Under the pieces are notes generated by a model. It made no database searches and was not told where the DNA came from. It saw only the letters and a program-made list of their open reading frames with translations. The translations under genes were made by a program, and so were the position numbers. 62,231 nucleotides of DNA from Oscillospiraceae bacterium (GTDB lineage: Bacteria > Bacillota > Clostridia > Oscillospirales > Oscillospiraceae), in contig JAJQBY010000055.1 in NCBI GenBank assembly GCA_021203045.1, positions 11,718 to 73,948 on the forward strand, in the 5' to 3' direction. Of the stretch, positions 1 through 62,231 are shown one piece after another. The stretch's first letter is position 1, and the number at the start of each line of letters is the position of its first letter.

Positions 1-2
1 CC

Positions 3-140
3 GCACAGCGGCGGGGGGATATGCACTTTTATCCGCTGGATATCTCCGCACCCCTGGTGTTCGTCCAGCCCCACGGCAGCGCCGCCCCCTGGGTGCATCT
101 GTTTCAAGGCTTCATTTGCCAGCGGGAGGGACTGTTATGA
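3..140 (+). CDS. LysR-type regulator, C-terminal end only (partial)
   Basis: An open frame entering from the left edge ends at TGA 138-140 and overlaps the ATG of the next gene by ATGA. The about 45 visible residues include 'PLDISAPLVFVQPHG' and 'APWVHLFQGFI', which resemble the last strand and helix of a LysR substrate-binding domain. The coupled overlap with a full-length LysR gene suggests two regulators made from one message. The family call rests on a short tail and could be wrong; the N-terminal DNA-binding part lies outside the window. Confidence 0.45.
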   Translation, partial: AQRRGDMHFYPLDISAPLVFVQPHGSAAPWVHLFQGFICQREGLL

Positions 141-1018
141 ACAGCAATCAGATACAATGCTTCGTAGAATCGGCCAGAGGCCTTAGCTTTACCGGCGCGG
201 CGGCCAGTCTGTATCTCTCCCCCCAGGCCGTATCCAAGCAGGTGGTCTCCCTGGAGGAGGAGCTGGGCGTCCGTCTGTTCGACCGGAACGGCCCCCGTCT
301 GGTTCTGACGGAGGTAGGCGAGCTGTATTTCAATCTGTTCTCCGGGCTGGACCGGCAGTACAGCTTCATGCTGGAGGACGTAACCCTCTACCGCAAAAGT
401 CAGCAGATGGGCCTTTCCATCGGGGTCTCGGAATGGATAGACCCGGCCGGGGAATTCACGGCGGGCATCACCTCCTTCCGGGACACCGTCTCCGGCTGCA
501 AGGTGTCCGTCAGCGTCTATCCGAATCTGGAGATGCTGGATGCACTGAACAAGGGCCGGATAGACTGCGCCTTTTTCTCTGAGGGTCAGCTGCCCCAGGG
601 GCCGGATTACCAGACCCAGACCGTGGCATCGGAGCGAGTCATGCTCTACGCCCCCGCCGACCTGGGCGACGGCCCCGCCAGAGAGGACTGCTGGGGCCTG
701 CCCCTTCTGGTGGTTCCCGCCTGGAACTGGTCCCGCACAGAGCTGCGCGTCGCCGGGGCCCGAGAGACCACCAGCATACGCCTCTCCCCTCCCAGAAGGC
801 AGATGCTGCCAAATGTCCAGTCCATGCAGACGGCTATGGAGTTTTCCCGCTGCGTCACCCTGGGCGGCGACCGCTTCAACTATCTGACCAAGATCCCCAC
901 CCTGACCGGCCACCCCATCGGCGACCTGGACGATATCGTCTGTCTCTGGCTCCGTCGGAACAAGACCTCTCTGGCTCCCCGTCTCGCCCAGTACCTGCAA
1001 GAGTATTTCTCGCTATAA
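137..1018 (+). CDS. LysR family transcriptional regulator
   Basis: A protein of 293 aa starting at ATG 137, preceded by GCGGGAGGGA at good spacing; an in-frame TTG at 116 lacks a better ribosome site. Residues about 3-60 are the winged helix-turn-helix typical of LysR (FVESARGLSFTGAA, then SPQAVSKQVVSLEEELG and LFDRN). The rest, about residues 85-290, is the effector-binding domain in the usual length range. It probably acts as a cytoplasmic tetramer on DNA. No divergent partner gene is visible; the nearest downstream unit is the exporter at 1197, separated by a hairpin and its own promoter, so the target is unknown. Confidence 0.85.
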   Translation: MNSNQIQCFVESARGLSFTGAAASLYLSPQAVSKQVVSLEEELGVRLFDRNGPRLVLTEVGELYFNLFSGLDRQYSFMLEDVTLYRKSQQMGLSIGVSEWIDPAGEFTAGITSFRDTVSGCKVSVSVYPNLEMLDALNKGRIDCAFFSEGQLPQGPDYQTQTVASERVMLYAPADLGDGPAREDCWGLPLLVVPAWNWSRTELRVAGARETTSIRLSPPRRQMLPNVQSMQTAMEFSRCVTLGGDRFNYLTKIPTLTGHPIGDLDDIVCLWLRRNKTSLAPRLAQYLQEYFSL

Positions 1019-1052
1019 CGCACGGGTCCTGCAAAGACTATTGCCACCCTCC

Positions 1053-1082
1053 GCCCCGCCCAGTACTACACATGGGCGGGGC
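1053..1082. terminator. Strong GC hairpin after the LysR gene
   Basis: GCCCCGCCCA (1053-1062) pairs perfectly with TGGGCGGGGC (1073-1082) across a 10-nt loop. There is no T tract on either side, so termination efficiency is uncertain. It separates the LysR gene from the exporter promoter. Confidence 0.5.
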
Positions 1083-1085
1083 AAG

Positions 1086-1126
1086 TTCATAAAAGGTTCA
1101 CAAAATGCGGTGGCAAAATTTATGTT
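1086..1126 (+). promoter_or_regulatory. Exporter promoter with tandem TTCAYA boxes
   Basis: TTCATA (1086-1091) and TTCACA (1097-1102) are direct repeats with an 11-bp period, the layout of PhoP/OmpR-type response-regulator boxes. The second box can serve as the -35, followed by an 18-bp spacer and TATGTT (1121-1126). The adaptor ATG is 71 bases downstream. Regulator identity is inferred from geometry only. Confidence 0.4.
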
Positions 1127-1196
1127 GAATTTATAAACCCGGATTATGATGCGGCCATGAAGACACCAAATCCATCCGAAAAGGAGCTTCAGCAAT

Positions 1197-3530
1197 ATGA
1201 GTGAAACACGTAAAAAAGGAAAAAGGAAATGGATCATCCTCGCCGTCGTGGTCATAGTCCTGGCGGCAGCATTCCTGGGCCTGCGAAGCTGCGCCCGGAA
1301 CGTCACCAGCCAGATGTCCGCCTCTGACATACGGACGGCGGAGGCCGCCACCGGCAGCATCGCCACCACCGTGTCCGGCTCCGGCACCCTGACCAGCCAG
1401 GACGCCGAATCCATCACCGTGCCGGAGGGCGTGGAGATCGACACCATATATGTAGAGGTAGGCGATCAGGTGAGCGAGGGAGACATTCTCGCCACGGTGG
1501 ATACCGCCTCTATCCTCTCCGCCATGGCGGACACCCAGGCGGATATCGACGAGCTGGATGCTCAGCTGGAGGAGCTGAAGGACGAGACCATTTCCGAGAG
1601 CATCACCGCCGGGGTATCCGGCCGGGTGAAGCAGATATATGTGGAGGAGGGCGACTCCGTGGCCGCCGCCATGCAGGACCGGGGAGCGTTGATGCTCCTG
1701 TCCCTGGACGGGAAGATGGCCGTGACCCTGGCCGGTGTCTCCGCCTCCCTGGGCGAGAGCGTCACCGTGACCGCCTCCGACGGGGAGACCTATGAGGGCA
1801 CGGTGGCAGAGGTCACCTCCGCCGGCATCACCGTCACCCTGACGGACAAGGGCCCCGCCTATGGCGATACCGTCACCGTGACCGGCGAGGACGGAAACGA
1901 GCTGGGCTCCGGGACCTTATATATCCACAGCGAGCTGCAGGTGACCGGCTATACGGGCACCGTGGACTCCGTCTCCGTCTCTGAGGGGGACTGGGTGGAC
2001 GCGGGGGATACCCTGCTGAAGCTGACCGATCTGGGCCACACTGCGGAATACGAAACCCTGCTGTCCCAGCGGGAGGAGCTGGCCGCCCAGCTCAGGACCC
2101 TGACAGCTCTATACCAGGATAACGTCATCACCGCCCCCTTTGACGGGACCGTACAGACCGTGGACGCAGATGCGGACGCCACCGTCACCGCCACCTCTGA
2201 TTCCAGCTATGATTACAGCAGCAGCAGTACTGACATGAGCAGCATATTCGCCGCTTATATGGGCATGTCTTATGACAGCAGCAGTCAAACCGGCGGCTAC
2301 GTCCTTCTGGGCGCGGAGGACACCGGGGACAGTACGGATGACGCAGCCGGCGGCACCGAAGACAGCGCCGCCGACACCGATACGTCCGACACAGATACGG
2401 ACACCGGCAGCACTCCCGTCACGCCGGTCACTCTGGACATTGCCGCCGGCGTTCTGCTGGAGGGCGGCTCCATCGCCGATTATGAGGGGCAGTTCACCTT
2501 CGTTCTGCTGGAGGGAGACAATATCCTCCAGCAAAAGACCAACGACGCAACGGGACTTGTCACCTTCGATACGCTGACCTATACGCTGTCAGGCACATAC
2601 ACCTATCAGCTCAGCCAGATCCCCGGAACGGACAGCGCCATCACCTATGACGGCACAGTCTATACCCTGGTCGTCACCGTGACCGCCGGAGCGGACGGGG
2701 CGCTCTCCATCCAGGCAGAGGTGGCAGATCAGGACAGCAGCGCCCTGCTGTTCACAAATGTTCTGACCACCGACAGCTCCACGGACCTGAGCGATGTTCT
2801 TTCCGGCGTGGACACAGACGCCCTGGGCGACTACGCCAGCAGCATCACCGACAGTATCACGGACAGCATCACAAGCAGCATTTCCGACAGCCTGACAAGC
2901 GGCATCAGCAGCAGCCTCACAAGCGGCCTGAGCAGCTACAGCTACAGCCTCAGTGACACCACGGGTCTGACCACCTCCACCAGCACCGGCACCACTGCCA
3001 GCGCCAGCGACGTGACCGTTATGACCATCGCCCCCAACGAGATCATGTCCGTCAGCATCAGCGTAGATGAGCTGGACATCCTGTCTCTGGAAAAGGGCCA
3101 GACGGCTGACATCACCATCGACGCCATCGAGGGGGAGACCTTCACCGGCGTGGTCACGGGCATCGACACCATCGGCTCCAGCTCCGGGGGCGTGACAAAG
3201 TTCACCGTGCAGGTGGCCATTGAAAAGACCGCCCAAATGCTCTCCGGCATGAACGCCTCCGTGGAAACCACCATTGCGGAGAGCGACGACTGCCTTATCA
3301 TCCCGGAGGACGCCCTGAACCAGTCCGGCAACACCACCTATGTATACACTACATATGATGAAAGCTCCGATACCCTGGGCGGCGAGGTGGAGGTAACCAC
3401 CGGCGTATCCGACGGCACCAATGTGGAGATACTCACCGGCCTTTCGGAGGGCGACACCGTGTATTATCACTATACGGAGGCCACCTCCATCCTTGATCTT
3501 TACGCCGCCATGTGGGGCCTTGAAGACTAA
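1197..3530 (+). CDS. HlyD/MacA-type efflux adaptor with pilin-like insert
   Basis: A 777-aa adaptor protein for the MacB-type exporter encoded directly downstream. It has basic residues and one membrane helix at about 12-32 (WIILAVVVIVLAAAFLGLR), then lipoyl/barrel-like segments and short coiled coils near residues 110-130 and 280-305. From about residue 330 to 605 it carries a long insert: a Ser/Asp/Thr-rich stretch, a domain at about 405-522 resembling the FctA/Spy0128 pilin isopeptide domain (GQFTFVLLE, TLSGTYTYQL, ITYDGTVYTLVV, LLFTN), then Ser/Thr-rich repeats (SITDSIT, SLTSGISSS). The beta-barrel and membrane-proximal parts resume at about 605-777. The usual family length is near 400-500 aa. 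Ribosome site AAAAGGAG precedes ATG 1197. The cargo is unknown. Confidence 0.85.
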   Translation: MSETRKKGKRKWIILAVVVIVLAAAFLGLRSCARNVTSQMSASDIRTAEAATGSIATTVSGSGTLTSQDAESITVPEGVEIDTIYVEVGDQVSEGDILATVDTASILSAMADTQADIDELDAQLEELKDETISESITAGVSGRVKQIYVEEGDSVAAAMQDRGALMLLSLDGKMAVTLAGVSASLGESVTVTASDGETYEGTVAEVTSAGITVTLTDKGPAYGDTVTVTGEDGNELGSGTLYIHSELQVTGYTGTVDSVSVSEGDWVDAGDTLLKLTDLGHTAEYETLLSQREELAAQLRTLTALYQDNVITAPFDGTVQTVDADADATVTATSDSSYDYSSSSTDMSSIFAAYMGMSYDSSSQTGGYVLLGAEDTGDSTDDAAGGTEDSAADTDTSDTDTDTGSTPVTPVTLDIAAGVLLEGGSIADYEGQFTFVLLEGDNILQQKTNDATGLVTFDTLTYTLSGTYTYQLSQIPGTDSAITYDGTVYTLVVTVTAGADGALSIQAEVADQDSSALLFTNVLTTDSSTDLSDVLSGVDTDALGDYASSITDSITDSITSSISDSLTSGISSSLTSGLSSYSYSLSDTTGLTTSTSTGTTASASDVTVMTIAPNEIMSVSISVDELDILSLEKGQTADITIDAIEGETFTGVVTGIDTIGSSSGGVTKFTVQVAIEKTAQMLSGMNASVETTIAESDDCLIIPEDALNQSGNTTYVYTTYDESSDTLGGEVEVTTGVSDGTNVEILTGLSEGDTVYYHYTEATSILDLYAAMWGLED

Positions 3531-3543
3531 GAGGGCACAGGCC

Positions 3544-4215
3544 ATGATTGTTTTAAAAGACATCTGCAAGACCTACGAGGTAGGCGGCGAGACCGTCCGG
3601 GCCCTGGATAACGCCAATATGCACATTTACCAGGGGGAGTTCGTGGGCATCATCGGCCCCTCCGGCAGCGGCAAATCCACCCTGATGAATATCGTCGGGT
3701 GCCTGGACCTACCCACCAGCGGGCAGTATATCCTGGACGGCCAGCCCATTGAAAACTACTCGGAAAAGGAGCTGACCCATGTGCGGAACAAAAAGATCGG
3801 CTTCATCTTCCAGAGCTTCAACCTTATCCCTAAGCTGACGGCGGAGGAAAACGTGGAGCTGCCGCTGATATACCAGCGGGTGCCGCGCCATGAGCGGCAG
3901 GAGCGGGTGGAGGCAGCCCTGAACCGGGTGGGCCTGTGGCAGCGCCGCCAGCACCGGCCCACGGAGCTCTCCGGCGGTCAGCAGCAGCGGGTGGCCATTG
4001 CCCGGGCATTGGTGACCCAGCCCTCCCTGTTTCTGGCCGACGAGCCCACGGGAAACCTGGACTCCAAAACCAGCGATGAGATCACGGACATCTTCCATGA
4101 GCTGCACAGCCAGGGAAACACCATCGTCCTGATAACCCACGATAACGATGTGGCGGCCCAGGCCGCTCGGCGCATCCGCATCCGGGACGGCCATGTTACG
4201 GAGGTGGAGGAATGA
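3544..4215 (+). CDS. ABC exporter ATPase, MacB/LolD type
   Basis: A 223-aa nucleotide-binding protein that powers the FtsX-type permease at 4212. Visible motifs are Walker [10 protein letters not shown] (about residue 38), Q-loop FQSFNL, signature [15 protein letters not shown], Walker [10 protein letters not shown] with the following NLDS, and the switch His in LITHD. The start at ATG 3544 follows GAGGGCAC and sits 13 bases after the adaptor stop; longer in-frame upstream sequence lies inside the adaptor gene. The TGA overlaps the permease ATG (ATGA), so the two are translationally coupled. The three-gene order adaptor-ATPase-permease is that of MacAB-like exporters of peptides or toxic compounds in Gram-positive bacteria. 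Confidence 0.93.
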
Positions 4216-5399
4216 TCGGTCAATCGGCAAAAATGGCCGTCAAGGCGGTCTGGGGCAACAAGCTCCGCTCCTTTCTCACCATGCTTGGCATCATCATCGG
4301 CGTGTTCGCCCTGGTGGTGCTGGTAAGCCTGGTGAACGGTGCCACGGACTATGTGACGGACACCATATCCAGCCTGGGAGGCAGCTATCTCTCCGTCTCC
4401 ATATCGGACGACAAGGGCGACCCCCTGACCCTGGACGACATAAACGCCCTGATGGATGAGGAGGAGATCGGCCTGACCGCGCCCCTGGCCTCTCTTTCCG
4501 TCACCGGCAAGGCCGGGTATGAGAACGGCACAGTGTATGTATACGGCACCACGCCGGCCTATCAGGGCATCAACAACCTGGAAATCGAGTACGGCTCCTT
4601 CCTGCGCCAGACGGACGTGGAAAACAACAACTATGTGGTGGTCATCAATCAGACCATGGCGGATGAGCTGTTCGGCACAAACGACTGCCTGGGCGAGAGC
4701 CTGACCCTGAACGGCACAAAATTCACCGTCATTGGCATTCTGGCCGATGATGACAACTCCATGACAAGTACGCTGACCTCCGGCATGATGGTGGCCTACG
4801 TCCCCTATACCACCGCCCGGCGGATGTCCTCCAGCATCTCCTCCAGTATCTCGTCGTTCTACATCACCTCCGGGGACAGCGCCACGGCGGACGAGGCAAA
4901 CGACCGCCTGACGGAGATTCTCCTGGCCCGGTTCAATCAGGACGAGGACGCCTTCACCATCTCCGATAATTCCATGATAGAGGAGGCCATGGGCAGTGTC
5001 ACCAATATGCTGGAGACCCTGCTGGGCGGCATTGCGGCCATCTCCCTGATCGTAGGCGGCATCGGCATCATGAACATCATGCTGGTATCCGTCACAGAGC
5101 GGACCAAGGAGATCGGCATCCGCAAGGCCATCGGCGCGGGCCGGGGGGTCATCCTGACCCAGTTTCTCATCGAGGCACTGATCATCAGCCTGATCGGCTG
5201 CGCCCTCGGGCTTGCCCTCTCCTGGGTGACGCTGAAGATCGTAAGCGCACTGATGGACGCCGTCACCTTCTCCATCACCCCCACCATCGCTTCCCTGTCC
5301 GTGGCCTTCTGCCTGGCCATCGGCCTGCTGTTCGGCCTGTACCCAGCCAACAAGGCCGCCAACAAGCCTCCCATTGAGGCACTGCGGTACGAGGGATAA
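4212..5399 (+). CDS. MacB/FtsX-type ABC exporter permease
   Basis: A 395-aa permease. A first membrane helix at about 20-45 ([20 protein letters not shown]) is followed by a large extracytoplasmic MacB_PCD domain (residues about 50-265), and three C-terminal helices at about 275-300, 325-350 and 360-385 form the FtsX domain, with the conserved [20 protein letters not shown] box. It starts by ATGA overlap with the ATPase gene and ends 20 bases before a strong terminator, so it closes the operon that starts at 1197. The family acts by mechanotransmission, moving substrate from the outer membrane leaflet or cell surface. Confidence 0.93.
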
Positions 5400-5420
5400 C
5401 GCAGGCAAAAGACAATGAAA

Positions 5421-5465
5421 GGGCCCTATCAAAGCCGCTGGCTTTGATAGGGCCCTCTGATTTTA
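5421..5465. terminator. Bidirectional terminator, exporter / lipid kinase
   Basis: GGGCCCTATCAAAGCC (5421-5436) pairs perfectly with its reverse complement at 5440-5455 around loop GCT. TTTTATTT follows in the plus direction; the minus direction has CTTTCATTG. It separates the convergent exporter operon and lipid-kinase gene. Confidence 0.85.
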
Positions 5466-6404
5466 TTTCTGCCCCGGCGCCGGGGCGGTCTCCCTGCCCA
5501 CGCGGGCGGGGTCTACGATCACCTGCAGGGCATGGTGGGCGTTCTGGCACTGGACTACGGCGTGGCTACCGCCGTCCTCTCCGTCCAGGGTCCAGGCCAC
5601 CGGGTCGCGGAAGGTGAACCGGACGCTTTGGGTATGCAGGATAATGATATCATCACTGGTGAAGCTGCTGGTCAGGATATTCGTCAGAATCGGTCCCAGC
5701 TGAAGCAGCGTCTCCGGCGTGCGGATCAGAATCACCTCAAATACGCCGTCGTTCAAGGATATCTCCGGGGATTCCTTCAGCTTGATGATACCGGCAATGG
5801 AGCGGCTGTTGGACACCGCGCCGAAAAGAAAATCATCCTCCAGAATGCCCCCGTCATATTCCACCCTTGTCCAGCGGTGGGTCAGGTTCGGCAGGCGGCG
5901 CATGGCGTCCAGCACATAGGCGAAAAAGCCCATGTTGTTCTTCTGGTCCTGGGGCGTCTCATAGGTCACCTCTGTGAAGGCCCCGAAGGCCGCCACATAG
6001 GTAAAATAGCCCTTGCCGTTGAACCGGCCTGCGTCCACCGTGAGAGGATTGCCATAGGCAGCCACATAGGCAGCCTGCACCGGCTCGTGGTTCAAATCCA
6101 GGGTGCGGGCAAAATCATTGGTCGTGCCCATGGGGATATAGCCCAGGGTGGGGCGGGCCTCCGCCGGAAGCTGCATCAGCCCGGTCACGGTCTCCCCCAG
6201 GGTGCCGTCCCCCCCGACGCAGACCACCCGGTCATATCCGGTCCCCTCCCGGGCCGCGATATCTGTCGCGTCCCCATGCTGGTCGGTGAAGGCCACCGTA
6301 GGCTGAAAGCCCGCCTTATGGAAGGTCAGCAGCACATCTCCCAGGCCGTTGCGAAAGGAGCCCTTCCCGGCGGCTGGATTGATAATAAGAAGTAAGGATT
6401 TCAT
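5463..6404 (-). CDS. Diacylglycerol kinase family lipid kinase (YegS/BmrU-like)
   Basis: A 313-aa protein with the DAGK catalytic fold: nucleotide-binding NPAAGKG at residues 8-14, GGDGT at about 63-67 and the IPMGTTNDFARTL loop at about 90-103, followed by the C-terminal beta-sandwich domain. The family phosphorylates diacylglycerol or related lipids with ATP at the inner membrane face; the precise lipid cannot be read here. Ribosome site before ATG 6404 is weak (GGTGATAAAAG). Stop 5463 lies within the T-rich side of the shared terminator. It is separated by about 75 bases from the symporter gene upstream, which may be cotranscribed. Confidence 0.9.
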   Translation of the reverse strand: MKSLLLIINPAAGKGSFRNGLGDVLLTFHKAGFQPTVAFTDQHGDATDIAAREGTGYDRVVCVGGDGTLGETVTGLMQLPAEARPTLGYIPMGTTNDFARTLDLNHEPVQAAYVAAYGNPLTVDAGRFNGKGYFTYVAAFGAFTEVTYETPQDQKNNMGFFAYVLDAMRRLPNLTHRWTRVEYDGGILEDDFLFGAVSNSRSIAGIIKLKESPEISLNDGVFEVILIRTPETLLQLGPILTNILTSSFTSDDIIILHTQSVRFTFRDPVAWTLDGEDGGSHAVVQCQNAHHALQVIVDPARVGRETAPAPGQK

Positions 6405-6480
6405 AAACTTTTATCACCAGGGCCATTATAGCTGATTTCGGCGACAAAAGCAATCCAATAACCTGTCAAAAAAATGCGCC

Positions 6481-7890
6481 TTATGACTGCTCCAGCACTT
6501 CCACGCCCGGCTCCTTCCGGCCCACGGCCAGGCCCACGGCGCAGCACAGGATGCTGGCCAGCATTCCGGCGAACAGGGAGTCTATGCCTCCCGGCATGGG
6601 GATGATCGTACCGAACAGCAGCACGCATACCGGGCCGGAAATAATGGCCGCCATGGCCCATTTTCTGTTCACCCGTCCCGGCAGCCACAGGGCGCAGCAC
6701 AAGGGCGCGAACACCACCGCTCCCCGCAGGCCCATGCTCATGAAGGCGAAGTTCAGGATGGTGTCTCCCAGCTTGCCGGTGGACAGGCAGCAGCCCACCG
6801 CCAGCACCACCAGGATGATGATATGGCTCAGCCGCCGGTTTTTCTTCGGGTTCTGGTAGCGGTCCGTGAAGCGGAACACGATGTCCCGCCGGATCACGGT
6901 GGAAATGCCCATGGCAAGGCCCGCGCCGGTGCCCACCACGGCGATGAACAGCGTTCCCAGCACGATGCCGCCCACCAGGCCGGGCAGATGCTCCAGGGCA
7001 AAGGTGGTCAGCGCGGTCTTGGCCGCGATACCGGGGTAGTTTGCCCGCATATACAGGCCCACCAGAATGCCGCCGGCGCCGATGGGCGGTATCAGCACGG
7101 CGCTGACCAGCGCCCCGGTGCGGGCCGCCCGGTCAGACTTGCTGGACATGACGGCCATGGCATAGGTCTGGGTGGTCAAAACGCCCAGTATCAGGGACAG
7201 GCAGGCGCCGCCGTCCGTTCCCACGCCCCGGGCGAACAGACTTTTCAGGTTCACCGTGGTATCGATGGCGTTCACCTGGGTCATGAATCCGCCCATGCCT
7301 CCGCACAGCTGCAGCACAATCACAGCGCAAAAGGCCATGGAGATATACAGCAGCACTACCTTCAATATCCCCACGCGCCCGGCGCCCTGGGTGCCGCCGC
7401 ATATCACATATACCGCCATGAACGCAGCGGTGATGACAAGCTCCGCCACGATGCCCATATTGGGAAGGACAACGGCCAGCACCGCCGTTCCGGCGATGAG
7501 CTGGGAGATAATGTTTATAAACATCCCCACCGAGCTGAGACAGGAAGCGGCCATATCCGCGCCCTCCCCAAATTCCCGGCCCAGGATACCCGTCAGGGTC
7601 ATGCACCCGGAGCGGCGCAGGGGCCTTGCGTAAAACAGACCAAGCACCACGCAGGCGATACCGCCGCCCAGGGTGAACCACCAGGCGGACAGGCCGTAGT
7701 TATAGGCCAGCTGGGCTGTGCCCACGGTGGAGGAGCCGCCCACCAGGGTACCGATAATGATACCCGCCACGATGGGCGCGCCGTTTACGTTGTCGAAGGT
7801 CTGGGGCTTGCTGCCGGAATAGATCGCAATGGCCGCGATGCCCAGAATGCTGATAAGCAGGCCGATGGCCTGTGCCGTTGTCAATACCAT
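6481..7890 (-). CDS. Sodium:solute symporter family transporter
   Basis: A 469-aa, very hydrophobic protein with about 12-13 membrane helices, in the length range of the SSS family. Recognisable parts are the unwound first helix region (GTLVGGSSTVGTAQLAYNYG), the glycine-rich TGILGREFG loop near residue 105, and GAGLAMGISTVIRRDI near 345. It imports an organic solute with Na+; the substrate is not evident from sequence. TAGGACAG precedes ATG 7890. Possible cotranscription with the lipid kinase; the YoaK-family gene upstream ends 130 bases away. A sugar, amino acid or carboxylate symporter are all possible. Confidence 0.85.
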   Translation of the reverse strand: MVLTTAQAIGLLISILGIAAIAIYSGSKPQTFDNVNGAPIVAGIIIGTLVGGSSTVGTAQLAYNYGLSAWWFTLGGGIACVVLGLFYARPLRRSGCMTLTGILGREFGEGADMAASCLSSVGMFINIISQLIAGTAVLAVVLPNMGIVAELVITAAFMAVYVICGGTQGAGRVGILKVVLLYISMAFCAVIVLQLCGGMGGFMTQVNAIDTTVNLKSLFARGVGTDGGACLSLILGVLTTQTYAMAVMSSKSDRAARTGALVSAVLIPPIGAGGILVGLYMRANYPGIAAKTALTTFALEHLPGLVGGIVLGTLFIAVVGTGAGLAMGISTVIRRDIVFRFTDRYQNPKKNRRLSHIIILVVLAVGCCLSTGKLGDTILNFAFMSMGLRGAVVFAPLCCALWLPGRVNRKWAMAAIISGPVCVLLFGTIIPMPGGIDSLFAGMLASILCCAVGLAVGRKEPGVEVLEQS

Positions 7891-8020
7891 AATACTGTCC
7901 TACCAAGTTCCCACGGTATAGTCCGTGTTTGTTTATACTCATCCGATATAAAATAAAAAGTCTCTGCGTATAATGCTGCACGGCTTTTGCTGTTTTCAGG
8001 ACACTTGGCAGGAAGTACCA

Positions 8021-8755
8021 TCAATGCCCTAAAGGCTTTTGCCGCAGCAGGGTATGCTCCTGAAAAAGATCCGCATGAACCAACAGGCAGAAATCCGCCC
8101 CCAGGGGAAGCAGCGCCAGCCATATGGCCTTCGTTCCCAGCAGATTACAAAATGCCGTCAGCACAGTACCGCCGCCCAAAAAGCACAGCACCATGGCGGC
8201 ATGGGACAGGCAGCGCCGAAGGGCGGCCCGGTCGCGGTGCCGGAGGAGCTTTTCCAGCGATATGCCAATCTGTCGGATATGATTGGTGCAGAATGTCGTC
8301 GCCATGGGAACGCCCTCCGCCTGACGGAAGGTGTTATACTGCATGGAGCAGATAAAGTTTATCAGCACCTGCACCACCTGGTTCGGCGCGGAAAGGGGAA
8401 TGAAGCCGATGAGAAGCAGGACGGCCATCTCCGCTCCGATCAGATAGGTGTCCCACCGAAGCAGGCCCCATTTTTTCACGCGATTGGGGAGCAGCTCCGA
8501 AACGAAGGCCCCTGCGATATATGCGCTGATCGGAATGAGATAATACAGCCCCTTTGTCCATTGTCCTCTGCCGAAGGCCAGGGACATCAGCACCACATTC
8601 GCCGTCTGTGCATTGCAGAACACGCCGCCCCGCAGATTATAGGTATAAGCGCCCATCATTCCCGCGCTTATCATCAAAAGCTCAAAAACACCCTTCCGCT
8701 CACACATGAGATACCGGCTGTGTTCCGCGTCGATTATACCGTGAATGGAGTCCAT
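8021..8755 (-). CDS. YoaK family (DUF1275) membrane protein
   Basis: A 244-aa membrane protein starting at ATG 8755, where AGGAAGG lies 11 bases upstream; upstream in-frame codons to 8830 overlap the promoter and are not used. It shows six hydrophobic segments and the DUF1275 hallmarks: an N-terminal GIIDAEHSRYL-like motif, FCNAQTANVVLMSLA (the family's TGN region, changed here) near residue 45, and a second half-repeat with QYNTFRQAEGVPMATTFCTNHI near 140. The family is an uncharacterised set of inner-membrane proteins. It has its own consensus promoter and lies between the symporter and CoA-transferase units. Confidence 0.8.
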   Translation of the reverse strand: MDSIHGIIDAEHSRYLMCERKGVFELLMISAGMMGAYTYNLRGGVFCNAQTANVVLMSLAFGRGQWTKGLYYLIPISAYIAGAFVSELLPNRVKKWGLLRWDTYLIGAEMAVLLLIGFIPLSAPNQVVQVLINFICSMQYNTFRQAEGVPMATTFCTNHIRQIGISLEKLLRHRDRAALRRCLSHAAMVLCFLGGGTVLTAFCNLLGTKAIWLALLPLGADFCLLVHADLFQEHTLLRQKPLGH

Positions 8756-8781
8756 TTGCGAATATACCTTCCTGAGATAAA

Positions 8782-8811
8782 AGTATATACGCGCCGTTTG
8801 TTGGTTGTCAA
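8782..8811 (-). promoter_or_regulatory. Sigma-A promoter for the YoaK-family gene
   Basis: On the minus strand TTGACA (8806-8811), an 18-bp spacer and TATACT (8782-8787), placed 27 bases before the ATG at 8755. Confidence 0.7.
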
Positions 8812-8828
8812 AATAAAAACAGGACAAC

Positions 8829-8880
8829 AAAAAACGACGCCCACCGGCTGGGAGGGGAAATTTTTCCTCTCCCGCCGGTG
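8829..8880 (-). terminator. Terminator of the CoA-transferase operon
   Basis: On the minus strand CACCGGC (8874-8880) and an inner GGGAGAGGAAA pair with 8842-8858, and a run of six T (8829-8834) follows a few bases on. It lies about 85 bases after the DUF3870 stop. Confidence 0.75.
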
Positions 8881-8964
8881 AAGCGCCGGCTCCCGGTGGG
8901 ATACTCCAGCTGTTTTGCAGTCGGCTCCTGTCGGGACGGTTTTCGCTATAGGGGCGGGGCGGCC

Positions 8965-9300
8965 TTAATGGCCTGCCACGCCCGCTCTAAGGTCTGAATA
9001 GTGCTGGCAAATTTCCTTCACAGCGGTGAGAAGGGCCTTTTTCAGGTGTCCATAATACTTTGCCGTGATGGCGTCCAGCAGCGGCTCCGGGCCGCGGTTC
9101 AGGTCATAGCCCCGCATCATGGTCGATACGAAGCGTCGGCCAAGGTCGGTGGCCATGGTGCAGTCCACCTCCAGCACGATGCCGGACTCAAAGTCCACAT
9201 TGGCAACCACCACCAGCTGATCGTACATCTTCTGGGCGGCGGTGTTGGAGGGGAGCTTGGCATAGCCTGACAGCAGGACCTGTCCGGTCGGTCGTGTCAT
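8965..9300 (-). CDS. DUF3870 domain protein
   Basis: A 111-aa cytoplasmic protein. The start LLSGYAKLP, the central VDCTMATDLGRRFVSTMMRGYDL and the helical C-terminus match the small DUF3870 family as I remember it, a conserved protein often next to CoA-transferase and acyl-CoA genes. The function is unknown. It starts 10 bases after the CoA-transferase B stop and is the last gene before a terminator, so it belongs to that operon. The association suggests a role in acyl-CoA or carboxylate metabolism, which is inference from context. Confidence 0.6.
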   Translation of the reverse strand: MTRPTGQVLLSGYAKLPSNTAAQKMYDQLVVVANVDFESGIVLEVDCTMATDLGRRFVSTMMRGYDLNRGPEPLLDAITAKYYGHLKKALLTAVKEICQHYSDLRAGVAGH

Positions 9301-9310
9301 GGCCGGAGGA

Positions 9311-9976
9311 TTACTCCTTCACCATGCAGCCCACGTTTTCGGGGATGATGAGCTTTGCGCCGGTCTTGGCCTGCACCTCCTCCACGGTGACGCCGGGGGC
9401 GACCTCAAACAGCTTGAGGCCCTCAGGCAGCACATGGAAGCAGCCCATTTCGGTGACGATGTAGTCGATGCAGTGGTAACCGGTCAGAGGCATGGAGGTC
9501 TTCTCCACGATCTTGGGGTTGCCGGCCTTATCGGTCTGGGTGGTCATGACGATGGTGATCTTGGAGCCGGTCACCAGATCCATGGCGCCGCCCATACCGG
9601 CAGCGGTCTTGCCGGGGATCATCCAGTTGGCCAGGTTGCCCTCAGCGTCCACCTCATAAGCGCCCAGGACGGTAGCGTCCACATGGCCGCCGCGGATGAA
9701 GCCGAAGGAGCGGAAGCTGTCAAAGCAGGCGCCGCCGGTGCGGAGCATGGATGCCTTGCCGCCAGCGTCCACCACATTGGGATCCACCTCGTCGCCCTCT
9801 TTGGGAGCGCCGGTCAGACCAACAACGCCGTTCTCGGAATCCACCCAGACATCCACGCCCTCAGGCAGGTAGTCCAGGCATTTGGTGGGCATACCGATGC
9901 CCAGGTTCACCACGTCGCCGTCCTGGAAGAAACGGGCGGTGCGGTAAGCGATCAAATCTTTTCCAGTAAGAGCCAT
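9311..9976 (-). CDS. CoA transferase subunit B (AtoA/ScoB family)
   Basis: A 221-aa subunit of a class I CoA transferase. The active-site Glu lies in VDSENGVVGL (about residues 45-54), and the GIGMP loop is at about 26-30. The length matches AtoA/ScoB/CtfB. It works with the A subunit encoded 13 bases upstream, moving CoA from a donor acyl-CoA (commonly acetyl- or succinyl-CoA) to a carboxylic acid through a glutamyl-CoA thioester. The acid used here is not known; acetoacetate and butyrate-type acids are the common cases. Third gene of the distal transcription unit driven by the promoter at 10766. Confidence 0.92.
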   Translation of the reverse strand: MALTGKDLIAYRTARFFQDGDVVNLGIGMPTKCLDYLPEGVDVWVDSENGVVGLTGAPKEGDEVDPNVVDAGGKASMLRTGGACFDSFRSFGFIRGGHVDATVLGAYEVDAEGNLANWMIPGKTAAGMGGAMDLVTGSKITIVMTTQTDKAGNPKIVEKTSMPLTGYHCIDYIVTEMGCFHVLPEGLKLFEVAPGVTVEEVQAKTGAKLIIPENVGCMVKE

Positions 9977-9989
9977 TTCGATTCCCTCC

Positions 9990-10718
9990 TTACGCTTCCG
10001 TCAGGGTGCGGCCCTGAACGACGGCATCCACCACAAAGCCCGGTGTCATGATCTCGTCGGGGCCAAGTTCGCCAATCTCCACGATCTGCTCCGCCTCCAC
10101 GATGACATGGTCGGCGGCGGTGGCAAAGCACTCGTTAAAGTTGCGGGAGGTGCGGCGATAGACCACATTGCCCATCTTGTCCGCCTTCCAGGCATGGACA
10201 AGGCACACGTCGCCATGCAGGGGCTTTTCAAGGATGTAGCGCTTCTTGGTGGGGTCGGGAACGATCTCGCCCTCCAGGAATTTGTACTCGCCCTTCTCTT
10301 CGTCCCATTCCAGAACCTGCTTGCCGTCCATCATGGGGGTATACAGGCCGGTGGGGGTCAGCACGCCGCCGATACCGGCGCCGCCGGCACGAACCTTCTC
10401 ACACAGAGAACCCTGAGGCACGAAGGTCAGGTCGATCTCTCCGGCCACCACCTTGGCAACGGTCTCGGAGTTGTTGCCGATGTGGGAGCAGGTGATTTTC
10501 TTGATGGCGTCGGCGCGGACAAGCTTGCCGATGCCGCGGCCGGGCACGCTGGTGTTGTTGGAGATAACGCTCAGGTCCCCGATGCCGGCGTCCAGAAGGC
10601 CCTCGATCAGAACCTCAGGCACGCCCACGTTCACGAAGCCGGGGAGCAGGACTGTCATGCCGGAGAAGCAATACTTTTTGATCGCTTCCTCAACGGACAT
10701 AACCTTTGAAGTAGCCAT
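9990..10718 (-). CDS. CoA transferase subunit A (AtoD/ScoA family)
   Basis: A 242-aa alpha subunit of the same class I CoA transferase. It shows the CoA-binding segment GMTVLLPGFVNVGVPEVLIE (about residues 19-38) and the family's GGAGIGGVLTPTGLYTP loop (about 112-128). The C-terminal part includes HAWKADKMGNVVYR. AGGATGATTTCC precedes ATG 10718. Its promoter (TTGACA-17-TATAAT) is nearly consensus, so ctf-type genes can be made strongly and separately from the upstream dehydrogenase. Subunit pairing with 9311-9976 is clear; the substrate remains open. Confidence 0.92.
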   Translation of the reverse strand: MATSKVMSVEEAIKKYCFSGMTVLLPGFVNVGVPEVLIEGLLDAGIGDLSVISNNTSVPGRGIGKLVRADAIKKITCSHIGNNSETVAKVVAGEIDLTFVPQGSLCEKVRAGGAGIGGVLTPTGLYTPMMDGKQVLEWDEEKGEYKFLEGEIVPDPTKKRYILEKPLHGDVCLVHAWKADKMGNVVYRRTSRNFNECFATAADHVIVEAEQIVEIGELGPDEIMTPGFVVDAVVQGRTLTEA

Positions 10719-10765
10719 TGGAAATCATCCTTTCTGAAAAAATTTATAATAAACGAAACAATAAT

Positions 10766-10794
10766 ATTATATAGTGTTGTTCGAGGAATGTCAA
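10766..10794 (-). promoter_or_regulatory. Consensus promoter for the CoA-transferase genes
   Basis: On the minus strand TTGACA (10789-10794), 17-bp spacer, TATAAT (10766-10771), in an A/T-rich gap between the dehydrogenase stop and the CoA-transferase A start. Confidence 0.85.
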
Positions 10795-10812
10795 ATCCCT
10801 TTGTAAAACTTG

Positions 10813-11781
10813 TTATACCGGGTCATCCATAAACTTCTGCGCCAGACGGAAAACCTCGAACAGCTGCTTATCCCGCTTGGCCTTCAGGGCGTCGATGTCC
10901 TGGCCGGTGTAATCGTAGAAGCCCTTGCCTGTCTTGATGCCAAGGTTCCCCTCCTCCACCAGCTTTTCCAGGGTCTTGGGCATCTCGTCCCCGTGCTCCG
11001 GCATGGTATAGCTGTGATTGCGGTAGTTGTTGGCGGTCATATCCAGACCGCCGAAGTCGGCCCGCTTCAGAAGGCCCAGCACCACTGCCCGGGGGATAAA
11101 GCTGGCCTTGGCCGCCAGGTCGATGCTCTCCGCGTCGCAGTAGCCGTTGTCCAGAAGGTAGAATATCTCCCGGTTCAGGCACTGCTGCAGGCGGTTCACG
11201 ATATAGCCCCGGATGAATTTCTTCATATACACGGCGGTCTTGCCGCATTTTTTCAGCAGCTCCATAATCACGTCCGCCATCTCCTGGGGGGCCTGCTCGC
11301 TCTTGACCACCTCCACCAGGGGGATGAGCTGAGGCGGAGCGTACCAGTGCGCGATGCACAGCTGAGGCAGCAGCGCCTCAGGCGCCACCTCGAATATATT
11401 CAGCGCGGAGGTATTGGAGGCGATAATGACCTCCGGCCCCACCAGGCCGGCCAGCTGCTCATAAAGGGCGGCCTTGGCGTCCCGGTTCTCCACGATGGTC
11501 TCCTGTATAAAATCAGCCCCGGCCACGGTCTCCTCCACGGTCTCCGCGAAGGAAATACGGTCATAGACCGCATCCTGGTCCTCGGGCTTTATCAGGCCCT
11601 CCTCCACAAAGGTGGCGATGGAGGTCTTCAGGGCGGCCTTGGCCTTCTCCCTGGTTTCCTCCCGGCGGGTCCACATGGTGACGGCGTAGCCGCCCATGGC
11701 GTAGATCTGAGCGATGCCCGGCCCCATGGTGCCGGCGCCCAGCACGGCTATTTTTTTGATGTCTCCAATGGTTTTCATCAC
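10813..11781 (-). CDS. 3-hydroxyacyl-CoA dehydrogenase family protein
   Basis: A 322-aa NAD-dependent dehydrogenase. The Rossmann motif is GAGTMGPGIAQ at residues 15-25; the NTSALN box and catalytic His in CIAHWYAPP (about residue 145) follow, then the helical C-terminal domain to 322. The family oxidises (S)-3-hydroxyacyl-CoA to 3-oxoacyl-CoA or works in reverse in butyrate formation. The His context AHWYAPP differs from the usual HFFNP, so a substrate other than 3-hydroxybutyryl-CoA is possible. It lies between the cyclase gene (138 bases upstream) and the CoA transferase, which fits oxidation of an activated hydroxy acid. Confidence 0.9.
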   Translation of the reverse strand: MMKTIGDIKKIAVLGAGTMGPGIAQIYAMGGYAVTMWTRREETREKAKAALKTSIATFVEEGLIKPEDQDAVYDRISFAETVEETVAGADFIQETIVENRDAKAALYEQLAGLVGPEVIIASNTSALNIFEVAPEALLPQLCIAHWYAPPQLIPLVEVVKSEQAPQEMADVIMELLKKCGKTAVYMKKFIRGYIVNRLQQCLNREIFYLLDNGYCDAESIDLAAKASFIPRAVVLGLLKRADFGGLDMTANNYRNHSYTMPEHGDEMPKTLEKLVEEGNLGIKTGKGFYDYTGQDIDALKAKRDKQLFEVFRLAQKFMDDPV

Positions 11782-11919
11782 AAGCTCCCTGACTGCCCGG
11801 GGCCGGCATTGCCGGTCCCTGTTTTTTGTATGAAAATGTTTGTATTCCGTTTCATGTAGCTTTCATGTTTCCGCTGTATGATAACGGAACAATACCCTTT
11901 ATATCCGCAGATTTAGGGA

Positions 11920-12822
11920 TTAGAAGGAGCCCGGCTCCCAAGCCACCAGACGGACGAAGCCGCCGTCGGCCATCTCGCAGCGGAAGGGGAAGGCAGCGAT
12001 GATCATGCGCTTGCCGGTGACCTCGTCGATGTCGCCGCCGGCGTTCTCGACGGTGCAGACGCCGTGCTGCATGTAGATGCGGTGGCAGGGCTCATAGTCG
12101 GGGAACTCCACCGTGGGGTCCTTGCCGGTGGCCTTGCGGTAGGCCTTGTCCAGCCAAGGCATCTGCTCGGACAGAGGATCATGCCACAGAGGAGCGTCAG
12201 TGGCGCCCCAGGTGCCGGAAATGCCCTTGATGTGCTTCTCGAAGCAGAGATAGTTGGCCAGATCCGGGCCCTCGCCGGGGTAGTAGTTATAGTACTTGTC
12301 GTTGTTCTGACGCCAATAATGATGGAAGCCGGTGTTGATGACGACCCAGTCGTTCTCCCGGATCTCCAGGCCGTCCTTGGCGCAGGCAGCCTCCAGCTCG
12401 GCGGGCTTGATCTCGTGCCAGATGTCGCCCATCTTGGCGGGGTCGCCGCCGGCGGCGTTCCACTTCTCCTCGAACTCGTCCCGCAGATAGCGCATATCCA
12501 CGATGACGCCGGTGCCGATGCAGCGCTCCAGATGGATCTCAGAGAGGTTGTAGCCGTTGGCCTCCCGGTCGACCTCCTCCTCATGCAGGACGTGGTTGGG
12601 AGCGTCCATGTGAGTGCCGGCGTGCAGGGTGCCGGTATAGGTCATGGTGCGCTTATGGAAGCGGCCCAGATACTGGCCGCGGGGGAAAACCAGGTCCTGA
12701 CGGGCGCCGGGGAAGGGCCAGAGGGGGGTGTCCACGCCCCAGGGCGCGGAAAGATCATAGATCTTGGTCATCTTAGAGTCGTCCAGATAGAACTTGCTCT
12801 TGTCCAAAGGCATATAGGCCAT
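11920..12822 (-). CDS. Cyclase family metal-dependent hydrolase (KynB-like)
   Basis: A 300-aa protein of the cyclase/kynurenine-formamidase family. The metal-binding signature HxGTHxDxPxH is complete at residues 67-77, and the C-terminal Glu/Asn residues of the fold lie in VENAGGDIDEV. Members hydrolyse N-formylkynurenine, isatin or cyclic amides with zinc or manganese. At 300 aa it is longer than KynB (about 210), resembling the longer uncharacterised group. It is the first gene after the MerR-controlled promoter at 12868-12898. A ring- or amide-opening step feeding the CoA enzymes is an inference from neighbours. Confidence 0.85.
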   Translation of the reverse strand: MAYMPLDKSKFYLDDSKMTKIYDLSAPWGVDTPLWPFPGARQDLVFPRGQYLGRFHKRTMTYTGTLHAGTHMDAPNHVLHEEEVDREANGYNLSEIHLERCIGTGVIVDMRYLRDEFEEKWNAAGGDPAKMGDIWHEIKPAELEAACAKDGLEIRENDWVVINTGFHHYWRQNNDKYYNYYPGEGPDLANYLCFEKHIKGISGTWGATDAPLWHDPLSEQMPWLDKAYRKATGKDPTVEFPDYEPCHRIYMQHGVCTVENAGGDIDEVTGKRMIIAAFPFRCEMADGGFVRLVAWEPGSF

Positions 12823-12867
12823 AGTGTACGTCCTCCTAAAAACAAAAAAATTTTTTCCTATATTTAA

Positions 12868-12898
12868 ATTTTAAACCTTGGAATTGTACGAAAGTCAA
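12868..12898 (-). promoter_or_regulatory. MerR-type promoter with 19-bp spacer for the cyclase operon
   Basis: On the minus strand TTGACT (12893-12898), a 19-bp spacer and TAAAAT (12868-12873). The overlong spacer is the hallmark of promoters activated by MerR proteins through DNA twisting. A dyad CTTG-N15-CAAG (12877-12899) lies in it. Confidence 0.65.
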
Positions 12899-12906
12899 GT
12901 TATAAT
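12878..12906 (+). promoter_or_regulatory. Promoter of the MerR gene, overlapping its operator
   Basis: TTGGAA (12878-12883), a 17-bp spacer and TATAAT (12901-12906), 45 bases before the MerR ATG. It shares sequence with the divergent 19-bp-spacer promoter, so bound regulator would repress its own gene. Confidence 0.7.
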
Positions 12907-12950
12907 TGTGTTGGGAAATAACTTTTTTACAGACACAGGGAGGACAGGTT

Positions 12951-13793
12951 ATGCGATACAAAATTGGGGATGTTGCCCGGATTTTGGGCATTTCCACCGA
13001 TCTTCTGCGATATTATGAAAAAAAAGGGGTTGTCACGCCGTACAAAGACGCGCATAATGATTATCGGTACTACGACTCCTGGGATATAAATCTCCTTATG
13101 GACTGTCTCTGGTTCAAAAACTTCGGTTTTTCCATCGAGCAGATCGCAGATATGGTGCGTATCCCCTCGGCGGATGATCTGAAGGATATCTTCATCTATA
13201 AGGAGGACGAGCTGCGCTCCACCATCCGGCGCTGCCAGATGCTCCTGCGCCGGAGCGAGGAATACCGGGCCCAGCTGGACGCCATCCCCGCCCTGCTGGA
13301 AAAATGCGAGATCGCCGAGAGCCCCGCCATGGTGCGGTTCATAAACCGGGTGGGAAACGAATACCCCACCGGGGAGGGGCTGGAGCGATTCGCCCGTCAG
13401 TGGCTCCGGGCCATGCCCTTCAGCCACCGCTACTTTGAAATATCCCAGGCCGCCCTGGAGGGCGGGGATGAGATGGACTTCCGCTGGGGCTTCGCCCTGG
13501 AGCCGGATTACGTGCGGGAGCTGGATTTTCCCGTGGAGCCGCCCATGGAATCGCTGCCGGCCAGCCGGAGCATACACACCTTTTTCCGCAGCCGGGGCAA
13601 AAACAATTTTTCCGCGCGGCACCTGGACTACGCCCTGGTCTGGGCAAAGGAGCAGGGCCTTGAGATTGCGGGCCCGGCCCAGGGTACGCTGGCCGCCTCC
13701 CTGTTGGAGGAGGGCGAGGGCGAGCTGTGCGGCTATTTTGAGTGCTGGATCCCGGTGTGGGATCGGATAAAGGAGGAAAATGACGATGCGTGA
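12951..13793 (+). CDS. MerR family transcriptional regulator
   Basis: A 280-aa regulator starting at ATG 12951, after GGGAGGACAG. Residues 1-70 are the MerR winged helix (YKIGDVARILGISTDLLRYY, then EKKGVV and RYYDSWDI), followed by a dimerisation helix (about 75-120) and a C-terminal domain of about 160 residues, which looks like a small-molecule-binding domain rather than a metal-binding tail because the Cys pattern is absent. It is divergent from the cyclase/CoA operon and very likely activates it. The stop overlaps the start region of the SH3 gene, coupling the two. Confidence 0.9.
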   Translation: MRYKIGDVARILGISTDLLRYYEKKGVVTPYKDAHNDYRYYDSWDINLLMDCLWFKNFGFSIEQIADMVRIPSADDLKDIFIYKEDELRSTIRRCQMLLRRSEEYRAQLDAIPALLEKCEIAESPAMVRFINRVGNEYPTGEGLERFARQWLRAMPFSHRYFEISQAALEGGDEMDFRWGFALEPDYVRELDFPVEPPMESLPASRSIHTFFRSRGKNNFSARHLDYALVWAKEQGLEIAGPAQGTLAASLLEEGEGELCGYFECWIPVWDRIKEENDDA

Positions 13794-14823
13794 CCTATCG
13801 GAACAGGAACGTCAGGATATGATACAGCGGGCCAAAGGGGGCGACCCCCAGGCCAACTATGAGCTGGCCCTCTGGGCCCTGGATCAGGCAGAGGAGGAGC
13901 CGGAGGAGGAGCGCTGGAACCGGCTGGCCGCCAAGTGCCTGGTAAAGGCAGCCCAGGCCGGCTACGGCCCTGCGGTGGAGCACACCGCCCATCTTTTGCA
14001 GCAGACGGAGAGCGGCGCGGAGCAGGACAGCCAGACCCCTTCGGACAGCACCGGGGCCGAGGCTACGCCCCGCCAGAAAAGAACGGCCGCCCGCACTGAG
14101 AGAGCAGAGGAGGCAGAAGACCCGGCGGCGCAGGAGGACTTCGACTGGGACGGCTATCAGGAGCCGGAACGGGAGCCGGCAGCCTCCGATGGAGCGAACC
14201 CCGGGGTGGCAGCCAAGCTCGCCGCCGTGGCGGGCATCGCCGGCCGGGGGCTCAGGCAGGTCTTCCAGCGTCTGGGCGCCGGAAAGGACTCGCAGGACAC
14301 GGAGCGGAGGTCCGGCGGCAGCCACCAGGCCGGAGGCGGGGGCCTGAAGGGCTTTTTCTCCCGTCTGGAGGACAACAAATGGAAGCGGGTGGAGGTCATC
14401 TGCATCGTGGCCTGCGTGCTGCTGGCCCTGCTGATTACCATTATGATCGTCACCGGCCGGAAAAACAAAACCACGGAGGAGGACACCGCCGTTCCCACGC
14501 CCGCCATCGTAGAGCAGGAGGAGGAAGCCGAGGAGGAAACCGTTGTCTCGGATTATCCCAGCGATGAGATCAAGGAGGAGATTGCCTCCGCCGTGCTGAG
14601 CGTCTATCCCAGCGAGGAGGACTACGTCACAGAGGCCACCACCGCCACCGTCAGCACCAGCAGCGGCCTGAATCTTCGCCGCGGCCCGGGTTCCAGCTAC
14701 GGGCAGATCATCCTGATGGCAAACGGGACCTCGCTGGACGTATACGCCTATAAAAACGGTTGGGCCCTCGTCCTATACGACGGCGACACCTGGGGCTGGT
14801 GCAGCACCGATTATCTGAGCTGA
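13786..14823 (+). CDS. Membrane-anchored SH3-domain protein
   Basis: About 345 aa. GGAGG at 13772-13776 is 9 bases from ATG 13786 and only 3 from the in-frame ATG at 13780, so 13786 is preferred. The N-terminus (about 1-80) is helical and Sel1/TPR-like (GDPQANYELALWALDQ, CLVKAAQAGYGPAVEH), followed by an acidic, low-complexity linker. A membrane helix lies at about 205-228 (VICIVACVLLALLITIMIV) and a bacterial SH3 domain at about 285-345 (GLNLRRGPGSSYGQI, GWALVLYDGDTWGWC). The order implies cytoplasmic N-terminus and external SH3, probably binding cell wall. It overlaps the MerR gene; function unknown. Confidence 0.8.
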   Translation: MRDLSEQERQDMIQRAKGGDPQANYELALWALDQAEEEPEEERWNRLAAKCLVKAAQAGYGPAVEHTAHLLQQTESGAEQDSQTPSDSTGAEATPRQKRTAARTERAEEAEDPAAQEDFDWDGYQEPEREPAASDGANPGVAAKLAAVAGIAGRGLRQVFQRLGAGKDSQDTERRSGGSHQAGGGGLKGFFSRLEDNKWKRVEVICIVACVLLALLITIMIVTGRKNKTTEEDTAVPTPAIVEQEEEAEEETVVSDYPSDEIKEEIASAVLSVYPSEEDYVTEATTATVSTSSGLNLRRGPGSSYGQIILMANGTSLDVYAYKNGWALVLYDGDTWGWCSTDYLS

Positions 14824-15230
14824 GCTCACCACGACAACGCATGGCGAGGTTTTTTTCGTCAGGTCGTGATGTTTTGACGAAGGCGTACCGTGTGTACGTC
14901 GAGGAGAAGCAGCGCAGCATGGCGGAAAAAGACCCGCCCCATCGGTAAAAAAGGGGGCCGTATCACATGTGATACGGCCCATAAAGATAGGGTTGTGGGA
15001 TAAAGATATGAGCCGGGTCCTCCGGGACCCATTGGATAAGCTGTATCTGCATCATACGCCCGGCGGGCGGATTTGTAAAGAGCAAAGAATGTCGAAATCG
15101 CACTAGTTTTGTCAGGCGGCAAAAAAGAATACGCGCCTCCGGCGCCTCTGTATGCGGGGCCGCCGGGGGCGTTTCCCGTTTCGTCCCGTGCTTCGGACCT
15201 GAAAATCCCGAAAAATTTTGGGGATATCGA
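14824..15230. other. Non-coding stretch before hprK with several hairpins
   Basis: No convincing gene. It holds TTCGTCA/TGACGAA arms (14855-14861 with 14875-14881), the 26-bp palindrome at 14955-14980, and GC-rich hairpins around 15133-15170. Short frames exist on both strands but have no ribosome sites or recognisable residues. Confidence 0.5.
14953..14980 (-). terminator. 26-bp perfect palindrome, terminator on the minus strand
   Basis: GGGCCGTATCAC pairs with its complement across 14955-14980. On the minus strand it is followed by CCTTTTTTACC, an intrinsic-terminator layout. No minus-strand gene is visible upstream of it, so it may end a small RNA or stop antisense reading. Confidence 0.55.
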
Positions 15231-15259
15231 TTGCAGAAATTCATATTTATGTATAAAAT
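15231..15259 (+). promoter_or_regulatory. Promoter of hprK
   Basis: TTGCAG (15231-15236), a 17-bp A/T-rich spacer and TAAAAT (15254-15259), 42 bases before the preferred hprK start. Confidence 0.6.
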
Positions 15260-15300
15260 AGAGGAAGGGCCCCATGGCCCGGAGCTTGCGAGGTGTAACT

Positions 15301-16254
15301 ATGGAGAGAGCATTCGAAAAGAAATATTCCGTCAGGCTGGCGCAGATCGCGGCGGAGCACGCCCTGCATGTGGCCTATGCCGCCCCGGATTACGGGGAGA
15401 AGCTGGTGGACTCTGTGGACCTGAACCGGCCCGGCATCCAGCTTCTGGGCTATCTGAAGCACTTTGACGCCTCCCGCCTGCAGGTGGTGGGAAAATCAGA
15501 GACCACGCTGATGGAGGATTTTGATCACGCCCGCCGTCTGGCCGGCTTCGAGGCCGTCATGAGCCAGCACGTCCCCGCCGTGATCGTGGCCCACGACCAG
15601 CCGGTAATGCCGGAGTGCCTGGAGATGGCCAAAAAATACCAGGTCAGCGTTCTGACCACCGATCTGGACACCTCAGAATTTTACGCCCAGCTCATCGGCA
15701 CCCTGCGCCGCCACCTGGCCCCCAGGGAGACCGTCCACGGCGTGCTGGTGGAGGTCCACGGAGAGGGCATGCTGATCACCGGAGACAGCGGCATCGGCAA
15801 GTCGGAGACCGCTCTGGAGCTGATAAAGCGAGGCCACCGGCTGATCGCGGACGACGCGGTGGAAATTTTGCGCACCTCCCGCTCCACCCTGGAGGGCCGC
15901 GCTCCCGCCATCATCAAGCATTTCATGGAGCTGCGGGGCATAGGGGTCATCAACGTCCCCAGCGTGTTCGGCATCGGCGCCGTCCGCTCCTCCTGCCCCA
16001 TCGACATGGTGATCGCCATGGAGCTTTGGGACAGCAGCAAAAAATACGACCGTCTGGGCCTTGACCGGGAGACCACGGAATACCTGGGGGTATCCGTGCC
16101 TCTGGTGACCATCCCCGTCCACCCGGGACGGAACCTGGCCGTCATCCTGGAGCTGGCCGCTATGACCAACCGTCAGCGGAAATCCGGCTACAACGCCGCC
16201 GAGGAGCTGGCCCAGCGGGTGGACAGCCTGGTGGACGCTGGGGAGGACTACTGA
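15301..16254 (+). CDS. hprK: HPr kinase/phosphorylase
   Basis: About 317 aa from ATG 15301 (GAGGTG upstream); an in-frame ATG at 15274 with GAGGAAGG is the alternative. The N-terminal domain (about 1-130) is followed by the kinase domain with P-loop GDSGIGKSE (about residues 158-166), the HPrK signature ELRGIGVINVPSVFG (about 210-224) and the C-terminal helix. The enzyme phosphorylates Ser46 of HPr with ATP or PPi and reverses it, controlling carbon catabolite repression in Firmicutes. It opens the housekeeping run through yigZ, with its own promoter. Identity is secure from family motifs. Confidence 0.97.
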   Translation: MERAFEKKYSVRLAQIAAEHALHVAYAAPDYGEKLVDSVDLNRPGIQLLGYLKHFDASRLQVVGKSETTLMEDFDHARRLAGFEAVMSQHVPAVIVAHDQPVMPECLEMAKKYQVSVLTTDLDTSEFYAQLIGTLRRHLAPRETVHGVLVEVHGEGMLITGDSGIGKSETALELIKRGHRLIADDAVEILRTSRSTLEGRAPAIIKHFMELRGIGVINVPSVFGIGAVRSSCPIDMVIAMELWDSSKKYDRLGLDRETTEYLGVSVPLVTIPVHPGRNLAVILELAAMTNRQRKSGYNAAEELAQRVDSLVDAGEDY

Positions 16255-16256
16255 AA

Positions 16257-16282
16257 TCATCCGCGATTGGCATCGCGGATGA
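16257..16282 (+). terminator. Hairpin between hprK and murB
   Basis: TCATCCGCGAT (16257-16267) pairs perfectly with ATCGCGGATGA (16272-16282) around TGGC. No T tract follows, so it may be an attenuator or mRNA stabiliser rather than a full terminator. Confidence 0.45.
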
Positions 16283-16342
16283 CGGGCAGCGGACCGCTGC
16301 CTCTGCGAGGCTTTCTATAACTTTGAAATAAGGACTTTCTGT

Positions 16343-17263
16343 ATGGACTATACCGCACTGATCGCTGATATACGCGCCGCCCTTCCCGCGCTGGAGCTGC
16401 GGGAGGGAGAGCCTATGAGCCGCCACTGCTCCTTCCGCATCGGCGGGCCGGCAGTGGCCATGGCGTTCCCCGCCTCTAAGGAGGAGCTGACCGCTCTGTG
16501 CGCCCTCCTTCGACAGAAGGGAGAACGGCCCCTGGTCATAGGCCGGGGCACCAACATTCTGCCGCCGGACGAGGGGCTGGACCGCATCGTCATCAATACC
16601 AGCCGGGGCCTGGGGGATATCTCCCCGGACCAGACCCGCCTTACAGCCGGATGCGGGGCCAGTCTGGCCGCCCTCTCCAGCGCCGCGGCGGAGGCCGGGC
16701 TGTCCGGCCTGGAATTTGCCCACGGTATCCCCGGCACGGTGGGCGGCGGCATCGTCATGAACGCGGGCGCCTACGGCGGAGAGCTGAAGGACACCGCCGT
16801 GCTGACGGAATATCTGGACGAGGAGCTGCGTCTCTGTCAGGCGGCCGGGCCGGAGCAGGAGTTATCCTACCGGCACAGCTTTCTCTCCGGACGGAACTGC
16901 ATCGCCCTGTCCGTGACCTTCTCCCTGCAGCCGGGCAAAAAGGACACAATCCTGGCCCGCATGCGGGAGCTGGACGGCCGCCGCCGGGACAGCCAGCCCC
17001 TGGATATGCCCTCCGCCGGGAGCACCTTCAAGCGGCCCAGGGAGGGCTATGCCGCCGCTCTCATCGACCAGGCGGGACTGAAGGGCTTTTCCATCGGCGG
17101 GGCCCAGGTCTCGCCCAAGCACGCCGGCTTCGTGGTGAATACCGGCGGAGCCTCCTGCGCGGACGTACTGCGGCTGATGGAGCATATACAAAAGACCGTT
17201 CTGGCCCAGAGCGGCGTTTTGCTGGAGCCGGAGGTGCAGCTTCTCCGGGAGCACGAAATATAA
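16343..17263 (+). CDS. murB: UDP-N-acetylenolpyruvoylglucosamine reductase
   Basis: A 306-aa FAD enzyme that reduces the enolpyruvyl group to lactyl, giving UDP-MurNAc with NADPH in peptidoglycan precursor synthesis. FAD-binding residues are in PLVIGRGTNILPPDEG (about 63-78) and GIPGTVGGGIVMNAGAYGG (about 130-148); the catalytic Ser is in SAGSTFKRP (about 228-236) and the C-terminal Glu in LEPEVQLL. The length and short C-terminal domain fit the Gram-positive type IIb form. It follows hprK by 88 bases and precedes rapZ by 51, the order known in other Firmicutes. Confidence 0.97.
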   Translation: MDYTALIADIRAALPALELREGEPMSRHCSFRIGGPAVAMAFPASKEELTALCALLRQKGERPLVIGRGTNILPPDEGLDRIVINTSRGLGDISPDQTRLTAGCGASLAALSSAAAEAGLSGLEFAHGIPGTVGGGIVMNAGAYGGELKDTAVLTEYLDEELRLCQAAGPEQELSYRHSFLSGRNCIALSVTFSLQPGKKDTILARMRELDGRRRDSQPLDMPSAGSTFKRPREGYAAALIDQAGLKGFSIGGAQVSPKHAGFVVNTGGASCADVLRLMEHIQKTVLAQSGVLLEPEVQLLREHEI

Positions 17264-17314
17264 TCTTATCTTATTGCCATCGTTCGGCGCTTTTTCAAGG
17301 AGGTGCGGCAGCAT

Positions 17315-18163
17315 ATGGAGCTTTTCATCATAACGGGCCTGTCCGGGGCCGGCAAGAGCCGGGCGGCGGATGTGTGCGAGGATCTCGGCTATTACTGTGT
17401 GGACAATCTGCCCCCCGCTCTGCTGGGCCGGTTCGCGGCCCTGTGTCTGGCCACTCATGGCCGGTATGAGCGGGTAGCGCTGGTGATGGACGTGCGCAGC
17501 GTCACGGACTATGACGAGCTGGACAGCGCTCTCCAGGAGCTGGCGGAGCTGAACTGTCCCTGCCGCATTCTGTATCTGGAGGCGGGCCAGTCCGCCCTGA
17601 TACGACGCTATAAGGAAAGCCGTCGCCCGCACCCCATGGCCCAGCCTGGCGGCACCATCCAGCAGGCAGTGGAGCGAGAGCAGGCGTTCCTGGCCCCTCT
17701 GCGCCAACGGGCGGACGTGATCATCGACACCACCGGCCTGTCCCTGAACCGCCTTCAGGCCCGGATACGGGAGGCGCTCCATCCGGAGACGGTCTGCTTT
17801 TCCGTAAACATCTGTTCCTTTGGCTATAAATACGGCATCCCGCCGGAGGCGGATCTGGTGTTCGACGTGCGGTGTCTTCCCAATCCCTTCTATGAGGCGG
17901 ATCTGCGGGACCTGAACGGTCTGGACGCCCCTGTGGCGGATTATGTGTTCCGCAGCGAGAACGCCCAGACACTGCTGGAAAAGCTGACGGACCTGCTGAT
18001 ATTTCTCCTGCCCATGTATCAGCTCGACCGGTCGGAGCTGACGGTGGCGGTGGGCTGCACCGGCGGCCATCACCGCAGCGTGGCCGTGGCGGCGGCTCTG
18101 GCTCAGACCCTCGCCGGAGAGGGCCATGCGGTGACCGTATCCCACCGGGATCTGGAGCGGTGA
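17315..18163 (+). CDS. rapZ: RapZ/YvcJ nucleotide-binding protein
   Basis: A 282-aa protein starting at ATG 17315, after AAGGAGGTG. The P-loop GLSGAGKSRA is at about residues 9-18, a Walker-B-like LVMDVRS at about 55, and the conserved C-terminal domain has SFGYKYGIP, FDVRCLPNPFY and GCTGGHHRSVAVA (about 245-257). The family binds GTP/ATP; the E. coli member is an RNA adaptor controlling glmS mRNA, and B. subtilis YvcJ affects competence and phosphorylates. It lies 5 bases before yvcK, in the conserved rapZ-yvcK-whiA operon. Cytoplasmic. Confidence 0.96.
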   Translation: MELFIITGLSGAGKSRAADVCEDLGYYCVDNLPPALLGRFAALCLATHGRYERVALVMDVRSVTDYDELDSALQELAELNCPCRILYLEAGQSALIRRYKESRRPHPMAQPGGTIQQAVEREQAFLAPLRQRADVIIDTTGLSLNRLQARIREALHPETVCFSVNICSFGYKYGIPPEADLVFDVRCLPNPFYEADLRDLNGLDAPVADYVFRSENAQTLLEKLTDLLIFLLPMYQLDRSELTVAVGCTGGHHRSVAVAAALAQTLAGEGHAVTVSHRDLER

Positions 18164-18167
18164 GGCC

Positions 18168-19169
18168 ATGAGCATGCGCCGGTATACGCCCCCCAGCATC
18201 GCGGTCATCGGCGGGGGAACAGGACTCTCCACCATGCTCCGGGGGCTGAAATTCAAAGCCAGCCGCATCACCGCCATCGTCACCGTCACGGACGACGGCG
18301 GCGGCAGCGGCGTCCTCCGCCGGGAGCTGGGCATGCCGCCACCCGGGGACATACGCAGCTGCATCCTGGCCCTGGCCAACGCCGAACCGGCCATGGAGGA
18401 TATGATGAACTATCGCTTCCGGGAGGGCTCTCTGGCCGGGCAGAGCCTGGGAAATCTCGTTCTGGCCGCGCTGAACGATATGTCGCCCACCTTCGACCAG
18501 GCGGTGACCGCCATGGGACAGGTGCTGGCCATTACCGGCCAGGTGCTCCCCGTCACCAATGAGAATCTCGTTCTTCAGGCGGAATTCACGGACGGAGCTG
18601 TCATCCGGGGCGAGACCCGCATCACGGACTACAAGCGCCATACGGACGCGGTCATACGCCGCATATCCCTGGACCCGGCGGAGCCCGCCGCCATTCCGGC
18701 CGTGCTGGAGGCCATCCGCCGGGCGGATATGATCGTCCTGGGGCCGGGGAGCCTGTTTACCAGCGTTATCCCGAATCTTCTCACAAAGGGCGTGGCGGAA
18801 GCGGTATGCGCCTCCGGCGCCGTGAAGGTATACGTCATGAACATCATGACCCAGAACGGAGAGACCGAGCGCTATACCGCCGCCGGTCATGCCAAGGCCC
18901 TGCTGGAGCACGGCGGGCCGGGCCTTTTTGACTACATCCTTCTGAACAGCCGCCCGGTGGATGCAGGCGTTCTGGCCCCTTATGAGGCGGAGGGCGCCAA
19001 CCAGGTAGAGGTGGACGAGGAGGCCCTGCTCCGGCTGGGCGTGGAGCCGGTATACGCCCCGGTGGCCAGCTGGACCGGCGGCCTGATACGCCATGACCCG
19101 GCAGCTCTGGCAGACGCTCTGATGCGCCTGTATCACGACAAGGCGGAGACCAGAACGGCCTTCATATAA
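18168..19169 (+). CDS. yvcK: YvcK, gluconeogenesis/cell-envelope factor
   Basis: A 333-aa CofD-like protein. The Rossmann start is VIGGGTGLSTMLRGLK (about residues 11-26), then TVTDDGGGSGVLR and GDIRSCILAL, with GPGSLFTSVIPNLL at about 190 and the ending typical of YvcK. Family members bind UDP-sugars and help peptidoglycan synthesis during growth on gluconeogenic carbon sources. Starts at ATG 18168, four bases after rapZ; a GAGCGGTGAG ribosome site overlaps the rapZ end. Followed by whiA after 36 bases, a fixed order in Firmicutes and Actinobacteria. Confidence 0.96.
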   Translation: MSMRRYTPPSIAVIGGGTGLSTMLRGLKFKASRITAIVTVTDDGGGSGVLRRELGMPPPGDIRSCILALANAEPAMEDMMNYRFREGSLAGQSLGNLVLAALNDMSPTFDQAVTAMGQVLAITGQVLPVTNENLVLQAEFTDGAVIRGETRITDYKRHTDAVIRRISLDPAEPAAIPAVLEAIRRADMIVLGPGSLFTSVIPNLLTKGVAEAVCASGAVKVYVMNIMTQNGETERYTAAGHAKALLEHGGPGLFDYILLNSRPVDAGVLAPYEAEGANQVEVDEEALLRLGVEPVYAPVASWTGGLIRHDPAALADALMRLYHDKAETRTAFI

Positions 19170-19205
19170 TCATTGAATCATTTTTGACAGGAAGGGGGAA
19201 CGGTC

Positions 19206-20126
19206 ATGACATTTTCCTCTCAGGTAAAAACAGAGCTCTGCAAGGACAATCTGGGCAAAAAATGCTGCGCCCTGGCGGAGGCCTATGGGGTGCTTCTATA
19301 CGCCAACAGCTTCACCGCCGCCCAGGTGCGGGTCATAACGGCGAACGACGCCTTCGCCGCCCGCCTGCCAAGGCTGTTCCGCAAGGCCTTCGGCCTGGAC
19401 TTCGACCAGCTTCCCCCGCCGGAAAAGGAGGCCAAGCGCTCCTTCTGCATCACAGATCCCAAAAAGCTGGCCGCCATCTTTTCCGCCATCGGCTATGACG
19501 CCGACCGCGCCGTATCCCACCACATCAATCTTCCCGTGGTGGAAAACGACTGCGACCGGGTGGCCTTTCTCCGGGGCGCGTTTCTGGCCGGGGGCAGCGT
19601 TACCGACCCTCACCGGAGCTATCATCTGGAGCTGTCCACCAGCCATGCCAGCGTATGCCGGGAGGTCCGCGCCCTGCTGCTGGATATGGGCTTCACGCCG
19701 GGGGACACCCGGCGGGGCTCCCACTATCTGACCTATTTCAAGCGCAGCGAGGTGATAGAGGACCTGCTCACCACCATGGGCGCGCCCGTCTCCGCCATGG
19801 AGATCATGCAGGCCACAGTGGAAAAGCATATGTCCAACGCCATGAACCGGATCACGAACTGCGATCTGGCCAATTCGGACAAGCTGGTGGCGGCCAACGC
19901 CGGGCAGATGGAGGCCATCCGGGCCATCGAGGCCGGGCCGGGCATCGCCTCCCTGCCCGCCGCCCTGCAGGAGACCGCCCTGCTGCGCATCGCAAACCCG
20001 GCGTGCAGCCTGGCGGAGCTGGCCCAGCTGGCAGATCCCCAGGTGACAAAAAGCTGCATCAGCCACCGCGTGCGCAAGCTGACAGAGCTGGCGAAAAGCC
20101 TGGCCGAGCCGCCCCAGGAGGAATAA
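19206..20126 (+). CDS. whiA: WhiA DNA-binding protein
   Basis: A 306-aa protein with the divergent LAGLIDADG-type N-terminal domain (FLRGAFLAGGSVTDPHRSYHLE at about 115-136, where the motif no longer has endonuclease residues) and a C-terminal helix-turn-helix of the WhiA type (SLAELAQLADPQVTKSCISH at about 265-285). In Bacillus it influences chromosome segregation and division; in Streptomyces it activates sporulation genes. ATG 19206 follows GGAAGGGGGAA. The stop lies 4 bases before dnaE, so the two are likely cotranscribed. Confidence 0.96.
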   Translation: MTFSSQVKTELCKDNLGKKCCALAEAYGVLLYANSFTAAQVRVITANDAFAARLPRLFRKAFGLDFDQLPPPEKEAKRSFCITDPKKLAAIFSAIGYDADRAVSHHINLPVVENDCDRVAFLRGAFLAGGSVTDPHRSYHLELSTSHASVCREVRALLLDMGFTPGDTRRGSHYLTYFKRSEVIEDLLTTMGAPVSAMEIMQATVEKHMSNAMNRITNCDLANSDKLVAANAGQMEAIRAIEAGPGIASLPAALQETALLRIANPACSLAELAQLADPQVTKSCISHRVRKLTELAKSLAEPPQEE

Positions 20127-20130
20127 TACC

Positions 20131-23100
20131 ATGGCCTTTGTCCATCTTCACGTTCACAGCGAATACAGCCTGCTGGACGGCGCCTGCCGCATCAGCGAGA
20201 TGGCGGAGTACGCCAAAAACCTGGGACAGACGGCCCTGGCCATCACCGACCACGGGGTCATGTACGGAGCCGTGGCCTTCTATAAGGCCTGCCGCGCTGC
20301 GGGCATACAGCCCATCATCGGCTGCGAGGTATATGTGGCGCCCCGCTCCCTGACAGACAAGGAGCATGGCCTGGACAGCAATTACTCCCACCTCATCCTC
20401 CTGTGCGAGAACGAGACCGGCTATCACAACCTGTGCGAGCTGGTCAGCCGGGGCTTTGTGGACGGCTTTTATGTGAAGCCCCGCATCGACTGGCCTCTGC
20501 TCCATCAGCATGCGGAGGGGCTTATCTGCCTGTCCGGCTGCGTGGCGGGGGACATCCCCCAAAAGCTCATCAGCGGAGATTATGAGGCCGCCAGGGCAAA
20601 GGCCCTGGAGCTGGCGGAGCTTTTCGGCCCGGACCGGTTTTACCTTGAAATCCAGGACCACGGCATTCCGGAGGAGCGCCGGGCCGCCCAGGGGCTGATA
20701 CGCCTCCATCAGGAGACGGGCATTCCCCTGGCCGTCACGAACGACGCCCATTATCTGCGCCGGGAGGACAGCCGGCTCCAGGACGTGCTCATGTGCATCC
20801 AGATGGGCAAGACCGTGGACGACCCGGACCGCATGCGCTTCAACTCCCAGGAGCTTTATCTCAAAAGCGAGGAGGAGATGCGGGCCCTGTTCCCCGATCT
20901 GCCGGAGGCCTATGACAACACGGTGAAGATCGCGGAGCGGTGCCGGTTCGATTTTGAATTCGGCCACTATCATCTGCCCCGGTTCCAGCTCCCGGAGGGG
21001 GAGACGGACGGCTTCGCCTATCTGCAAAGGCTTTGCTATGAGGGCCTGGCCCGCCGCTATCCGGGATACGATGCGTCTCTGACGGAGCGACTGGAATATG
21101 AGCTGGGCGTCATCCGGCAGATGGGTTTTGTGGACTATTTCCTCATCGTGTGGGACTTTGTCCGCTTCGCCAAGGGGGAGGGCATCCCCGTGGGCCCGGG
21201 GCGCGGCTCCGCCGCCGGCTCCATCGTCAGCTACACCCTGGGCATCACGGACGTGGACCCCATCAAATACAAGCTGTTCTTCGAACGGTTCCTGAACCCG
21301 GAGCGGGTGACCATGCCGGATATCGACATGGACTTCTGCGTCCGCCGCCGGGGGGAGGTCATTGATTATGTAAACCGTAAATACGGCTCGGATCATGTGG
21401 CGCAGATCGTCACCTTCGGCACCATGGCGGCCCGGGCCGCCATACGGGACGTGGGCCGGGCCATGAATCTCAGCTATGGAGAGACGGACGCCGTGGCAAA
21501 GCAGGTGCCCTCCACCCTGAACATGACCCTGGACGAGGCCCTGCGCCTTTCCAAGCCCCTCAAGGAATATTACGACGGCGACCCCCGGCTCCATGAGCTG
21601 ATCGACACCGCCCGGGCCCTGGAGGGGATGCCCCGCCACGCCTCCACCCATGCCGCCGGGGTGGTCATATCCGAGCGGCCCCTGACGGACTATGTGCCCC
21701 TGGCCCGGAACGATGAATCCATCGTATGCCAGTTTCCCATGACGACTTTGGAGGAGCTTGGCCTGCTGAAAATGGATTTTCTGGGCCTGCGGAACCTGAC
21801 CGTCCTGCGGGATGCGGAGCTCCTGGCACAGAAGACAGACCCCGCCTTCCGCATAGAGGATATCCCGGAGGACGACCCAGACACCTTCCAGATGCTGACA
21901 GAGGGGAACACCTGCGGCGTTTTCCAGCTGGAATCCACCGGCATGACCGGGGTATGCGTGGGCCTGAAGCCCAAGAGCATCGAGGACATCACCGCCGTCA
22001 TCGCCCTCTATCGTCCCGGCCCCATGGACTCCATCCCCCGCTTCCTGGAGTGCGCCGTCCATCCGGAAAAAATCACCTATAAGCATCCCCTTCTCCGGCC
22101 TATATTGGATGTCACCTATGGCTGCATCGTCTACCAGGAGCAGGTCATCGACATCTTCCGCCATCTGGCGGGCTTCTCCCTGGGCCAGGCCGACCTGATA
22201 CGCCGGGCCATGTCCAAGAAAAAGCATGATGTGATCGACGCGGAGCGGAAGGCCTTCGTCCACGGGGACCCGTCCCGGAGCATCCCCGGCTGCGTGGCCA
22301 ACGGAGTAGACGAGGCCACCGCCAACAGCATATACGACGAGATCCTGGACTTCGCCTCCTACGCCTTCAACAAGGCCCATGCGGTCAGCTATGCCATCGT
22401 GGCCTACCGTACCGCCTGGATGAAGCGCCACTGGCCCAAGGAATACATGGCGGCCCTGCTGACCAGCGTGCTCGGCTCCTCCGGCAAGGTGGCGGAATAT
22501 ATCGCCGAATGCCGGAGCATGGGCATCGCCCTGCTGCCCCCGGACGTGAACGAGTCGGACGCGGACTTCACCGTGGTCGGCGGGAATATACGCTTCGGCC
22601 TGGCGGCGGTGAAGGGCGTGGGCAGAGGCTTCGTCACGGAGCTGATGGCACAGCGGGAGGCGGACGGGCCGTTCACCGCCTTCGATGAGTTCTGCCGCCG
22701 GATGTACGGTAAGGAGCTGAACCGCCGGCCGGTGGAGAGCCTGATCCGGGCCGGGGCCTTCGACTCCATGGGCTATAAACGCCGCGCCCTGCTGGCCGTG
22801 CTGGACAGGGTGCTGGACGGCGTGAACCGGACGGGACGCAGCAATGTAGCCGGACAGATGGATCTGTTCTCCCTGGCGGACGCTGATCCCGAGCCGCCCC
22901 TGGCCCTGCCGGAGGTGGAGGAATTCTCCCCCCAGGAGCGGATGGCCATGGAGAAGGAATACACAGGCCTGTATCTGACCGGCCACCCTATGGATGATTA
23001 CCGCAAGGACGCCCAGCGGCTGGGGGCTGTGCCCATCAGCTCCATTCTGGAGGCCTTCACCGGCCATGAGGAGCAGCCTTCGTTCCAGGACGGCCAGACC

Positions 23101-23631
23101 GTCAGCGTAGCCGGGGTCGTCCAGACCGCCCGCACCCGCACCACGAAAAACAACACCCTGATGAGCTATGTCACCCTGGAGGACGACACCGGCTCCATGG
23201 AGCTGCTGGCCTTCCAGCGGGTGCTGGATCAGGCGGCGGGCTATCTCACGGACAACAGCGCTGTATACTGCTCCGGCCGCATTTCCGTCCGGGATGAGAA
23301 GGACCCCCAGCTGATGCTGGACATGGCGCTGCCGCTCAAGGACCTGACCCAGGAGGAGATAGACAGATACCGCCGGCCCGTCCGCCGGGAGCAGGCTCCC
23401 GTTCAGGCTGCGCCGCCCCATCGCCAGACCCTGTGGATTAAGCTCCCGGCACGGGATGAGCAGGCGCTTCACCGCATCGAGCTGGTGCTGACCATGTTCC
23501 CCGGCACAGACCCCCTGGTGATCTATTTCGCGGACACAAAAAAACGTCTGGGCGCCAGATGCCTGATTCATCCGGCCCTGGTAGAGGACCTTCAGGAACG
23601 GTTCGGCGCGGAAAACGTCGTCGTAAAATAA
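20131..23631 (+). CDS. dnaE: DNA polymerase III alpha subunit (DnaE1 type)
   Basis: A 1166-aa replicative polymerase. It has an N-terminal PHP domain (FVHLHVHSEYSLLDGACRI at about 2-20, and AITDHGVMYG), the palm with catalytic Asp residues in PDIDMDFC (about 396-403), and GPGRGSAAGSIVSY (about 353-366). Then come the beta-binding tail region, helix-hairpin-helix and C-terminal OB fold (about 975-1060, TVSVAGVVQTARTRTTKNN). Length is normal. The proofreading exonuclease is absent, as expected for DnaE. A second alpha subunit, PolC, would be encoded elsewhere in a Firmicute. Confidence 0.97.
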   Translation: MAFVHLHVHSEYSLLDGACRISEMAEYAKNLGQTALAITDHGVMYGAVAFYKACRAAGIQPIIGCEVYVAPRSLTDKEHGLDSNYSHLILLCENETGYHNLCELVSRGFVDGFYVKPRIDWPLLHQHAEGLICLSGCVAGDIPQKLISGDYEAARAKALELAELFGPDRFYLEIQDHGIPEERRAAQGLIRLHQETGIPLAVTNDAHYLRREDSRLQDVLMCIQMGKTVDDPDRMRFNSQELYLKSEEEMRALFPDLPEAYDNTVKIAERCRFDFEFGHYHLPRFQLPEGETDGFAYLQRLCYEGLARRYPGYDASLTERLEYELGVIRQMGFVDYFLIVWDFVRFAKGEGIPVGPGRGSAAGSIVSYTLGITDVDPIKYKLFFERFLNPERVTMPDIDMDFCVRRRGEVIDYVNRKYGSDHVAQIVTFGTMAARAAIRDVGRAMNLSYGETDAVAKQVPSTLNMTLDEALRLSKPLKEYYDGDPRLHELIDTARALEGMPRHASTHAAGVVISERPLTDYVPLARNDESIVCQFPMTTLEELGLLKMDFLGLRNLTVLRDAELLAQKTDPAFRIEDIPEDDPDTFQMLTEGNTCGVFQLESTGMTGVCVGLKPKSIEDITAVIALYRPGPMDSIPRFLECAVHPEKITYKHPLLRPILDVTYGCIVYQEQVIDIFRHLAGFSLGQADLIRRAMSKKKHDVIDAERKAFVHGDPSRSIPGCVANGVDEATANSIYDEILDFASYAFNKAHAVSYAIVAYRTAWMKRHWPKEYMAALLTSVLGSSGKVAEYIAECRSMGIALLPPDVNESDADFTVVGGNIRFGLAAVKGVGRGFVTELMAQREADGPFTAFDEFCRRMYGKELNRRPVESLIRAGAFDSMGYKRRALLAVLDRVLDGVNRTGRSNVAGQMDLFSLADADPEPPLALPEVEEFSPQERMAMEKEYTGLYLTGHPMDDYRKDAQRLGAVPISSILEAFTGHEEQPSFQDGQTVSVAGVVQTARTRTTKNNTLMSYVTLEDDTGSMELLAFQRVLDQAAGYLTDNSAVYCSGRISVRDEKDPQLMLDMALPLKDLTQEEIDRYRRPVRREQAPVQAAPPHRQTLWIKLPARDEQALHRIELVLTMFPGTDPLVIYFADTKKRLGARCLIHPALVEDLQERFGAENVVVK

Positions 23632-23664
23632 CCGCTGATTTCATAAGAATTCGAGGATAAGACC

Positions 23665-24930
23665 ATAGAAGACACAACGATCAAAAAGGAACGGGCGGCC
23701 CTGGCAGGGCTATCTGCCGCCGCCATGGATGAGGCCGAGCGCAGCGACGAGGCCAGCATGAGTGAGCTCTGGCGTCTGGCAGAGACCGCCGGGGCGGAGC
23801 CTGTCTGCACCCTGCTGCAAACAAGGGACAAGCCGGAGCCCCGCACCTTCCTGGGAACGGGCAAGGTGACGGAGCTGAAGGAGCTCGCGGAAAACCAGGA
23901 ATGCTCCCTGGTCATATTCGACAACGACCTGTCTCCCTCCCAGGCCCGGGTGCTGGAGGAGCTGCTGGGGGTGCGGGTCATGGACAGGACGGGGCTGATA
24001 CTGGATATTTTCGCCCAGCGGGCCCATACCCGGGAGGGAAAGCTGCAGGTGGAGCTGGCCCAATATCAGTATCTGCTGCCCCGGCTGACCGGTATGTGGA
24101 CCCATCTGAAGCGGCAGGCCGGCACCTCCGCGCCCATCGGCACCCGCGGTCCCGGCGAGACCCAGCTGGAGACCGACCGGCGGCACATCCGCCGCCGCAT
24201 CCAGAAGCTGACCCAGGAGCTGGAGCAGGTGCGCCGGGTCCGGGGCACCCAGCGCCGCCACCGGGAGAAAAACGTCCTGCCCGTGGTGGCACTGGTGGGA
24301 TATACCAACGCGGGAAAATCCACCCTCTTAAACGCCCTGACCGGGGATAATATCCAGACCGGCGACCGGCTTTTCGACACCCTGGACACCACCACCCGGC
24401 GCATCGCCCTGCCCGGCGGCGGGCAGGCCCTTCTGTCCGACACCGTGGGCTTTATCCGAAAGCTCCCCACGGAGCTGGTGGACGCCTTCAAGGCCACGCT
24501 GGAGGAGCTGACCTATGCGGATCTGCTGCTCCATGTCATCGACATATCGAATCCGGAATATGAGACCCAGGCCCAGGTGGTGGACGAGCTCATCCAGCGG
24601 CTGGGAGCCGGGCAGACCCCCTGCCTGCGGGTATACAACAAGTGCGACGCCTATTTCGGCCGTCTGCCCGGCCGGGAGGACGAGGTATGCGTCTGCGCCC
24701 GCTCGGGAGAGGGAACGGCCACCCTGCTCCACGCCATTGAAAAGCGGCTGGAGGGCGGCCTGACCCGGGTACGGCTGCTGATCCCCTATACGAACGGCGC
24801 GCTGGTGCAGACCCTGGAGACCCAAGCGAACGTGCTGGAGCTGATCTTCAGAGAGGAGGGGACGGAGGTACTGGCCACAGTGGGGCCGGAGCTGGCCCAT
24901 GTGGTCGCCCCCTATCAGATCCATGAGTGA
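23665..24930 (+). CDS. hflX: GTPase HflX, apparent AUA start
   Basis: A 50S-binding GTPase that splits stalled or hibernating ribosomes. From the first ATG (23725) the protein has 401 aa, but family-conserved sequence (KERAALAGL) is encoded upstream in frame. The only plausible ribosome site, GAGGAT at 23653-23658, sets the start at ATA 23665; no ATG, GTG or TTG occurs between stop TAA 23644 and 23725. Motifs: TFLGTGKVTEL, GPGETQLETDRRHI (HflX domain), G1 GYTNAGKST, G3 DTVGFI, G4 NKCD. It follows dnaE by about 30 bases and its stop overlaps the yigZ start. A 401-aa product from 23725 is the conservative alternative. Confidence 0.9.
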   Translation: MEDTTIKKERAALAGLSAAAMDEAERSDEASMSELWRLAETAGAEPVCTLLQTRDKPEPRTFLGTGKVTELKELAENQECSLVIFDNDLSPSQARVLEELLGVRVMDRTGLILDIFAQRAHTREGKLQVELAQYQYLLPRLTGMWTHLKRQAGTSAPIGTRGPGETQLETDRRHIRRRIQKLTQELEQVRRVRGTQRRHREKNVLPVVALVGYTNAGKSTLLNALTGDNIQTGDRLFDTLDTTTRRIALPGGGQALLSDTVGFIRKLPTELVDAFKATLEELTYADLLLHVIDISNPEYETQAQVVDELIQRLGAGQTPCLRVYNKCDAYFGRLPGREDEVCVCARSGEGTATLLHAIEKRLEGGLTRVRLLIPYTNGALVQTLETQANVLELIFREEGTEVLATVGPELAHVVAPYQIHE

Positions 24931-25522
24931 GCGCTGCCGCCCCCAGGGCTATGGGACCGGAGAATATGAGGAAAAGCGCTCCCGCTTTATCGGAGAGATC
25001 TGGCCCGTCCGGGATGAGGCCCAGGCCAAAGAGCTGATCGCCCAGGTGAAAAAGCACTATCCGGACGCCCGCCACCACTGCTGGGCCTGGGTACTGCCGG
25101 ACGGAGCCTGCCGCTGGTCGGATGACGGGGAGCCGGGAGGCACCGCCGGAGGACCTATCGCCAACATCCTGAAGGGCGGGACGGTCTATGGCGTGCTGTG
25201 CGTCGTGACCCGCTACTTCGGCGGCACCCTCCTTGGGAGCGGCGGCCTGGTGCGGGCCTATTCCAAGGCGGCGGCCCTGGCCCTGGCCGACGCCGGCACC
25301 GAGCCGGACCCGGAAAAGACCGTTCTCACCCTCTCCTGCCCCTGGGACAGTCTGGACAAGGCCCACCGTCTGCTCCGCCAGCAGGAGGGCGCTCTCCTGT
25401 CCTCCGACTACGAATCCGACCCCACCCGGGTCATTCTGACAGTGGAGCTTCTGGCGGACCGGGCCGAGCCCTTCCTCCGGCAGCTGAAAAACGCCACCGC
25501 CGGCCGTGCGGATATACGCTGA
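24923..25522 (+). CDS. yigZ: YigZ/IMPACT family protein
   Basis: A 199-aa protein. ATG 24923 overlaps the hflX end, so it is translationally coupled. The UPF0029/IMPACT domain is present: KRSRFIGEIWPV near residue 15, then DDGEPGGTAGGPI (about 73-85) and VTRYFGGTLLGSGGLVRAYS (about 102-121), and a C-terminal ferredoxin-like domain (about 135-195). The role is unclear; the family has been linked to translation control and to a proline-dipeptidase annotation that is not well supported. It ends the housekeeping run just before a terminator. Confidence 0.92.
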   Translation: MSERCRPQGYGTGEYEEKRSRFIGEIWPVRDEAQAKELIAQVKKHYPDARHHCWAWVLPDGACRWSDDGEPGGTAGGPIANILKGGTVYGVLCVVTRYFGGTLLGSGGLVRAYSKAAALALADAGTEPDPEKTVLTLSCPWDSLDKAHRLLRQQEGALLSSDYESDPTRVILTVELLADRAEPFLRQLKNATAGRADIR

Positions 25523-25531
25523 CCGCTTCAT

Positions 25532-25557
25532 CCTCCCGCTCCGGCGGGAGGGTTTTT
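25532..25557 (+). terminator. Terminator after yigZ
   Basis: CCTCCCGC (25532-25539) pairs with GCGGGAGG (25544-25551), followed by GTTTTTCTGTTTTG. It ends the hprK-to-yigZ run. Confidence 0.85.
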
Positions 25558-25580
25558 CTGTTTTGTTTCCAAATTTTATT

Positions 25581-25609
25581 TTTACAAACTCTCCCTTGTA
25601 TGATAGAAT
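25581..25609 (+). promoter_or_regulatory. Promoter of the nucleoside-type ABC importer
   Basis: TTTACA (25581-25586), 17-bp spacer, TAGAAT (25604-25609), 51 bases before the preferred TTG start at 25660. Confidence 0.65.
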
Positions 25610-25659
25610 AAAGTGTCAGATTAGATTTTATAATGCCTGCAACGATAGGGGTGATCCGA

Positions 25660-27213
25660 TTGGCAGAGGAATATGCGGTAAAAATGGTGGACATTACCAA
25701 GACCTTCGGGGCTGTAACCGCCAATGACAGGGTGCATCTGGAGCTGAAAAAGGGAGAGATCCTCTCCCTTCTGGGAGAAAACGGCAGCGGCAAGACCACC
25801 CTGATGAACATGCTCTCCGGCATTTATTTTCCGGACAGCGGCCACATTTTCGTGGACGGACAGGAGGTGACCATCGCCTCCCCCCACGACGCCTATACCC
25901 TGGGCATCGGCATGGTGCACCAGCACTTCAAGCTGGTGGACGTGCTGACCGCGGCGGAGAACATCGAGCTGGGTCTGCCGGGAAAGCTGGTGGTGGACAA
26001 AAAGGCCATCGGCCAGCGCATCCGGGAGATATGCGACCGCTACGGCTTCGTGGTAGAGCCGGAAAAGAAGGTCTACGATATGTCCGTGTCGGAAAAGCAG
26101 ACGCTAGAGATCGTCAAGGCCCTTTACCGGGGCGCCAACGTATTGATACTGGATGAGCCCACCGCCGTGCTGACCCCCCAGGAGACGGAGCGGCTGTTCG
26201 CCGTCATGCGGAACATGAAGGCGGACGGCAAGAGCATCATCATCATCACCCACAAGCTCCATGAGGTGCTGGAAATCTCCGACCGGGTAGCCGTTCTGCG
26301 GAAGGGCGCCTATGTAGGGGACATGGCCACCGCCGGGGCGGACACCCAGACCCTGTCCGATATGATGGTGGGCCGGGCCGTGGACCTGAATATCGACCGG
26401 GCCGATCCGGAAAACATCATCCGCCGCCTGGAGCTGCGCCACCTGACCGTGAAGGACGCCGACGGCGTGCTGCGGCTGGACGATATAAGCCTGGACGTAA
26501 ACGGCGGAGAGATCCTGGGCGTGGCCGGCATCTCCGGCTGCGGGCAGAAGGAGCTTCTGGAGGCCATCGCCGGGCTTCAGGAAACAGAAGACGGCAGCAG
26601 CATAAAATACTTCCCCCAGGGCGCGGAGGGACCGGCAGAGGAGCTGATCGGCCAGAATCCCCGCACCATCGCGGATATGGGCATCCGCTTGGCCTTCGTG
26701 CCGGAGGACCGGCTGGGTATGGGCCTGGTGGGGAGCATGGACCTGGCGGACAATATGATGCTGAAAAGCTATCGGGAGGGCCGGGGGGCCTTCACCGACC
26801 GCAAGCCGCCCCACAAGCTGGCAGAGTCGGTAGTGGAGGAGCTCGAGGTGGTCACCCCCAGCATATCCACTCCGGTGCGCCGCCTCTCCGGCGGAAACGT
26901 GCAGAAGGTCCTGGTAGGCCGGGAGATCGCAGCCCAGCCTACGGTCCTCCTCAGCGCCTATGCTGTCCGGGGCCTGGATATCAACACATCCTATACCATC
27001 TACCGGCTGCTGAATGAGCAGAAGCAGGCAGGCGTCGCCGTCCTGTATGTGGGCGAGGATTTGGACGTGCTGCTGGAGCTGTGCGACCGGATCGCCGTAT
27101 TGTGCGGCGGACGGCTCAGCGGCATACTGGACGCCCGCACCGCCACCAAGGAGCAGGTGGGCTTTATGATGACCAATGTGGCCGGGACCGGCCGGGAGGA
27201 GGGCAAGGCATGA
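25660..27213 (+). CDS. ABC importer ATPase, duplicated domains (NupA/YufO type)
   Basis: About 517 aa with two fused nucleotide-binding domains. TTG 25660 has AGGGGTG about 7 bases upstream; an ATG at 25633 lacks a ribosome site. Domain 1 (about 5-235) has Walker A GENGSGKTT, Q-loop VHQHFKL, signature MSVSEKQTLEIVKAL and Walker B LILDEPTAVL. Domain 2 (about 255-510) has the degenerate P-loop GISGCGQKEL, signature RLSGGNVQKVLVGRE and a Walker-B region LLSAYAVRGLD where the family usually has AxPTRGLD. The set with two RbsC-like permeases matches BMP-type nucleoside/purine importers. The TGA overlaps the next ATG. Confidence 0.9.
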   Translation: MAEEYAVKMVDITKTFGAVTANDRVHLELKKGEILSLLGENGSGKTTLMNMLSGIYFPDSGHIFVDGQEVTIASPHDAYTLGIGMVHQHFKLVDVLTAAENIELGLPGKLVVDKKAIGQRIREICDRYGFVVEPEKKVYDMSVSEKQTLEIVKALYRGANVLILDEPTAVLTPQETERLFAVMRNMKADGKSIIIITHKLHEVLEISDRVAVLRKGAYVGDMATAGADTQTLSDMMVGRAVDLNIDRADPENIIRRLELRHLTVKDADGVLRLDDISLDVNGGEILGVAGISGCGQKELLEAIAGLQETEDGSSIKYFPQGAEGPAEELIGQNPRTIADMGIRLAFVPEDRLGMGLVGSMDLADNMMLKSYREGRGAFTDRKPPHKLAESVVEELEVVTPSISTPVRRLSGGNVQKVLVGREIAAQPTVLLSAYAVRGLDINTSYTIYRLLNEQKQAGVAVLYVGEDLDVLLELCDRIAVLCGGRLSGILDARTATKEQVGFMMTNVAGTGREEGKA

Positions 27214-28307
27214 ACACTTCACACGAGCCGCTGGTGCACATCTCCAAGCGGGACGGCATGGCCTGGTGGAAGGGCTGGCTGATACGTATCGCCGCGGCCC
27301 TGCTGGCCTTGGTGGTCAGCGCTCTGTTTATCTATTCCCTGACGAAAATGAACCCCGTGAAGGTATACGGGGCCATGTGGAACGGCGCCTTCGGCACCAG
27401 CAAGCGCACCTGGGTCACCCTGCGGGATACCATGATGCTGCTGTGCATCGGCGTAGGTCTGGCCCCCGCCTTTAAAATGCGCTTCTGGAATATCGGAGCC
27501 GAAGGCCAGGTGCTGGTGGGCGGCTGCGCCACCGCCGCCGTAATGATCTACTGCCCCGGTCTTCCCACCTGGGTCATCCTTCTCATCGGCATCGTGGTCA
27601 GCCTGATCGCCGGGGCCGTCTGGGGCATCATCCCCGCCGTATTCAAGGCCCGGTGGAACACCAACGAGACCCTTTTCACCCTGATGATGAACTATATCGC
27701 CATACAGCTGACCTGCTTCCTGGTGGCCAAATGGGAAAACCCCTACGGCTCCAACACCGTGGGCATCATCAACCAATCCACCAAGGCGGGCTGGCTGCCC
27801 TCCCTGTTCGGGCAGCAATACGGCTGGAATATCGTGCTGGTGCTGGCCGTGACCGTAGCCATGTACCTCTATCTGAAATATTCCAAGCACGGCTATGAGA
27901 TCGCCGTGGTGGGCCAGAGCGAGAACACTGCCCGCTATGCGGGCATCAGCGTGAAGCGGGTCATCGTCCGCACCATGGCCCTCTCCGGCGCCGTATGCGG
28001 CATGGCCGGCTTCGTGGCCGTAGCCGGAGCCAGCCACACCATCTCCACCAGCACCGCCGGCGGCCGGGGCTTTACTGCCATCATCGTGGCCTGGATGGCA
28101 AAATTCAATACCTTCGTCATGATTCTCATCGCCCTGCTGCTGGTATTTCTGGAAAAGGGCGCTACCCAGATCGCCTCCCAGTTCAACCTGAACGACTATG
28201 CCTCCAATGTGGTCACGGGCATCATTCTGTTCTTCCTGCTGGGCAGTGAATTCTTCATCAACTATACCGTCCGCTTCCGCCGGCGGGAAAAGGAGGCCAA
28301 AGCATGA
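27210..28307 (+). CDS. ABC importer permease 1 (YufP/NupP-like)
   Basis: A 365-aa membrane protein starting by ATGA overlap with the ATPase gene. About 9-10 helices; the BPD_transp_2 family signature is visible in FWNIGAEGQVLVGG (about 97-110) and GKARW-type loop FKARWNTNETLFTLMMNYIA (about 145-165), plus GYEIAVVGQSENTARYAGI (about 228-246), the cytoplasmic coupling segment. It pairs with the second permease (28304) to form the channel. Substrate is probably a nucleoside or related compound, by family analogy only. The C-terminus overlaps the next start. Confidence 0.9.
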   Translation: MNTSHEPLVHISKRDGMAWWKGWLIRIAAALLALVVSALFIYSLTKMNPVKVYGAMWNGAFGTSKRTWVTLRDTMMLLCIGVGLAPAFKMRFWNIGAEGQVLVGGCATAAVMIYCPGLPTWVILLIGIVVSLIAGAVWGIIPAVFKARWNTNETLFTLMMNYIAIQLTCFLVAKWENPYGSNTVGIINQSTKAGWLPSLFGQQYGWNIVLVLAVTVAMYLYLKYSKHGYEIAVVGQSENTARYAGISVKRVIVRTMALSGAVCGMAGFVAVAGASHTISTSTAGGRGFTAIIVAWMAKFNTFVMILIALLLVFLEKGATQIASQFNLNDYASNVVTGIILFFLLGSEFFINYTVRFRRREKEAKA

Positions 28308-29287
28308 CAAGCCTTATATCCCTGCTGAACAACGCCGTCATTTTCGGCACCGTGATTCTTTACGGAGCCATCGGCGAGATCATCACGGAGAAATCCGGCA
28401 ACCTGAACCTGGGCGTACCGGGCATCATGTATCTGGGCGGCATCGCGGGCCTGGCCACCGCCTTCTACTATGAAATGCTGGCCGCAAATCCTGTCGGGAT
28501 CGTCAGCCTGCTGCTGAGCTTTATTGCCGCCTTTCTAGCCGCGGCCCTTGGCGGGCTTATCTATTCCTTCCTGACCATCACCCTGCGGGCCAATCAGAAC
28601 GTGACCGGCCTGACCCTGACCATCTTCGGCGCCGGGCTTGCAAACCTTTATGGCGGCAGCCTGAACAAGCTGGCCGGAGGCGTGGGCCAGATCAGCGTAT
28701 CCCTGACCTCCCGGACCTACCGGGCCTATTTCTCCGGCCTTGCAAACCTGGGGGTGCCGGGAAAGCTGCTGTTTTCCTATGGCTTCATGGCCTATCTGGC
28801 TATCATTATCGCCCTGGTGGCCAGCTGGCTTCTGAACCGCACCCGGGTAGGGCTGAACCTCCGGGCCGTGGGGGAGGACCCCGCCACAGCGGATGCCGCC
28901 GGCATAAACGTCACCAAATATAAATACCTGGCCACCTGCATCGGCGCGGGCATCTCCGGCCTGGGCGGGCTGTACTACTGCATGGACTATATCAAGGGCA
29001 CCTGGACGACGGACAGCACCATCGAGGCCCTGGGCTGGCTGGCGGTGGCACTGGTCATCTTCGCCACCTGGAAGCCCGCGCGGGCCATCTGGTCCGCCTA
29101 CCTGTTCGGCGTCCTTTACTGGGCCTATAACTACATCAGCGGCCTGACGCGGGCCAGCATAGAGCTGTTCAAAATGCTGCCCTATGTGGTCACCATCGTC
29201 GTCCTGATCGTAGTCAGCATGCGCCATTCCAAGGAATCCCAGCCCCCGGAAAGCCTGGGCCAGAGCTACTTCCGGGAAGAACGATAG
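28304..29287 (+). CDS. ABC importer permease 2 (YufQ/NupQ-like)
   Basis: A 327-aa permease, ATGA-coupled to permease 1. It has about 8 helices, with the family motif GAIGEIITEKSGNLNLGVPG (about 19-38) and the coupling loop GLNLRAVGEDPATADAAGI (about 184-202). YufQ-like permeases are shorter than their partner, as here. It ends 21 bases before the HAD gene, with no terminator between, so the phosphatase is likely cotranscribed, which fits nucleotide or sugar-phosphate salvage after uptake. No BMP-family binding lipoprotein gene is seen in the unit. Confidence 0.9.
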   Translation: MTSLISLLNNAVIFGTVILYGAIGEIITEKSGNLNLGVPGIMYLGGIAGLATAFYYEMLAANPVGIVSLLLSFIAAFLAAALGGLIYSFLTITLRANQNVTGLTLTIFGAGLANLYGGSLNKLAGGVGQISVSLTSRTYRAYFSGLANLGVPGKLLFSYGFMAYLAIIIALVASWLLNRTRVGLNLRAVGEDPATADAAGINVTKYKYLATCIGAGISGLGGLYYCMDYIKGTWTTDSTIEALGWLAVALVIFATWKPARAIWSAYLFGVLYWAYNYISGLTRASIELFKMLPYVVTIVVLIVVSMRHSKESQPPESLGQSYFREER

Positions 29288-29308
29288 ATCAAAAAGGAAC
29301 AAAATATC

Positions 29309-29953
29309 TTGAACGTTCAAAGCATTTTCTTCGACCTGGACGGGACGCTGACGGACTCGGCTCCAGGCATCACCAACGCCATCATCTACGCCCGGAAAAA
29401 ATGGGGCCTGCCCACAGGCCCCCCGGCGGACTACTACAAATTCATAGGCCCCCCTATGCCCCAGAGCTTTCAGGACTACTGGGGCTTTTCCCGGCCCGAG
29501 GCGGAGCGTTTTCTGGAGGATTACCGGGAATACTTCATGGACAAGGGCCTGTTTGAAAACAGCGTTTACGACGGCATCCCCGCTATGCTTCAGGCCCTGA
29601 AGGACCGGGGCCGCCGGCTTTTCATCGCCACCACCAAGCCCACCGGCTCCGCTCTGCGCATCGCAGAGCGGTTCGGTCTGGCCCCCTATTTTGAGCTGAT
29701 ATCCGGCAGCGACCCGGAGCGGGACAATACCAAAGCGGACGTGATCGCCTTTGCAAGGGACGCATGCCATGTGGATATGTCCGGCGCCGTCATGGTAGGC
29801 GACCGCCGCCATGACGTGGAGGGCGCCAGAGCCTGCGGCATCGACTGCATCGGCGTGACCTACGGCTTCGGAGGCCGCCGGGAATTGGAGGAAGCCGGCG
29901 CAAAATGGATAGCAGATTCCGTTTTTTCGCTTGCGGCCCTGCTTCTTACATGA
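29309..29953 (+). CDS. HAD family phosphatase (Gph-like)
   Basis: A 214-aa HAD hydrolase starting at TTG 29309, with AAGGAAC upstream. All four motifs are visible: motif I FFDLDGTLTDS (about 7-17), motif II IATTKP (about 110-115), motif III Lys in DNTKADVI (about 140-147), and motif IV VMVGDRRHDVEGA (about 160-172). The helical cap of subfamily I lies between I and II. Typical substrates are phosphoglycolate, nucleoside monophosphates or pyrophosphate. Position at the end of the nucleoside-type importer operon favours a nucleotide- or sugar-phosphate substrate, which is inference. Confidence 0.88.
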   Translation: MNVQSIFFDLDGTLTDSAPGITNAIIYARKKWGLPTGPPADYYKFIGPPMPQSFQDYWGFSRPEAERFLEDYREYFMDKGLFENSVYDGIPAMLQALKDRGRRLFIATTKPTGSALRIAERFGLAPYFELISGSDPERDNTKADVIAFARDACHVDMSGAVMVGDRRHDVEGARACGIDCIGVTYGFGGRRELEEAGAKWIADSVFSLAALLLT

Positions 29954-30000
29954 TATTATAATGGTTGGGCTTAAAAAGCGAGCCTTTTATTGAAAATGAC

Positions 30001-30194
30001 TATTGAAAGGATGTGACAGCACAATGGATGCAGGCAACAGTACCGGCACAAAACGAGGACGACGGCGGCGGGCATCCATTGCCCGCTGACACAGACCCCC
30101 TTTGTGTCTTACTCCTGCCTGAGCGGAGCATTCCGCAGGACCGGCCTATGTCCGGCCCGGGAGCGATCCCAGACTTCAAAAAGGAGGAAGAACA
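30001..30194 (+). promoter_or_regulatory. Structured mgtE leader, candidate cis-acting RNA
   Basis: About 190 bases with several helices: AATGGATGC (30023-30031) with GCATCCATT (30072-30080), GACACA (30088-30093) with TGTGTC (30103-30108), GCGGA (30123-30127) with TCCGC (30132-30136), and a possible pseudoknot CAGGCA (30031-30036) with TGCCTG (30116-30121). The ribosome site AAGGAGGAAGAACA is at the end. I do not recognise the M-box conserved blocks, so a known magnesium riboswitch is not supported, but the placement suggests metal or ion control. Confidence 0.45.
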
Positions 30195-31571
30195 ATGGCT
30201 GAACGCAGTATTACCCTGGAAGCTACCATCAGCGCGCTGGCGGAGCAGAAAAAATACCCCGCCCTGCGGGATATCCTGGTGACCATGAATCCCGCAGACG
30301 TAGCGGCGCTGTTTGACGAACTGGAGGAGCACACGCTCCCCCTTCTTTTCCGGCTTCTGCCCAAGGACCAGGCGGCAGAGACCTTCGTGGAGATGGATAC
30401 CGACACACAGGAGCTTCTGATACGCGGCTTTTCCGACAGCGAGCTGAAGGAGGTCGTAGACGAGCTGTATGTGGACGATGCGGTGGATCTGGTGGAGGAG
30501 ATGCCTGCCAATGTGGTCAAGCGCATATTGCGCCAGGCGGATGCGGAGACCCGCAAGCTGATAAACGAGATCCTCAAATACCCGGACGATTCCGCAGGCT
30601 CCATCATGACCACGGAGTTCGTGGATCTGCGGCCCACCATGACCGCGGTGGACGCCATCAAGCACATCAAACGCACCGGCGTGGACTCGGAGACCATCAA
30701 CACCTGCTATATCACCGACAACGGAAAAAGGCTCATAGGCGCCGTTTCCATCCGGGCCATCATCCTGGCGGAGGACGAGGAGCCTATGGCGGACGTCATG
30801 GAGGACAACGTCATCTCCATCGGCACCCTGGCCGATCAGGAGGAGGCCGTCTCCATGTTCACCAAGTATAACTTCACGGCCCTGCCCGTGGTAGACGGCG
30901 AGGGTCGCCTGGTGGGCATCATCACCGTAGACGACGCCATGGACGTCATGGAGACGGAGGCCACGGAGGACATCGAGATCATGGGCGGCGTCACGCCTAT
31001 CGACAAGCCCTATCTGAAGACCAGCGCCTTTCAGTTCTGGAAGAGCCGCATCCCCTGGCTGATGCTCCTGATGATTTCCGCCACCTTCACCGGCATGATT
31101 CTCAACCACTTTGAGGACGCGCTGGCCGCCGTAACCGCCCTGACGCTGTTTATCCCCATGCTGATGGATACCGGCGGCAACTCCGGCTCCCAGTGCTCCG
31201 TCACGGTAATTCGCGCCCTGTCCCTGGGGGATCTGAGCTTTTCCGATCTGGTCGCCGTCATCTGGAAGGAGATACGGGTGGGCGTCCTCTGCGGCCTGAG
31301 CCTTGCGGTAGTGGCCTTCGGGAAGATCATGCTCATCGATCATCTGCTGCTGCATAACGACGGCGTTACCGTCCTGGTGGCCTTGACCGTGTGCCTGACC
31401 CTGGCGCTGGTAGTGCTGGTGGCCAAGATCGTGGGCTGTATCCTGCCCATGCTGGCGGATAAGCTGGGCTTCGACCCGGCGGTGATGTCCAGCCCCTTCA
31501 TCACCACCATCGTAGACGCCCTGAGCCTGCTGATCTATTTCTGCATCGCCCAGCAGCTTTTGCAGCTGTAA
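30195..31571 (+). CDS. mgtE: Magnesium transporter MgtE
   Basis: A 458-aa channel of the MgtE family. Residues about 5-130 form the superhelical N domain (MNPADVAALFDELEE, LLPKDQAAETF), about 130-255 are paired CBS domains (TEFVDLRP, FTALPVVDGEGRLVGIIT), and five membrane helices follow from about 285 to 457. The family-specific selectivity segment PMLMDTGGNSGSQ is at about 320-332. It admits Mg2+ when cytosolic Mg2+ is low; the N and CBS domains close it. ATG 30195 has the strong site AAGGAGGAAG. Its structured leader suggests post-initiation regulation. Confidence 0.96.
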   Translation: MAERSITLEATISALAEQKKYPALRDILVTMNPADVAALFDELEEHTLPLLFRLLPKDQAAETFVEMDTDTQELLIRGFSDSELKEVVDELYVDDAVDLVEEMPANVVKRILRQADAETRKLINEILKYPDDSAGSIMTTEFVDLRPTMTAVDAIKHIKRTGVDSETINTCYITDNGKRLIGAVSIRAIILAEDEEPMADVMEDNVISIGTLADQEEAVSMFTKYNFTALPVVDGEGRLVGIITVDDAMDVMETEATEDIEIMGGVTPIDKPYLKTSAFQFWKSRIPWLMLLMISATFTGMILNHFEDALAAVTALTLFIPMLMDTGGNSGSQCSVTVIRALSLGDLSFSDLVAVIWKEIRVGVLCGLSLAVVAFGKIMLIDHLLLHNDGVTVLVALTVCLTLALVVLVAKIVGCILPMLADKLGFDPAVMSSPFITTIVDALSLLIYFCIAQQLLQL

Positions 31572-31578
31572 GGGCTCC

Positions 31579-31608
31579 TTGACAACCACCGGGACCCTGT
31601 GCTATCAT
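31579..31608 (+). promoter_or_regulatory. Promoter of the small gene at 31651
   Basis: TTGACA (31579-31584), 18-bp spacer, TATCAT (31603-31608), 42 bases before GTG 31651 and directly after the mgtE stop. Confidence 0.7.
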
Positions 31609-31650
31609 GCAGGAACACCGGACATCAACGCTTTGGAAGGAGGCGGTATC

Positions 31651-31857
31651 GTGGCTTTGAATGCCACCCAGCGGCGTATTCTCAGCGAGGCCAAGCGCAT
31701 GGTGCGCTCGGAAAAGCTGGCCGATTTCATGAACGACTACAAGAGCTATTTTCACCGCCGGTCCACGGGCTACTATGACGACCGGCTGGTATATATCACC
31801 CGCTGGCTCGTGAACGACGAGCAGCAGCACATTGACGACTATTACGGCAGACGCTGA
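31651..31857 (+). CDS. Small conserved-looking hypothetical protein
   Basis: 68 aa from GTG 31651, with GGAGGCGG upstream and its own consensus promoter. The protein is basic, helical and soluble (SEAKRMVRSEKLADFMNDY, then HRRSTGYYDDRLVYITRWL) and ends DDYYGRR. I do not recognise a family. No signal peptide, Cys or membrane segment. It sits alone between mgtE and a perfect hairpin terminator, so it is a monocistronic unit. Promoter, ribosome site and terminator together make it a real gene although short. Confidence 0.7.
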   Translation: MALNATQRRILSEAKRMVRSEKLADFMNDYKSYFHRRSTGYYDDRLVYITRWLVNDEQQHIDDYYGRR

Positions 31858-31860
31858 ACG

Positions 31861-31900
31861 AGGGGCTGTATCAAAACCGAACGGTTTTGATACAGCCCCT
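31861..31900. terminator. 18-bp perfect-stem hairpin after the small gene
   Basis: AGGGGCTGTATCAAAACC (31861-31878) pairs with its complement at 31883-31900, loop GAAC. No T tract, but stem strength and placement 4 bases after the stop suggest termination. Confidence 0.75.
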
Positions 31901-31968
31901 CCGGTCATATAGGCAGGGCGGACCCTCGCCCTGCATGATCTGACGATTTTTCGGGGAGGCGGAATTAT

Positions 31969-33291
31969 ATGGCTACCATTGCAGTCATCGGGGGCGGGGC
32001 CTCCGGGATGGCGGCGGCGCTGGCGGCGGCGGAGAGTCTGGAAAACCACGTGCTGCTGCTGGAGCGGCAGAACCGGGTGGGGCGCAAGCTGGCCGCCACA
32101 GGCAACGGCCGCTGCAATCTTTCAAACGATCACGCCGGACTGCCCCACTATCACGGGAGCGACCCGGATTTTGTTCTGCCGGCACTGACCCGCTTCGGCG
32201 TATCGGAGACCCTGGACTGGTTCGCCGGGCTGGGCCTTGCTGTCCGTCATGAGGAGGGGGGCCGCATCTATCCGCTGACAGACACCGCCGCCAGCGTGGT
32301 GGACGTGCTGCGTCTGGCGCTGGAGGCCCGGAACGTAGAGCTTATGTGCGGCTTCACTGTGAAGGACGCCCGCCGGGAGGGGGACCGTTTCCTCCTGGAA
32401 TCCTCCATGGGCGAGGAGCTCGCCTGTGACAGGCTGATCGTCGCCTGCGGCGGGGTGGCGGGAGAGCGCCTGGGCGGCTCCCGCTCCGGCTATGAGCTGC
32501 TGCGGCTGTTCGGCCACAGTCAGACAGCCCTTCACCCCTCCCTGGTGCAGCTGCGGACAGAAAACACCTGGGTACGCGCCATGAAGGGCGTACGCACCCA
32601 GGCCCGTCTGACGCTGGAGTACTGGGAGCATATCCTCGCCCGGGGAGAGGGAGAGGTGCAATTTGCGGAATACGGCGTCACCGGCCCCGCCGTGTTCGAC
32701 CTGTCCCGGACCGCCGCCGTGATGGGGGAGGGCGGTCTGCTGGTTCTTCGGCTGCTGCCGGAGCTGGAGGAGCGGGACCTCCTTCTCTATATGACAGAAA
32801 AACGAAACGGCTTTTCCAATCTCAAGGCAGAAAATCTCCTGACCGGCGCGCTGCATAACGCCATCGCCCGCACCGTCCTCCGCCGGGCGGAGATACCCCT
32901 GGACGCCAGATTGTGGGCTCTGTCCGACCGGGCACTGGAGCAGATTGCCGCCGTTATCACCCGGTTTGAGCTGCCTCTCCTGGGAACCCCGGGCTTCGAC
33001 GCCGCCCAGGTCACCGCAGGCGGCGTGGAAACGGCGGGCTTCGACCCCTATACCATGGCCAGCCGCCTGGTCCCCGGCCTTTACGCCTGCGGGGAGGTGC
33101 TGGATATAGACGGAGACTGCGGGGGCTATAACCTCCAATGGGCCTGGTCCAGCGGACGCATGGCGGGACTGGCCGCCGGAGGGCAGCTGTCACGATTCGC
33201 CTCCGGAATATCGCTCTGCCTCTGGACAAGGAGGAAACAGCTCTGCCGGCTGCGGCGGAACGGGCATTGGGCACGAAAGTCCGCAGCCTGA
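31969..33291 (+). CDS. HI0933/BaiN-family FAD oxidoreductase, run-on C-terminus
   Basis: 440 aa as read. The FAD-binding motif is VIGGGASGMAAALA at the start, then LLERQNRVGRKLAATGNGRCNLSN (in parts, about 29-52), characteristic of the HI0933/YhiN/BaiN family, and the C-terminal box GEVLDIDGDCGGYNLQWAWSSG (about 364-385). Homologues end soon after this box; here the frame runs 33 codons on, through the start of the next gene. Changing C to G at 33191 would create TGA at 33190-33192. GGGGAGGCGG precedes ATG 31969. The family reduces diverse substrates (bile-acid related for BaiN); the specific role here is unknown. Confidence 0.85.
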   Translation: MATIAVIGGGASGMAAALAAAESLENHVLLLERQNRVGRKLAATGNGRCNLSNDHAGLPHYHGSDPDFVLPALTRFGVSETLDWFAGLGLAVRHEEGGRIYPLTDTAASVVDVLRLALEARNVELMCGFTVKDARREGDRFLLESSMGEELACDRLIVACGGVAGERLGGSRSGYELLRLFGHSQTALHPSLVQLRTENTWVRAMKGVRTQARLTLEYWEHILARGEGEVQFAEYGVTGPAVFDLSRTAAVMGEGGLLVLRLLPELEERDLLLYMTEKRNGFSNLKAENLLTGALHNAIARTVLRRAEIPLDARLWALSDRALEQIAAVITRFELPLLGTPGFDAAQVTAGGVETAGFDPYTMASRLVPGLYACGEVLDIDGDCGGYNLQWAWSSGRMAGLAAGGQLSRFASGISLCLWTRRKQLCRLRRNGHWARKSAA

Positions 33292-34770
33292 CCGTAGTCC
33301 GGAGGGCCGTGGACGCCCGGAAAAAATCGGACGTGCATTTTGTATATACGCTGGATGTATCTGTGAAGGACGAGGCCTCCGCCCTGGCCCGGTGCCGGGA
33401 CGCTGCCCCCGCCCCGAAGGATATCTGGCAGCCTCCCGTATTCGACGGCCGGCGGGACAGCCGCCCCGTCGTGGTGGGCTTTGGTCCCGGAGGGATGTTC
33501 GCCGCCCTGGTGCTGGCCATGGCCGGCCTGCGGCCCATCGTTCTGGAGCGGGGCGAGGCGGCGGAGGCCCGGACCGAAAAGGTAGCCCGCCTGCGGACGG
33601 ACGGCCTGCTTGACCCGGAATCCAATATCCAGTTCGGCGAGGGCGGGGCCGGCGCCTTTTCCGACGGTAAGCTCTCCACCGGGGTAAAGGACCGGCGCAT
33701 CCCCTGGGTGCTGGCCCAGCTGGCGGAGGCCGGCGCCCCGGCGGATATCCTGACGGACGCCAAGCCTCACATCGGCACAGACCTGCTCCCCGGCGTCTGC
33801 GCCGGTATCCGGCAGCGTATCATCGCCCTGGAGGGCGAGGTGCGCTTTTCCACCAAAGTCACAGGTCTGGCTGTGGAAAACGGCCGCCTGACGGGGGCGG
33901 AGACGAACCGGGGTTTTGTACCCTGTGAGGCTCTTATCCTGGCCTGCGGCCACAGCGCCAGAGACACGTTTGAAATGTTATGTAAACTCAACATTCCCAT
34001 AGCCCCCAAGCCCTTCGCCATGGGTGTGCGTATCGAGCACCTTCAGCGGGATATCGACAGGGCCCAGTACGGCCCCTTCGCAGGCCATCCCAGGCTCTCT
34101 GCTGCTGATTATTCCCTGGCCTGCCAGCTTCCGAACGGTCGCCGGTGCTATACCTTCTGCATGTGTCCCGGGGGCGAGGTAGTGCCCGCCGCCAGCGAGG
34201 AGGGACGGGTGTGCACCAACGGGGCCAGCCCCAGCAAACGGAATTATGTAAATTCAAATGCGACCCTCCTGGCCGCCGTTGCGCCGGAGGATTTCCCTTA
34301 CGCCGGCGTTTTGGGCGGCATGCAGTGGCAGCGGGCCATAGAGCAGGCCGCCTATGACGCCGCCGGAGGCGGCTATCTTGCCCCCTGCCAGACCGTAGGA
34401 GGCTTCCTCACCGGTCGGGCGGCGCCGATCAGCGAGGTCACGCCCTCCTACGCCCCGGGGGTACGGGAGCGGGAGCTACGCGGCATTCTCCCCCCCCTGT
34501 GTCGGGGATACCATCGCCGGGGCTCTGCCCATATTCGGCCGCAAGCTCCGGGGCTTCGATATGGACGCGGCCGTACTGACCGGGCCGGAGACCCGCTCCT
34601 CCTCTCCTGTGCGGATGGAACGGGGCGCCGATATGCAAAGCCCCGCCCTGCGGGGGCTTTATCCCTGCGGCGAGGGGGCCGGCTGGGCCGGGGGCATCAT
34701 GAGCGCCGCCGTGGACGGCATCCGCTGCGCCCAGGCGCTGCTGCAATATCTTTCTGACGACAACCCTTGA
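33189..34770 (+). pseudogene. FAD-dependent oxidoreductase, start lost and frameshifted
   Basis: A full-length FAD-dependent dehydrogenase-like sequence (about 527 aa if repaired) broken at two points. Conserved N-terminal sequence TIRLRNIALPLDKEE is preceded by GTC at 33189-33191, where GTG would sit 5 bases after GGAGGG (33178-33183); no canonical start is near. The FAD motif VVGFGPGGMFAALVLA and IQFGEGGAGAFSDGKL are intact. In the run of eight C at 34490-34497 the frame shifts by one; with seven C it would continue into GETRSSSPVR-like TGPETRSSSPVR and YPCGEGAGWAGGIMSAAVDG, which end at 34770. It may be decaying, phase-variable, or misassembled. Confidence 0.8.
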
Positions 34771-34795
34771 CAATCCTGTTCTGCTCTGCTATGCT
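34767..34795 (+). promoter_or_regulatory. Promoter of the flavodoxin gene
   Basis: TTGACA (34767-34772) overlaps the preceding stop codon; 17-bp spacer, TATGCT (34790-34795). Confidence 0.75.
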
Positions 34796-34819
34796 TGTAG
34801 TTAGCTTATGCTAATTTAC

Positions 34820-34863
34820 GTTTTCCGCCTCTACCGTATGAACGGCAGCGAAAAGCGGAAAAC
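34820..34863 (+). promoter_or_regulatory. Leader hairpin before the flavodoxin gene
   Basis: GTTTTCCGC (34820-34828) pairs perfectly with GCGGAAAAC (34855-34863), enclosing a smaller ACCGT/ACGG-type helix. It lies in the 5' leader, ending 23 bases before the ATG. Confidence 0.4.
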
Positions 34864-34886
34864 TGATCTCAGAAAGGATTTTTACT

Positions 34887-35315
34887 ATGAGCAAGATCGC
34901 AGTTGTATATTGGAGCAGCACCGGCAACACCGAGGCCATGGCCCAACAGGTAGCGGCAGGCGCGGAGGCCGCCGGGGCAGAGTCCAGCCTTATCCAGGCC
35001 GCCGAATTTGATGCCGGTCAGGCAGCCGCTTATACCGCCATTGCCTTCGGATGCCCCGCCATGGGATGCGAGCAGCTGGAGGATGCGGAGTTCGAGCCGA
35101 TGTTCAGCGCCGTCGCCCCCGCTTTGGCCGGTAAGCCCATCGCCCTGTTCGGCTCCTACGGCTGGGGCGACGGGGAGTGGATGCGCTCCTGGGAGGAAAC
35201 CGCCCGCAGCGCCGGGGCCGCACTGGCCGCTGAAAGCGTCATCTGCTGTGAATCCCCGGACGACGACGCCCAGGCCGCCTGCCGCGCCCTGGGGGAAACG
35301 CTGGCAAAGGCATAA
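34887..35315 (+). CDS. Flavodoxin
   Basis: A 142-aa short-chain flavodoxin. The FMN phosphate loop is SSTGNTEAMA (about 10-19), then the 50s loop FGCPAMGCEQLED (about 53-66) and the 90s loop GSYGWGDGEW (about 87-96), both flanking the isoalloxazine. It carries low-potential electrons in place of ferredoxin. AGAAAGGATTTTT precedes ATG 34887, and it has its own promoter, leader hairpin and terminator. The two flavoprotein genes directly upstream may be functional partners, by position only. Confidence 0.93.
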   Translation: MSKIAVVYWSSTGNTEAMAQQVAAGAEAAGAESSLIQAAEFDAGQAAAYTAIAFGCPAMGCEQLEDAEFEPMFSAVAPALAGKPIALFGSYGWGDGEWMRSWEETARSAGAALAAESVICCESPDDDAQAACRALGETLAKA

Positions 35316-35330
35316 AAGAAAGTATAGCAA

Positions 35331-35368
35331 GGGGCAGCATCAAAACCCTGTGGTTATGATGCTGCCCC
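35331..35368. terminator. Hairpin between flavodoxin and beta-helix gene
   Basis: GGGGCAGCATCA (35331-35342) pairs with TGATGCTGCCCC (35357-35368). It lies between convergent genes and can serve both. Confidence 0.7.
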
Positions 35369-35406
35369 CGTATTATATTCACTTCTCCCGGCTTATCGCG
35401 CCGGTA

Positions 35407-37374
35407 TCATTCCGCCGTATAGGTCCCGGCCCCGTAGACCTGGCCGCCGACGATCAGCGTAACGCCCTCAGCCACGATAACGGCCGCGTCGTCCTCGATG
35501 GTCAGCGTGTCGATCACAGAGGTGCCGGTAACATACCAGACCGCGTTGTCCGTCAGGGTGATGTTGATATCATTTGCGCCATCGCTGCTGCCCACCAGGT
35601 TGGCCACCTGGCCGATATCATAATACTCGCTGATGGTGAATTCCGTGTTCTGATAGGCCGCCGCGAACTCCGCCGCCGCTTCCGCATCATCAAACGCCAG
35701 GCCGCCGGCTTCCTTGACGGCGACAGAGCCCTCATAGGTCACATGGATGGCCGTTGTGGTGGCCACCGCGCCGGTCAGGGTCGCATTCTCTCCAAGCGTG
35801 ACATTCAAAGTGGTGGCCACGTCGTAGGGGTCGTTTTCGCTGCGGTCAGCGCCGGAGGCGTTATAGATATTACCAGTATAGTCGCCGTTTGTGAAGGTGA
35901 AATTCTGCTCCCGCAGATCGGACACCGTGCTGTTGGAATCGGCGAAGCCCGCCTGCTCCGTGTGAACGGTCACGAAGTGCTTGAAATTCTCCTCCTCCTG
36001 GCCGGTGGAGGAATCGTCATCATCCATGACCTGGATCAGGACACCGCCATTGGTGATAATCGCGCCGTCCACCGTCACATCAGAGGCCACAGACTTGCTT
36101 CCTGCGGACGGGTCCTCTACGACGCCCGCCTTGCCGGATTTCACCAGGAAGGTGGCATACCCGGAGTGGATTTCCGTCCCGGCGTTGATCTCCGCCGTAT
36201 TGACCTGCTCGTGGAACATGAAGCCGAAGGTGTCGGAGTTGATGACGGTGTTTTTCACCTCATCGCCGGTGTAGGTATAGAAATAGGAATCCTCCTCATT
36301 TCCGGTGGCCGACGCCAGCTCGACCTCCTCGCCGGGGGTCAGGCTGCCGAACACCTGGTTTCCGCCGGTAAAGATGACCGCATAGGTCCCCACGTTGATC
36401 TCACAACCAAGGAACGTCGTCCAGGCGTCCTCTCCGCCGTTTGCATAAGTACCGTAGCCCGTACCGTAGTTGACGGTGTAGGGATTGTCCTTGGTCTCGA
36501 TCTGGCCGCCCTCCTCCTGGATAGCGGCAGCAGCGGACTCATCCGCATTCAGCAGGCTAAGGGTGGTATTGACCACATTCAGATATACGCCCTCCGGCAT
36601 ATCTGTAGACAGCACGGCCCACGCGCCGGCGGAGACATCGCAGTCAATGACGTTCATCGTGGCATAATCTCCCTCCAGGTTCGTGCAGCGGGATGTGCCC
36701 ATAATGCCCAGGACCCAGGGAGGCGCGACCATCAGGTCTGCACCGAACTGATTCGCATAATCCGCATAAACGGTGCCGCCATGGGAGATCAGGGTAGTCC
36801 GCTCGATGGTGACCACCGGGCTGAGCGCATTGCCCGCCTCGTCTGTGGAACTATCCACAAATACAGGCATGACGCCGACTCCGTAGGTTTCAATATAGGA
36901 ATCGGAGATCACCACATTGGAATCACCAAACACCGCGATGGCCGAGCCTCGGCCGGTGAAGTCATTGATGACGGTACCGTCGGAGTCCGTATCCAGTACG
37001 ATAGTCGCATTGGAGACGGTATAGTCGTGATTTGTGACGATAAGGGCATTCAGTCCGGCTGTGGTATCGGTAATGGCGAGGCTGTCCACCCCACCGTCCG
37101 TTACAGCCGTATCGCCGCACAGAAACAGATTGGAATAATCCTCGTTCACGCCATCCTCATCCACGAAAATGGCTGTGGTGTAGATCACATCGTCCTCGCT
37201 CAGCTCAGAGTGCTCATCTCCGGAGGACTCCAGGCTTCCCAGCTGGCCCGAATAGGTGACCAGGGCCTCACCGCTCTCCCCGGACGGCTCCTCTGAGCTG
37301 GCAAATGCCGTCACAGAAAGCAGCAGCGCAAACAGCATGATAAAAATCAGTGTCCGCTTTGTTCGTTTTTTCAT
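35407..37374 (-). CDS. Secreted beta-helix-like surface protein
   Basis: 655 aa with a Sec signal peptide (KKRTKRTLIFIMLFALLLS, cleavage near AFA-SSEE at about 26). The mature part is a long series of short beta-strands rich in Thr, Val, Asn and Gly, with recurrent 'I.N.T' and 'DVTVDGAIITNGG' type turns, as in right-handed parallel beta-helix (pectin-lyase-fold) proteins. No catalytic family signature, LPXTG motif or membrane anchor is seen. It begins with a Ser/Gly/Glu-rich stretch after the signal, like the protein at 58908-60596, and is probably a paralog. Own consensus promoter; monocistronic. Adhesin or wall polymer binder are guesses. Confidence 0.75.
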   Translation of the reverse strand: MKKRTKRTLIFIMLFALLLSVTAFASSEEPSGESGEALVTYSGQLGSLESSGDEHSELSEDDVIYTTAIFVDEDGVNEDYSNLFLCGDTAVTDGGVDSLAITDTTAGLNALIVTNHDYTVSNATIVLDTDSDGTVINDFTGRGSAIAVFGDSNVVISDSYIETYGVGVMPVFVDSSTDEAGNALSPVVTIERTTLISHGGTVYADYANQFGADLMVAPPWVLGIMGTSRCTNLEGDYATMNVIDCDVSAGAWAVLSTDMPEGVYLNVVNTTLSLLNADESAAAAIQEEGGQIETKDNPYTVNYGTGYGTYANGGEDAWTTFLGCEINVGTYAVIFTGGNQVFGSLTPGEEVELASATGNEEDSYFYTYTGDEVKNTVINSDTFGFMFHEQVNTAEINAGTEIHSGYATFLVKSGKAGVVEDPSAGSKSVASDVTVDGAIITNGGVLIQVMDDDDSSTGQEEENFKHFVTVHTEQAGFADSNSTVSDLREQNFTFTNGDYTGNIYNASGADRSENDPYDVATTLNVTLGENATLTGAVATTTAIHVTYEGSVAVKEAGGLAFDDAEAAAEFAAAYQNTEFTISEYYDIGQVANLVGSSDGANDINITLTDNAVWYVTGTSVIDTLTIEDDAAVIVAEGVTLIVGGQVYGAGTYTAE

Positions 37375-37410
37375 TTCAATGATCTCCTTTCAAGATGATC
37401 TGGGTCTTTG

Positions 37411-37439
37411 ATGATACCATTATTTTCCTGTTTTGTCAA
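37411..37439 (-). promoter_or_regulatory. Promoter of the secreted beta-helix gene
   Basis: On the minus strand TTGACA (37434-37439), 17-bp spacer, TATCAT (37411-37416); AAAGGAGATC is the ribosome site before ATG 37374. Confidence 0.8.
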
Positions 37440-37486
37440 TGAAAAAACGTTAATAGCAAAGCATTTTCTCTGTTTTCGATACCCTC

Positions 37487-38128
37487 TTAATTCGTCATAG
37501 CCCTTATCCACAGCTCTCGCAGCTGCTCCATGCCGCCCTTGGTGGGGTGAGCGCCGTCTATGGTCTCATACAGGACGCCGGAGGCGGCCAGGTCCACGAT
37601 ATGACAGTCTGCCTTATCTGCAGCGGCGCGCACGATAGAGCTGAACGGCTCCAGCGGGACAGCGGGGTCCTTGCCCATGAAGTATGGCCGGTTCGTGACC
37701 TTGACGCCGTTTATCAGGGTGGCGCACCATATCTCAGCCGCCGGATAGCACGCCTTCAGCCGGGCGAGCATCAGGTCATAGGCGGCGGCAAATTCCGCCT
37801 CCGGCACCTGAAAGCCCATGTCGTTCCCGCCCATGAATATACAGATCATATCCGGCTGTCCCAGGGCCTCCACCCGGCCGGGCGTGCAGGCCCCGGGGCC
37901 GACTCCGTAGCCGTCCGTCACACAGGTGCCGGAAAGGGAATTATTCGTATCCAGCACCCCGCCCAGAGCGTTAATCAGCCCCAGCCACCAGGTATCCTCC
38001 GGTCCTGCCAGCCCCCCGATGCGGGCCCGGGTCTTGGTATAAAACAGATAGGGGTCCTTATCCGTGACAGAATACCAGGTAGAGACAGAATCCCCCAATA
38101 TGGAAAAGCGCTTGCCAGTATAGTCCAT
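37487..38128 (-). CDS. SGNH/GDSL family hydrolase
   Basis: A 213-aa hydrolase. Block I with nucleophile Ser is ILGDSVSTW (about 9-17), the block III GGND is in FMGGNDMGF (about 99-107), and the block V Asp/His are in DGAHPTKGG (about 190-198). There is no signal peptide, so it probably acts in the cytoplasm. The family deacylates or hydrolyses esters of lipids, sugars or polysaccharides; the substrate is not evident. Own promoter; RBS GGAGGACGTC before ATG 38128. Divergent from the GyrI-like gene. Confidence 0.88.
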   Translation of the reverse strand: MDYTGKRFSILGDSVSTWYSVTDKDPYLFYTKTRARIGGLAGPEDTWWLGLINALGGVLDTNNSLSGTCVTDGYGVGPGACTPGRVEALGQPDMICIFMGGNDMGFQVPEAEFAAAYDLMLARLKACYPAAEIWCATLINGVKVTNRPYFMGKDPAVPLEPFSSIVRAAADKADCHIVDLAASGVLYETIDGAHPTKGGMEQLRELWIRAMTN

Positions 38129-38161
38129 GACGTCCTCCTTATGTCCGTTCGTTATGGCTCC

Positions 38162-38190
38162 ATTATAACCCCTCCCGCCGCCTTTGGCAA
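38162..38190 (-). promoter_or_regulatory. Promoter of the SGNH hydrolase gene
   Basis: On the minus strand TTGCCA (38185-38190), 17-bp spacer, TATAAT (38162-38167). Confidence 0.65.
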
Positions 38191-38206
38191 AGGTTGACGG
38201 CCGATA

Positions 38207-38236
38207 TTGCCTTATTTGATAAGGTCATGCTATAAT
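38207..38236 (+). promoter_or_regulatory. Promoter of the GyrI-like gene
   Basis: TTGCCT (38207-38212), 18-bp spacer, TATAAT (38231-38236), 57 bases before ATG 38293; divergent from the SGNH promoter 17 bases away. Confidence 0.65.
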
Positions 38237-38292
38237 CACAGCTGGAAATACGATACTCTCTGCTCCAATATGACGAAGAAGGAGAAACCGGC

Positions 38293-38925
38293 ATGGCTTT
38301 TGACTACAAAAAGGAATATAAGGAATTCTATATGCCAAAAAATAAGCCCGGCATCATCACTGTGCCAGGCATGAACTACATCGCCGTTCGCGGGATGGGC
38401 GACCCCAACGAGGAGGGCGGCACATACAAGCAGTCCATCAGTCTTTTATATGGAATCGCGTTCACCATCAAGATGAGCAAAAAGGGGACGCACCGGATAG
38501 AGGGGTATTTCGATTATGTGGTGCCGCCCCTGGAGGGCTTCTGGTGGCAGGAGGGGACAGAGGGTATAGACTATACACACAAGGAAAGCTTTCAATGGAT
38601 ATCCGTCATCCGTCTGCCTGATTTTGTGACAAAAGCGGATTTTGACTGGGCTGTCCGGGAGGCGACGGAAAAGAAGAAAACGGATTTTTCCCAGGTGGAG
38701 CTTCTCCCCTATGACGAGGGTCTGTGCGTGCAATGTATGCACATAGGTCCCTACGACGACGAGCCGGCCACCATAGCGCTTATGCATGAATATATGGCCA
38801 GCCAGGGATACGCGCTGGATATAAACCGCGAGCGCCTGCACCACGAAATATACCTGAGCGACGCCCGGAAGGTCGCCCCGGAAAAGAGAAAGACCGTGAT
38901 TCGGCACCCGATAAGGAAGCTGTAA
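38293..38925 (+). CDS. GyrI-like small-molecule-binding protein
   Basis: A 210-aa soluble protein of the GyrI-like/SOUL-type superfamily without a DNA-binding domain. It has the typical N-terminal strand (YIAVRGMGDPNEEGG at about 36-50), a central aromatic ligand pocket (YVVPPLEGFWWQEG at about 75-88), and the C-terminal repeat with CMHIGPYDDEPATIALMHEY (about 145-165). Members bind amphipathic drugs and some hydrolyse cyclopropanoids. GAAGGAGAAACC precedes ATG 38293. Monocistronic, between its promoter and a terminator. A drug-binding or detoxifying role is suggested by the family only. Confidence 0.85.
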   Translation: MAFDYKKEYKEFYMPKNKPGIITVPGMNYIAVRGMGDPNEEGGTYKQSISLLYGIAFTIKMSKKGTHRIEGYFDYVVPPLEGFWWQEGTEGIDYTHKESFQWISVIRLPDFVTKADFDWAVREATEKKKTDFSQVELLPYDEGLCVQCMHIGPYDDEPATIALMHEYMASQGYALDINRERLHHEIYLSDARKVAPEKRKTVIRHPIRKL

Positions 38926-38939
38926 AACCTGTATAAAAA

Positions 38940-38978
38940 GGGCCTGTACCAAAAATCTTGGCACAGGCCCGATTTTTT
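38940..38978. terminator. Bidirectional terminator, GyrI-like gene / exporter operon
   Basis: GGGCCTGTACCAA (38940-38952) pairs with TTGGCACAGGCCC (38958-38970) with one mismatch, followed by GATTTTTTATT. The T run overlaps the stop of the convergent permease gene. Confidence 0.85.
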
Positions 38979-40233
38979 ATTCCCGTCTCAGGGCGTCGAT
39001 GGGGTTCAGATTCGCCGCCTTCACGGCGGGTATCATGCCGAAGACGATGCCAATGACCATGGAAAACAGCACTGCGATCACGATCGCCGGGGGACTGATG
39101 GCGGTGGGGGTTCCCATGATGGTGGAGATCAGGCGGCTGAGGATAACACCCGCAGCCACGCCCACTATGCCGCCGATACTGGTCAGGGCAGCGGCCTCGG
39201 TGAGAAACTGCCACAGGATGCGGTTTTTCCGGGCGCCGATGGCCTTTTTCAGGCCGATCTCCCGGGTGCGCTCCGTGACCGTCACCAGCATGATGTTCAT
39301 TACGCCGATGCCGCCCACCAGCAGGGAGACGGCCGCGATCCACAGCAGCTGCTTGTTGGTGGAATTGGAAAGCTCCTGAAGATCCTCGGCCTGCTCCATC
39401 AGGTCGTTGCTCTCATAGGAAAAGGTGCTGTCCGCGTTGGCGGTCTGGGAAGCGGTGAGAAGCTCCGCCGCCTCCTGGCCGATGGCGGTCATATCGTCCG
39501 TACTGGCGGCCTGAAGCACCGCCTTCTGGGGCTCGTCGAAACGGAAGGTGATGCCCCAGTCTGTGCCGGGGATGAACAGATTGCCGCCGGAGGTATCCGC
39601 ATAGGTATAGTAGTCGCTGAGGGTCTCGATGGTCAGGTCCGTGGTACCGGACTGGCTCACCACGCCGATGATTGTGAAGGGCTCACCCTGAATTTCCAGG
39701 GTCTTGCCCACAGGGTATTCCCCGCCGAACAGGGAGGCGGCTGCCTGGGTATCCAGAATGGCCACCTTCCGGCACCGGTCGAAATCCTCCTGCAAAAAGC
39801 CCCGGCCATAGCACAGCTGATAGCCGTAGATATCCAAATAATACTCATCCACGCCGTAGAACGCCCCGGTGTACTGGGTGTTCTGGTAATACACCCCCGC
39901 ATAGTAATACTCTCTGGTATAGTAGAGGCTGGCAGAGACCACGTTATCGATGGCCAGCAGCTCCTGGCGGGTCTCCTCCGTGATGGGGATGACCCCCTCC
40001 GGGGTACCCTCGTAATCGACGTAATAGGTGTAACCGTCCTGATACAGCTCCAGGACCACCGCGTTGTTGCCGGAGCCGATCAGGTTCTCCTTGATCTGCT
40101 CATTGGTGCCCTTGATGGTGGACACGATGGTGATGATGGAGGCGATGCCGATAATGATGCCCAGCATGGTCAGAAACGACCGCAACTTATGGGCCCATAT
40201 TCCCTGGAAGGCCAGGGCCAGATTTTCAGCCAT
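38977..40233 (-). CDS. MacB/FtsX-type permease, second exporter
   Basis: A 418-aa permease with the same plan as 4212-5399: first helix at about 15-40 ([21 protein letters not shown]), an external domain (about 45-280) with many Tyr residues, and three C-terminal helices with LLVGGIGVMNIMLVTVTERTR (about 308-328, given in part) as the FtsX box. GAGGGGAGGCG precedes ATG 40233. It is the last gene of the minus operon adaptor-ATPase-adaptor-permease. With the ATPase (42298) it forms a tripartite Gram-positive exporter; the substrate is unknown. Confidence 0.93.
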   Translation of the reverse strand: MAENLALAFQGIWAHKLRSFLTMLGIIIGIASIITIVSTIKGTNEQIKENLIGSGNNAVVLELYQDGYTYYVDYEGTPEGVIPITEETRQELLAIDNVVSASLYYTREYYYAGVYYQNTQYTGAFYGVDEYYLDIYGYQLCYGRGFLQEDFDRCRKVAILDTQAAASLFGGEYPVGKTLEIQGEPFTIIGVVSQSGTTDLTIETLSDYYTYADTSGGNLFIPGTDWGITFRFDEPQKAVLQAASTDDMTAIGQEAAELLTASQTANADSTFSYESNDLMEQAEDLQELSNSTNKQLLWIAAVSLLVGGIGVMNIMLVTVTERTREIGLKKAIGARKNRILWQFLTEAAALTSIGGIVGVAAGVILSRLISTIMGTPTAISPPAIVIAVLFSMVIGIVFGMIPAVKAANLNPIDALRRE

Positions 40234-40251
40234 TTACAGACGCCTCCCCTC

Positions 40252-42305
40252 TCAGTAGCCGTACAGCGAGTCGGTGTCCTCGTTGTATTTTACCTTGGCC
40301 CCTTCCCGCAGGCTCTTGCTGTATGGGAAGGCCACATAGTCCCCCTCCGTCAAGCCGCTGGTGATCTGGGTGTAGGAGCCCCAGATGGACATGCCGGTGG
40401 TGACATAGCGCTTTTCCAGAGTGCCGTCCTCGGCGGCCACCCAGATATAGCTTTTGCCGCCCTCCGTCCGGAGGAAGGGGTTATAGAGATATACGGAGCC
40501 GTCGTCGTCCCAGCCGGAGTTGGCGATATAGATATACACATACTCTCCCTCCCGGAGATTTGCGTCCTCATCCACCATGACGGTGAAGGGATATTTGGAG
40601 ATATTGGCGTTGCCGTCGGTATAGTAGTAATACTCATCGCTCTCCGTGGGGTATTCGGATATTTCCGTGATGGTCCCCTCGATCTGCTCCCCGGACTGCC
40701 AGCTGTAGACCGTCACCGTATCGCCCACAGCCATGGTGTCCAGGTCAAACTCTCCCAGCACGCCGGTGACGTAATAGCCGCCTCCGCCGGAGATCAGCAC
40801 CACAGGGGAGCTCTCCGCCAGGGCCTCGTCCGGGTCCCGGACGGTCTTGACCGTTCCCGCCACGGTGGCGTATATCACGCCGTTTGACAGCTCATATTCC
40901 AGCTGCTCATACTCCAGCTGGGCCATTTTCAGCTGGAGGGTCAGATCGGCGATACGCTGCTGGCTCTCGCTTTTCAGCTGGGCCACCTCGGAGGCGGTAT
41001 AATAACCGTGGTGTCGATATAGACCTCCTCGTCGGTCTCCTCCTCGTCCGGGACATAATTGGGCTCGATGACGGAGAACACCCACCGGCTGGAAACGGTG
41101 ACGGTAGTGGTCGCGGCGGCATCGCCGACGGCGGTGGTATCGTCCGTATCGTCCGCGCCGCCGCCCTCACCGGCGGTGTCGTCCCCATCGGCCGGTCCGG
41201 TCGTGTCTGTGGTGTCGTCCGTGTCGGTATCCGCGGTCGTGATGGTACTTGTCACCTCCCGGAAGACCATCTCCCAGCAGCGGGTCAGGGTCCCCTTGGG
41301 GGCGTTGGACTCCCGGATCTCAAACACCACATAGACCCGGCCGTCCCCTTCCTCATCACCGCTGTCGGTATCCTCCGGGGGCTCGGTGGTCTCAGGGGTA
41401 TCCGTTTCCTCCGGCGTGTCCGTGGTCTCGGGGGCATCCGTCTCCTCAGGCGTCTCCGTGCTCTCGGGGGCATCCGTCTCCTCCGGCGATTCCGTGCTCT
41501 CGGGGGTATCCGTGTCCTCCGGGTCATCAGTGGACTCAGGAGTATCCGTTTCCTCAGGTACATCCGTGGTCTCGGGAGTATCCGTCACCTCGGGTACATC
41601 CGTAGCCTCGGGGGTGTCGGTCTCCTCGGGCGTGTCCGTTTCCTCCGGCGCCGCCGTCTCCTGGGGCTCCTCTGTGGGAACCGGGGTGGGGGTCGGCTCG
41701 GCCTCCTCCTGGACAGGGGGATTCAAAATCATCTGTATCACTGCGTCGGTATACTCTATGCTGTCGCTCCACATCCAGACATATGGGTCGTCGGCCGTGC
41801 CGCTGCCGCCCTTGAAATAGGGAACGCTGACCGATGCGGAGGTGCCGGCAGAGGTGCCTGTGGAGGCGGTATAGCTCCCGCCGGAGCCGATGGCATAATT
41901 GCCGATAGCGGCCAGGTTTTTCTCCTCGTTTTCCAGGTCCAGCTCCAGCTGCTGAACGGTGATGGCCTGCCTGTCAAGCTCCACCTGGCTGAGAGTAGTG
42001 TCATAAGCCAGAATGGGATCGCCTACGGCCACGGTCTGGCCCTCCGTCACATAGACCTCTGTCACCTGCTGGGTGGAGGAGATATACACGGACTGTATCT
42101 TGTCCGCCGTGACAGCCCCTTCGGTCTCCGTCTCATAGACATAATCGGCGCTGGTGGATACCTGGCTGACCGGGTAGACGTTCACCGCCCCGCCGGCATA
42201 GTTTCGCACAAGAAACAGGATGCCGACCAGCAGGGCCGCAGCCAGGATGACGGCGATGACGCTGATAATGAGCTTTTTATGGGACCTTTTCTTCGCTCTA
42301 TGCAT
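40252..42305 (-). pseudogene. Efflux adaptor with Thr-Pro-Glu repeats, frameshifted
   Basis: An adaptor of about 685 aa if repaired. N-terminal membrane helix at about 11-33, lipoyl half (IQSVYISSTQQVTEVYVTEG, then VAVGDPILAYDTT), first helix of the hairpin near residues 105-125, then a long insert with about 100 residues of TPEETD-type repeats. The return helix and remaining domains (YYTASEVAQLKSESQQR, VAGTVKTVRDPDEAL) are in another frame. The change falls at 41006-41007, where the coding strand has ACGGTT; ACGGGT would join IDTT to GYYTASEV. The ATG overlaps the ATPase TAG. Could be a sequencing error in a G run. Confidence 0.8.
41362..41661 (-). repeat. Coding repeat of TPEETD-like units
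   Basis: About 100 codons of imperfect six-residue units of the TPEETD/APESTE/VPETTD type inside the adaptor gene (residues about 215-314). At DNA level, variants of a 30-36-base unit recur, so length variation by slippage is likely. The product is acidic, Pro/Thr-rich and expected to be extended and disordered. Confidence 0.85.
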
Positions 42306-42987
42306 CCGGCTCGCCTCCCTCCTCCGGCAGAAGCACGCCGTCCAATATCCGCCGCAGGCGGCGGGCCCGGGCCCCGATCTCCGGGGCGTGGGTGATCAGC
42401 ACGATGGTGGTGCCCTGGTCGTTCAGCTCATCGAAAATATCCATAACCTGCTGGCCGGAGGCGGAATCCAGCGCGCCGGTGGGCTCATCCGCCAGGAGCA
42501 GCTTGGGCCGGTTTATCATGGCCCTGGCGATAGCCACCCGCTGCTGCTGACCGCCGGAGAGCTGGGTGGGCAAAAAGTCTATGCGGTCGTCCAGCCCCAC
42601 CATACGCAGGGCCTCCGCCGCCCGGCGGGAGCGGGTGCGCTTGCTGACCCCGGCGTACAGCAGGGGCAGGGCCACGTTGTCCCGGGCCGTCAGACTGGGG
42701 AGCAGATAAAAGCTCTGGAACACAAAGCCCAGGGTGGAGTTTCGCACATCCGCCAGGCGGTTGTCCGTGGCCTGAGCCAGATTCTCCCCGTTTAAGCGGT
42801 ATGTCCCGCTGGTGGGCACATCCAGGCAGCCGATGATATTCATAAGCGTGGTCTTGCCGGAGCCGGAGGGCCCCATGATGGCCAGGTAATCCCCCTGTTC
42901 GATGGAGAGGTTCACCCGGTTGAGCACATGCACCGTCTCGCCGCCCTGAGGGAAATCCTTGCAGATGTTTTTCATTTCAAGCAGCAT
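42298..42987 (-). CDS. ABC exporter ATPase, second MacB-type system
   Basis: A 229-aa ATPase, starting at ATG 42987 with GAGGTGG upstream, 10 bases after the lipoprotein adaptor stop; the longer frame is inside that gene. Motifs: Walker A GPSGSGKTT (about 39-47), Q-loop FQSFYL, signature [15 protein letters not shown], Walker B LLLADEPTGALD, switch LITHAPE where the usual HD is HA. Energises the FtsX-type permease at 38977. The TAG overlaps the ATG of the frameshifted adaptor, so a single four-gene message is clear. Confidence 0.93.
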   Translation of the reverse strand: MLLEMKNICKDFPQGGETVHVLNRVNLSIEQGDYLAIMGPSGSGKTTLMNIIGCLDVPTSGTYRLNGENLAQATDNRLADVRNSTLGFVFQSFYLLPSLTARDNVALPLLYAGVSKRTRSRRAAEALRMVGLDDRIDFLPTQLSGGQQQRVAIARAMINRPKLLLADEPTGALDSASGQQVMDIFDELNDQGTTIVLITHAPEIGARARRLRRILDGVLLPEEGGEPDA

Positions 42988-42997
42988 GGCGGCCACC

Positions 42998-44194
42998 TCA
43001 TCCCACGGATACGACGGCTTCCTCCTCATCGGAGAAGCTGTCCTCGTCATACTTTTCCACGGCCATCCCTTCGGAAAGGCTGTCGTCCGGGAAGGCGATA
43101 TAATCCGATGTATCCAGGCCGGACAGGATCTCATAGCAGTCCGTGTCCGCATCGTAGGAGCCCAGGGTGACGGAGCGCTTTTCCAGCTTATCCTTGTCGT
43201 TCGCCGCCCAGACATAGGCGTTGTCCGCTCCGCCGGTGATGTAGTAGGAGGGGAGCATCAGGCCGGTGGAACCCTCCCCGTCCCCGGTGTCCGGCTCGAT
43301 ATAGACATGCTGACCCAGCAGCAGGCCCTCCGTGTCCTCCAGCTCAATATAGAAGGGGTATTTGCTGGTGGTGGTCATGTCGTCCGAATAGACGTAATAA
43401 TAGCTGTCATTGTCGTTGGTGACAGGGTTTTCCCAGTCGATGTAGGTGATGGTCCCCGACCAGGTTTGGCTCTCGTCCACACGGGAGCGAATGGTGACGG
43501 CCATGCCCTCCGTCAGGGCATAGGCGTTCATCTCGTCGATGTTCCCCTCTACCCGCAGGGTGGTTACGTCCATAATGGTGATATAGGTGGCGCCGGTGGA
43601 GGTGCTGTCAGAGTAATAGCTGTCGGAGCTGCCCTCCTCCGTGATGCTCATGACCCGGCCGGAGATGGAGGCTGTAACATCCGTGTTCTCCATATCCGCC
43701 TCCATGGCGGCGATCTCCCGCTCCTTCAGGGCGATGTTATATTCCGCCTCCCGGATATCCGCCTCCTTGGAGCTGATCTGCAGGGTATAGCTCAGCTGAT
43801 CGCTGGAGCTGGCCTTGGCCTGCTGGGTCTCCAGCTCGGTGATCTCGTTTTCCGCGGCGGTGATGGTGTTTTCATAGCTTTCCTTTTCCAGATAGAGCTT
43901 GTCGAGAGACAGCTGCATGGCCTCCATGTCATAGGAAAACAGAAGGTCTCCCGCCTCGACCGTGTCCCCTTCCTCCACATAGGTCTCCAGGATGGTCTTA
44001 TCCGTATCCCGCTCCACCTCCTCGGTCTGTCCGGCCACCACCTTGCCGGCATAGCGATCCGCAAGGCCCACGGAGCCGGTCCCGGTGATCAGGGAAACGG
44101 ATTCCACATAGGCAGTCTCTCCGCTGCCGGCGCAGCCGCCCAGCATGCCCAGCGCCAGGGCGCACAGACACAGAGCCGCAGTGATTCTTTTCAT
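42998..44194 (-). CDS. Lipoprotein efflux adaptor, second exporter
   Basis: 398 aa, starting at ATG 44194 behind AGAAGGAGGAACCC. A lipoprotein signal with lipobox LGGC (about residues 17-20) anchors it to the outer face of the membrane. Then a lipoyl/hairpin adaptor follows: VEEGDTVEAGDLLFSYD (about 71-87), coiled coil at about 90-170 (EKESYENTITAAENEITELE), ASISGRVMSI, and C-terminal barrel domains. The length is normal. It is the first gene of a four-gene operon with a second adaptor, so two different adaptors may serve one ATPase/permease pair. Confidence 0.9.
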   Translation of the reverse strand: MKRITAALCLCALALGMLGGCAGSGETAYVESVSLITGTGSVGLADRYAGKVVAGQTEEVERDTDKTILETYVEEGDTVEAGDLLFSYDMEAMQLSLDKLYLEKESYENTITAAENEITELETQQAKASSSDQLSYTLQISSKEADIREAEYNIALKEREIAAMEADMENTDVTASISGRVMSITEEGSSDSYYSDSTSTGATYITIMDVTTLRVEGNIDEMNAYALTEGMAVTIRSRVDESQTWSGTITYIDWENPVTNDNDSYYYVYSDDMTTTSKYPFYIELEDTEGLLLGQHVYIEPDTGDGEGSTGLMLPSYYITGGADNAYVWAANDKDKLEKRSVTLGSYDADTDCYEILSGLDTSDYIAFPDDSLSEGMAVEKYDEDSFSDEEEAVVSVG

Positions 44195-44328
44195 TGGGTT
44201 CCTCCTTCTCAGGGCCAGGCTTCCCTGACTCTTGGATATTGGTGCTCGCCCGCGCCGTCTGCCGGGGCAGCGCGTTCCTGTTTCCCATGATATCACCGGC
44301 CCAACTTTGTTGTAAACCTAATATTATT

Positions 44329-44341
44329 TAAGAATTTCTTA
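44329..44341. promoter_or_regulatory. Palindrome in the exporter-operon promoter region
   Basis: TAAGAATTTCTTA is a perfect interrupted palindrome in the A/T-rich 204-base gap upstream of the second exporter operon. A possible minus-strand promoter spans it (TTGTAA, 17-bp spacer, TAAATA), so it could be an operator. No gene is visible in 44195-44398. Confidence 0.35.
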
Positions 44342-44398
44342 CGAAAATTACAAAGCTGTCACTATTGCAGCTCATATGCTTCCGCCACGTCAAAATTA

Positions 44399-45493
44399 TC
44401 AAAGATTCTCTAACACATCGGCAATACGGGCCGAGGCGTGACCGTCGCCGAAGGGGTTCGGACGGTCCCGCATGGCCTGCCAGGCCGCCTCATCCTCCAG
44501 CAGGCGGCGGCACCGGGCATACACCGTCTCCCGGTCCGTACCGGCCAGGAGCAGGCCCCCGGCTTTTATCCCCTCCGGCCGCTCTGTTTTGCCCCGCAGC
44601 ACCAGGGCCGGGACCCCCAGGGCAGCCGCCTCCTCCTGCACTCCGCCGGAGTCGGTCAGGATGAGCCGCGCACGGGCCAGAAGGTTATGAAACGCCGTTA
44701 CATCCATCGGCTCTGTCAGCCGGATGTTTTCCTGACCGCCCAGGGCGGCATATACCGCCTCCCGCACCTGAGGGTTGGGATGGACAGGGCACAGCACCCG
44801 CAGCTCCGGCATATCCGCCGCCAGGGAGCGGACGGCAGCCAGCACCTCCTGCATGGGCTGACCCAGGCTCTCCCGCCGGTGAAGGGTCAGAACGACCGGG
44901 ACGCCCTCCGCCAGAAAGTCCAGCGCCGGACTGTGATAGTCCTTCCTGAGGGTATATGCCAGAGCGTCTATTCCCGTGTTCCCCGTGACCCATATCCGGC
45001 TGCCGTCAAAGCCCTCCGCCAGCAGGTTCGCCCTGGCCTCCTCCGTGGGGGCGAAGGCATACCGGCTCAGCATATCCACTGCCCGGCGGTCAAACTCCTC
45101 CGGAAAGGGGGCCGACAGATCTCCTGTGCGCAGGCCTGCCTCCACGTGCCCTACCGGGATATGGCGGTAAAAGGCGGCCAGCGCCGCCGCAAGAGTGGTG
45201 GTGGTGTCCCCATGCACCAGCACAAGGTCCGGGGCCTCCCGCTCCAGGACCGGCCCGAGAGCCGTCAGGCAGGCGGCGGTCAGCCCGTCCAGGGACTGGG
45301 CCTGCTCCATCAGCGCCAGGTCATAGTCTGCCTCCACCTGAAAGGCGGCCAGCGCGTCCCGGAGCAGCTGCCGGTGCTGCCCCGTCACGCATACCACAGG
45401 CTGCACCGTTCCCCGCCGCCGGAGCTCCAGCACCAGAGGACACATCTTCACTGCCTCCGGCCTGGTGCCGAACACCAATAGAATCCTTTTCAT
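44399..45493 (-). CDS. wecB: UDP-N-acetylglucosamine 2-epimerase (non-hydrolysing)
   Basis: A 364-aa enzyme, starting at ATG 45493 with GGGAGGTG upstream. It interconverts UDP-GlcNAc and UDP-ManNAc for wall polymers. Conserved parts: FGTRPEAVKMCPLV (about 8-21), VHGDTTTTLAAALAA (about 93-107), GHVEAGLRTGDLSAPFPEE (about 117-135) and TDSGGVQEEAAALGVP (about 290-305), with catalytic Asp, Glu and His. The length is usual. It stands alone without neighbouring polymer genes, so its product probably feeds linkage-unit synthesis elsewhere. Confidence 0.95.
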   Translation of the reverse strand: MKRILLVFGTRPEAVKMCPLVLELRRRGTVQPVVCVTGQHRQLLRDALAAFQVEADYDLALMEQAQSLDGLTAACLTALGPVLEREAPDLVLVHGDTTTTLAAALAAFYRHIPVGHVEAGLRTGDLSAPFPEEFDRRAVDMLSRYAFAPTEEARANLLAEGFDGSRIWVTGNTGIDALAYTLRKDYHSPALDFLAEGVPVVLTLHRRESLGQPMQEVLAAVRSLAADMPELRVLCPVHPNPQVREAVYAALGGQENIRLTEPMDVTAFHNLLARARLILTDSGGVQEEAAALGVPALVLRGKTERPEGIKAGGLLLAGTDRETVYARCRRLLEDEAAWQAMRDRPNPFGDGHASARIADVLENL

Positions 45494-45590
45494 GCCAACA
45501 CCTCCCGAGTATAACACGTCTCATATACATTCATTATAATGTACCCATCTCCGGAAGTCCACAAAAACCGGGGCGGGCATCCGCATATAG

Positions 45591-45619
45591 AAAAAGCCCG
45601 GAACCAATACCGGTTCCGG
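45591..45619 (-). terminator. Terminator of rpmB
   Basis: On the minus strand CCGGAACC (45612-45619) pairs with GGTTCCGG (45598-45605), followed by GCTTTTTC. It lies about 24 bases after the rpmB stop. Confidence 0.88.
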
Positions 45620-45642
45620 ACTATAACTGCATCGTCTTGAAC

Positions 45643-45831
45643 TCACACTGCGCGCTGGACTTTGCCGCTACGCAGGCAGCGGGTGCACACATAAATGTGC
45701 TGGGGCTTGCCGTCCACGACCGCCTTCACGCGCTTTACGTTTGGCTTCCACATCCGATTGGTGCGCCGGTGGGAGTGGCTGACCTTGATGCCGAAAGTCA
45801 CGCCTTTTCCGCATACCTCACATTTTGCCAT
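45643..45831 (-). CDS. rpmB: 50S ribosomal protein L28
   Basis: A 62-aa protein starting at ATG 45831, behind AAGGAGCTG. It begins MAKCEVCGKG and has the conserved SHSHRRTNRMWKPN box (about 18-31). Two Cys pairs (CEVC at 4-7 and CTRC at about 50-53) make it the zinc-binding C+ form, which is usual in Firmicutes and implies possible replacement by a zinc-free copy under zinc shortage. Monocistronic with its own terminator. Confidence 0.97.
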   Translation of the reverse strand: MAKCEVCGKGVTFGIKVSHSHRRTNRMWKPNVKRVKAVVDGKPQHIYVCTRCLRSGKVQRAV

Positions 45832-45923
45832 CGTAATCAGCTCCTTCCTGCCGTCAAAGGACAGCCATAGTATAATAACAGACCAGCCGCCAAATTGCAA
45901 GTGTTTTTTTCATTTTTGGCAAT

Positions 45924-47039
45924 TTAGTCAATAACATAGGACGCGCACCCCTCCGGAACAGAGGAGCAGACGGGGACAAAGCGGATATCCGCACTGCCGT
46001 CGTTGATCTCCGCCATGGCCAGCTCCTTGTCGCTGGTCACCATATCCGCGCTGGTAGGGCAGTACAGTCTGGCGAACAGCCGCCAGAATATCCCGATATC
46101 CTGACCGGTCTGGCTACCGTAGCCGTTGCGGAGCGAGGACGCGTCCAGCAGGGCGGACACGGCCGTATCCGTTCCCTCCGCCGCCGTCACCAGGCGCTGC
46201 CCCAGCAGGCAGATAGCGGTGACCGGGTCAGGGTCGGTCCGGACCGTGGTGGAATAGGTAAAGCTCTCTCCCTCCCCGGCTATGGGGTGATACAGGTCGG
46301 CCAGGATGATTTCATCAAAGCCCATGGCGGCAAGCTCCGCCACCAGATCCTCCAAATAGGCCCGCACCGTGCTGTTATAGGGGTCCAGCCAGATGACGCC
46401 GTCGCTGTCCGTATAGGCCGCGCCGGAGGAGGTCTGGAGTGTCACCGTCCAGTTTCGGGTCCCCAGCAGGGTATCCGCGCAGCAGCTGATCTGAGCGGCC
46501 ACGGTCATGCCCTGCTCATGGAGGGCGGCGATGGTCTCCGTCACATCCGCGGTGCCGGAGGTGCCGTAGTTCACCGCCGTCTCCGTCTGGGAGGCCCAGG
46601 CCAGCTGACCGGTTTCATCCTTCATCTCCAGCACCACGCCGGAGTAGTCCCCCTCCTGGGCACGGGTCACGGCAGCAGCCAGAAGCGTAGCGCTGACCAC
46701 ATCTTCACGGCTGACGAACAGGGCCTGAACGCTTTCCAGCTCCTCCCAGCCGCCCAGGTCGGTCTCAGAAAAATCCTGCTCCTCGTATATGACCTCCACC
46801 ACGATGGGCTCAAAGGTGGGCGTGGGGGTAGCCGCCGTTTCCTCCTCTCCGGCAGACGCGCTGGCGGCGGAGGGGAGCTGCAGCGTGACGCCGGAGGCAT
46901 CGTACACGACGAACCGCTGAAGGACGGTGAACAGGAGCGCCCCGCCGACGATCAGTACCCCCACGACGGAAAGGGCTATGGTCAGGGGCACCCTGAATTT
47001 CCGGCGGCCTCTGTATATATCCCTGGGTCGGTATGACAT
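45924..47039 (-). CDS. DUF4015 family, putative glycoside hydrolase
   Basis: 371 aa: N-terminal signal-anchor helix at about 17-42 (VPLTIALSVVGVLIVGGALL), a low-complexity linker, then a TIM-barrel-like domain matching the DUF4015/COG1306 group. Diagnostic segments are GDYSGVVLEMKDETGQLAWAS (in parts, about 120-140), WLDPYNSTVRAYL (about 215-227) and GFDEIILADLYHP (about 240-252), where most members have GFDEIQFDYIRFP. The family is a predicted extracellular glycoside hydrolase without proven substrate. ATG 47039 abuts the rpiB stop, so both are probably on one message. Confidence 0.82.
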   Translation of the reverse strand: MSYRPRDIYRGRRKFRVPLTIALSVVGVLIVGGALLFTVLQRFVVYDASGVTLQLPSAASASAGEEETAATPTPTFEPIVVEVIYEEQDFSETDLGGWEELESVQALFVSREDVVSATLLAAAVTRAQEGDYSGVVLEMKDETGQLAWASQTETAVNYGTSGTADVTETIAALHEQGMTVAAQISCCADTLLGTRNWTVTLQTSSGAAYTDSDGVIWLDPYNSTVRAYLEDLVAELAAMGFDEIILADLYHPIAGEGESFTYSTTVRTDPDPVTAICLLGQRLVTAAEGTDTAVSALLDASSLRNGYGSQTGQDIGIFWRLFARLYCPTSADMVTSDKELAMAEINDGSADIRFVPVCSSVPEGCASYVID

Positions 47040-47477
47040 TTATTTTTCCAGTTCCTTTATCATATCCAGCCGCCGGATATGATGCTCCGCTTCGGAGAAG
47101 GAGGCGGCCAGATAGGTATCCACAATGCGCTTGGCAAGCTCGCCTCCCAAGGTACGGCCTCCCAGGCAGAGGATATTGGCGTCATTGTGAAGGCGGGTCA
47201 TCTCCGCAGAATAGCAGTCCGCGCACAAAGCGGCCCGGATGCCGGGGATCTTGTTCGCGGCAATGGACATACCGATACCGGTGCCGCAGATCAGAATGCC
47301 CCGGTCGCATTCCCCGGCGACCACCGCCCGGGCCACCTTTTCCGCATAGATGGGATAATCCACCCGCTCCCCGGCGCCGCAGCCGAAATCCTCATAGGCC
47401 ACGCCCAGGTCCGCCAGGTGTTCGATGATCTGCTTTTTAAGCTCATAGCCGCCGTGGTCACACGCGATGGCGATCAT
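47040..47477 (-). CDS. rpiB: Ribose-5-phosphate isomerase B
   Basis: A 145-aa enzyme, starting at ATG 47477 after GGAGGC. It has the RpiB/LacAB fold: ACDHGGYELK (about 5-14), catalytic Cys in GILICGTGIGMSIAANKI (about 61-78), and the CADCYSAEMTRLHNDANILCLG region (in parts, about 85-106) with the second catalytic residues. It converts ribose 5-phosphate and ribulose 5-phosphate in the pentose phosphate pathway; a few relatives use allose 6-phosphate. It is followed without gap by the DUF4015 gene. Upstream 300 bases hold a structured element and no gene. Confidence 0.95.
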   Translation of the reverse strand: MIAIACDHGGYELKKQIIEHLADLGVAYEDFGCGAGERVDYPIYAEKVARAVVAGECDRGILICGTGIGMSIAANKIPGIRAALCADCYSAEMTRLHNDANILCLGGRTLGGELAKRIVDTYLAASFSEAEHHIRRLDMIKELEK

Positions 47478-47583
47478 AATAAAAGCCTCCTTTGCCGCTA
47501 AGCGCGGCAGAATATATAAAAGGTTGTTCGCTGAATCAGAAAATATACACAATACCCGCCCATGTCTCCAGGGCAAAGGAATG

Positions 47584-47702
47584 CCTCGCAGAGTTCGCGC
47601 CCGCAGGCGCGAATAAAGTAGGATCATTTTTTGCCGCGACCCGTGCGTGGCAAAAAATTCCTCTCGGCCTGAGAGTGTGCGAGGTATCCGCCACAGGCGG
47701 AT
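47584..47702. ncRNA. Multi-hairpin element, candidate structured RNA or repeat
   Basis: In the gap between rpiB and the PMT gene, CCTCGCA (47584-47590) pairs with TGCGAGG (47678-47684) and encloses three hairpins: TTCGCGCC/GGCGCGAA (47594-47601 with 47606-47613), TTTTTTGCC/GGCAAAAAA (47627-47635 with 47649-47657), and CTCTC/GAGAG (47661-47665 with 47671-47675). ATCCGCC/GGCGGAT (47686-47692 with 47696-47702) follows. A GACCCG (from 47638) to CGGGTC (47713-47718) pseudoknot is possible. Strand and function are undetermined; no protein frame is convincing. Confidence 0.45.
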
Positions 47703-47736
47703 GCCAAGTGCGCGGGTCAGGCCGCTATCCCCTTTT

Positions 47737-47774
47737 TAATTTTTAATAAAAAGCTTGCTTTTTATTAAAAATTA
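47737..47774. terminator. 18-bp A/T-rich palindrome after the PMT gene
   Basis: TAATTTTTAATAAAAAGC (47737-47754) pairs perfectly with its complement (47757-47774) around TT, four bases after the stop of the minus gene. It is a stem of unusual low GC content for this window. Confidence 0.6.
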
Positions 47775-47777
47775 GCT

Positions 47778-49697
47778 TCAAAACGGCCAGGTGTCCGTGA
47801 ACCATTTGAGGAAAATATTGCTGTAGGTCGCGCTCCTGCGCACGCCGGATAGAACGGGATAGAACATGACGAACATGGCCACGCTCACCGTGGTGAAGCT
47901 GCCGATGGCAGCCTTCCATTTCGGGTCATGGCAGCGCAGGTCCTCAAAGATACGGGACAGAGCCAGCACCAGAAACACGGTGCAGGGGAAGTAATGATAG
48001 GCAAAGGTCAGACGGCTGACCAGCACCCAGGGGAGCAGGTTCGCCAGATAACCGATCAGGATGAACAGGGCCTTTTTGTCCCTGTCCCGCACGGCCAGCC
48101 AGCCCATGGCGATCATGGCGCACAGGCCGCCCCAGCAGACGATGGGATTGGAGAAGGCCGCGAAGGAAGAAATGGTCCCGTCCTCAAAATATTCCAGGTA
48201 GTACAGGATGGGCCGGATGTCCAGTATCCACTGATACCACTTGGAGGAATAGGGGTGGGTGGCCACCAGATCGGAGTGGTAATTCCACATATAGCTCTGG
48301 TTATCCAGGACGATCTGCAGATAGTCCTTGGAGAAAAACATTTTCACGCCGCTCAGCCCCTGGCTGACCCCATAGGAATAGTAGCTGACGTAATACACCA
48401 GGCAGGGCACCACAATGAAAAACAGCAGGCACCAGCCGATATTCAGGATAAAGTCGTCCCGGGCAGCCTTCTTCTCCCGACGAAGCCGCATGACCCAGTA
48501 GATCAGCCATATAACGGCCAGGCCCGCGCCGGCGTAGATACACGTCCACTTACTGGCCGCGCCCAGGCCGAAGGACAGCCCGCACAAAAACAGCCACAGG
48601 TTCCGCCGCTTCTCTCTGTCCGGCGGCTCCGTCGCCCACATATACATGAACAGATACATCAGCAGAATGAAAAACACCGCATAGGTATCTATGGTGGCCA
48701 GGCGGGTCTGGGTATAGTGCATGAAGTCAAAGGCGAACAGGGCGCTGCCGCAGACTGCCACCGCCGTATGCCCGAACATTTTTTTCAGCAGCACATACAG
48801 CACCGGCAGCATAAGCACCCCGAACAGAGTCCCCATGAACCGCCAGCCGAATGGAGTCATGCCGAAAATACGGATGCCCAGAGAAATGATGGCCTTCCCA
48901 AGAGGCGGGTGGGTGATCTCGTAGGGCCAGATGCCCTCGATCATCTCCAGCGCCGTCCGGGGGAAGTATATCTCGTCAAAATAGGTGCCGTTTTTATAGC
49001 TGTAGCTGTCCGGAATGGTGTCCTGCTCGTCGAACAGCATCTCACAGCCGGAGGCGATAATCAGATCATCCGGGTCGATCAGCTCGCCGTCCGCGCCGTA
49101 TATCGCCACCTCGCCCAGATACTGCTCCGCGCCGGAGATGATGCGGATATAGCGGACGGTGCCGTTATCGGCGTTCAGGACCGCGTCGTTCCAGCGGAAA
49201 AGCTGGGTATAGGTCTGGGTCATGCCGGAGGTGCCGTCCTCCTGCACCTGGTCTGTCCAGGTCTCCCCGTCATAGGAAAATTGCAGGGTATAGTCCGCCG
49301 TGCAGAGGCCGGAATAATAGCGGAGGGCCGTGATCTCCTGCGGCTCCTCCAGCTCGATCAGGGCATAGGTGTTCCCCTGCTGATAATGGAGAAAGGTCTG
49401 AGGGGCCGAGGTGCTCCCCAGGCCGACAAAGGCGACTATGGTATATACCGCCGTCAGGCAGCCCAGGGCGATCCAGTCGGGCCTGTGGAATTTTTTGTCC
49501 GCCTTCGGTGCCGGGGCTTTCGGCTGCGGCTCCGCGTCCGGCAGGGCCTGAGCGTCCAGGGCCTCTCCCTCCGGTCCCAAGGGGAGCTTTCTGAACCGGG
49601 GGACCGCCCGCCGGTGTACGGCCGCCCACCGCAGCGTCCAGAACAGCACGAACAGCGCCGCCGCCAGCGGGATGATGATCTTTATATTGGAAAGCAT
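47778..49697 (-). CDS. PMT-family glycosyltransferase with discoidin-like domain
   Basis: 639 aa, starting at ATG 49697 with AAGGAG upstream; the longer frame to 49772 lacks support. A short membrane helix begins the protein; the PMT GT-C fold follows, with about 11 helices. The catalytic pair DE lies in YFDEIYFPRTALEM (about 239-252) and the family box HPPLGKAII at about 266-274. Between the first helices, residues about 98-206 form a discoidin/F5-8 C-like domain (ALRYYSGLCTADYTLQFSYD, then VRYIRIISGAEQYLGE). It transfers a sugar from a polyprenyl-phosphate donor outside the membrane, to protein or polymer; the acceptor is unknown. Confidence 0.88.
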   Translation of the reverse strand: MLSNIKIIIPLAAALFVLFWTLRWAAVHRRAVPRFRKLPLGPEGEALDAQALPDAEPQPKAPAPKADKKFHRPDWIALGCLTAVYTIVAFVGLGSTSAPQTFLHYQQGNTYALIELEEPQEITALRYYSGLCTADYTLQFSYDGETWTDQVQEDGTSGMTQTYTQLFRWNDAVLNADNGTVRYIRIISGAEQYLGEVAIYGADGELIDPDDLIIASGCEMLFDEQDTIPDSYSYKNGTYFDEIYFPRTALEMIEGIWPYEITHPPLGKAIISLGIRIFGMTPFGWRFMGTLFGVLMLPVLYVLLKKMFGHTAVAVCGSALFAFDFMHYTQTRLATIDTYAVFFILLMYLFMYMWATEPPDREKRRNLWLFLCGLSFGLGAASKWTCIYAGAGLAVIWLIYWVMRLRREKKAARDDFILNIGWCLLFFIVVPCLVYYVSYYSYGVSQGLSGVKMFFSKDYLQIVLDNQSYMWNYHSDLVATHPYSSKWYQWILDIRPILYYLEYFEDGTISSFAAFSNPIVCWGGLCAMIAMGWLAVRDRDKKALFILIGYLANLLPWVLVSRLTFAYHYFPCTVFLVLALSRIFEDLRCHDPKWKAAIGSFTTVSVAMFVMFYPVLSGVRRSATYSNIFLKWFTDTWPF

Positions 49698-49879
49698 AAT
49701 CAGCTCCTTGCTCGCGTAGGTGGAAAGCTCATGATGACGATTTATTATATACCAAAACTCTCCCGACTGCAAGCCGTATGAAGGTCTTGCAATTTTCGAC
49801 GATTTCTGCTACTATTTAAATAGAAATAAAAAGAACTGCACACCCGGCACATTAAACAGCAAAGAAGGAAGAGAACTCA

Positions 49880-50806
49880 ATGACAGCGAACCAAACGCCC
49901 CGAGCGTCTGCGGCGGACCGCATTCGGGCGGACCGGCTCCGCCAGCGGAGGCGGGAGAAGCGTATGCTCTCCACCATGACCGTCCTTGCGCTGGTATTTC
50001 TGATCGCCTTCGTCGTATGTCTGCTGGTGACGACCAAAATCATTTCCGGACTGAAGGACTCCACCGCTCAGCTGGAGGAGGAAAACACCCAGCTGACCCA
50101 GGAGCTGACCGAGGCCCAGGCCGTCGCAGCGGAGGCCCAGGAGCTTTTGGACGAGGCCGCAGCCAGAGCCCAGCCTGCGGCGGACGGCTTTTTTGACGAC
50201 GCCCTTTTCGTGGGAGACAGCGTCAGCTACCGGCTGGAGCTGTATGCCGCCCAGGAAAGGGAGGACGGCGGGGAATGTCTGGACGCAGCCCAGTTTTTTA
50301 CCGCAGGAAGCCTGGGCTGGGATAACCTTCTGTGGGATCTGGATACCCCATCTTCCGTTCACCCCTCTTATCAGGGGGAGAAGATGTATCTGGAGGATGC
50401 AGTGGCGGCCAGCGGCGCAAAAAAGGTCTATATCATGCTGGGCATGAACGACGTGGGCGCCTATGAGATCGACGAGGTCATAGAAGCTGTTAACGAAAAC
50501 TGCACCAGAGTCCTGGCAGAGAACCCGGATGTGGAGATATTCATCGAAAGCGTCACGCCTATCCTTGCCTCCAAGGAGACCACCTCGCTGAACAATGAGG
50601 TCGTTGACAATTTCAACCAAGCGCTGGAGAACTATTGCAGCGAGCAGGGCTTCGCCTATCTTGACGTGGCCTCCGTGATGAAAAACGAGAGCGGCTCCCT
50701 GATCTCGGAATATTGCAGCGATCCGGATGCCATGGGCATCCATTTTTCTGCGGAGGGCTGCGCCGCCTGGATAGAATACCTGGAACAGCACCCCTACGGC
50801 GTATAA
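49880..50806 (+). CDS. Membrane-anchored SGNH acyltransferase/esterase-like protein
   Basis: 308 aa. Basic N-terminus, one membrane helix at about 34-56 (MTVLALVFLIAFVVCLLV), coiled coil at about 60-95 (LKDSTAQLEEENTQLTQEL), then an external SGNH domain. Block I Ser is in LFVGDSVSYR (about 110-119), block III GMNDVGAY (about 190-197), block V Asp/His near DAMGIHFSAEG (about 286-296). The MBOAT and DHHW genes downstream are the classic partners of such proteins in polysaccharide O-acetylation, so a role at the outer surface as acetyl transferase or esterase is likely. Confidence 0.85.
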   Translation: MTANQTPRASAADRIRADRLRQRRREKRMLSTMTVLALVFLIAFVVCLLVTTKIISGLKDSTAQLEEENTQLTQELTEAQAVAAEAQELLDEAAARAQPAADGFFDDALFVGDSVSYRLELYAAQEREDGGECLDAAQFFTAGSLGWDNLLWDLDTPSSVHPSYQGEKMYLEDAVAASGAKKVYIMLGMNDVGAYEIDEVIEAVNENCTRVLAENPDVEIFIESVTPILASKETTSLNNEVVDNFNQALENYCSEQGFAYLDVASVMKNESGSLISEYCSDPDAMGIHFSAEGCAAWIEYLEQHPYGV

Positions 50807-50845
50807 AGCCGATCGGAGATAAACGCAACAAAGGCGAGAAAAGCT

Positions 50846-51328
50846 ATGAAAACAAACATGTTCCGGCGCATTTACGCCCTGGTCCTGGCAGTGGGGATGC
50901 TCCTGGCTCTTGCCGCCTGCGGCGGCAGCAAGGAGAAGGCAGATGTAGACCTGTCCGCCGTGATGGATGAGATCACCGGCTCCTATGACCTGCCGGAGAT
51001 GATGACCGTCAGCTCAGAGGACAGCCTGACCAGCTTTTACGGCATCGACCCGGCGGATGTGGATTCCTTCGCTATCCAGCTCTGCTCCACCGGTATCGAT
51101 GCGGACGAGATCGTCCTGATTCGCGCCGTGGATGAGGAGGCCGCCGCCCGCATCGCAGAGAAGCTGGAGTCCCGCTATCAGTCCAAGCTGAGCCAGATGC
51201 AGAACTACCTCCCGGAGCAATACGATATCATCGCCGCCTGCGCCGTGGAGACCGACGGCACCTATGTCAGCATGATTATCTCCCCGGACGCCGATGCGAT
51301 GACCGAGCTGTATCACAGCTATTTTTAA
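50846..51328 (+). CDS. DUF4358 lipoprotein
   Basis: 160 aa. The lipoprotein signal is RRIYALVLAVGMLLALAAC with lipobox LAAC (about 22-25). The mature domain (about 30-160) matches the DUF4358 pattern: DLPEMMTVSSEDSLTSFYGI, DEIVLIRAVDEEAAARIAEK, and LSQMQNYLPEQYDIIAAC. The family is common in Clostridia close to MBOAT/SGNH acetylation genes and has no known function. GGCGAGAAAAGCT precedes ATG 50846. Likely an extracellular partner of the O-acetylation machinery, from context. Confidence 0.82.
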   Translation: MKTNMFRRIYALVLAVGMLLALAACGGSKEKADVDLSAVMDEITGSYDLPEMMTVSSEDSLTSFYGIDPADVDSFAIQLCSTGIDADEIVLIRAVDEEAAARIAEKLESRYQSKLSQMQNYLPEQYDIIAACAVETDGTYVSMIISPDADAMTELYHSYF

Positions 51329-51428
51329 AAATTTATTGGAATAAAAAGCAAGGTTTTTTCTATATCACTTAGGGAAAGCCTTCTTTTTTTATCCGTCTCC
51401 AAACAAAGAAGATAAGAAGGCCCATTTT

Positions 51429-52822
51429 ATGGTTTTTTCCAGCTTAGTATTTCTGTTCGTATATCTGCCGGTGGTGCTGCTGGTATATTATCTGTGCCCC
51501 CGCAGAATGCGAAATGGCTGGCTTTTCATCGTAAACCTGGTGTTTTACGGCTGGGGCGAGCCGAAATTCGTGTTTCTGATGCTGTTTACCACTGCGGCGA
51601 ACTATTTGTTCGGCCTGGGCATCGGCAGGCACCGCGACAGCGACCCCCGAAAAGCCAGGTGGCTTCTGATCGCCTCCATCGTGCTGGATCTGGGGCTGCT
51701 GGCCTTTTTCAAATACGCCGGTCTGCTGACAGGCACCCTGAACCTGCTGCCCTTTCTGGAGCTGCCGGAGCTGTCCATCCCTCTGCCCATCGGCATATCC
51801 TTTTATACCTTCCAGATCATGTCCTATACCATCGATCTGTATCGGGGCCAGGCAGAGACCCAGCGCAGCCTGATTCGCTTCGGCACCTATGTTTTTCTGT
51901 TCCCCCAGCTGATCGCGGGGCCTATCGTCCGCTACAGGGACGTAGAGGAGCAGCTGGACGGGCGGCGGGAGACCATGGTCCGGTTCCAGGAGGGTGTATG
52001 TCTGTTCTGCGTGGGCCTGTCCAAAAAGGTCCTGCTGGCAAACCAGATGGGGCTGCTGTGGGACAGCCTTCGCGAGCTTTCCGGGATAGGCGTTCTCGGC
52101 AGCTGGGTGGGCGGCATCGCCTATACCTTCCAGATATATTTCGATTTCTCCGGCTACAGCGATATGGCCCTGGGCCTGGGGAAATGCTGGGATTTGAATT
52201 TCTGCGAAACTTTAACTATCCCTATCTGGCCGACAGCCTGACGGAGTTCTGGCGGCGGTGGCATATCTCCCTGTCCACCTGGTTCCGGGACTATGTATAC
52301 ATCCCTCTGGGCGGCAACCGCCGGGGCCGGAGCCGGCAGATACTGAACCTGCTCATCGTCTGGTTCCTGACCGGTCTGTGGCACGGGGCCAGCTATAACT
52401 TTATCCTCTGGGGCCTGTATTACGGTGTGCTGCTGATTCTGGAGAAATTCGTTCTTCACCGGCTGCTGGAAAAGCTACCCTCCTGGCTGCGGCATATATA
52501 CGCGCTGTTTTTCATCGTTGTGGGATGGGTCATCTTTTATTTTGAGGACTTCGGACAGCTGGGCAGCTTTATGGCCGGATTATTTGGCGGCCATGGCGCG
52601 GCCTCCAGCTGGGACGCTGTTGTGCTCATCCTGCGCTATCTGCCCCTGCTGCTGATCGCCGCCGTCGCCTCCACGCCACTGTGCGCAAAACTCATGGCCC
52701 GTGTGCGGGCGAAGCGGGCCGGCGGCGTCATCACGGCGCTCCTTTGCCTTGCCAGCCTGTTTCTATGCACCTGCGCCCTGGTAGATCAGAGCTACAACCC
52801 GTTTTTGTATTTCCGATTTTAA
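51429..52822 (+). pseudogene. MBOAT O-acyltransferase (AlgI/DltB family), frameshifted
   Basis: A membrane-bound O-acyltransferase of about 464 aa if repaired. Frame 1 runs from ATG 51429 (LVFLFVYLPVVLLVYYL, then FYGWGEPKF, FPQLIAGPIVRYRDVE) to about 52182; the rest continues in the next frame, with FEFLRNFNYPYLADSLTEFW and the catalytic His in RRWHISLSTWFRDYVYIPLGG (in parts), LIVWFLTGLWHGASYNFILWG and C-terminal helices. GGAAATGC at 52180-52187 would be in frame as GGAAAATGC (GLGKMLGFEF). All conserved residues survive on both sides, so the single missing A may be an assembly error. It moves acetyl groups across the membrane to polysaccharide. Confidence 0.85.
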
Positions 52823-52834
52823 AGGAGGCCGGTC

Positions 52835-53992
52835 ATGGATAAAAAGAACACACCCGAAAAAAAGCGCCGGCTTTCTCTGGCGGCTATCCTGTTCTGCGCG
52901 GCACTGGCCGCAGGGCTGCTGGGTCTTATATTCGTGCCCAAGCAGGACTATTCCGCCCTGGAAAAGCGCTATCTGGCCAAGGACCCGGTGCTGACGGCAG
53001 AGACCCTTTTCGACGGCTCCTTCGGAGACGATTTTGAGGAGTATCTGTCCGATCACTTCGCCGGGCGCAGCTTTTTCGTGGGCTGCTACAGCTATTATTC
53101 CCTGCTTCTGGGAAACAACGGCGCAAACGGGGTCTATTGCGGTCAGGACGGCTATCTGATAAACGAGCCGGTCTCTCCGGAGGACAGCATTCTGACGCGA
53201 AATATGGCCGCGCTGACCGCGCTGGCGGAGAACACCGGCCTGCCCACCACCCTGATCGCCGTGCCCTCCACCGGTTACATTTACAGCGACAAGCTGCCCG
53301 CCCTGCACGAAGAATACCGGGACAACCTGTATTTTTCCGAAATATACGCCGCCATCCAGGGAACCGGTCTGGAGCTTATAGACCTGCGGGATACATTTTT
53401 ATCCCAAAAGGACGACGTGCAGCTCTACTACCGCACCGATCATCACTGGACCACCGAGGCGGCCTATCTGGCCTATCAGGCTCTATGCGTTCAGCTGGGC
53501 CTTGAGCCCCTGGGCCGGGAGGCCTTCACCATCGAGACCGTCTCCGGCTTCAAGGGCACCACCAGCGCCTCCTCCGGCTTCTATCTGACGGCGGCGGACG
53601 ATATTCAGGTCTGGCACAACCAGGCCCTGGATGGCCACATCACCCTGGAGATATGGGAGGGAGAGGACTGCGAAACCTATGATACCCTCTACTTTGAGGA
53701 AAACGCCCAAGGGGACGACCAGTACACCCTTTTCCTGGACGGAAATCACAGCCTCCAATACATTTATAACGACAGCGCAGACGGCGGCACGCTCCTGCTG
53801 GTACAGGATTCCTTCGCCCACTGCCCGACCCCCTTCCTGGCGGCCCACTATGAAAAGATCGTCATCGTAGACCCCCGCTACTACAAGCTCCCCATCTCCC
53901 AGCTGGCCCGGGAGGAGGGGGCAGACGCAATCCTGATCGTATATGGGATAGATAACCTCTGCACAGACACGGACGTGCCCTTTATCCAATAA
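52835..53992 (+). CDS. DHHW/AlgX-like SGNH protein
   Basis: 385 aa. Signal-anchor helix at about 14-34 (LAAILFCAALAAGLLGLIFV), then the DHHW domain with AlgJ/AlgX-type catalytic residues: RTDHHWTTEAAYLAY (about 201-215), and the nucleophile-Ser region LLVQDSFAHCPTPFL (about 327-341). It starts 12 bases after the MBOAT stop, behind AAAGGAGG. Together MBOAT, DHHW and SGNH proteins make an O-acetyl transfer unit for an exported or wall polysaccharide. The polysaccharide is not identified in the window. Confidence 0.9.
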   Translation: MDKKNTPEKKRRLSLAAILFCAALAAGLLGLIFVPKQDYSALEKRYLAKDPVLTAETLFDGSFGDDFEEYLSDHFAGRSFFVGCYSYYSLLLGNNGANGVYCGQDGYLINEPVSPEDSILTRNMAALTALAENTGLPTTLIAVPSTGYIYSDKLPALHEEYRDNLYFSEIYAAIQGTGLELIDLRDTFLSQKDDVQLYYRTDHHWTTEAAYLAYQALCVQLGLEPLGREAFTIETVSGFKGTTSASSGFYLTAADDIQVWHNQALDGHITLEIWEGEDCETYDTLYFEENAQGDDQYTLFLDGNHSLQYIYNDSADGGTLLLVQDSFAHCPTPFLAAHYEKIVIVDPRYYKLPISQLAREEGADAILIVYGIDNLCTDTDVPFIQ

Positions 53993-54019
53993 GCATACCG
54001 CAACAGAGCGGCAATACCC

Positions 54020-54062
54020 TCATCCCCGCCAAACGCAAAAACCAGCTGTGCTTTCCGCGCCG
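54020..54062 (+). repeat. 43-bp direct repeat, left copy (truncated terminator)
   Basis: Identical to 58786-58828. In the right copy the sequence is the left half of a terminator; here only the left arm AAAAACCAGCTGTGC is present, without its partner arm. It begins 28 bases after the DHHW stop. Confidence 0.9.
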
Positions 54063-54076
54063 CCGGAGAATGAAGC

Positions 54077-54123
54077 AACAAGATCAGGACATCTGCTAGC
54101 ACATGTCCTGATCTTGTTTTTCG
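54077..54123. terminator. 16-bp stem terminator between DHHW and permease genes
   Basis: AACAAGATCAGGACAT (54077-54092) pairs perfectly with 54103-54118, followed by TTTTTCG in the plus direction. It can serve the convergent DHHW and permease genes. Confidence 0.88.
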
Positions 54124-54170
54124 TTATACCGCCCAAGGGAATATTGCAGTCAGCATTTTTCTGCCGCTTG

Positions 54171-55505
54171 CTAGAAGAACAATACGGCCACCAGCAGGGA
54201 AATTAGGGAATAGGCCAGGGGCACCAGAACAGTGGTAATAAATACCTTAGGGTAGGCATCCTTTACTTTCAGCCGGAAAAACAGAATGTTGGATACCACG
54301 GAATTGGCGTGAGGCAAAGAGTCGAAGGTGGTGGCTGTCACACTGGTAAGCCGGTGAATGATATTGGGATCCGCCCCCTGGGAGATAAGCGTAGGCGCAA
54401 TGGTGGAACAAAACAGAATCGGGCCAGTGGAGGTACTAGCCGTCAGTCCGCAAATAAGCGCCACGGAGGCCCAGCATATCACATAGTAATTGGCATCCAG
54501 TCCGGCAAGTATATCCAGCAGGGATTCATAAGCGCTGGTAGCCGCCACCGTGTAGCTGTAGCCACCCAGCACCAGGCACATGACCACAAGTCCTGTGACG
54601 TCATTCACGCCCTTTGCCATTACCTCGATCTTGTTTTCAATACGCTTCCAGTTTAAAATCAGGCATACCACAGAGCCAAAAAACAGGGCCACCAGCACGA
54701 TGGCACGGGAGGAGAAGTCCGTCTGGCCTAAAATAAGGCTTATAATAATAGTGACCGCCACTGGCGCCAGCGCCACCCAGATACTGGGGGCGTTGCTGCC
54801 CAGTTCAAGAACGTCCGTATCCGCCGACATATCCTCTCCCTCATAGGGGTCATAGCCGATGCCCATTGCCCGGCATTTTCTGGTTAGATATGTGACGTAC
54901 AAAAAGCTACATGCCAGGCCAAAAACCGTGCAAAACAACCCAAGCCCTGCTCCAGCGGACAGGCTGGTGCCCAAATAACCGGCCGGTGCAAAGTTGCCCG
55001 CCGTGGCGATGCCAGGAACACACCACAAAATAATGGCGCTACAGGACTGCAGGGCAGTAAAGCCAACAATGCGGGGCATATTTGCCTTTTTCAGCATGGC
55101 GAAGGCGATGGGCGTCACGATGAATACAACGCCGCTTGCCATGCCCGACATACAAAGGATAATAGTGGTAATCGTGATGATGTAGGGTGTTGCCTTCGGC
55201 CCAAAAATTTTATAGAGCTTTACGGTGATCACCTCTCCGGAACGGGTCTTCATCATCAATGCCGCAAATACACCGGCAAACACGAAGGGCAGAAACGTAT
55301 TGGCGGCGGTGGCGCTTGCACCGTCCAGAAAGTTGGTGGTCAGGTTGACAAAGGCCCCATCGGAGGTGCCCAGACCGACAATGATCGCGCACAACAGGCC
55401 CACAAAGGTCAAGTTCCAGCCCTTCATGGTCAGTACACACAGCAGCGCAAAGGATATGACAATCAGCACCGCTGACATAGGAACCGAGGTCATAAACGAC
55501 AGCAT
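54171..55505 (-). CDS. GntP/CitM-type permease
   Basis: A 444-aa integral membrane protein starting at ATG 55505, after AAGGAGAGAAG. About 11-12 helices, two inverted halves with re-entrant Ser/Thr/Gly-rich loops (ASGVVFIVTPIAFAM at about 120-134, and CGLTASTSTGPILFCS at about 344-359), as in ion-transporter-superfamily carboxylate carriers. The closest families I can name are GntP and CitMHS; NhaC-like cannot be excluded. It is the last gene of an operon with three NTF2-like genes and likely imports their substrate or exports product. Substrate unknown; a carboxylate is plausible. Confidence 0.65.
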   Translation of the reverse strand: MLSFMTSVPMSAVLIVISFALLCVLTMKGWNLTFVGLLCAIIVGLGTSDGAFVNLTTNFLDGASATAANTFLPFVFAGVFAALMMKTRSGEVITVKLYKIFGPKATPYIITITTIILCMSGMASGVVFIVTPIAFAMLKKANMPRIVGFTALQSCSAIILWCVPGIATAGNFAPAGYLGTSLSAGAGLGLFCTVFGLACSFLYVTYLTRKCRAMGIGYDPYEGEDMSADTDVLELGSNAPSIWVALAPVAVTIIISLILGQTDFSSRAIVLVALFFGSVVCLILNWKRIENKIEVMAKGVNDVTGLVVMCLVLGGYSYTVAATSAYESLLDILAGLDANYYVICWASVALICGLTASTSTGPILFCSTIAPTLISQGADPNIIHRLTSVTATTFDSLPHANSVVSNILFFRLKVKDAYPKVFITTVLVPLAYSLISLLVAVLFF

Positions 55506-55543
55506 AATTCTTCTCTCCTTTTTTATTTTTTTAGGTTGTAAGG

Positions 55544-56260
55544 TCAATAGCCGTAACCTACATCTTTTTCAAAATTTTCATAGGGCACGGGCAGCGGTGG
55601 GTAGTCATCAGGATAGATGCAGCCGGGCGCATAACCCCACCATCCGTCCGCCTCCCGATCTGCTACACCGTGACGGGGAGATTGTGGATACAGCGCCATT
55701 TCCTCAGGGGAGGAGGGTTGCCAGTCGTGCTTTACCGCTGGACAGTCAACCCAGCACTCATTATAGGGCGCTCCAAAAATACTGTACACCCGTTGGTGAT
55801 ACCAATACCATACGCCGTCCTGCTTAACATAGTCCATACCGTATTTGATATTGGCCCAGTCTACGGTAGCTACATCCTTGTCCGTCGGGACCACACCCCG
55901 GTTTACGTCCGGCCATATGGACATGCCAGGAGAAAGCCAGGTGGCCCGGGCCGTTTGGCCGTCACCCGCTACCTCTATCACACCGCTGGTCATAACATGA
56001 TACAGGATAACACCCAGGCAACGATTTGGCTCATGATAGTCCATATGACGCACCATAAAGTTTTCATATACCCCCTCCTGGCCGTTGTAAGCTCCCCACA
56101 TCATCGTGGAACGCACGCCCTCGTTTTCCGGTGCAAACAGGGCGATGGTCTCCCTCTGCATATTGGCAACGTGATGGAAGCTATAATAACCCATGGAGTT
56201 TTTGATCTCGATCTCCGCTTCCAGCCGAGAGACCTGGGCCTCCAACTGTTCTAAATCCAT
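55544..56260 (-). CDS. NTF2/SnoaL-like protein, paralog 1
   Basis: 238 aa, cytoplasmic. Short helix, then the cone-shaped NTF2-like domain (about 15-165) with features shared by its two neighbours: IALFA..., MMWGAYNGQEGVYENF (about 53-68), GQTARATWLSPG (about 100-111), KYGMDYVKQDGVWYWYHQRV (about 138-157), and C-terminal PVPYENF. This is larger than SnoaL or BaiE (about 130-170 aa) because of a C-terminal extension of about 70 residues that folds back, ending YGYGY-like. SnoaL-fold enzymes include cyclases, isomerases and dehydratases, but no specific reaction can be assigned. GGAGGAGCAG precedes ATG 56260. Confidence 0.75.
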   Translation of the reverse strand: MDLEQLEAQVSRLEAEIEIKNSMGYYSFHHVANMQRETIALFAPENEGVRSTMMWGAYNGQEGVYENFMVRHMDYHEPNRCLGVILYHVMTSGVIEVAGDGQTARATWLSPGMSIWPDVNRGVVPTDKDVATVDWANIKYGMDYVKQDGVWYWYHQRVYSIFGAPYNECWVDCPAVKHDWQPSSPEEMALYPQSPRHGVADREADGWWGYAPGCIYPDDYPPLPVPYENFEKDVGYGY

Positions 56261-56275
56261 TTCCTGCTCCTCCTT

Positions 56276-56956
56276 TCAATATCCGTAGCCAATGTTGGCA
56301 AAGGTCTTATAGGGTGTTGAAACGGCCGGGCATCCCTGGGAGTAGACTGCGTTTTTGTTGTAATGCCATGTGACCGTTGGCTCCCGATCCGGTGCGCCCT
56401 CGCCCGTTGGGCGGAAATAGTTGAAAAACACCTGAGAATCCGGACGTTGCTCGGCGCCCTCTGTCCAACTGGTATAGAAATCACACAGAAAAATATCGTA
56501 TACATGCAGGTGCCAAAACTTCCATTGACCGTTTTCCAAAATAAAATCTGCCCCATAATTCCGCAGGCTCCAGTACCCATCCAACGCACGCTTTTCAGTT
56601 TTTCCGCTGGAATGTCCGTAGGATTGCCAGGTGGCCCGGGCCGTCAGACCGTCATCCGCAGGAACAATCACTACGGACATGGCGTTTGATACATGCATTT
56701 CATTTTCCCGGCGTTCTATCTCCTCCGGCTTGGGATGGGCTATGGTAAAGCACCGACAAATGCTGTCGTAGCCGTCGTATATGCCCCACAGCATTTCCAC
56801 CCGGCTGTCCTGCCGGACCGCGAACAGCTCCAAAAGCGCATCTCCCTTACTCATGGGGTACAGCTGGCAAAACTTTCCTATCAGCTTATTGACCGCGGAC
56901 ACGCACTGCGCACGGCAGAGCTTTTCCCGCATTTCTTCCAACACAGCGGTATTCAT
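56276..56956 (-). CDS. NTF2/SnoaL-like protein, paralog 2
   Basis: 226 aa, starting at ATG 56956 with AAGGAGGTGCG upstream, 13 bases after paralog 3. It shares the pattern of its neighbours: LLELFAVRQDSRVEMLWGIY (about 47-66), LTARATWQSYG, NYGADFILENGQWKFWHLHV (about 138-157) and C-terminal STPYKTFANIGYGY. The His-x-His in WHLHVYD is a candidate catalytic site, present as YHQRVYS in paralog 1 and WRLHEYN in paralog 3, so the three probably differ in reaction or form hetero-oligomers. Function unknown. Confidence 0.75.
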   Translation of the reverse strand: MNTAVLEEMREKLCRAQCVSAVNKLIGKFCQLYPMSKGDALLELFAVRQDSRVEMLWGIYDGYDSICRCFTIAHPKPEEIERRENEMHVSNAMSVVIVPADDGLTARATWQSYGHSSGKTEKRALDGYWSLRNYGADFILENGQWKFWHLHVYDIFLCDFYTSWTEGAEQRPDSQVFFNYFRPTGEGAPDREPTVTWHYNKNAVYSQGCPAVSTPYKTFANIGYGY

Positions 56957-56969
56957 ATGACGCACCTCC

Positions 56970-57668
56970 TTAGTAGGCCATGGAAAGATCAAATGTTTTA
57001 TATGGTACGGGCACCCTGGGTCGGTTCATAGGAAACAGCTCCACAACGCTGTACCGGAAGGTGCTAGACGGCGGCTCGTCCGGAAGCTGAGGCGACTCGC
57101 CGGCAAAATAGTTCGCCTGGGTAGTGCCGCACAGCTTATAGGGGTCATACGGCGGCTCCTGAGTCCATTGCCGGTCAAAGGGAGATTTGCACACATTGTA
57201 CTCATGCAGCCGCCAGATTTTCCAGTCGTCCTCCTGGCGAACAAAATTCACGCCATAGTGGTTCCATGTCCAATAGGCGTCGATAGCGTCGCCAGTACTG
57301 TCCTGCTTTTGCGTATCGGTCCCGGTGCATATCCAGGCGCCGCAGGCCGTCTGCCGGTCTTCCGCCACAATGATTACCGGCGTCCCCAGGGGCCGCAGAT
57401 GCAGCTCTCCCTCCTGTCCATACCGGTCTGTGAACAACGGGTTTTGAAAGGAAAAGCAACGCTTTACACCGTTCATCCCCTTATAAAGGCCCCAGGTCAT
57501 CTCTGCTTTTGTGTCCGGCCGGTCAGCGAAGAGAGATATAATCCGGGCTCCGTCAAAGGCCGCATAATATTGGCTGAACGCACTCATGAGACTGCTGATG
57601 GCATTATAATCCTCGACTCTTTCGAGCCGGAGCAGCAGGTCCTCCAACCGTTTTTCCTGTTCTTCCAT
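56970..57668 (-). CDS. NTF2/SnoaL-like protein, paralog 3
   Basis: 232 aa, first gene of the four-gene minus operon. An N-terminal coiled helix (EEQEKRLEDLLLRLERVEDY) precedes the NTF2-like domain: IISLFADRPDTKAEMTWGLY (about 43-62), GVKRCFSFQN, HYGVNFVRQEDDWKIWRLHE (about 138-157) and C-terminal PVPYKTFDLSMAY. The middle ARATW motif is CGAWICTG here, so this copy is the most divergent. AAGGAGATC precedes ATG 57668. It is separated by 102 bases from the divergent LysR gene, the likely regulator. Function unknown. Confidence 0.75.
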   Translation of the reverse strand: MEEQEKRLEDLLLRLERVEDYNAISSLMSAFSQYYAAFDGARIISLFADRPDTKAEMTWGLYKGMNGVKRCFSFQNPLFTDRYGQEGELHLRPLGTPVIIVAEDRQTACGAWICTGTDTQKQDSTGDAIDAYWTWNHYGVNFVRQEDDWKIWRLHEYNVCKSPFDRQWTQEPPYDPYKLCGTTQANYFAGESPQLPDEPPSSTFRYSVVELFPMNRPRVPVPYKTFDLSMAY

Positions 57669-57703
57669 TTTGATCTCCTTTTCTTTTTGGTCTGGTTCTG
57701 CAC

Positions 57704-57748
57704 TTTACAGTAGCCCGCCGTTAATGCTATAATATTCACAAGATGTAT
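57704..57748 (+). promoter_or_regulatory. LysR promoter with ATA-N11-TAT dyad
   Basis: TTTACA (57704-57709), 18-bp spacer, TATAAT (57728-57733). ATA (57732-57734) and TAT (57746-57748) flank 11 bases, a spacing typical for LysR-regulator boxes. It lies between the divergent LysR and NTF2-like genes and can control both. Confidence 0.5.
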
Positions 57749-57770
57749 AATAGCCGGGGAGGGCAGAGCT

Positions 57771-58697
57771 TTGGAACTGATACAATTATTTTATTTTCGC
57801 CGGGTGGCTAAAAAGCAAAATATTGCCCAGGTCGCCAAGGAGCTGTATATCTCTCAGCCCACACTGAGTCGGTCGCTGTCCCGACTGGAGGATGAACTGG
57901 GTGTCCATCTGTTTGAGCGGACGGGGAATAAAATAACCATTAATGAATTTGGCCGGGTGTTTGAGGCCTACGTTGACCGGGTATTTTCTGAGCTGGAAAA
58001 CGCCCAGAAGCAATTGAATACCATGATGAGCCGCACGGACGACGACATCCGCGTCGGCCTGCCCCACACCGGGCTTATCAGCAATATGATCCTTGACTAT
58101 GTGGCAAAAAATCCCGATGTACACATATCGCAGACCATTCTGCCGGTCTCCGCCGTGCGGAATCAGCTTTTAAATGGCCAGTTGGATTTTGCGCTGTCCT
58201 TTGTCCCGCCGGAGGATGACCGGCTGACATGGAATTCCTATGGAACAGACGGGATGTCCGTAATGATTTCCGAACAGCATCCTCTGTACTCGTCTCCAAC
58301 GATCGACCTGCGCCAGATGGCGGACGCGACGTTTATCATCAATAACTCCAATACGGACCTGAACACGATTTTCCAAACCGCTTTCCAGGAGGCCGGCTTC
58401 GCGCCCCGCATTATCTTTGGCGGTGACGAACCTAGACTTATCAGTGCTCTCGTCAAGGAAAACAAAGGCATATTCCTCCTGCCAAACGTAGTCAACCGCC
58501 TGAACATTCTCGATTCAAACCCCTTCGGCCAGCGGCAGGGCTACCGGACCATCCCTCTCTCCTTTCCCCGGTGCAATATCGCCTTTGGGGTCTGCTCGCT
58601 GAAGGAACGCACAATGAATCTTCACGCACGACTATTCTATGCTTATGTCTGTGCCACCCTGTCCCACATACTCACCAACCGTCATCTAGCACTTTGA
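57771..58697 (+). CDS. LysR regulator of the NTF2-like module
   Basis: 308 aa from TTG 57771, with GGAGGGCAG upstream. The LysR helix-turn-helix is at 1-60 (YFRRVAKKQNIAQVAKELY, then SQPTLSRSLSRLEDELGVHL), and the effector domain is at about 90-300 (DDIRVGLPHTGLISNMILDY). It is transcribed away from the three NTF2-like genes and the permease, so it is their probable activator in response to a pathway compound. Codon use is visibly less GC-rich than that of the LysR gene at 137, consistent with shared recent acquisition of the module. No terminator follows before the right repeat. Confidence 0.9.
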   Translation: MELIQLFYFRRVAKKQNIAQVAKELYISQPTLSRSLSRLEDELGVHLFERTGNKITINEFGRVFEAYVDRVFSELENAQKQLNTMMSRTDDDIRVGLPHTGLISNMILDYVAKNPDVHISQTILPVSAVRNQLLNGQLDFALSFVPPEDDRLTWNSYGTDGMSVMISEQHPLYSSPTIDLRQMADATFIINNSNTDLNTIFQTAFQEAGFAPRIIFGGDEPRLISALVKENKGIFLLPNVVNRLNILDSNPFGQRQGYRTIPLSFPRCNIAFGVCSLKERTMNLHARLFYAYVCATLSHILTNRHLAL

Positions 58698-58785
58698 TTA
58701 TATATCCACAATCTTCTTTTGTGCAGTGAGCAAAATTGTATACTGCTCTAAAACAATTTGCATACTCAGGAAACAGCCGCCTGCA

Positions 58786-58828
58786 TCATCCCCGCCAAAC
58801 GCAAAAACCAGCTGTGCTTTCCGCGCCG
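58786..58828 (+). repeat. 43-bp direct repeat, right copy
   Basis: Identical to 54020-54062. In this copy the sequence is the left part of a complete terminator (58803-58853). Confidence 0.9.
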
Positions 58829-58853
58829 GAGCGCGGAGGCACAGCTGGTTTTT
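58803..58853. terminator. Bidirectional terminator at the right repeat
   Basis: AAAAACCAGCTGTGC (58803-58817) pairs with GCACAGCTGGTTTTT (58839-58853), with inner CCGCGC/GCGCGG (58821-58826 with 58831-58836). Terminal T runs exist on both strands; it serves the minus beta-helix gene. Confidence 0.85.
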
Positions 58854-58907
58854 CAGCAAATGCTTATTAAATATCTTGTATCAGCGCCTTTTCAGGGCTG
58901 GGCTGTA

Positions 58908-60596
58908 TCAGTCGATACCGCCGAAGTCCCCGGGAGGCTCCTCGCCCGGCTCCAGATCTTCGGGGATCTCGGGAGCGTCGTCCGGAGCTTCCTCGCTGAC
59001 CTCGCCGGAAGCGTCCTCAGAAACCTCCTCAGAGGCGGCATCCGCGCCGTCGCTGAAATCATGGGCCTCAGCGTACTCGTTGCCCTCCTCATCGGTGGGG
59101 ATGTAGCTAGCGTCGATGTATTCCGCAGCAATGGCCTCGGGATCGAAGCTGTAAGCGGTCTCGGTGCCGATGTTGGCCACGTTCTCCTGAGCGGACAGAT
59201 CCTCCTCGGAGTAGGTGCCGGTCACGGTCAGGGTCAGAGCGGAATCGCCCTGGACATACACAGTGCCGTCCGCAGCGGCGATGGTGACGGTGGCGCCGTC
59301 CTCATCCACGATGACGCTGCCGCCGGTGTAGAGGTTCTGCACGGTGGAATCAGCGGTCAGGATGATGGTGGAGATGTCATCCAGATACACAGAGCAGCCT
59401 CGGTCGCCGTTGTCCTCACTCTGGACGAACGCCGTGGTGGCCACGGAGCCGTCGGTGAAGTAGCAGTCCAGATAGCTCCAGGTATCGAAGATAATGTCGC
59501 CCTCGATCTCCTGGTCGATGCAGTACAGCACGCACTCAGAGCCGTTGGCCCCGGCAGTGCCCCAGCCGCGCTGGTTGGTGTTGCAGGCGCACAGCAGGAA
59601 GGCATAATAGGTCTCGGGATAGATCATCTCCACATCATAGAGGCTGATGTAGCAGTAGGTGTTGGTGGTATAGAACATCTTGTAGTTTTCAAGGTTCTCG
59701 GAGTTCACGGCCTTCAGCACGCCGCCCACCATGGTGAAGTAGGAGGTGCCCTCCTCGGAGTCGCCGGACATGGACTGATAGATCATAACATTGGAGGCCT
59801 CATCGTCGTCAGAGGCGGTGTAGTTGCCCTCCAGATAGCAGTTATAGACCTTGCCGGGGTTGCGGCCCTCGAAGCAGAACGCCTGGGCGTTCTTGGCGAT
59901 CAGGGTAGCGTTGGAGACGGTGATGTCCGCCACGCAATACACGGCGGGGGAGCCGGTGCCCAAACTGCCGTTGGAGATGTAGGAGCCGCCGTCGATGACC
60001 ATCAGCCCGCCGCCCCGGTCGGAGCGGATGGCGGCGGAGGAGCCGCCCTCGGTGGTGACATACAGGTCGGAGGCGTACATGGTGCCGCCGCCGGCTACCA
60101 TGATGCCGCCGGAGGCAGAGCCGTCGGTGTCAACGATGGAGTCGGAGATGGTGATGGTGGAGTCGCCATAGGCGAACACGCCGTTGGCGCCGGTGGCGTT
60201 GGTGTAAACGCTGGAGCCAGTAATGGTCAGGTCCGCATCCTCATAGGTGTGGACGCCGGAGTTGGTGCCGTAGAAGGAGGCATCGTCGCCGGACAGGTCG
60301 CCGGCGGACTTGACGATGGTGCTGTCCTCGATGACAGCCACAACGCCCTCTCCGGCGCGGACGCCGGCCTCATTGTCTCCGGTGGACTCGGCAAACTCAA
60401 CGCCGGAATAGGTCTCGCTCTCCAGATCCGTGGCCGCGCCGCCCTCCGTATAGGAGCTGGAGCCGCCGCCGGGCATGCCCATGCCCCCGCTGGCCTCACC
60501 GCTGGCCTCGCTGCTGGCAAACGCGCCCACGCTCAGGGCCAGCACCATTGCCAGCGCCATAAGAGTGGAGAGGATACGTTTCCATGTGTGTTTCAT
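58908..60596 (-). CDS. Secreted beta-helix-like protein with acidic tail
   Basis: 562 aa from ATG 60596, with AAGGAAGGAAC upstream. Signal peptide KHTWKRILSTLMALAMVLALS, cleavage near AFA-SSEA at about 26. A Ser/Gly/Met-rich stretch follows, then many repeated short strands with SITISDS, STIVDT and GGIMVAGGG-type turns up to about residue 430, as in right-handed parallel beta-helix proteins; the last 60 residues are acidic and repetitive (SEEVSEDASGEVSEE, PEDLEPGEEPPGD). No LPXTG or anchor. It shares the post-signal pattern and fold type with 35407-37374. Surface adhesin or wall-associated protein are possible; no catalytic motif was found. Confidence 0.75.
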   Translation of the reverse strand: MKHTWKRILSTLMALAMVLALSVGAFASSEASGEASGGMGMPGGGSSSYTEGGAATDLESETYSGVEFAESTGDNEAGVRAGEGVVAVIEDSTIVKSAGDLSGDDASFYGTNSGVHTYEDADLTITGSSVYTNATGANGVFAYGDSTITISDSIVDTDGSASGGIMVAGGGTMYASDLYVTTEGGSSAAIRSDRGGGLMVIDGGSYISNGSLGTGSPAVYCVADITVSNATLIAKNAQAFCFEGRNPGKVYNCYLEGNYTASDDDEASNVMIYQSMSGDSEEGTSYFTMVGGVLKAVNSENLENYKMFYTTNTYCYISLYDVEMIYPETYYAFLLCACNTNQRGWGTAGANGSECVLYCIDQEIEGDIIFDTWSYLDCYFTDGSVATTAFVQSEDNGDRGCSVYLDDISTIILTADSTVQNLYTGGSVIVDEDGATVTIAAADGTVYVQGDSALTLTVTGTYSEEDLSAQENVANIGTETAYSFDPEAIAAEYIDASYIPTDEEGNEYAEAHDFSDGADAASEEVSEDASGEVSEEAPDDAPEIPEDLEPGEEPPGDFGGID

Positions 60597-60943
60597 AGTT
60601 CCTTCCTTTCCGCACTGTCTACCGCTGCGCCGGGCAGTCATTATTTTTGCCCGGCTCCTTTACCTGCCGATAGATGTGCTGATTAACATTATAATATAAA
60701 CGTTTGTTAAAGTCTATAACAATTTTAATTTTTTTGTGAATTTTTTATGTTATTCAGATAAGCCGATCGCCTGATATATCTTATAAAATGCATTCCCGCC
60801 CGGCCTCGATAGGGCAGGGGAGAATTTTATGTAAATTTTAAGGAATAGGTAGTTGACAGCGTGTAACTTTTGTGATAAATTGTTTTCAGATCGTAACCAA
60901 TTTGTAACTTTTATCAAATTTGGCAGAGCGTGGGGTGATAGAT
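60597..60943. other. 347-base divergent intergenic region
   Basis: Holds the promoter side of the minus beta-helix gene (A/T-rich about 60680-60760) and the plus promoter described at 60853. No gene or clear RNA structure is visible. Confidence 0.5.
60853..60912 (+). promoter_or_regulatory. Pseudokinase promoter with direct repeats
   Basis: TTGACA (60853-60858), 17-bp spacer, TAAATT (60876-60881). TGTAACTTTT occurs at 60862-60871, inside the spacer, and again at 60903-60912, 41 bp apart, so a regulator may bind both. Confidence 0.6.
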
Positions 60944-62231
60944 ATGATCGATACTGGGCTGGAGTCCGGAGGGACCCTGACAGAGCGCCTGGCGGGCCTG
61001 ACCCCGGACCAGGCTGTGAAGCTCGGGCGGGAGCTGTGCGTGCAGCTGCCGGAGGAGCCGGAAGGCTTCCATGGCGGCGTGTGGCCCGGCAATATCCACA
61101 TGGACTGGGAGGGCAAGGCCGTCCTGGGAGAGCCCGATCACAGCGCCGCTGCGGGACGCACCGCCGATCAGGTGGAATATGTCGCCCCGGAATATTTTTG
61201 GGATAATATCGCCGCCGCCGCGGCAGACGTTTACGCCGTGGCTCTGCTGGTCTATGCCGGGTGCTGCAAGGGCCGACTGCCCTTTCAGCCGGCGGAGGAG
61301 CTGACAGAGAAGGACCGCTCCGACGCCCTGCGCCGCCGGATGAAGGGCGAGCCGATTCCCCGCCCGGAGGGCATCAGCGATCCCCTCTGGACCGTGCTGG
61401 AAAAGGCCCTGTCCTATGAGGAGGAGAACCGCTATCTGACCGCCAGGGAGCTTCTGACCGCGCTCAGCGATACGGACGAGGCTCTGCCCTCCCTGGAGGC
61501 AGCCGCCGCAGGCGCTGCCGCCGCTGCGGCCGTCGTGGGAGCGCAGGAGGAGACCATCTCTCCGGAAGGCCCCGCTTCAGAGGAAACCGTTTCCCTGGAG
61601 GAGCCGGGTGCGGAGGAAGCCGCCCCAACGGAGGATGCCCCCGCACCCGATGAAACAGCGGCCCCGGAAGAAGCACTTTCTGAGGACATTGTCCCGGAGG
61701 AGGATACCGCCGCCCCGGAGGAGGCGTCTCTCCCGGAGGACACTGATATCGAAGAAACCGCTCCCGCAGAGGACGCTGTCCCGGAGAAATCAGACCCCGA
61801 GGAGGCTCCCTCTCAGGAGGGCGATATAGACTGGACGGAGGATCTGGAGGGGCTGAGCCAGGAGACCGCCCGCTGGGAGGAGGAGATGGTGGCGGCTGCC
61901 GCCGGACTTCCCATACAGGAGGAGCTGGCCCAGGCCGCCGCGGAACAGGCCGCCTCGGCTGACACCAAGCGGCAGTACACCGTTCAGAAGGATTTTGAAA
62001 AGACCCGCCGTTCCCGGCGGGAGCCGTCCATGGCGCCTGCCGCCCAGCGGAAAAAGAAAAAGAGCCTTTTGGGCCCGGTCCTGTCCGTGATAGGGGCCGC
62101 CGTGCTTCTGATCGTAGTCCCGGCCCTGGTGTTCGGCGGAAACGGGGACGGTGAGCTTCAGCAGACCTCCGAGAGCTTTACCGCCTCTCCGGCCACCGCC
62201 GAACCGACGATCACACCTATCACCATCACGC
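60944..62231 (+). CDS. Membrane-anchored pseudokinase-like protein (partial)
   Basis: Open from ATG 60944 (GGGGTGAT upstream) to the window end, at least 429 aa. Residues about 20-180 match only the C-lobe of a Ser/Thr protein kinase: H43GGVWPGN50 stands where HRDxKxxN is expected (Asp and Lys lost), GEP at 62-64 replaces DFG, EYVAPE (78-83) equals the APE box, then DVYAVALLVY and LEKALSYEEENRYLTARELL. There is no Gly-rich loop or VAIK lysine. A long acidic Glu/Pro/Ala region follows (about 190-330), a basic segment, and a membrane helix at about 375-400 (GPVLSVIGAAVLLIVVPALV) with an external Thr/Ser tail. Catalysis is not expected; a scaffold or sensor is plausible. Confidence 0.7.
   Translation, partial: MIDTGLESGGTLTERLAGLTPDQAVKLGRELCVQLPEEPEGFHGGVWPGNIHMDWEGKAVLGEPDHSAAAGRTADQVEYVAPEYFWDNIAAAAADVYAVALLVYAGCCKGRLPFQPAEELTEKDRSDALRRRMKGEPIPRPEGISDPLWTVLEKALSYEEENRYLTARELLTALSDTDEALPSLEAAAAGAAAAAAVVGAQEETISPEGPASEETVSLEEPGAEEAAPTEDAPAPDETAAPEEALSEDIVPEEDTAAPEEASLPEDTDIEETAPAEDAVPEKSDPEEAPSQEGDIDWTEDLEGLSQETARWEEEMVAAAAGLPIQEELAQAAAEQAASADTKRQYTVQKDFEKTRRSRREPSMAPAAQRKKKKSLLGPVLSVIGAAVLLIVVPALVFGGNGDGELQQTSESFTASPATAEPTITPITIT

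Follow-up and report, generated by a model that had tools for sequence, protein, structure and literature searches.

The window, a 62,231-nucleotide stretch of DNA from an Oscillospiraceae bacterium, carries an operon of a GntP-like permease and three adjacent SnoaL_4-like paralogs facing a divergent LysR gene, as the initial annotation had claimed; all five genes are present with open frames. We put at about even the chances that this operon encodes a single cofactor-free lyase or dehydratase made of different subunits (a hetero-oligomer, most likely a heterotrimer) together with its importer and regulator, P0002 being the catalytic subunit. The triad is more than a chance arrangement: two further triads occur in the same genome, and a related type forms 63 ordered runs among the loci examined.

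The operon and its products

On the minus strand, triad genes 1 (P0004, 232 aa, 56970..57668), 2 (P0003, 226 aa counted from the ATG behind AAGGAGGTG, 56276..56956) and 3 (P0002, 238 aa, 55544..56260) are followed by the permease gene (P0001, 444 aa, 54171..55505), the last of the operon, assigned from its open reading frame and Pfam and NCBIfam profiles. These four genes are probably co-transcribed. A strong hairpin on the same strand just 3' of the permease gene (54077..54118; -35.4 kcal/mol for a 76-nt stretch, z -5.59) is, by its folding energy, the likely operon end; it has a T-poor tail and is absent from the list of a consensus terminator scan that performed near chance (6 found, 4.8 expected). 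The LysR gene (P0005, 308 aa, TTG start, 57771..58697) lies on the plus strand, and the 102-bp intergenic region (57669..57770) is the presumed LysR control region. It holds a weak plus-strand promoter-like site, TTTACA-18-TATAAT (57704-57733), from a consensus scan that was also near chance (7 sites in the scanned stretch, 5.0 expected).

P0005 exceeds the cut-offs of both LysR_substrate (81.8 bits) and HTH_1 (63.5 bits). P0001 aligns over most of the gluconate permease family profile but falls under both curated cut-offs (GntP, PF02447, 18.9 bits against 22.5; TIGR00791, 22.1 against 292.75). Its relative at G027 (L040) exceeds the GntP cut-off of 22.5 with 23.6 bits, and the related permease of G520 matches CitMHS instead (20.4 bits, under the cut-off of 31.9).

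The triad proteins share 26-32% identity, and none has an NCBIfam match. A search with Pfam SnoaL_4 (PF13577, cut-off 24 bits), one of the checks suggested by the initial annotation, placed P0002 (33.8 bits) and P0004 (39.0) above the cut-off and P0003 (23.1) slightly under it; P0003 matches structure chains 8abu and 8abt with E 5e-4 to 6e-4. The single motif pattern first ascribed to all three holds in part. WGxYxG is common to the triad, but an exact ARATW occurs just in P0002 and P0003, P0004 reading ACGAW, and both the third motif (YGMDYV, YGADFI, YGVNFV) and the C-terminal motif (PYENF, PYKTF, PYKTF) vary.

Predicted fold and the catalytic histidine

AlphaFold models of P0004 (pLDDT 90.1) and P0002 (84.6), each predicted singly, adopt the cone-shaped alpha+beta barrel that we took as the criterion for a SnoaL_4/NTF2-like fold, and match LdpA, LinA, BaiE and scytalone dehydratase. 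Closest as a system are LdpA and its homologue PcfL, NTF2-like gamma-formaldehyde lyases that act on lignin dimers in Novosphingobium and Sphingobium, by full-length homology and by the fold predicted for P0004 and P0002: a profile of 17 relatives spans the LdpA chains with E 2e-23 to 1e-19, and the two models align with LdpA over about 200 residues at 23-25% identity. At 226-238 aa the triad proteins are indeed longer than BaiE (185-188 aa), as had been claimed relative to known SnoaL or BaiE enzymes, but they are shorter than LdpA (251-263 aa), whose full-length match leaves the idea that no known enzyme size fits without support. LdpA and PcfL are each described as one enzyme in the relevant parts of the source reports (PMC12997858; PMC11323797), whereas here three genes share an operon.

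The aligned histidine corresponds to NaLdpA H97, since the structure entry title names the mutant H97Q and 8abu has Gln where 8abt has His. At this column P0002 has His, P0003 has Ser and P0004 has Arg; P0002 also retains the helix His. None of the residues tabulated at the column aligned with the presumed dyad Asp of LdpA is an Asp. LinA, scytalone dehydratase and AGDC1/PPP2 are trimeric cofactor-free lyases or decarboxylases whose His columns, traced through LdpA, probably correspond to those of the triad. The sections of the literature consulted describe LinA as a homotrimer (PMC3507683), in contrast to the three different genes here, and AGDC1/PPP2 as trimers (PMC7862292).

BaiE, the bile-acid 7-alpha-dehydratase that gut clostridia encode alongside BaiCD in the bai operon, matches the profile weakly (E 0.0017 to 0.02 versus 2e-23 for LdpA) and has shorter chains, and on these grounds we rejected BaiE orthology of the triad. 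The bai operon has two SnoaL_4 genes against three here, and the window operon has no BaiCD-like gene. No close match of all three proteins to one characterized family emerged, LdpA being distant and its His97 missing from two of them.

If the triad forms an enzyme of the LdpA/scytalone-dehydratase fold, P0002 would carry the active site, and P0003 and P0004, with the catalytic His lost, would have a structural, substrate-binding or regulatory role. LysR would sense substrate or product and switch on permease and enzyme; the permease would bring in an organic acid or acidic conjugate, and the enzyme, needing no cofactor, would eliminate water or a one-carbon unit from it. A BaiCD-like flavoenzyme, encoded nearby at many related loci, might then reduce the new double bond; the wider system would in that case be an anaerobic route that first dehydrates and then reduces cyclic compounds of plant or host origin.

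Recurrence of triads in other genomes

The window triad is of type II, and the evidence for matched sets comes from type I. Among the loci examined there are 63 ordered type I runs (positions 1-2-3) in 17 genomes or records, 13 of them in one genome; a single genus, represented by four genomes, accounts for 31 of the 63, so the runs are not independent. Several carriers are from rumen or deer. The tally covers 74 loci on 66 contigs, leaving out presumed duplicates of kept records (L052-L055, L057, L059, L065, L117, L131), longer secreted-looking homologues (L011, L043-L048, L050, L051), L072, and distant homologues from other groups. Because loci were picked for holding matches, and part were scored at no more than six candidates per genome, the counts are lower bounds and the number three is conditional on a match.

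The type I positions form three clades (support 100/99, 96/94 and 100/99, 10 rows each), each position being represented by 66-69 copies in the census, and median spacing between domain envelopes is 17 and 8 bp. Co-inheritance is partner-specific: across 62 of the 63 runs (one was dropped because a fetch boundary cuts its third gene) r is 0.87-0.91, a level reached by none of 2000 within-genome swaps. At position 1 just 1/66 proteins has a His at or next to the catalytic column, and 41/66 have a Lys or Arg at the His97 column; His occupies that column in 49/67 position 2 and 66/69 position 3 proteins, a census that also counts an open L039 fragment of 166 aa and genes truncated by contig ends. 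Per run (n=59) the pattern over positions 1-2-3 is xHH in 44, xxH in 13 and xxx in 2. Like P0002, position 3 keeps both His.

Departures from the three-gene pattern were also found. At G476:C80 three domains are divided between a single-domain and a two-domain SnoaL_4 protein, and at L049 (3873-5339, plus strand) positions 1 and 2 lie in one frame, for which a frameshift or an assembly error may be responsible (the genome is given as 64% complete). Fusion at many loci was ruled out: of eight SnoaL ORFs of at least 330 aa, seven hold a single SnoaL domain and owe their length to an over-long start or an extra C-terminal part (L174:2377-3981), and L049 alone holds two; a further two-domain protein, L228 (3341-4564, minus strand), was found later. 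G473:C17 has positions 1 and 3 without 2, and G476:C60 has positions 2-3 beside a turned-round position 1; with the pair at G476:C80, these are the few two-gene runs that contig ends leave unexplained.

Type II triads were built separately and have no common position orthology across clusters, although one subgroup (L056, G520, G556) keeps it. A common first-position clade was rejected by the AU test (p 0.0001), and with it a single shared origin of type II first positions; the group tested had, however, been defined with an earlier tree already in view. Both His are kept by all three proteins in the triads of G520, G556 and two Eubacterium records and by 4/6 single type II genes; in the G031, G004 and G027 triads the third protein lacks His.

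The neighborhood comparison placed a related permease and LysR beside 6/7 stand-alone type II triads. The idea of an uptake-plus-lyase operon beside LysR, with three related dehydratase- or lyase-like proteins, is supported. A flavoenzyme family lies within 4 kb of 19/84 runs, in 11 genomes; short flanks at many loci limit both neighbor counts. BaiCD is the best NCBIfam model for 8 of the 10 flavoenzymes scanned, yet all 10 (374-445 bits) fall under its cut-off of 825. The ORF list has no flavoenzyme beside the window operon. The isolates Catenibacillus scindens (L063) and Murimonas intestini (L128) each have one distant homologue in the stretch fetched, with neighbors that gave no clear functional lead.

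One enzyme or several

The initial annotation had left stepwise conversion and a hetero-oligomer side by side. Comparison of the sequences leans towards the hetero-oligomer, because P0002 alone of the window triad keeps the catalytic His and because type I parts are co-inherited in fixed order without exchange of partners; stepwise conversion is less favored. Three separate homotrimers, catalyzing successive steps on one imported compound or acting on its different stereoisomers, are nonetheless a possible if doubtful explanation. Gene layout and a shared regulator suit them, co-inheritance and tight spacing fit a three-step pathway equally well, and type I positions diverge at a similar pace (median distance 0.58-0.63). 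The analogy would be the bai operon, whose two SnoaL_4 genes are baiE and the unassigned baiI, with BaiI suspected of acting on the other epimer (PMC10382948); the pair might serve the 7-alpha and 7-beta hydroxyls. The four type II triads with both His throughout point the same way and, with the single type II genes that keep both, suggest that a lone gene may suffice in type II. Against separate homotrimers stand the near-absence of the His from type I position 1, the strict order, the natural two-domain forms and the scarcity of unexplained two-gene runs. The heterotrimer with degenerate subunits has its own difficulties: at position 2 of type I the His97 equivalent is mostly retained, proteins that lack it may have gained other catalytic residues, the one without His is the third in the G031, G004 and G027 triads, the loci G473:C17 and G476:C60 are odd, the window operon has no flavoenzyme, and a long branch makes the tree placement of P0002 unsure.

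Two other explanations seem improbable to us. Family expansion without division of labor, with tandem duplicates raising dosage or drifting apart and P0003 and P0004 heading to loss, would suit genomes that hold many SnoaL_4 genes and the lack of common position orthology in type II. However, in trees P0003 and P0004 each pair, at 40% identity, with an L037 gene from a different species (the partner of P0003 reaches the contig end), so that neither looks like a decaying copy, a prospect raised at the outset, and the type I positions are three well-populated clades. Some NTF2-like proteins sequester compounds, and the triad might bind or sense a compound for transport or signaling without catalysis; we rate this no higher, since P0002 and type I position 3 retain both His, the nearest structural matches are enzymes and the flavoenzyme neighbors fit catabolism.

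A literature search on SnoaL/NTF2-like triads found no paper, in keeping with the initial annotation, which could name no known pathway with three such paralogs, though it is a weak negative that covers top-ranked titles only. To our knowledge, the NTF2-like lyase fold is so far known from homotrimers; should the triad prove to be a single enzyme, the fold would also exist with mixed subunits, some members of the ring having given up catalysis. Cofactor-free LdpA-type chemistry would then also be placed in gut bacteria, and a family so rich in copies within one genome is likely central to the use of some imported compound class. The operons are concrete candidates for expression, the proposed catalytic subunit and the mutant being specified. 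More tentatively, and at somewhat less than an even chance, obligate heterotrimers of catalytic and degenerate NTF2-like paralogs may have evolved more than once in anaerobic gut bacteria, and rumen species with at least 13 such enzymes, often near an importer or a BaiCD-like reductase, may harbor an undescribed anaerobic machinery that dehydrates and reduces plant phenolics, lignin fragments or sterols.

The window operon and its counterparts

Three SnoaL_4-like genes, P0004 (57668-56970), P0003 (56956-56276) and P0002 (56260-55544), are arranged in this transcription order on the minus strand and are followed by the GntP-like permease P0001 (55505-54171), with intergenic gaps of 13, 15 and 38 bp respectively; the LysR regulator P0005 (57771-58697, plus strand) diverges from P0004 across 102 bp. 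This gene order, read from the sequence, confirms the initial annotation's observation of three NTF2-like genes with a permease and a LysR regulator. A strong hairpin (54118-54077, z -5.59) lies 3' of the permease. The cluster is located within the window's lowest-G+C stretch (52.6% for 54171-58697 vs 60.6% elsewhere in the window), which hints that the cluster may be a later, horizontal arrival. Just past the LysR gene lies a 577-aa protein (58908-60641, minus strand) with a signal-peptide-like N-terminus by eye and a weak beta-helix match under the cut-off. Its sole non-self match among the searched ORFs (L189:6168-8015, E 6e-174) is in genome G674, close to a triad of the class we call type I.

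The window triad has counterparts elsewhere and is no single oddity. Its own genome holds two more triads, both type I: one (L009, G000:C110:1-11717, 170-4329) with an oligopeptide-type (Opp-type) ABC transporter and a BaiCD-like flavoenzyme, the other (L010, G000:C106:5000-14871, 7490-9722) accompanied by a TRAP transporter plus an esterase. A scan of named genomes yielded 83 relatives, and 80 loci were kept. Triads were seen in records of Oscillospiraceae and of Eubacterium, a part of which carry rumen, red deer or roe deer in their labels. The third type I gene was matched in 16 of 400 genomes of the family sample (own included; strong, E < 1e-90, in 14) and in 5 of 391 of the class sample (own included; strong only for the own genome). 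Of the 68 loci from other organisms, 63 have a single such gene in the stretch examined, as counted by eye.

Two classes of triad

A tree of 75 proteins separates type I triads from type II genes, the latter including P0002, P0003 and P0004. Type I genes fall into three clades according to position, first, second or third, each with 10 rows (support 100/99, 96/94 and 100/99). Over 74 loci and 84 runs (loci were chosen for containing matches, and in the family and class samples no more than six candidates per genome were scored, so counts are lower bounds), positions 1-2-3 stand in order within 63 runs from 17 genomes or records (31 of them from four genomes of one genus), their domain envelopes a median of 17 and 8 bp apart. 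The exceptions within type I are a turned-round position 1 at G476:C60, a locus (G473:C17) that has positions 1 and 3 and lacks 2, and four fragments lying where contigs end. In genome G476 there are 13 ordered triads, besides the turned-round one and another possibly split across two contig ends. Compared across 62 triads, the three positions have distance matrices that correlate with one another at 0.87, 0.90 and 0.91, and when partners are swapped within genomes the mean correlation drops to about 0.2, with none of 2000 swaps reaching the observed value. This loss of correlation argues strongly that the three type I genes have been inherited as matched sets.

Type II triads number nine (the window, G520, G476:C10, G031, G004, G027, G556 and two Eubacterium records). 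Six further type II genes stand alone, and one pair lies where a contig ends. Those of G031, G004 and G027 are near copies of each other, and the two in Eubacterium stand immediately before a type I triad. The first gene of the G004 triad (L039:10024-10524, minus strand, G004:C321) has an in-frame TGA in an incomplete genome; the closely similar genes of G031 and G027 have open frames. In the tree, type II paralogs sort for the most part with the other genes of their own cluster rather than by position; one group (L056, G520 and G556) has position orthology among its members. P0004 and P0003 each pair with one of two genes of G031:C63 (L037), and P0002 sits on a long branch of unsure placement. 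A single clade uniting the first positions of type II triads, a grouping named only once the first tree was known, was rejected (p 0.0001). Given this clade's rejection and the cluster-wise grouping, type II triads arose, at least partly, by separate duplications, again arriving at three.

Active-site residues and a possible mixed trimer

The entry title of the substrate complex 8abu records the change of His97 to Gln in NaLdpA, an NTF2-like gamma-formaldehyde lyase, and the aligned column is readable. In type I this column holds His in 66 of 69 position-3 proteins and 49 of 67 at position 2; of the 66 position-1 proteins, 41 carry Lys or Arg there and just one has a His within one column. Another His, in the first helices, is retained in 66 of 69 proteins at position 3 and in 6 of 67 at position 2; the residues listed for position 1 do not include it. 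The 59 exact 1-2-3 runs read xHH in 44, xxH in 13 and xxx in 2 (H, His present). The window triad has Arg (P0004), Ser (P0003) and His (P0002) at the His97 column, and both His in P0002 only. Four type II triads (G520, G556 and the two Eubacterium records) have both His in all three proteins, 4 of 6 single type II genes retain both, and in the G031, G004 and G027 triads the third gene is the one that lacks them; these exceptions count against a simple division-of-labour rule.

LinA is described as a homotrimer (PMC3507683) and AGDC1/PPP2 as trimers (PMC7862292). A heterotrimer would leave just such a trace, namely three paralogs whose active sites are unequal and which stay together in matched sets, and we give about even chances to a heterotrimer in which P0002 is the catalytic subunit. 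Two natural arrangements point the same way: at L228:3341-5254 (minus strand, G476:C80) a single-domain and a two-domain SnoaL_4 protein adjoin, three domains in all, and at L049 positions 1 and 2 are joined in one frame, although this joining could be the product of an indel, the genome being incomplete. The three proteins could instead catalyse a three-step pathway, whose genes could likewise be inherited as one set. The earlier interpretation, stepwise conversion or a hetero-oligomeric enzyme, is partly borne out.

Longer proteins also occur. A type I position-3 protein (L174:2377-3981, minus strand, G476:C61) has an additional C-terminal part and a long linker rich in Gly and Pro. Longer SnoaL_4-like proteins are found at L011:8318-9325 (minus strand) and similarly in L043-L048, L050 and L051; judged by eye, most of them begin like signal peptides, and two adjoin in L044.

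Neighbouring genes and putative chemistry

Seven type II triads stand alone, three of them being near copies from a single genus. A permease related either to P0001 or to its G027 counterpart accompanies six of the seven, and a LysR gene likewise six, within 5 kb; the G520 permease resembles CitMHS more. The six-gene runs of the two Eubacterium records show TRAP genes instead, where the contig extends that far. Counted across all kinds of run, the neighbour family that recurs most often within 4 kb is a flavoenzyme (19 of the 84 runs, in 11 genomes), followed by LysR (18 runs, 14 genomes), solute-binding protein (12), ABC ATPase (11), AraC-type regulator (9), FAD_binding_2 reductase (7) and a beta-helix protein (7) distinct from the family of the 577-aa window protein. 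A family of ~270 aa without a Pfam match also lies near triads in four genomes (L171:7394-8218, minus strand), and L065:13808-14608 (plus strand) was placed in it by eye.

Of ten flavoenzymes scanned, eight have BaiCD as best NCBIfam model (392-445 bits, under the cut-off of 825) and two mycofact_OYE_2. In the proposed order the lyase would form a conjugated double bond, which the flavoenzyme would then reduce, paralleling the logic of bile-acid 7-dehydroxylation as described in PMC10382948. Because of the relation to LdpA and the herbivore sources, we would guess, with low confidence, that the substrates of the triads may be plant phenolics or lignin fragments.
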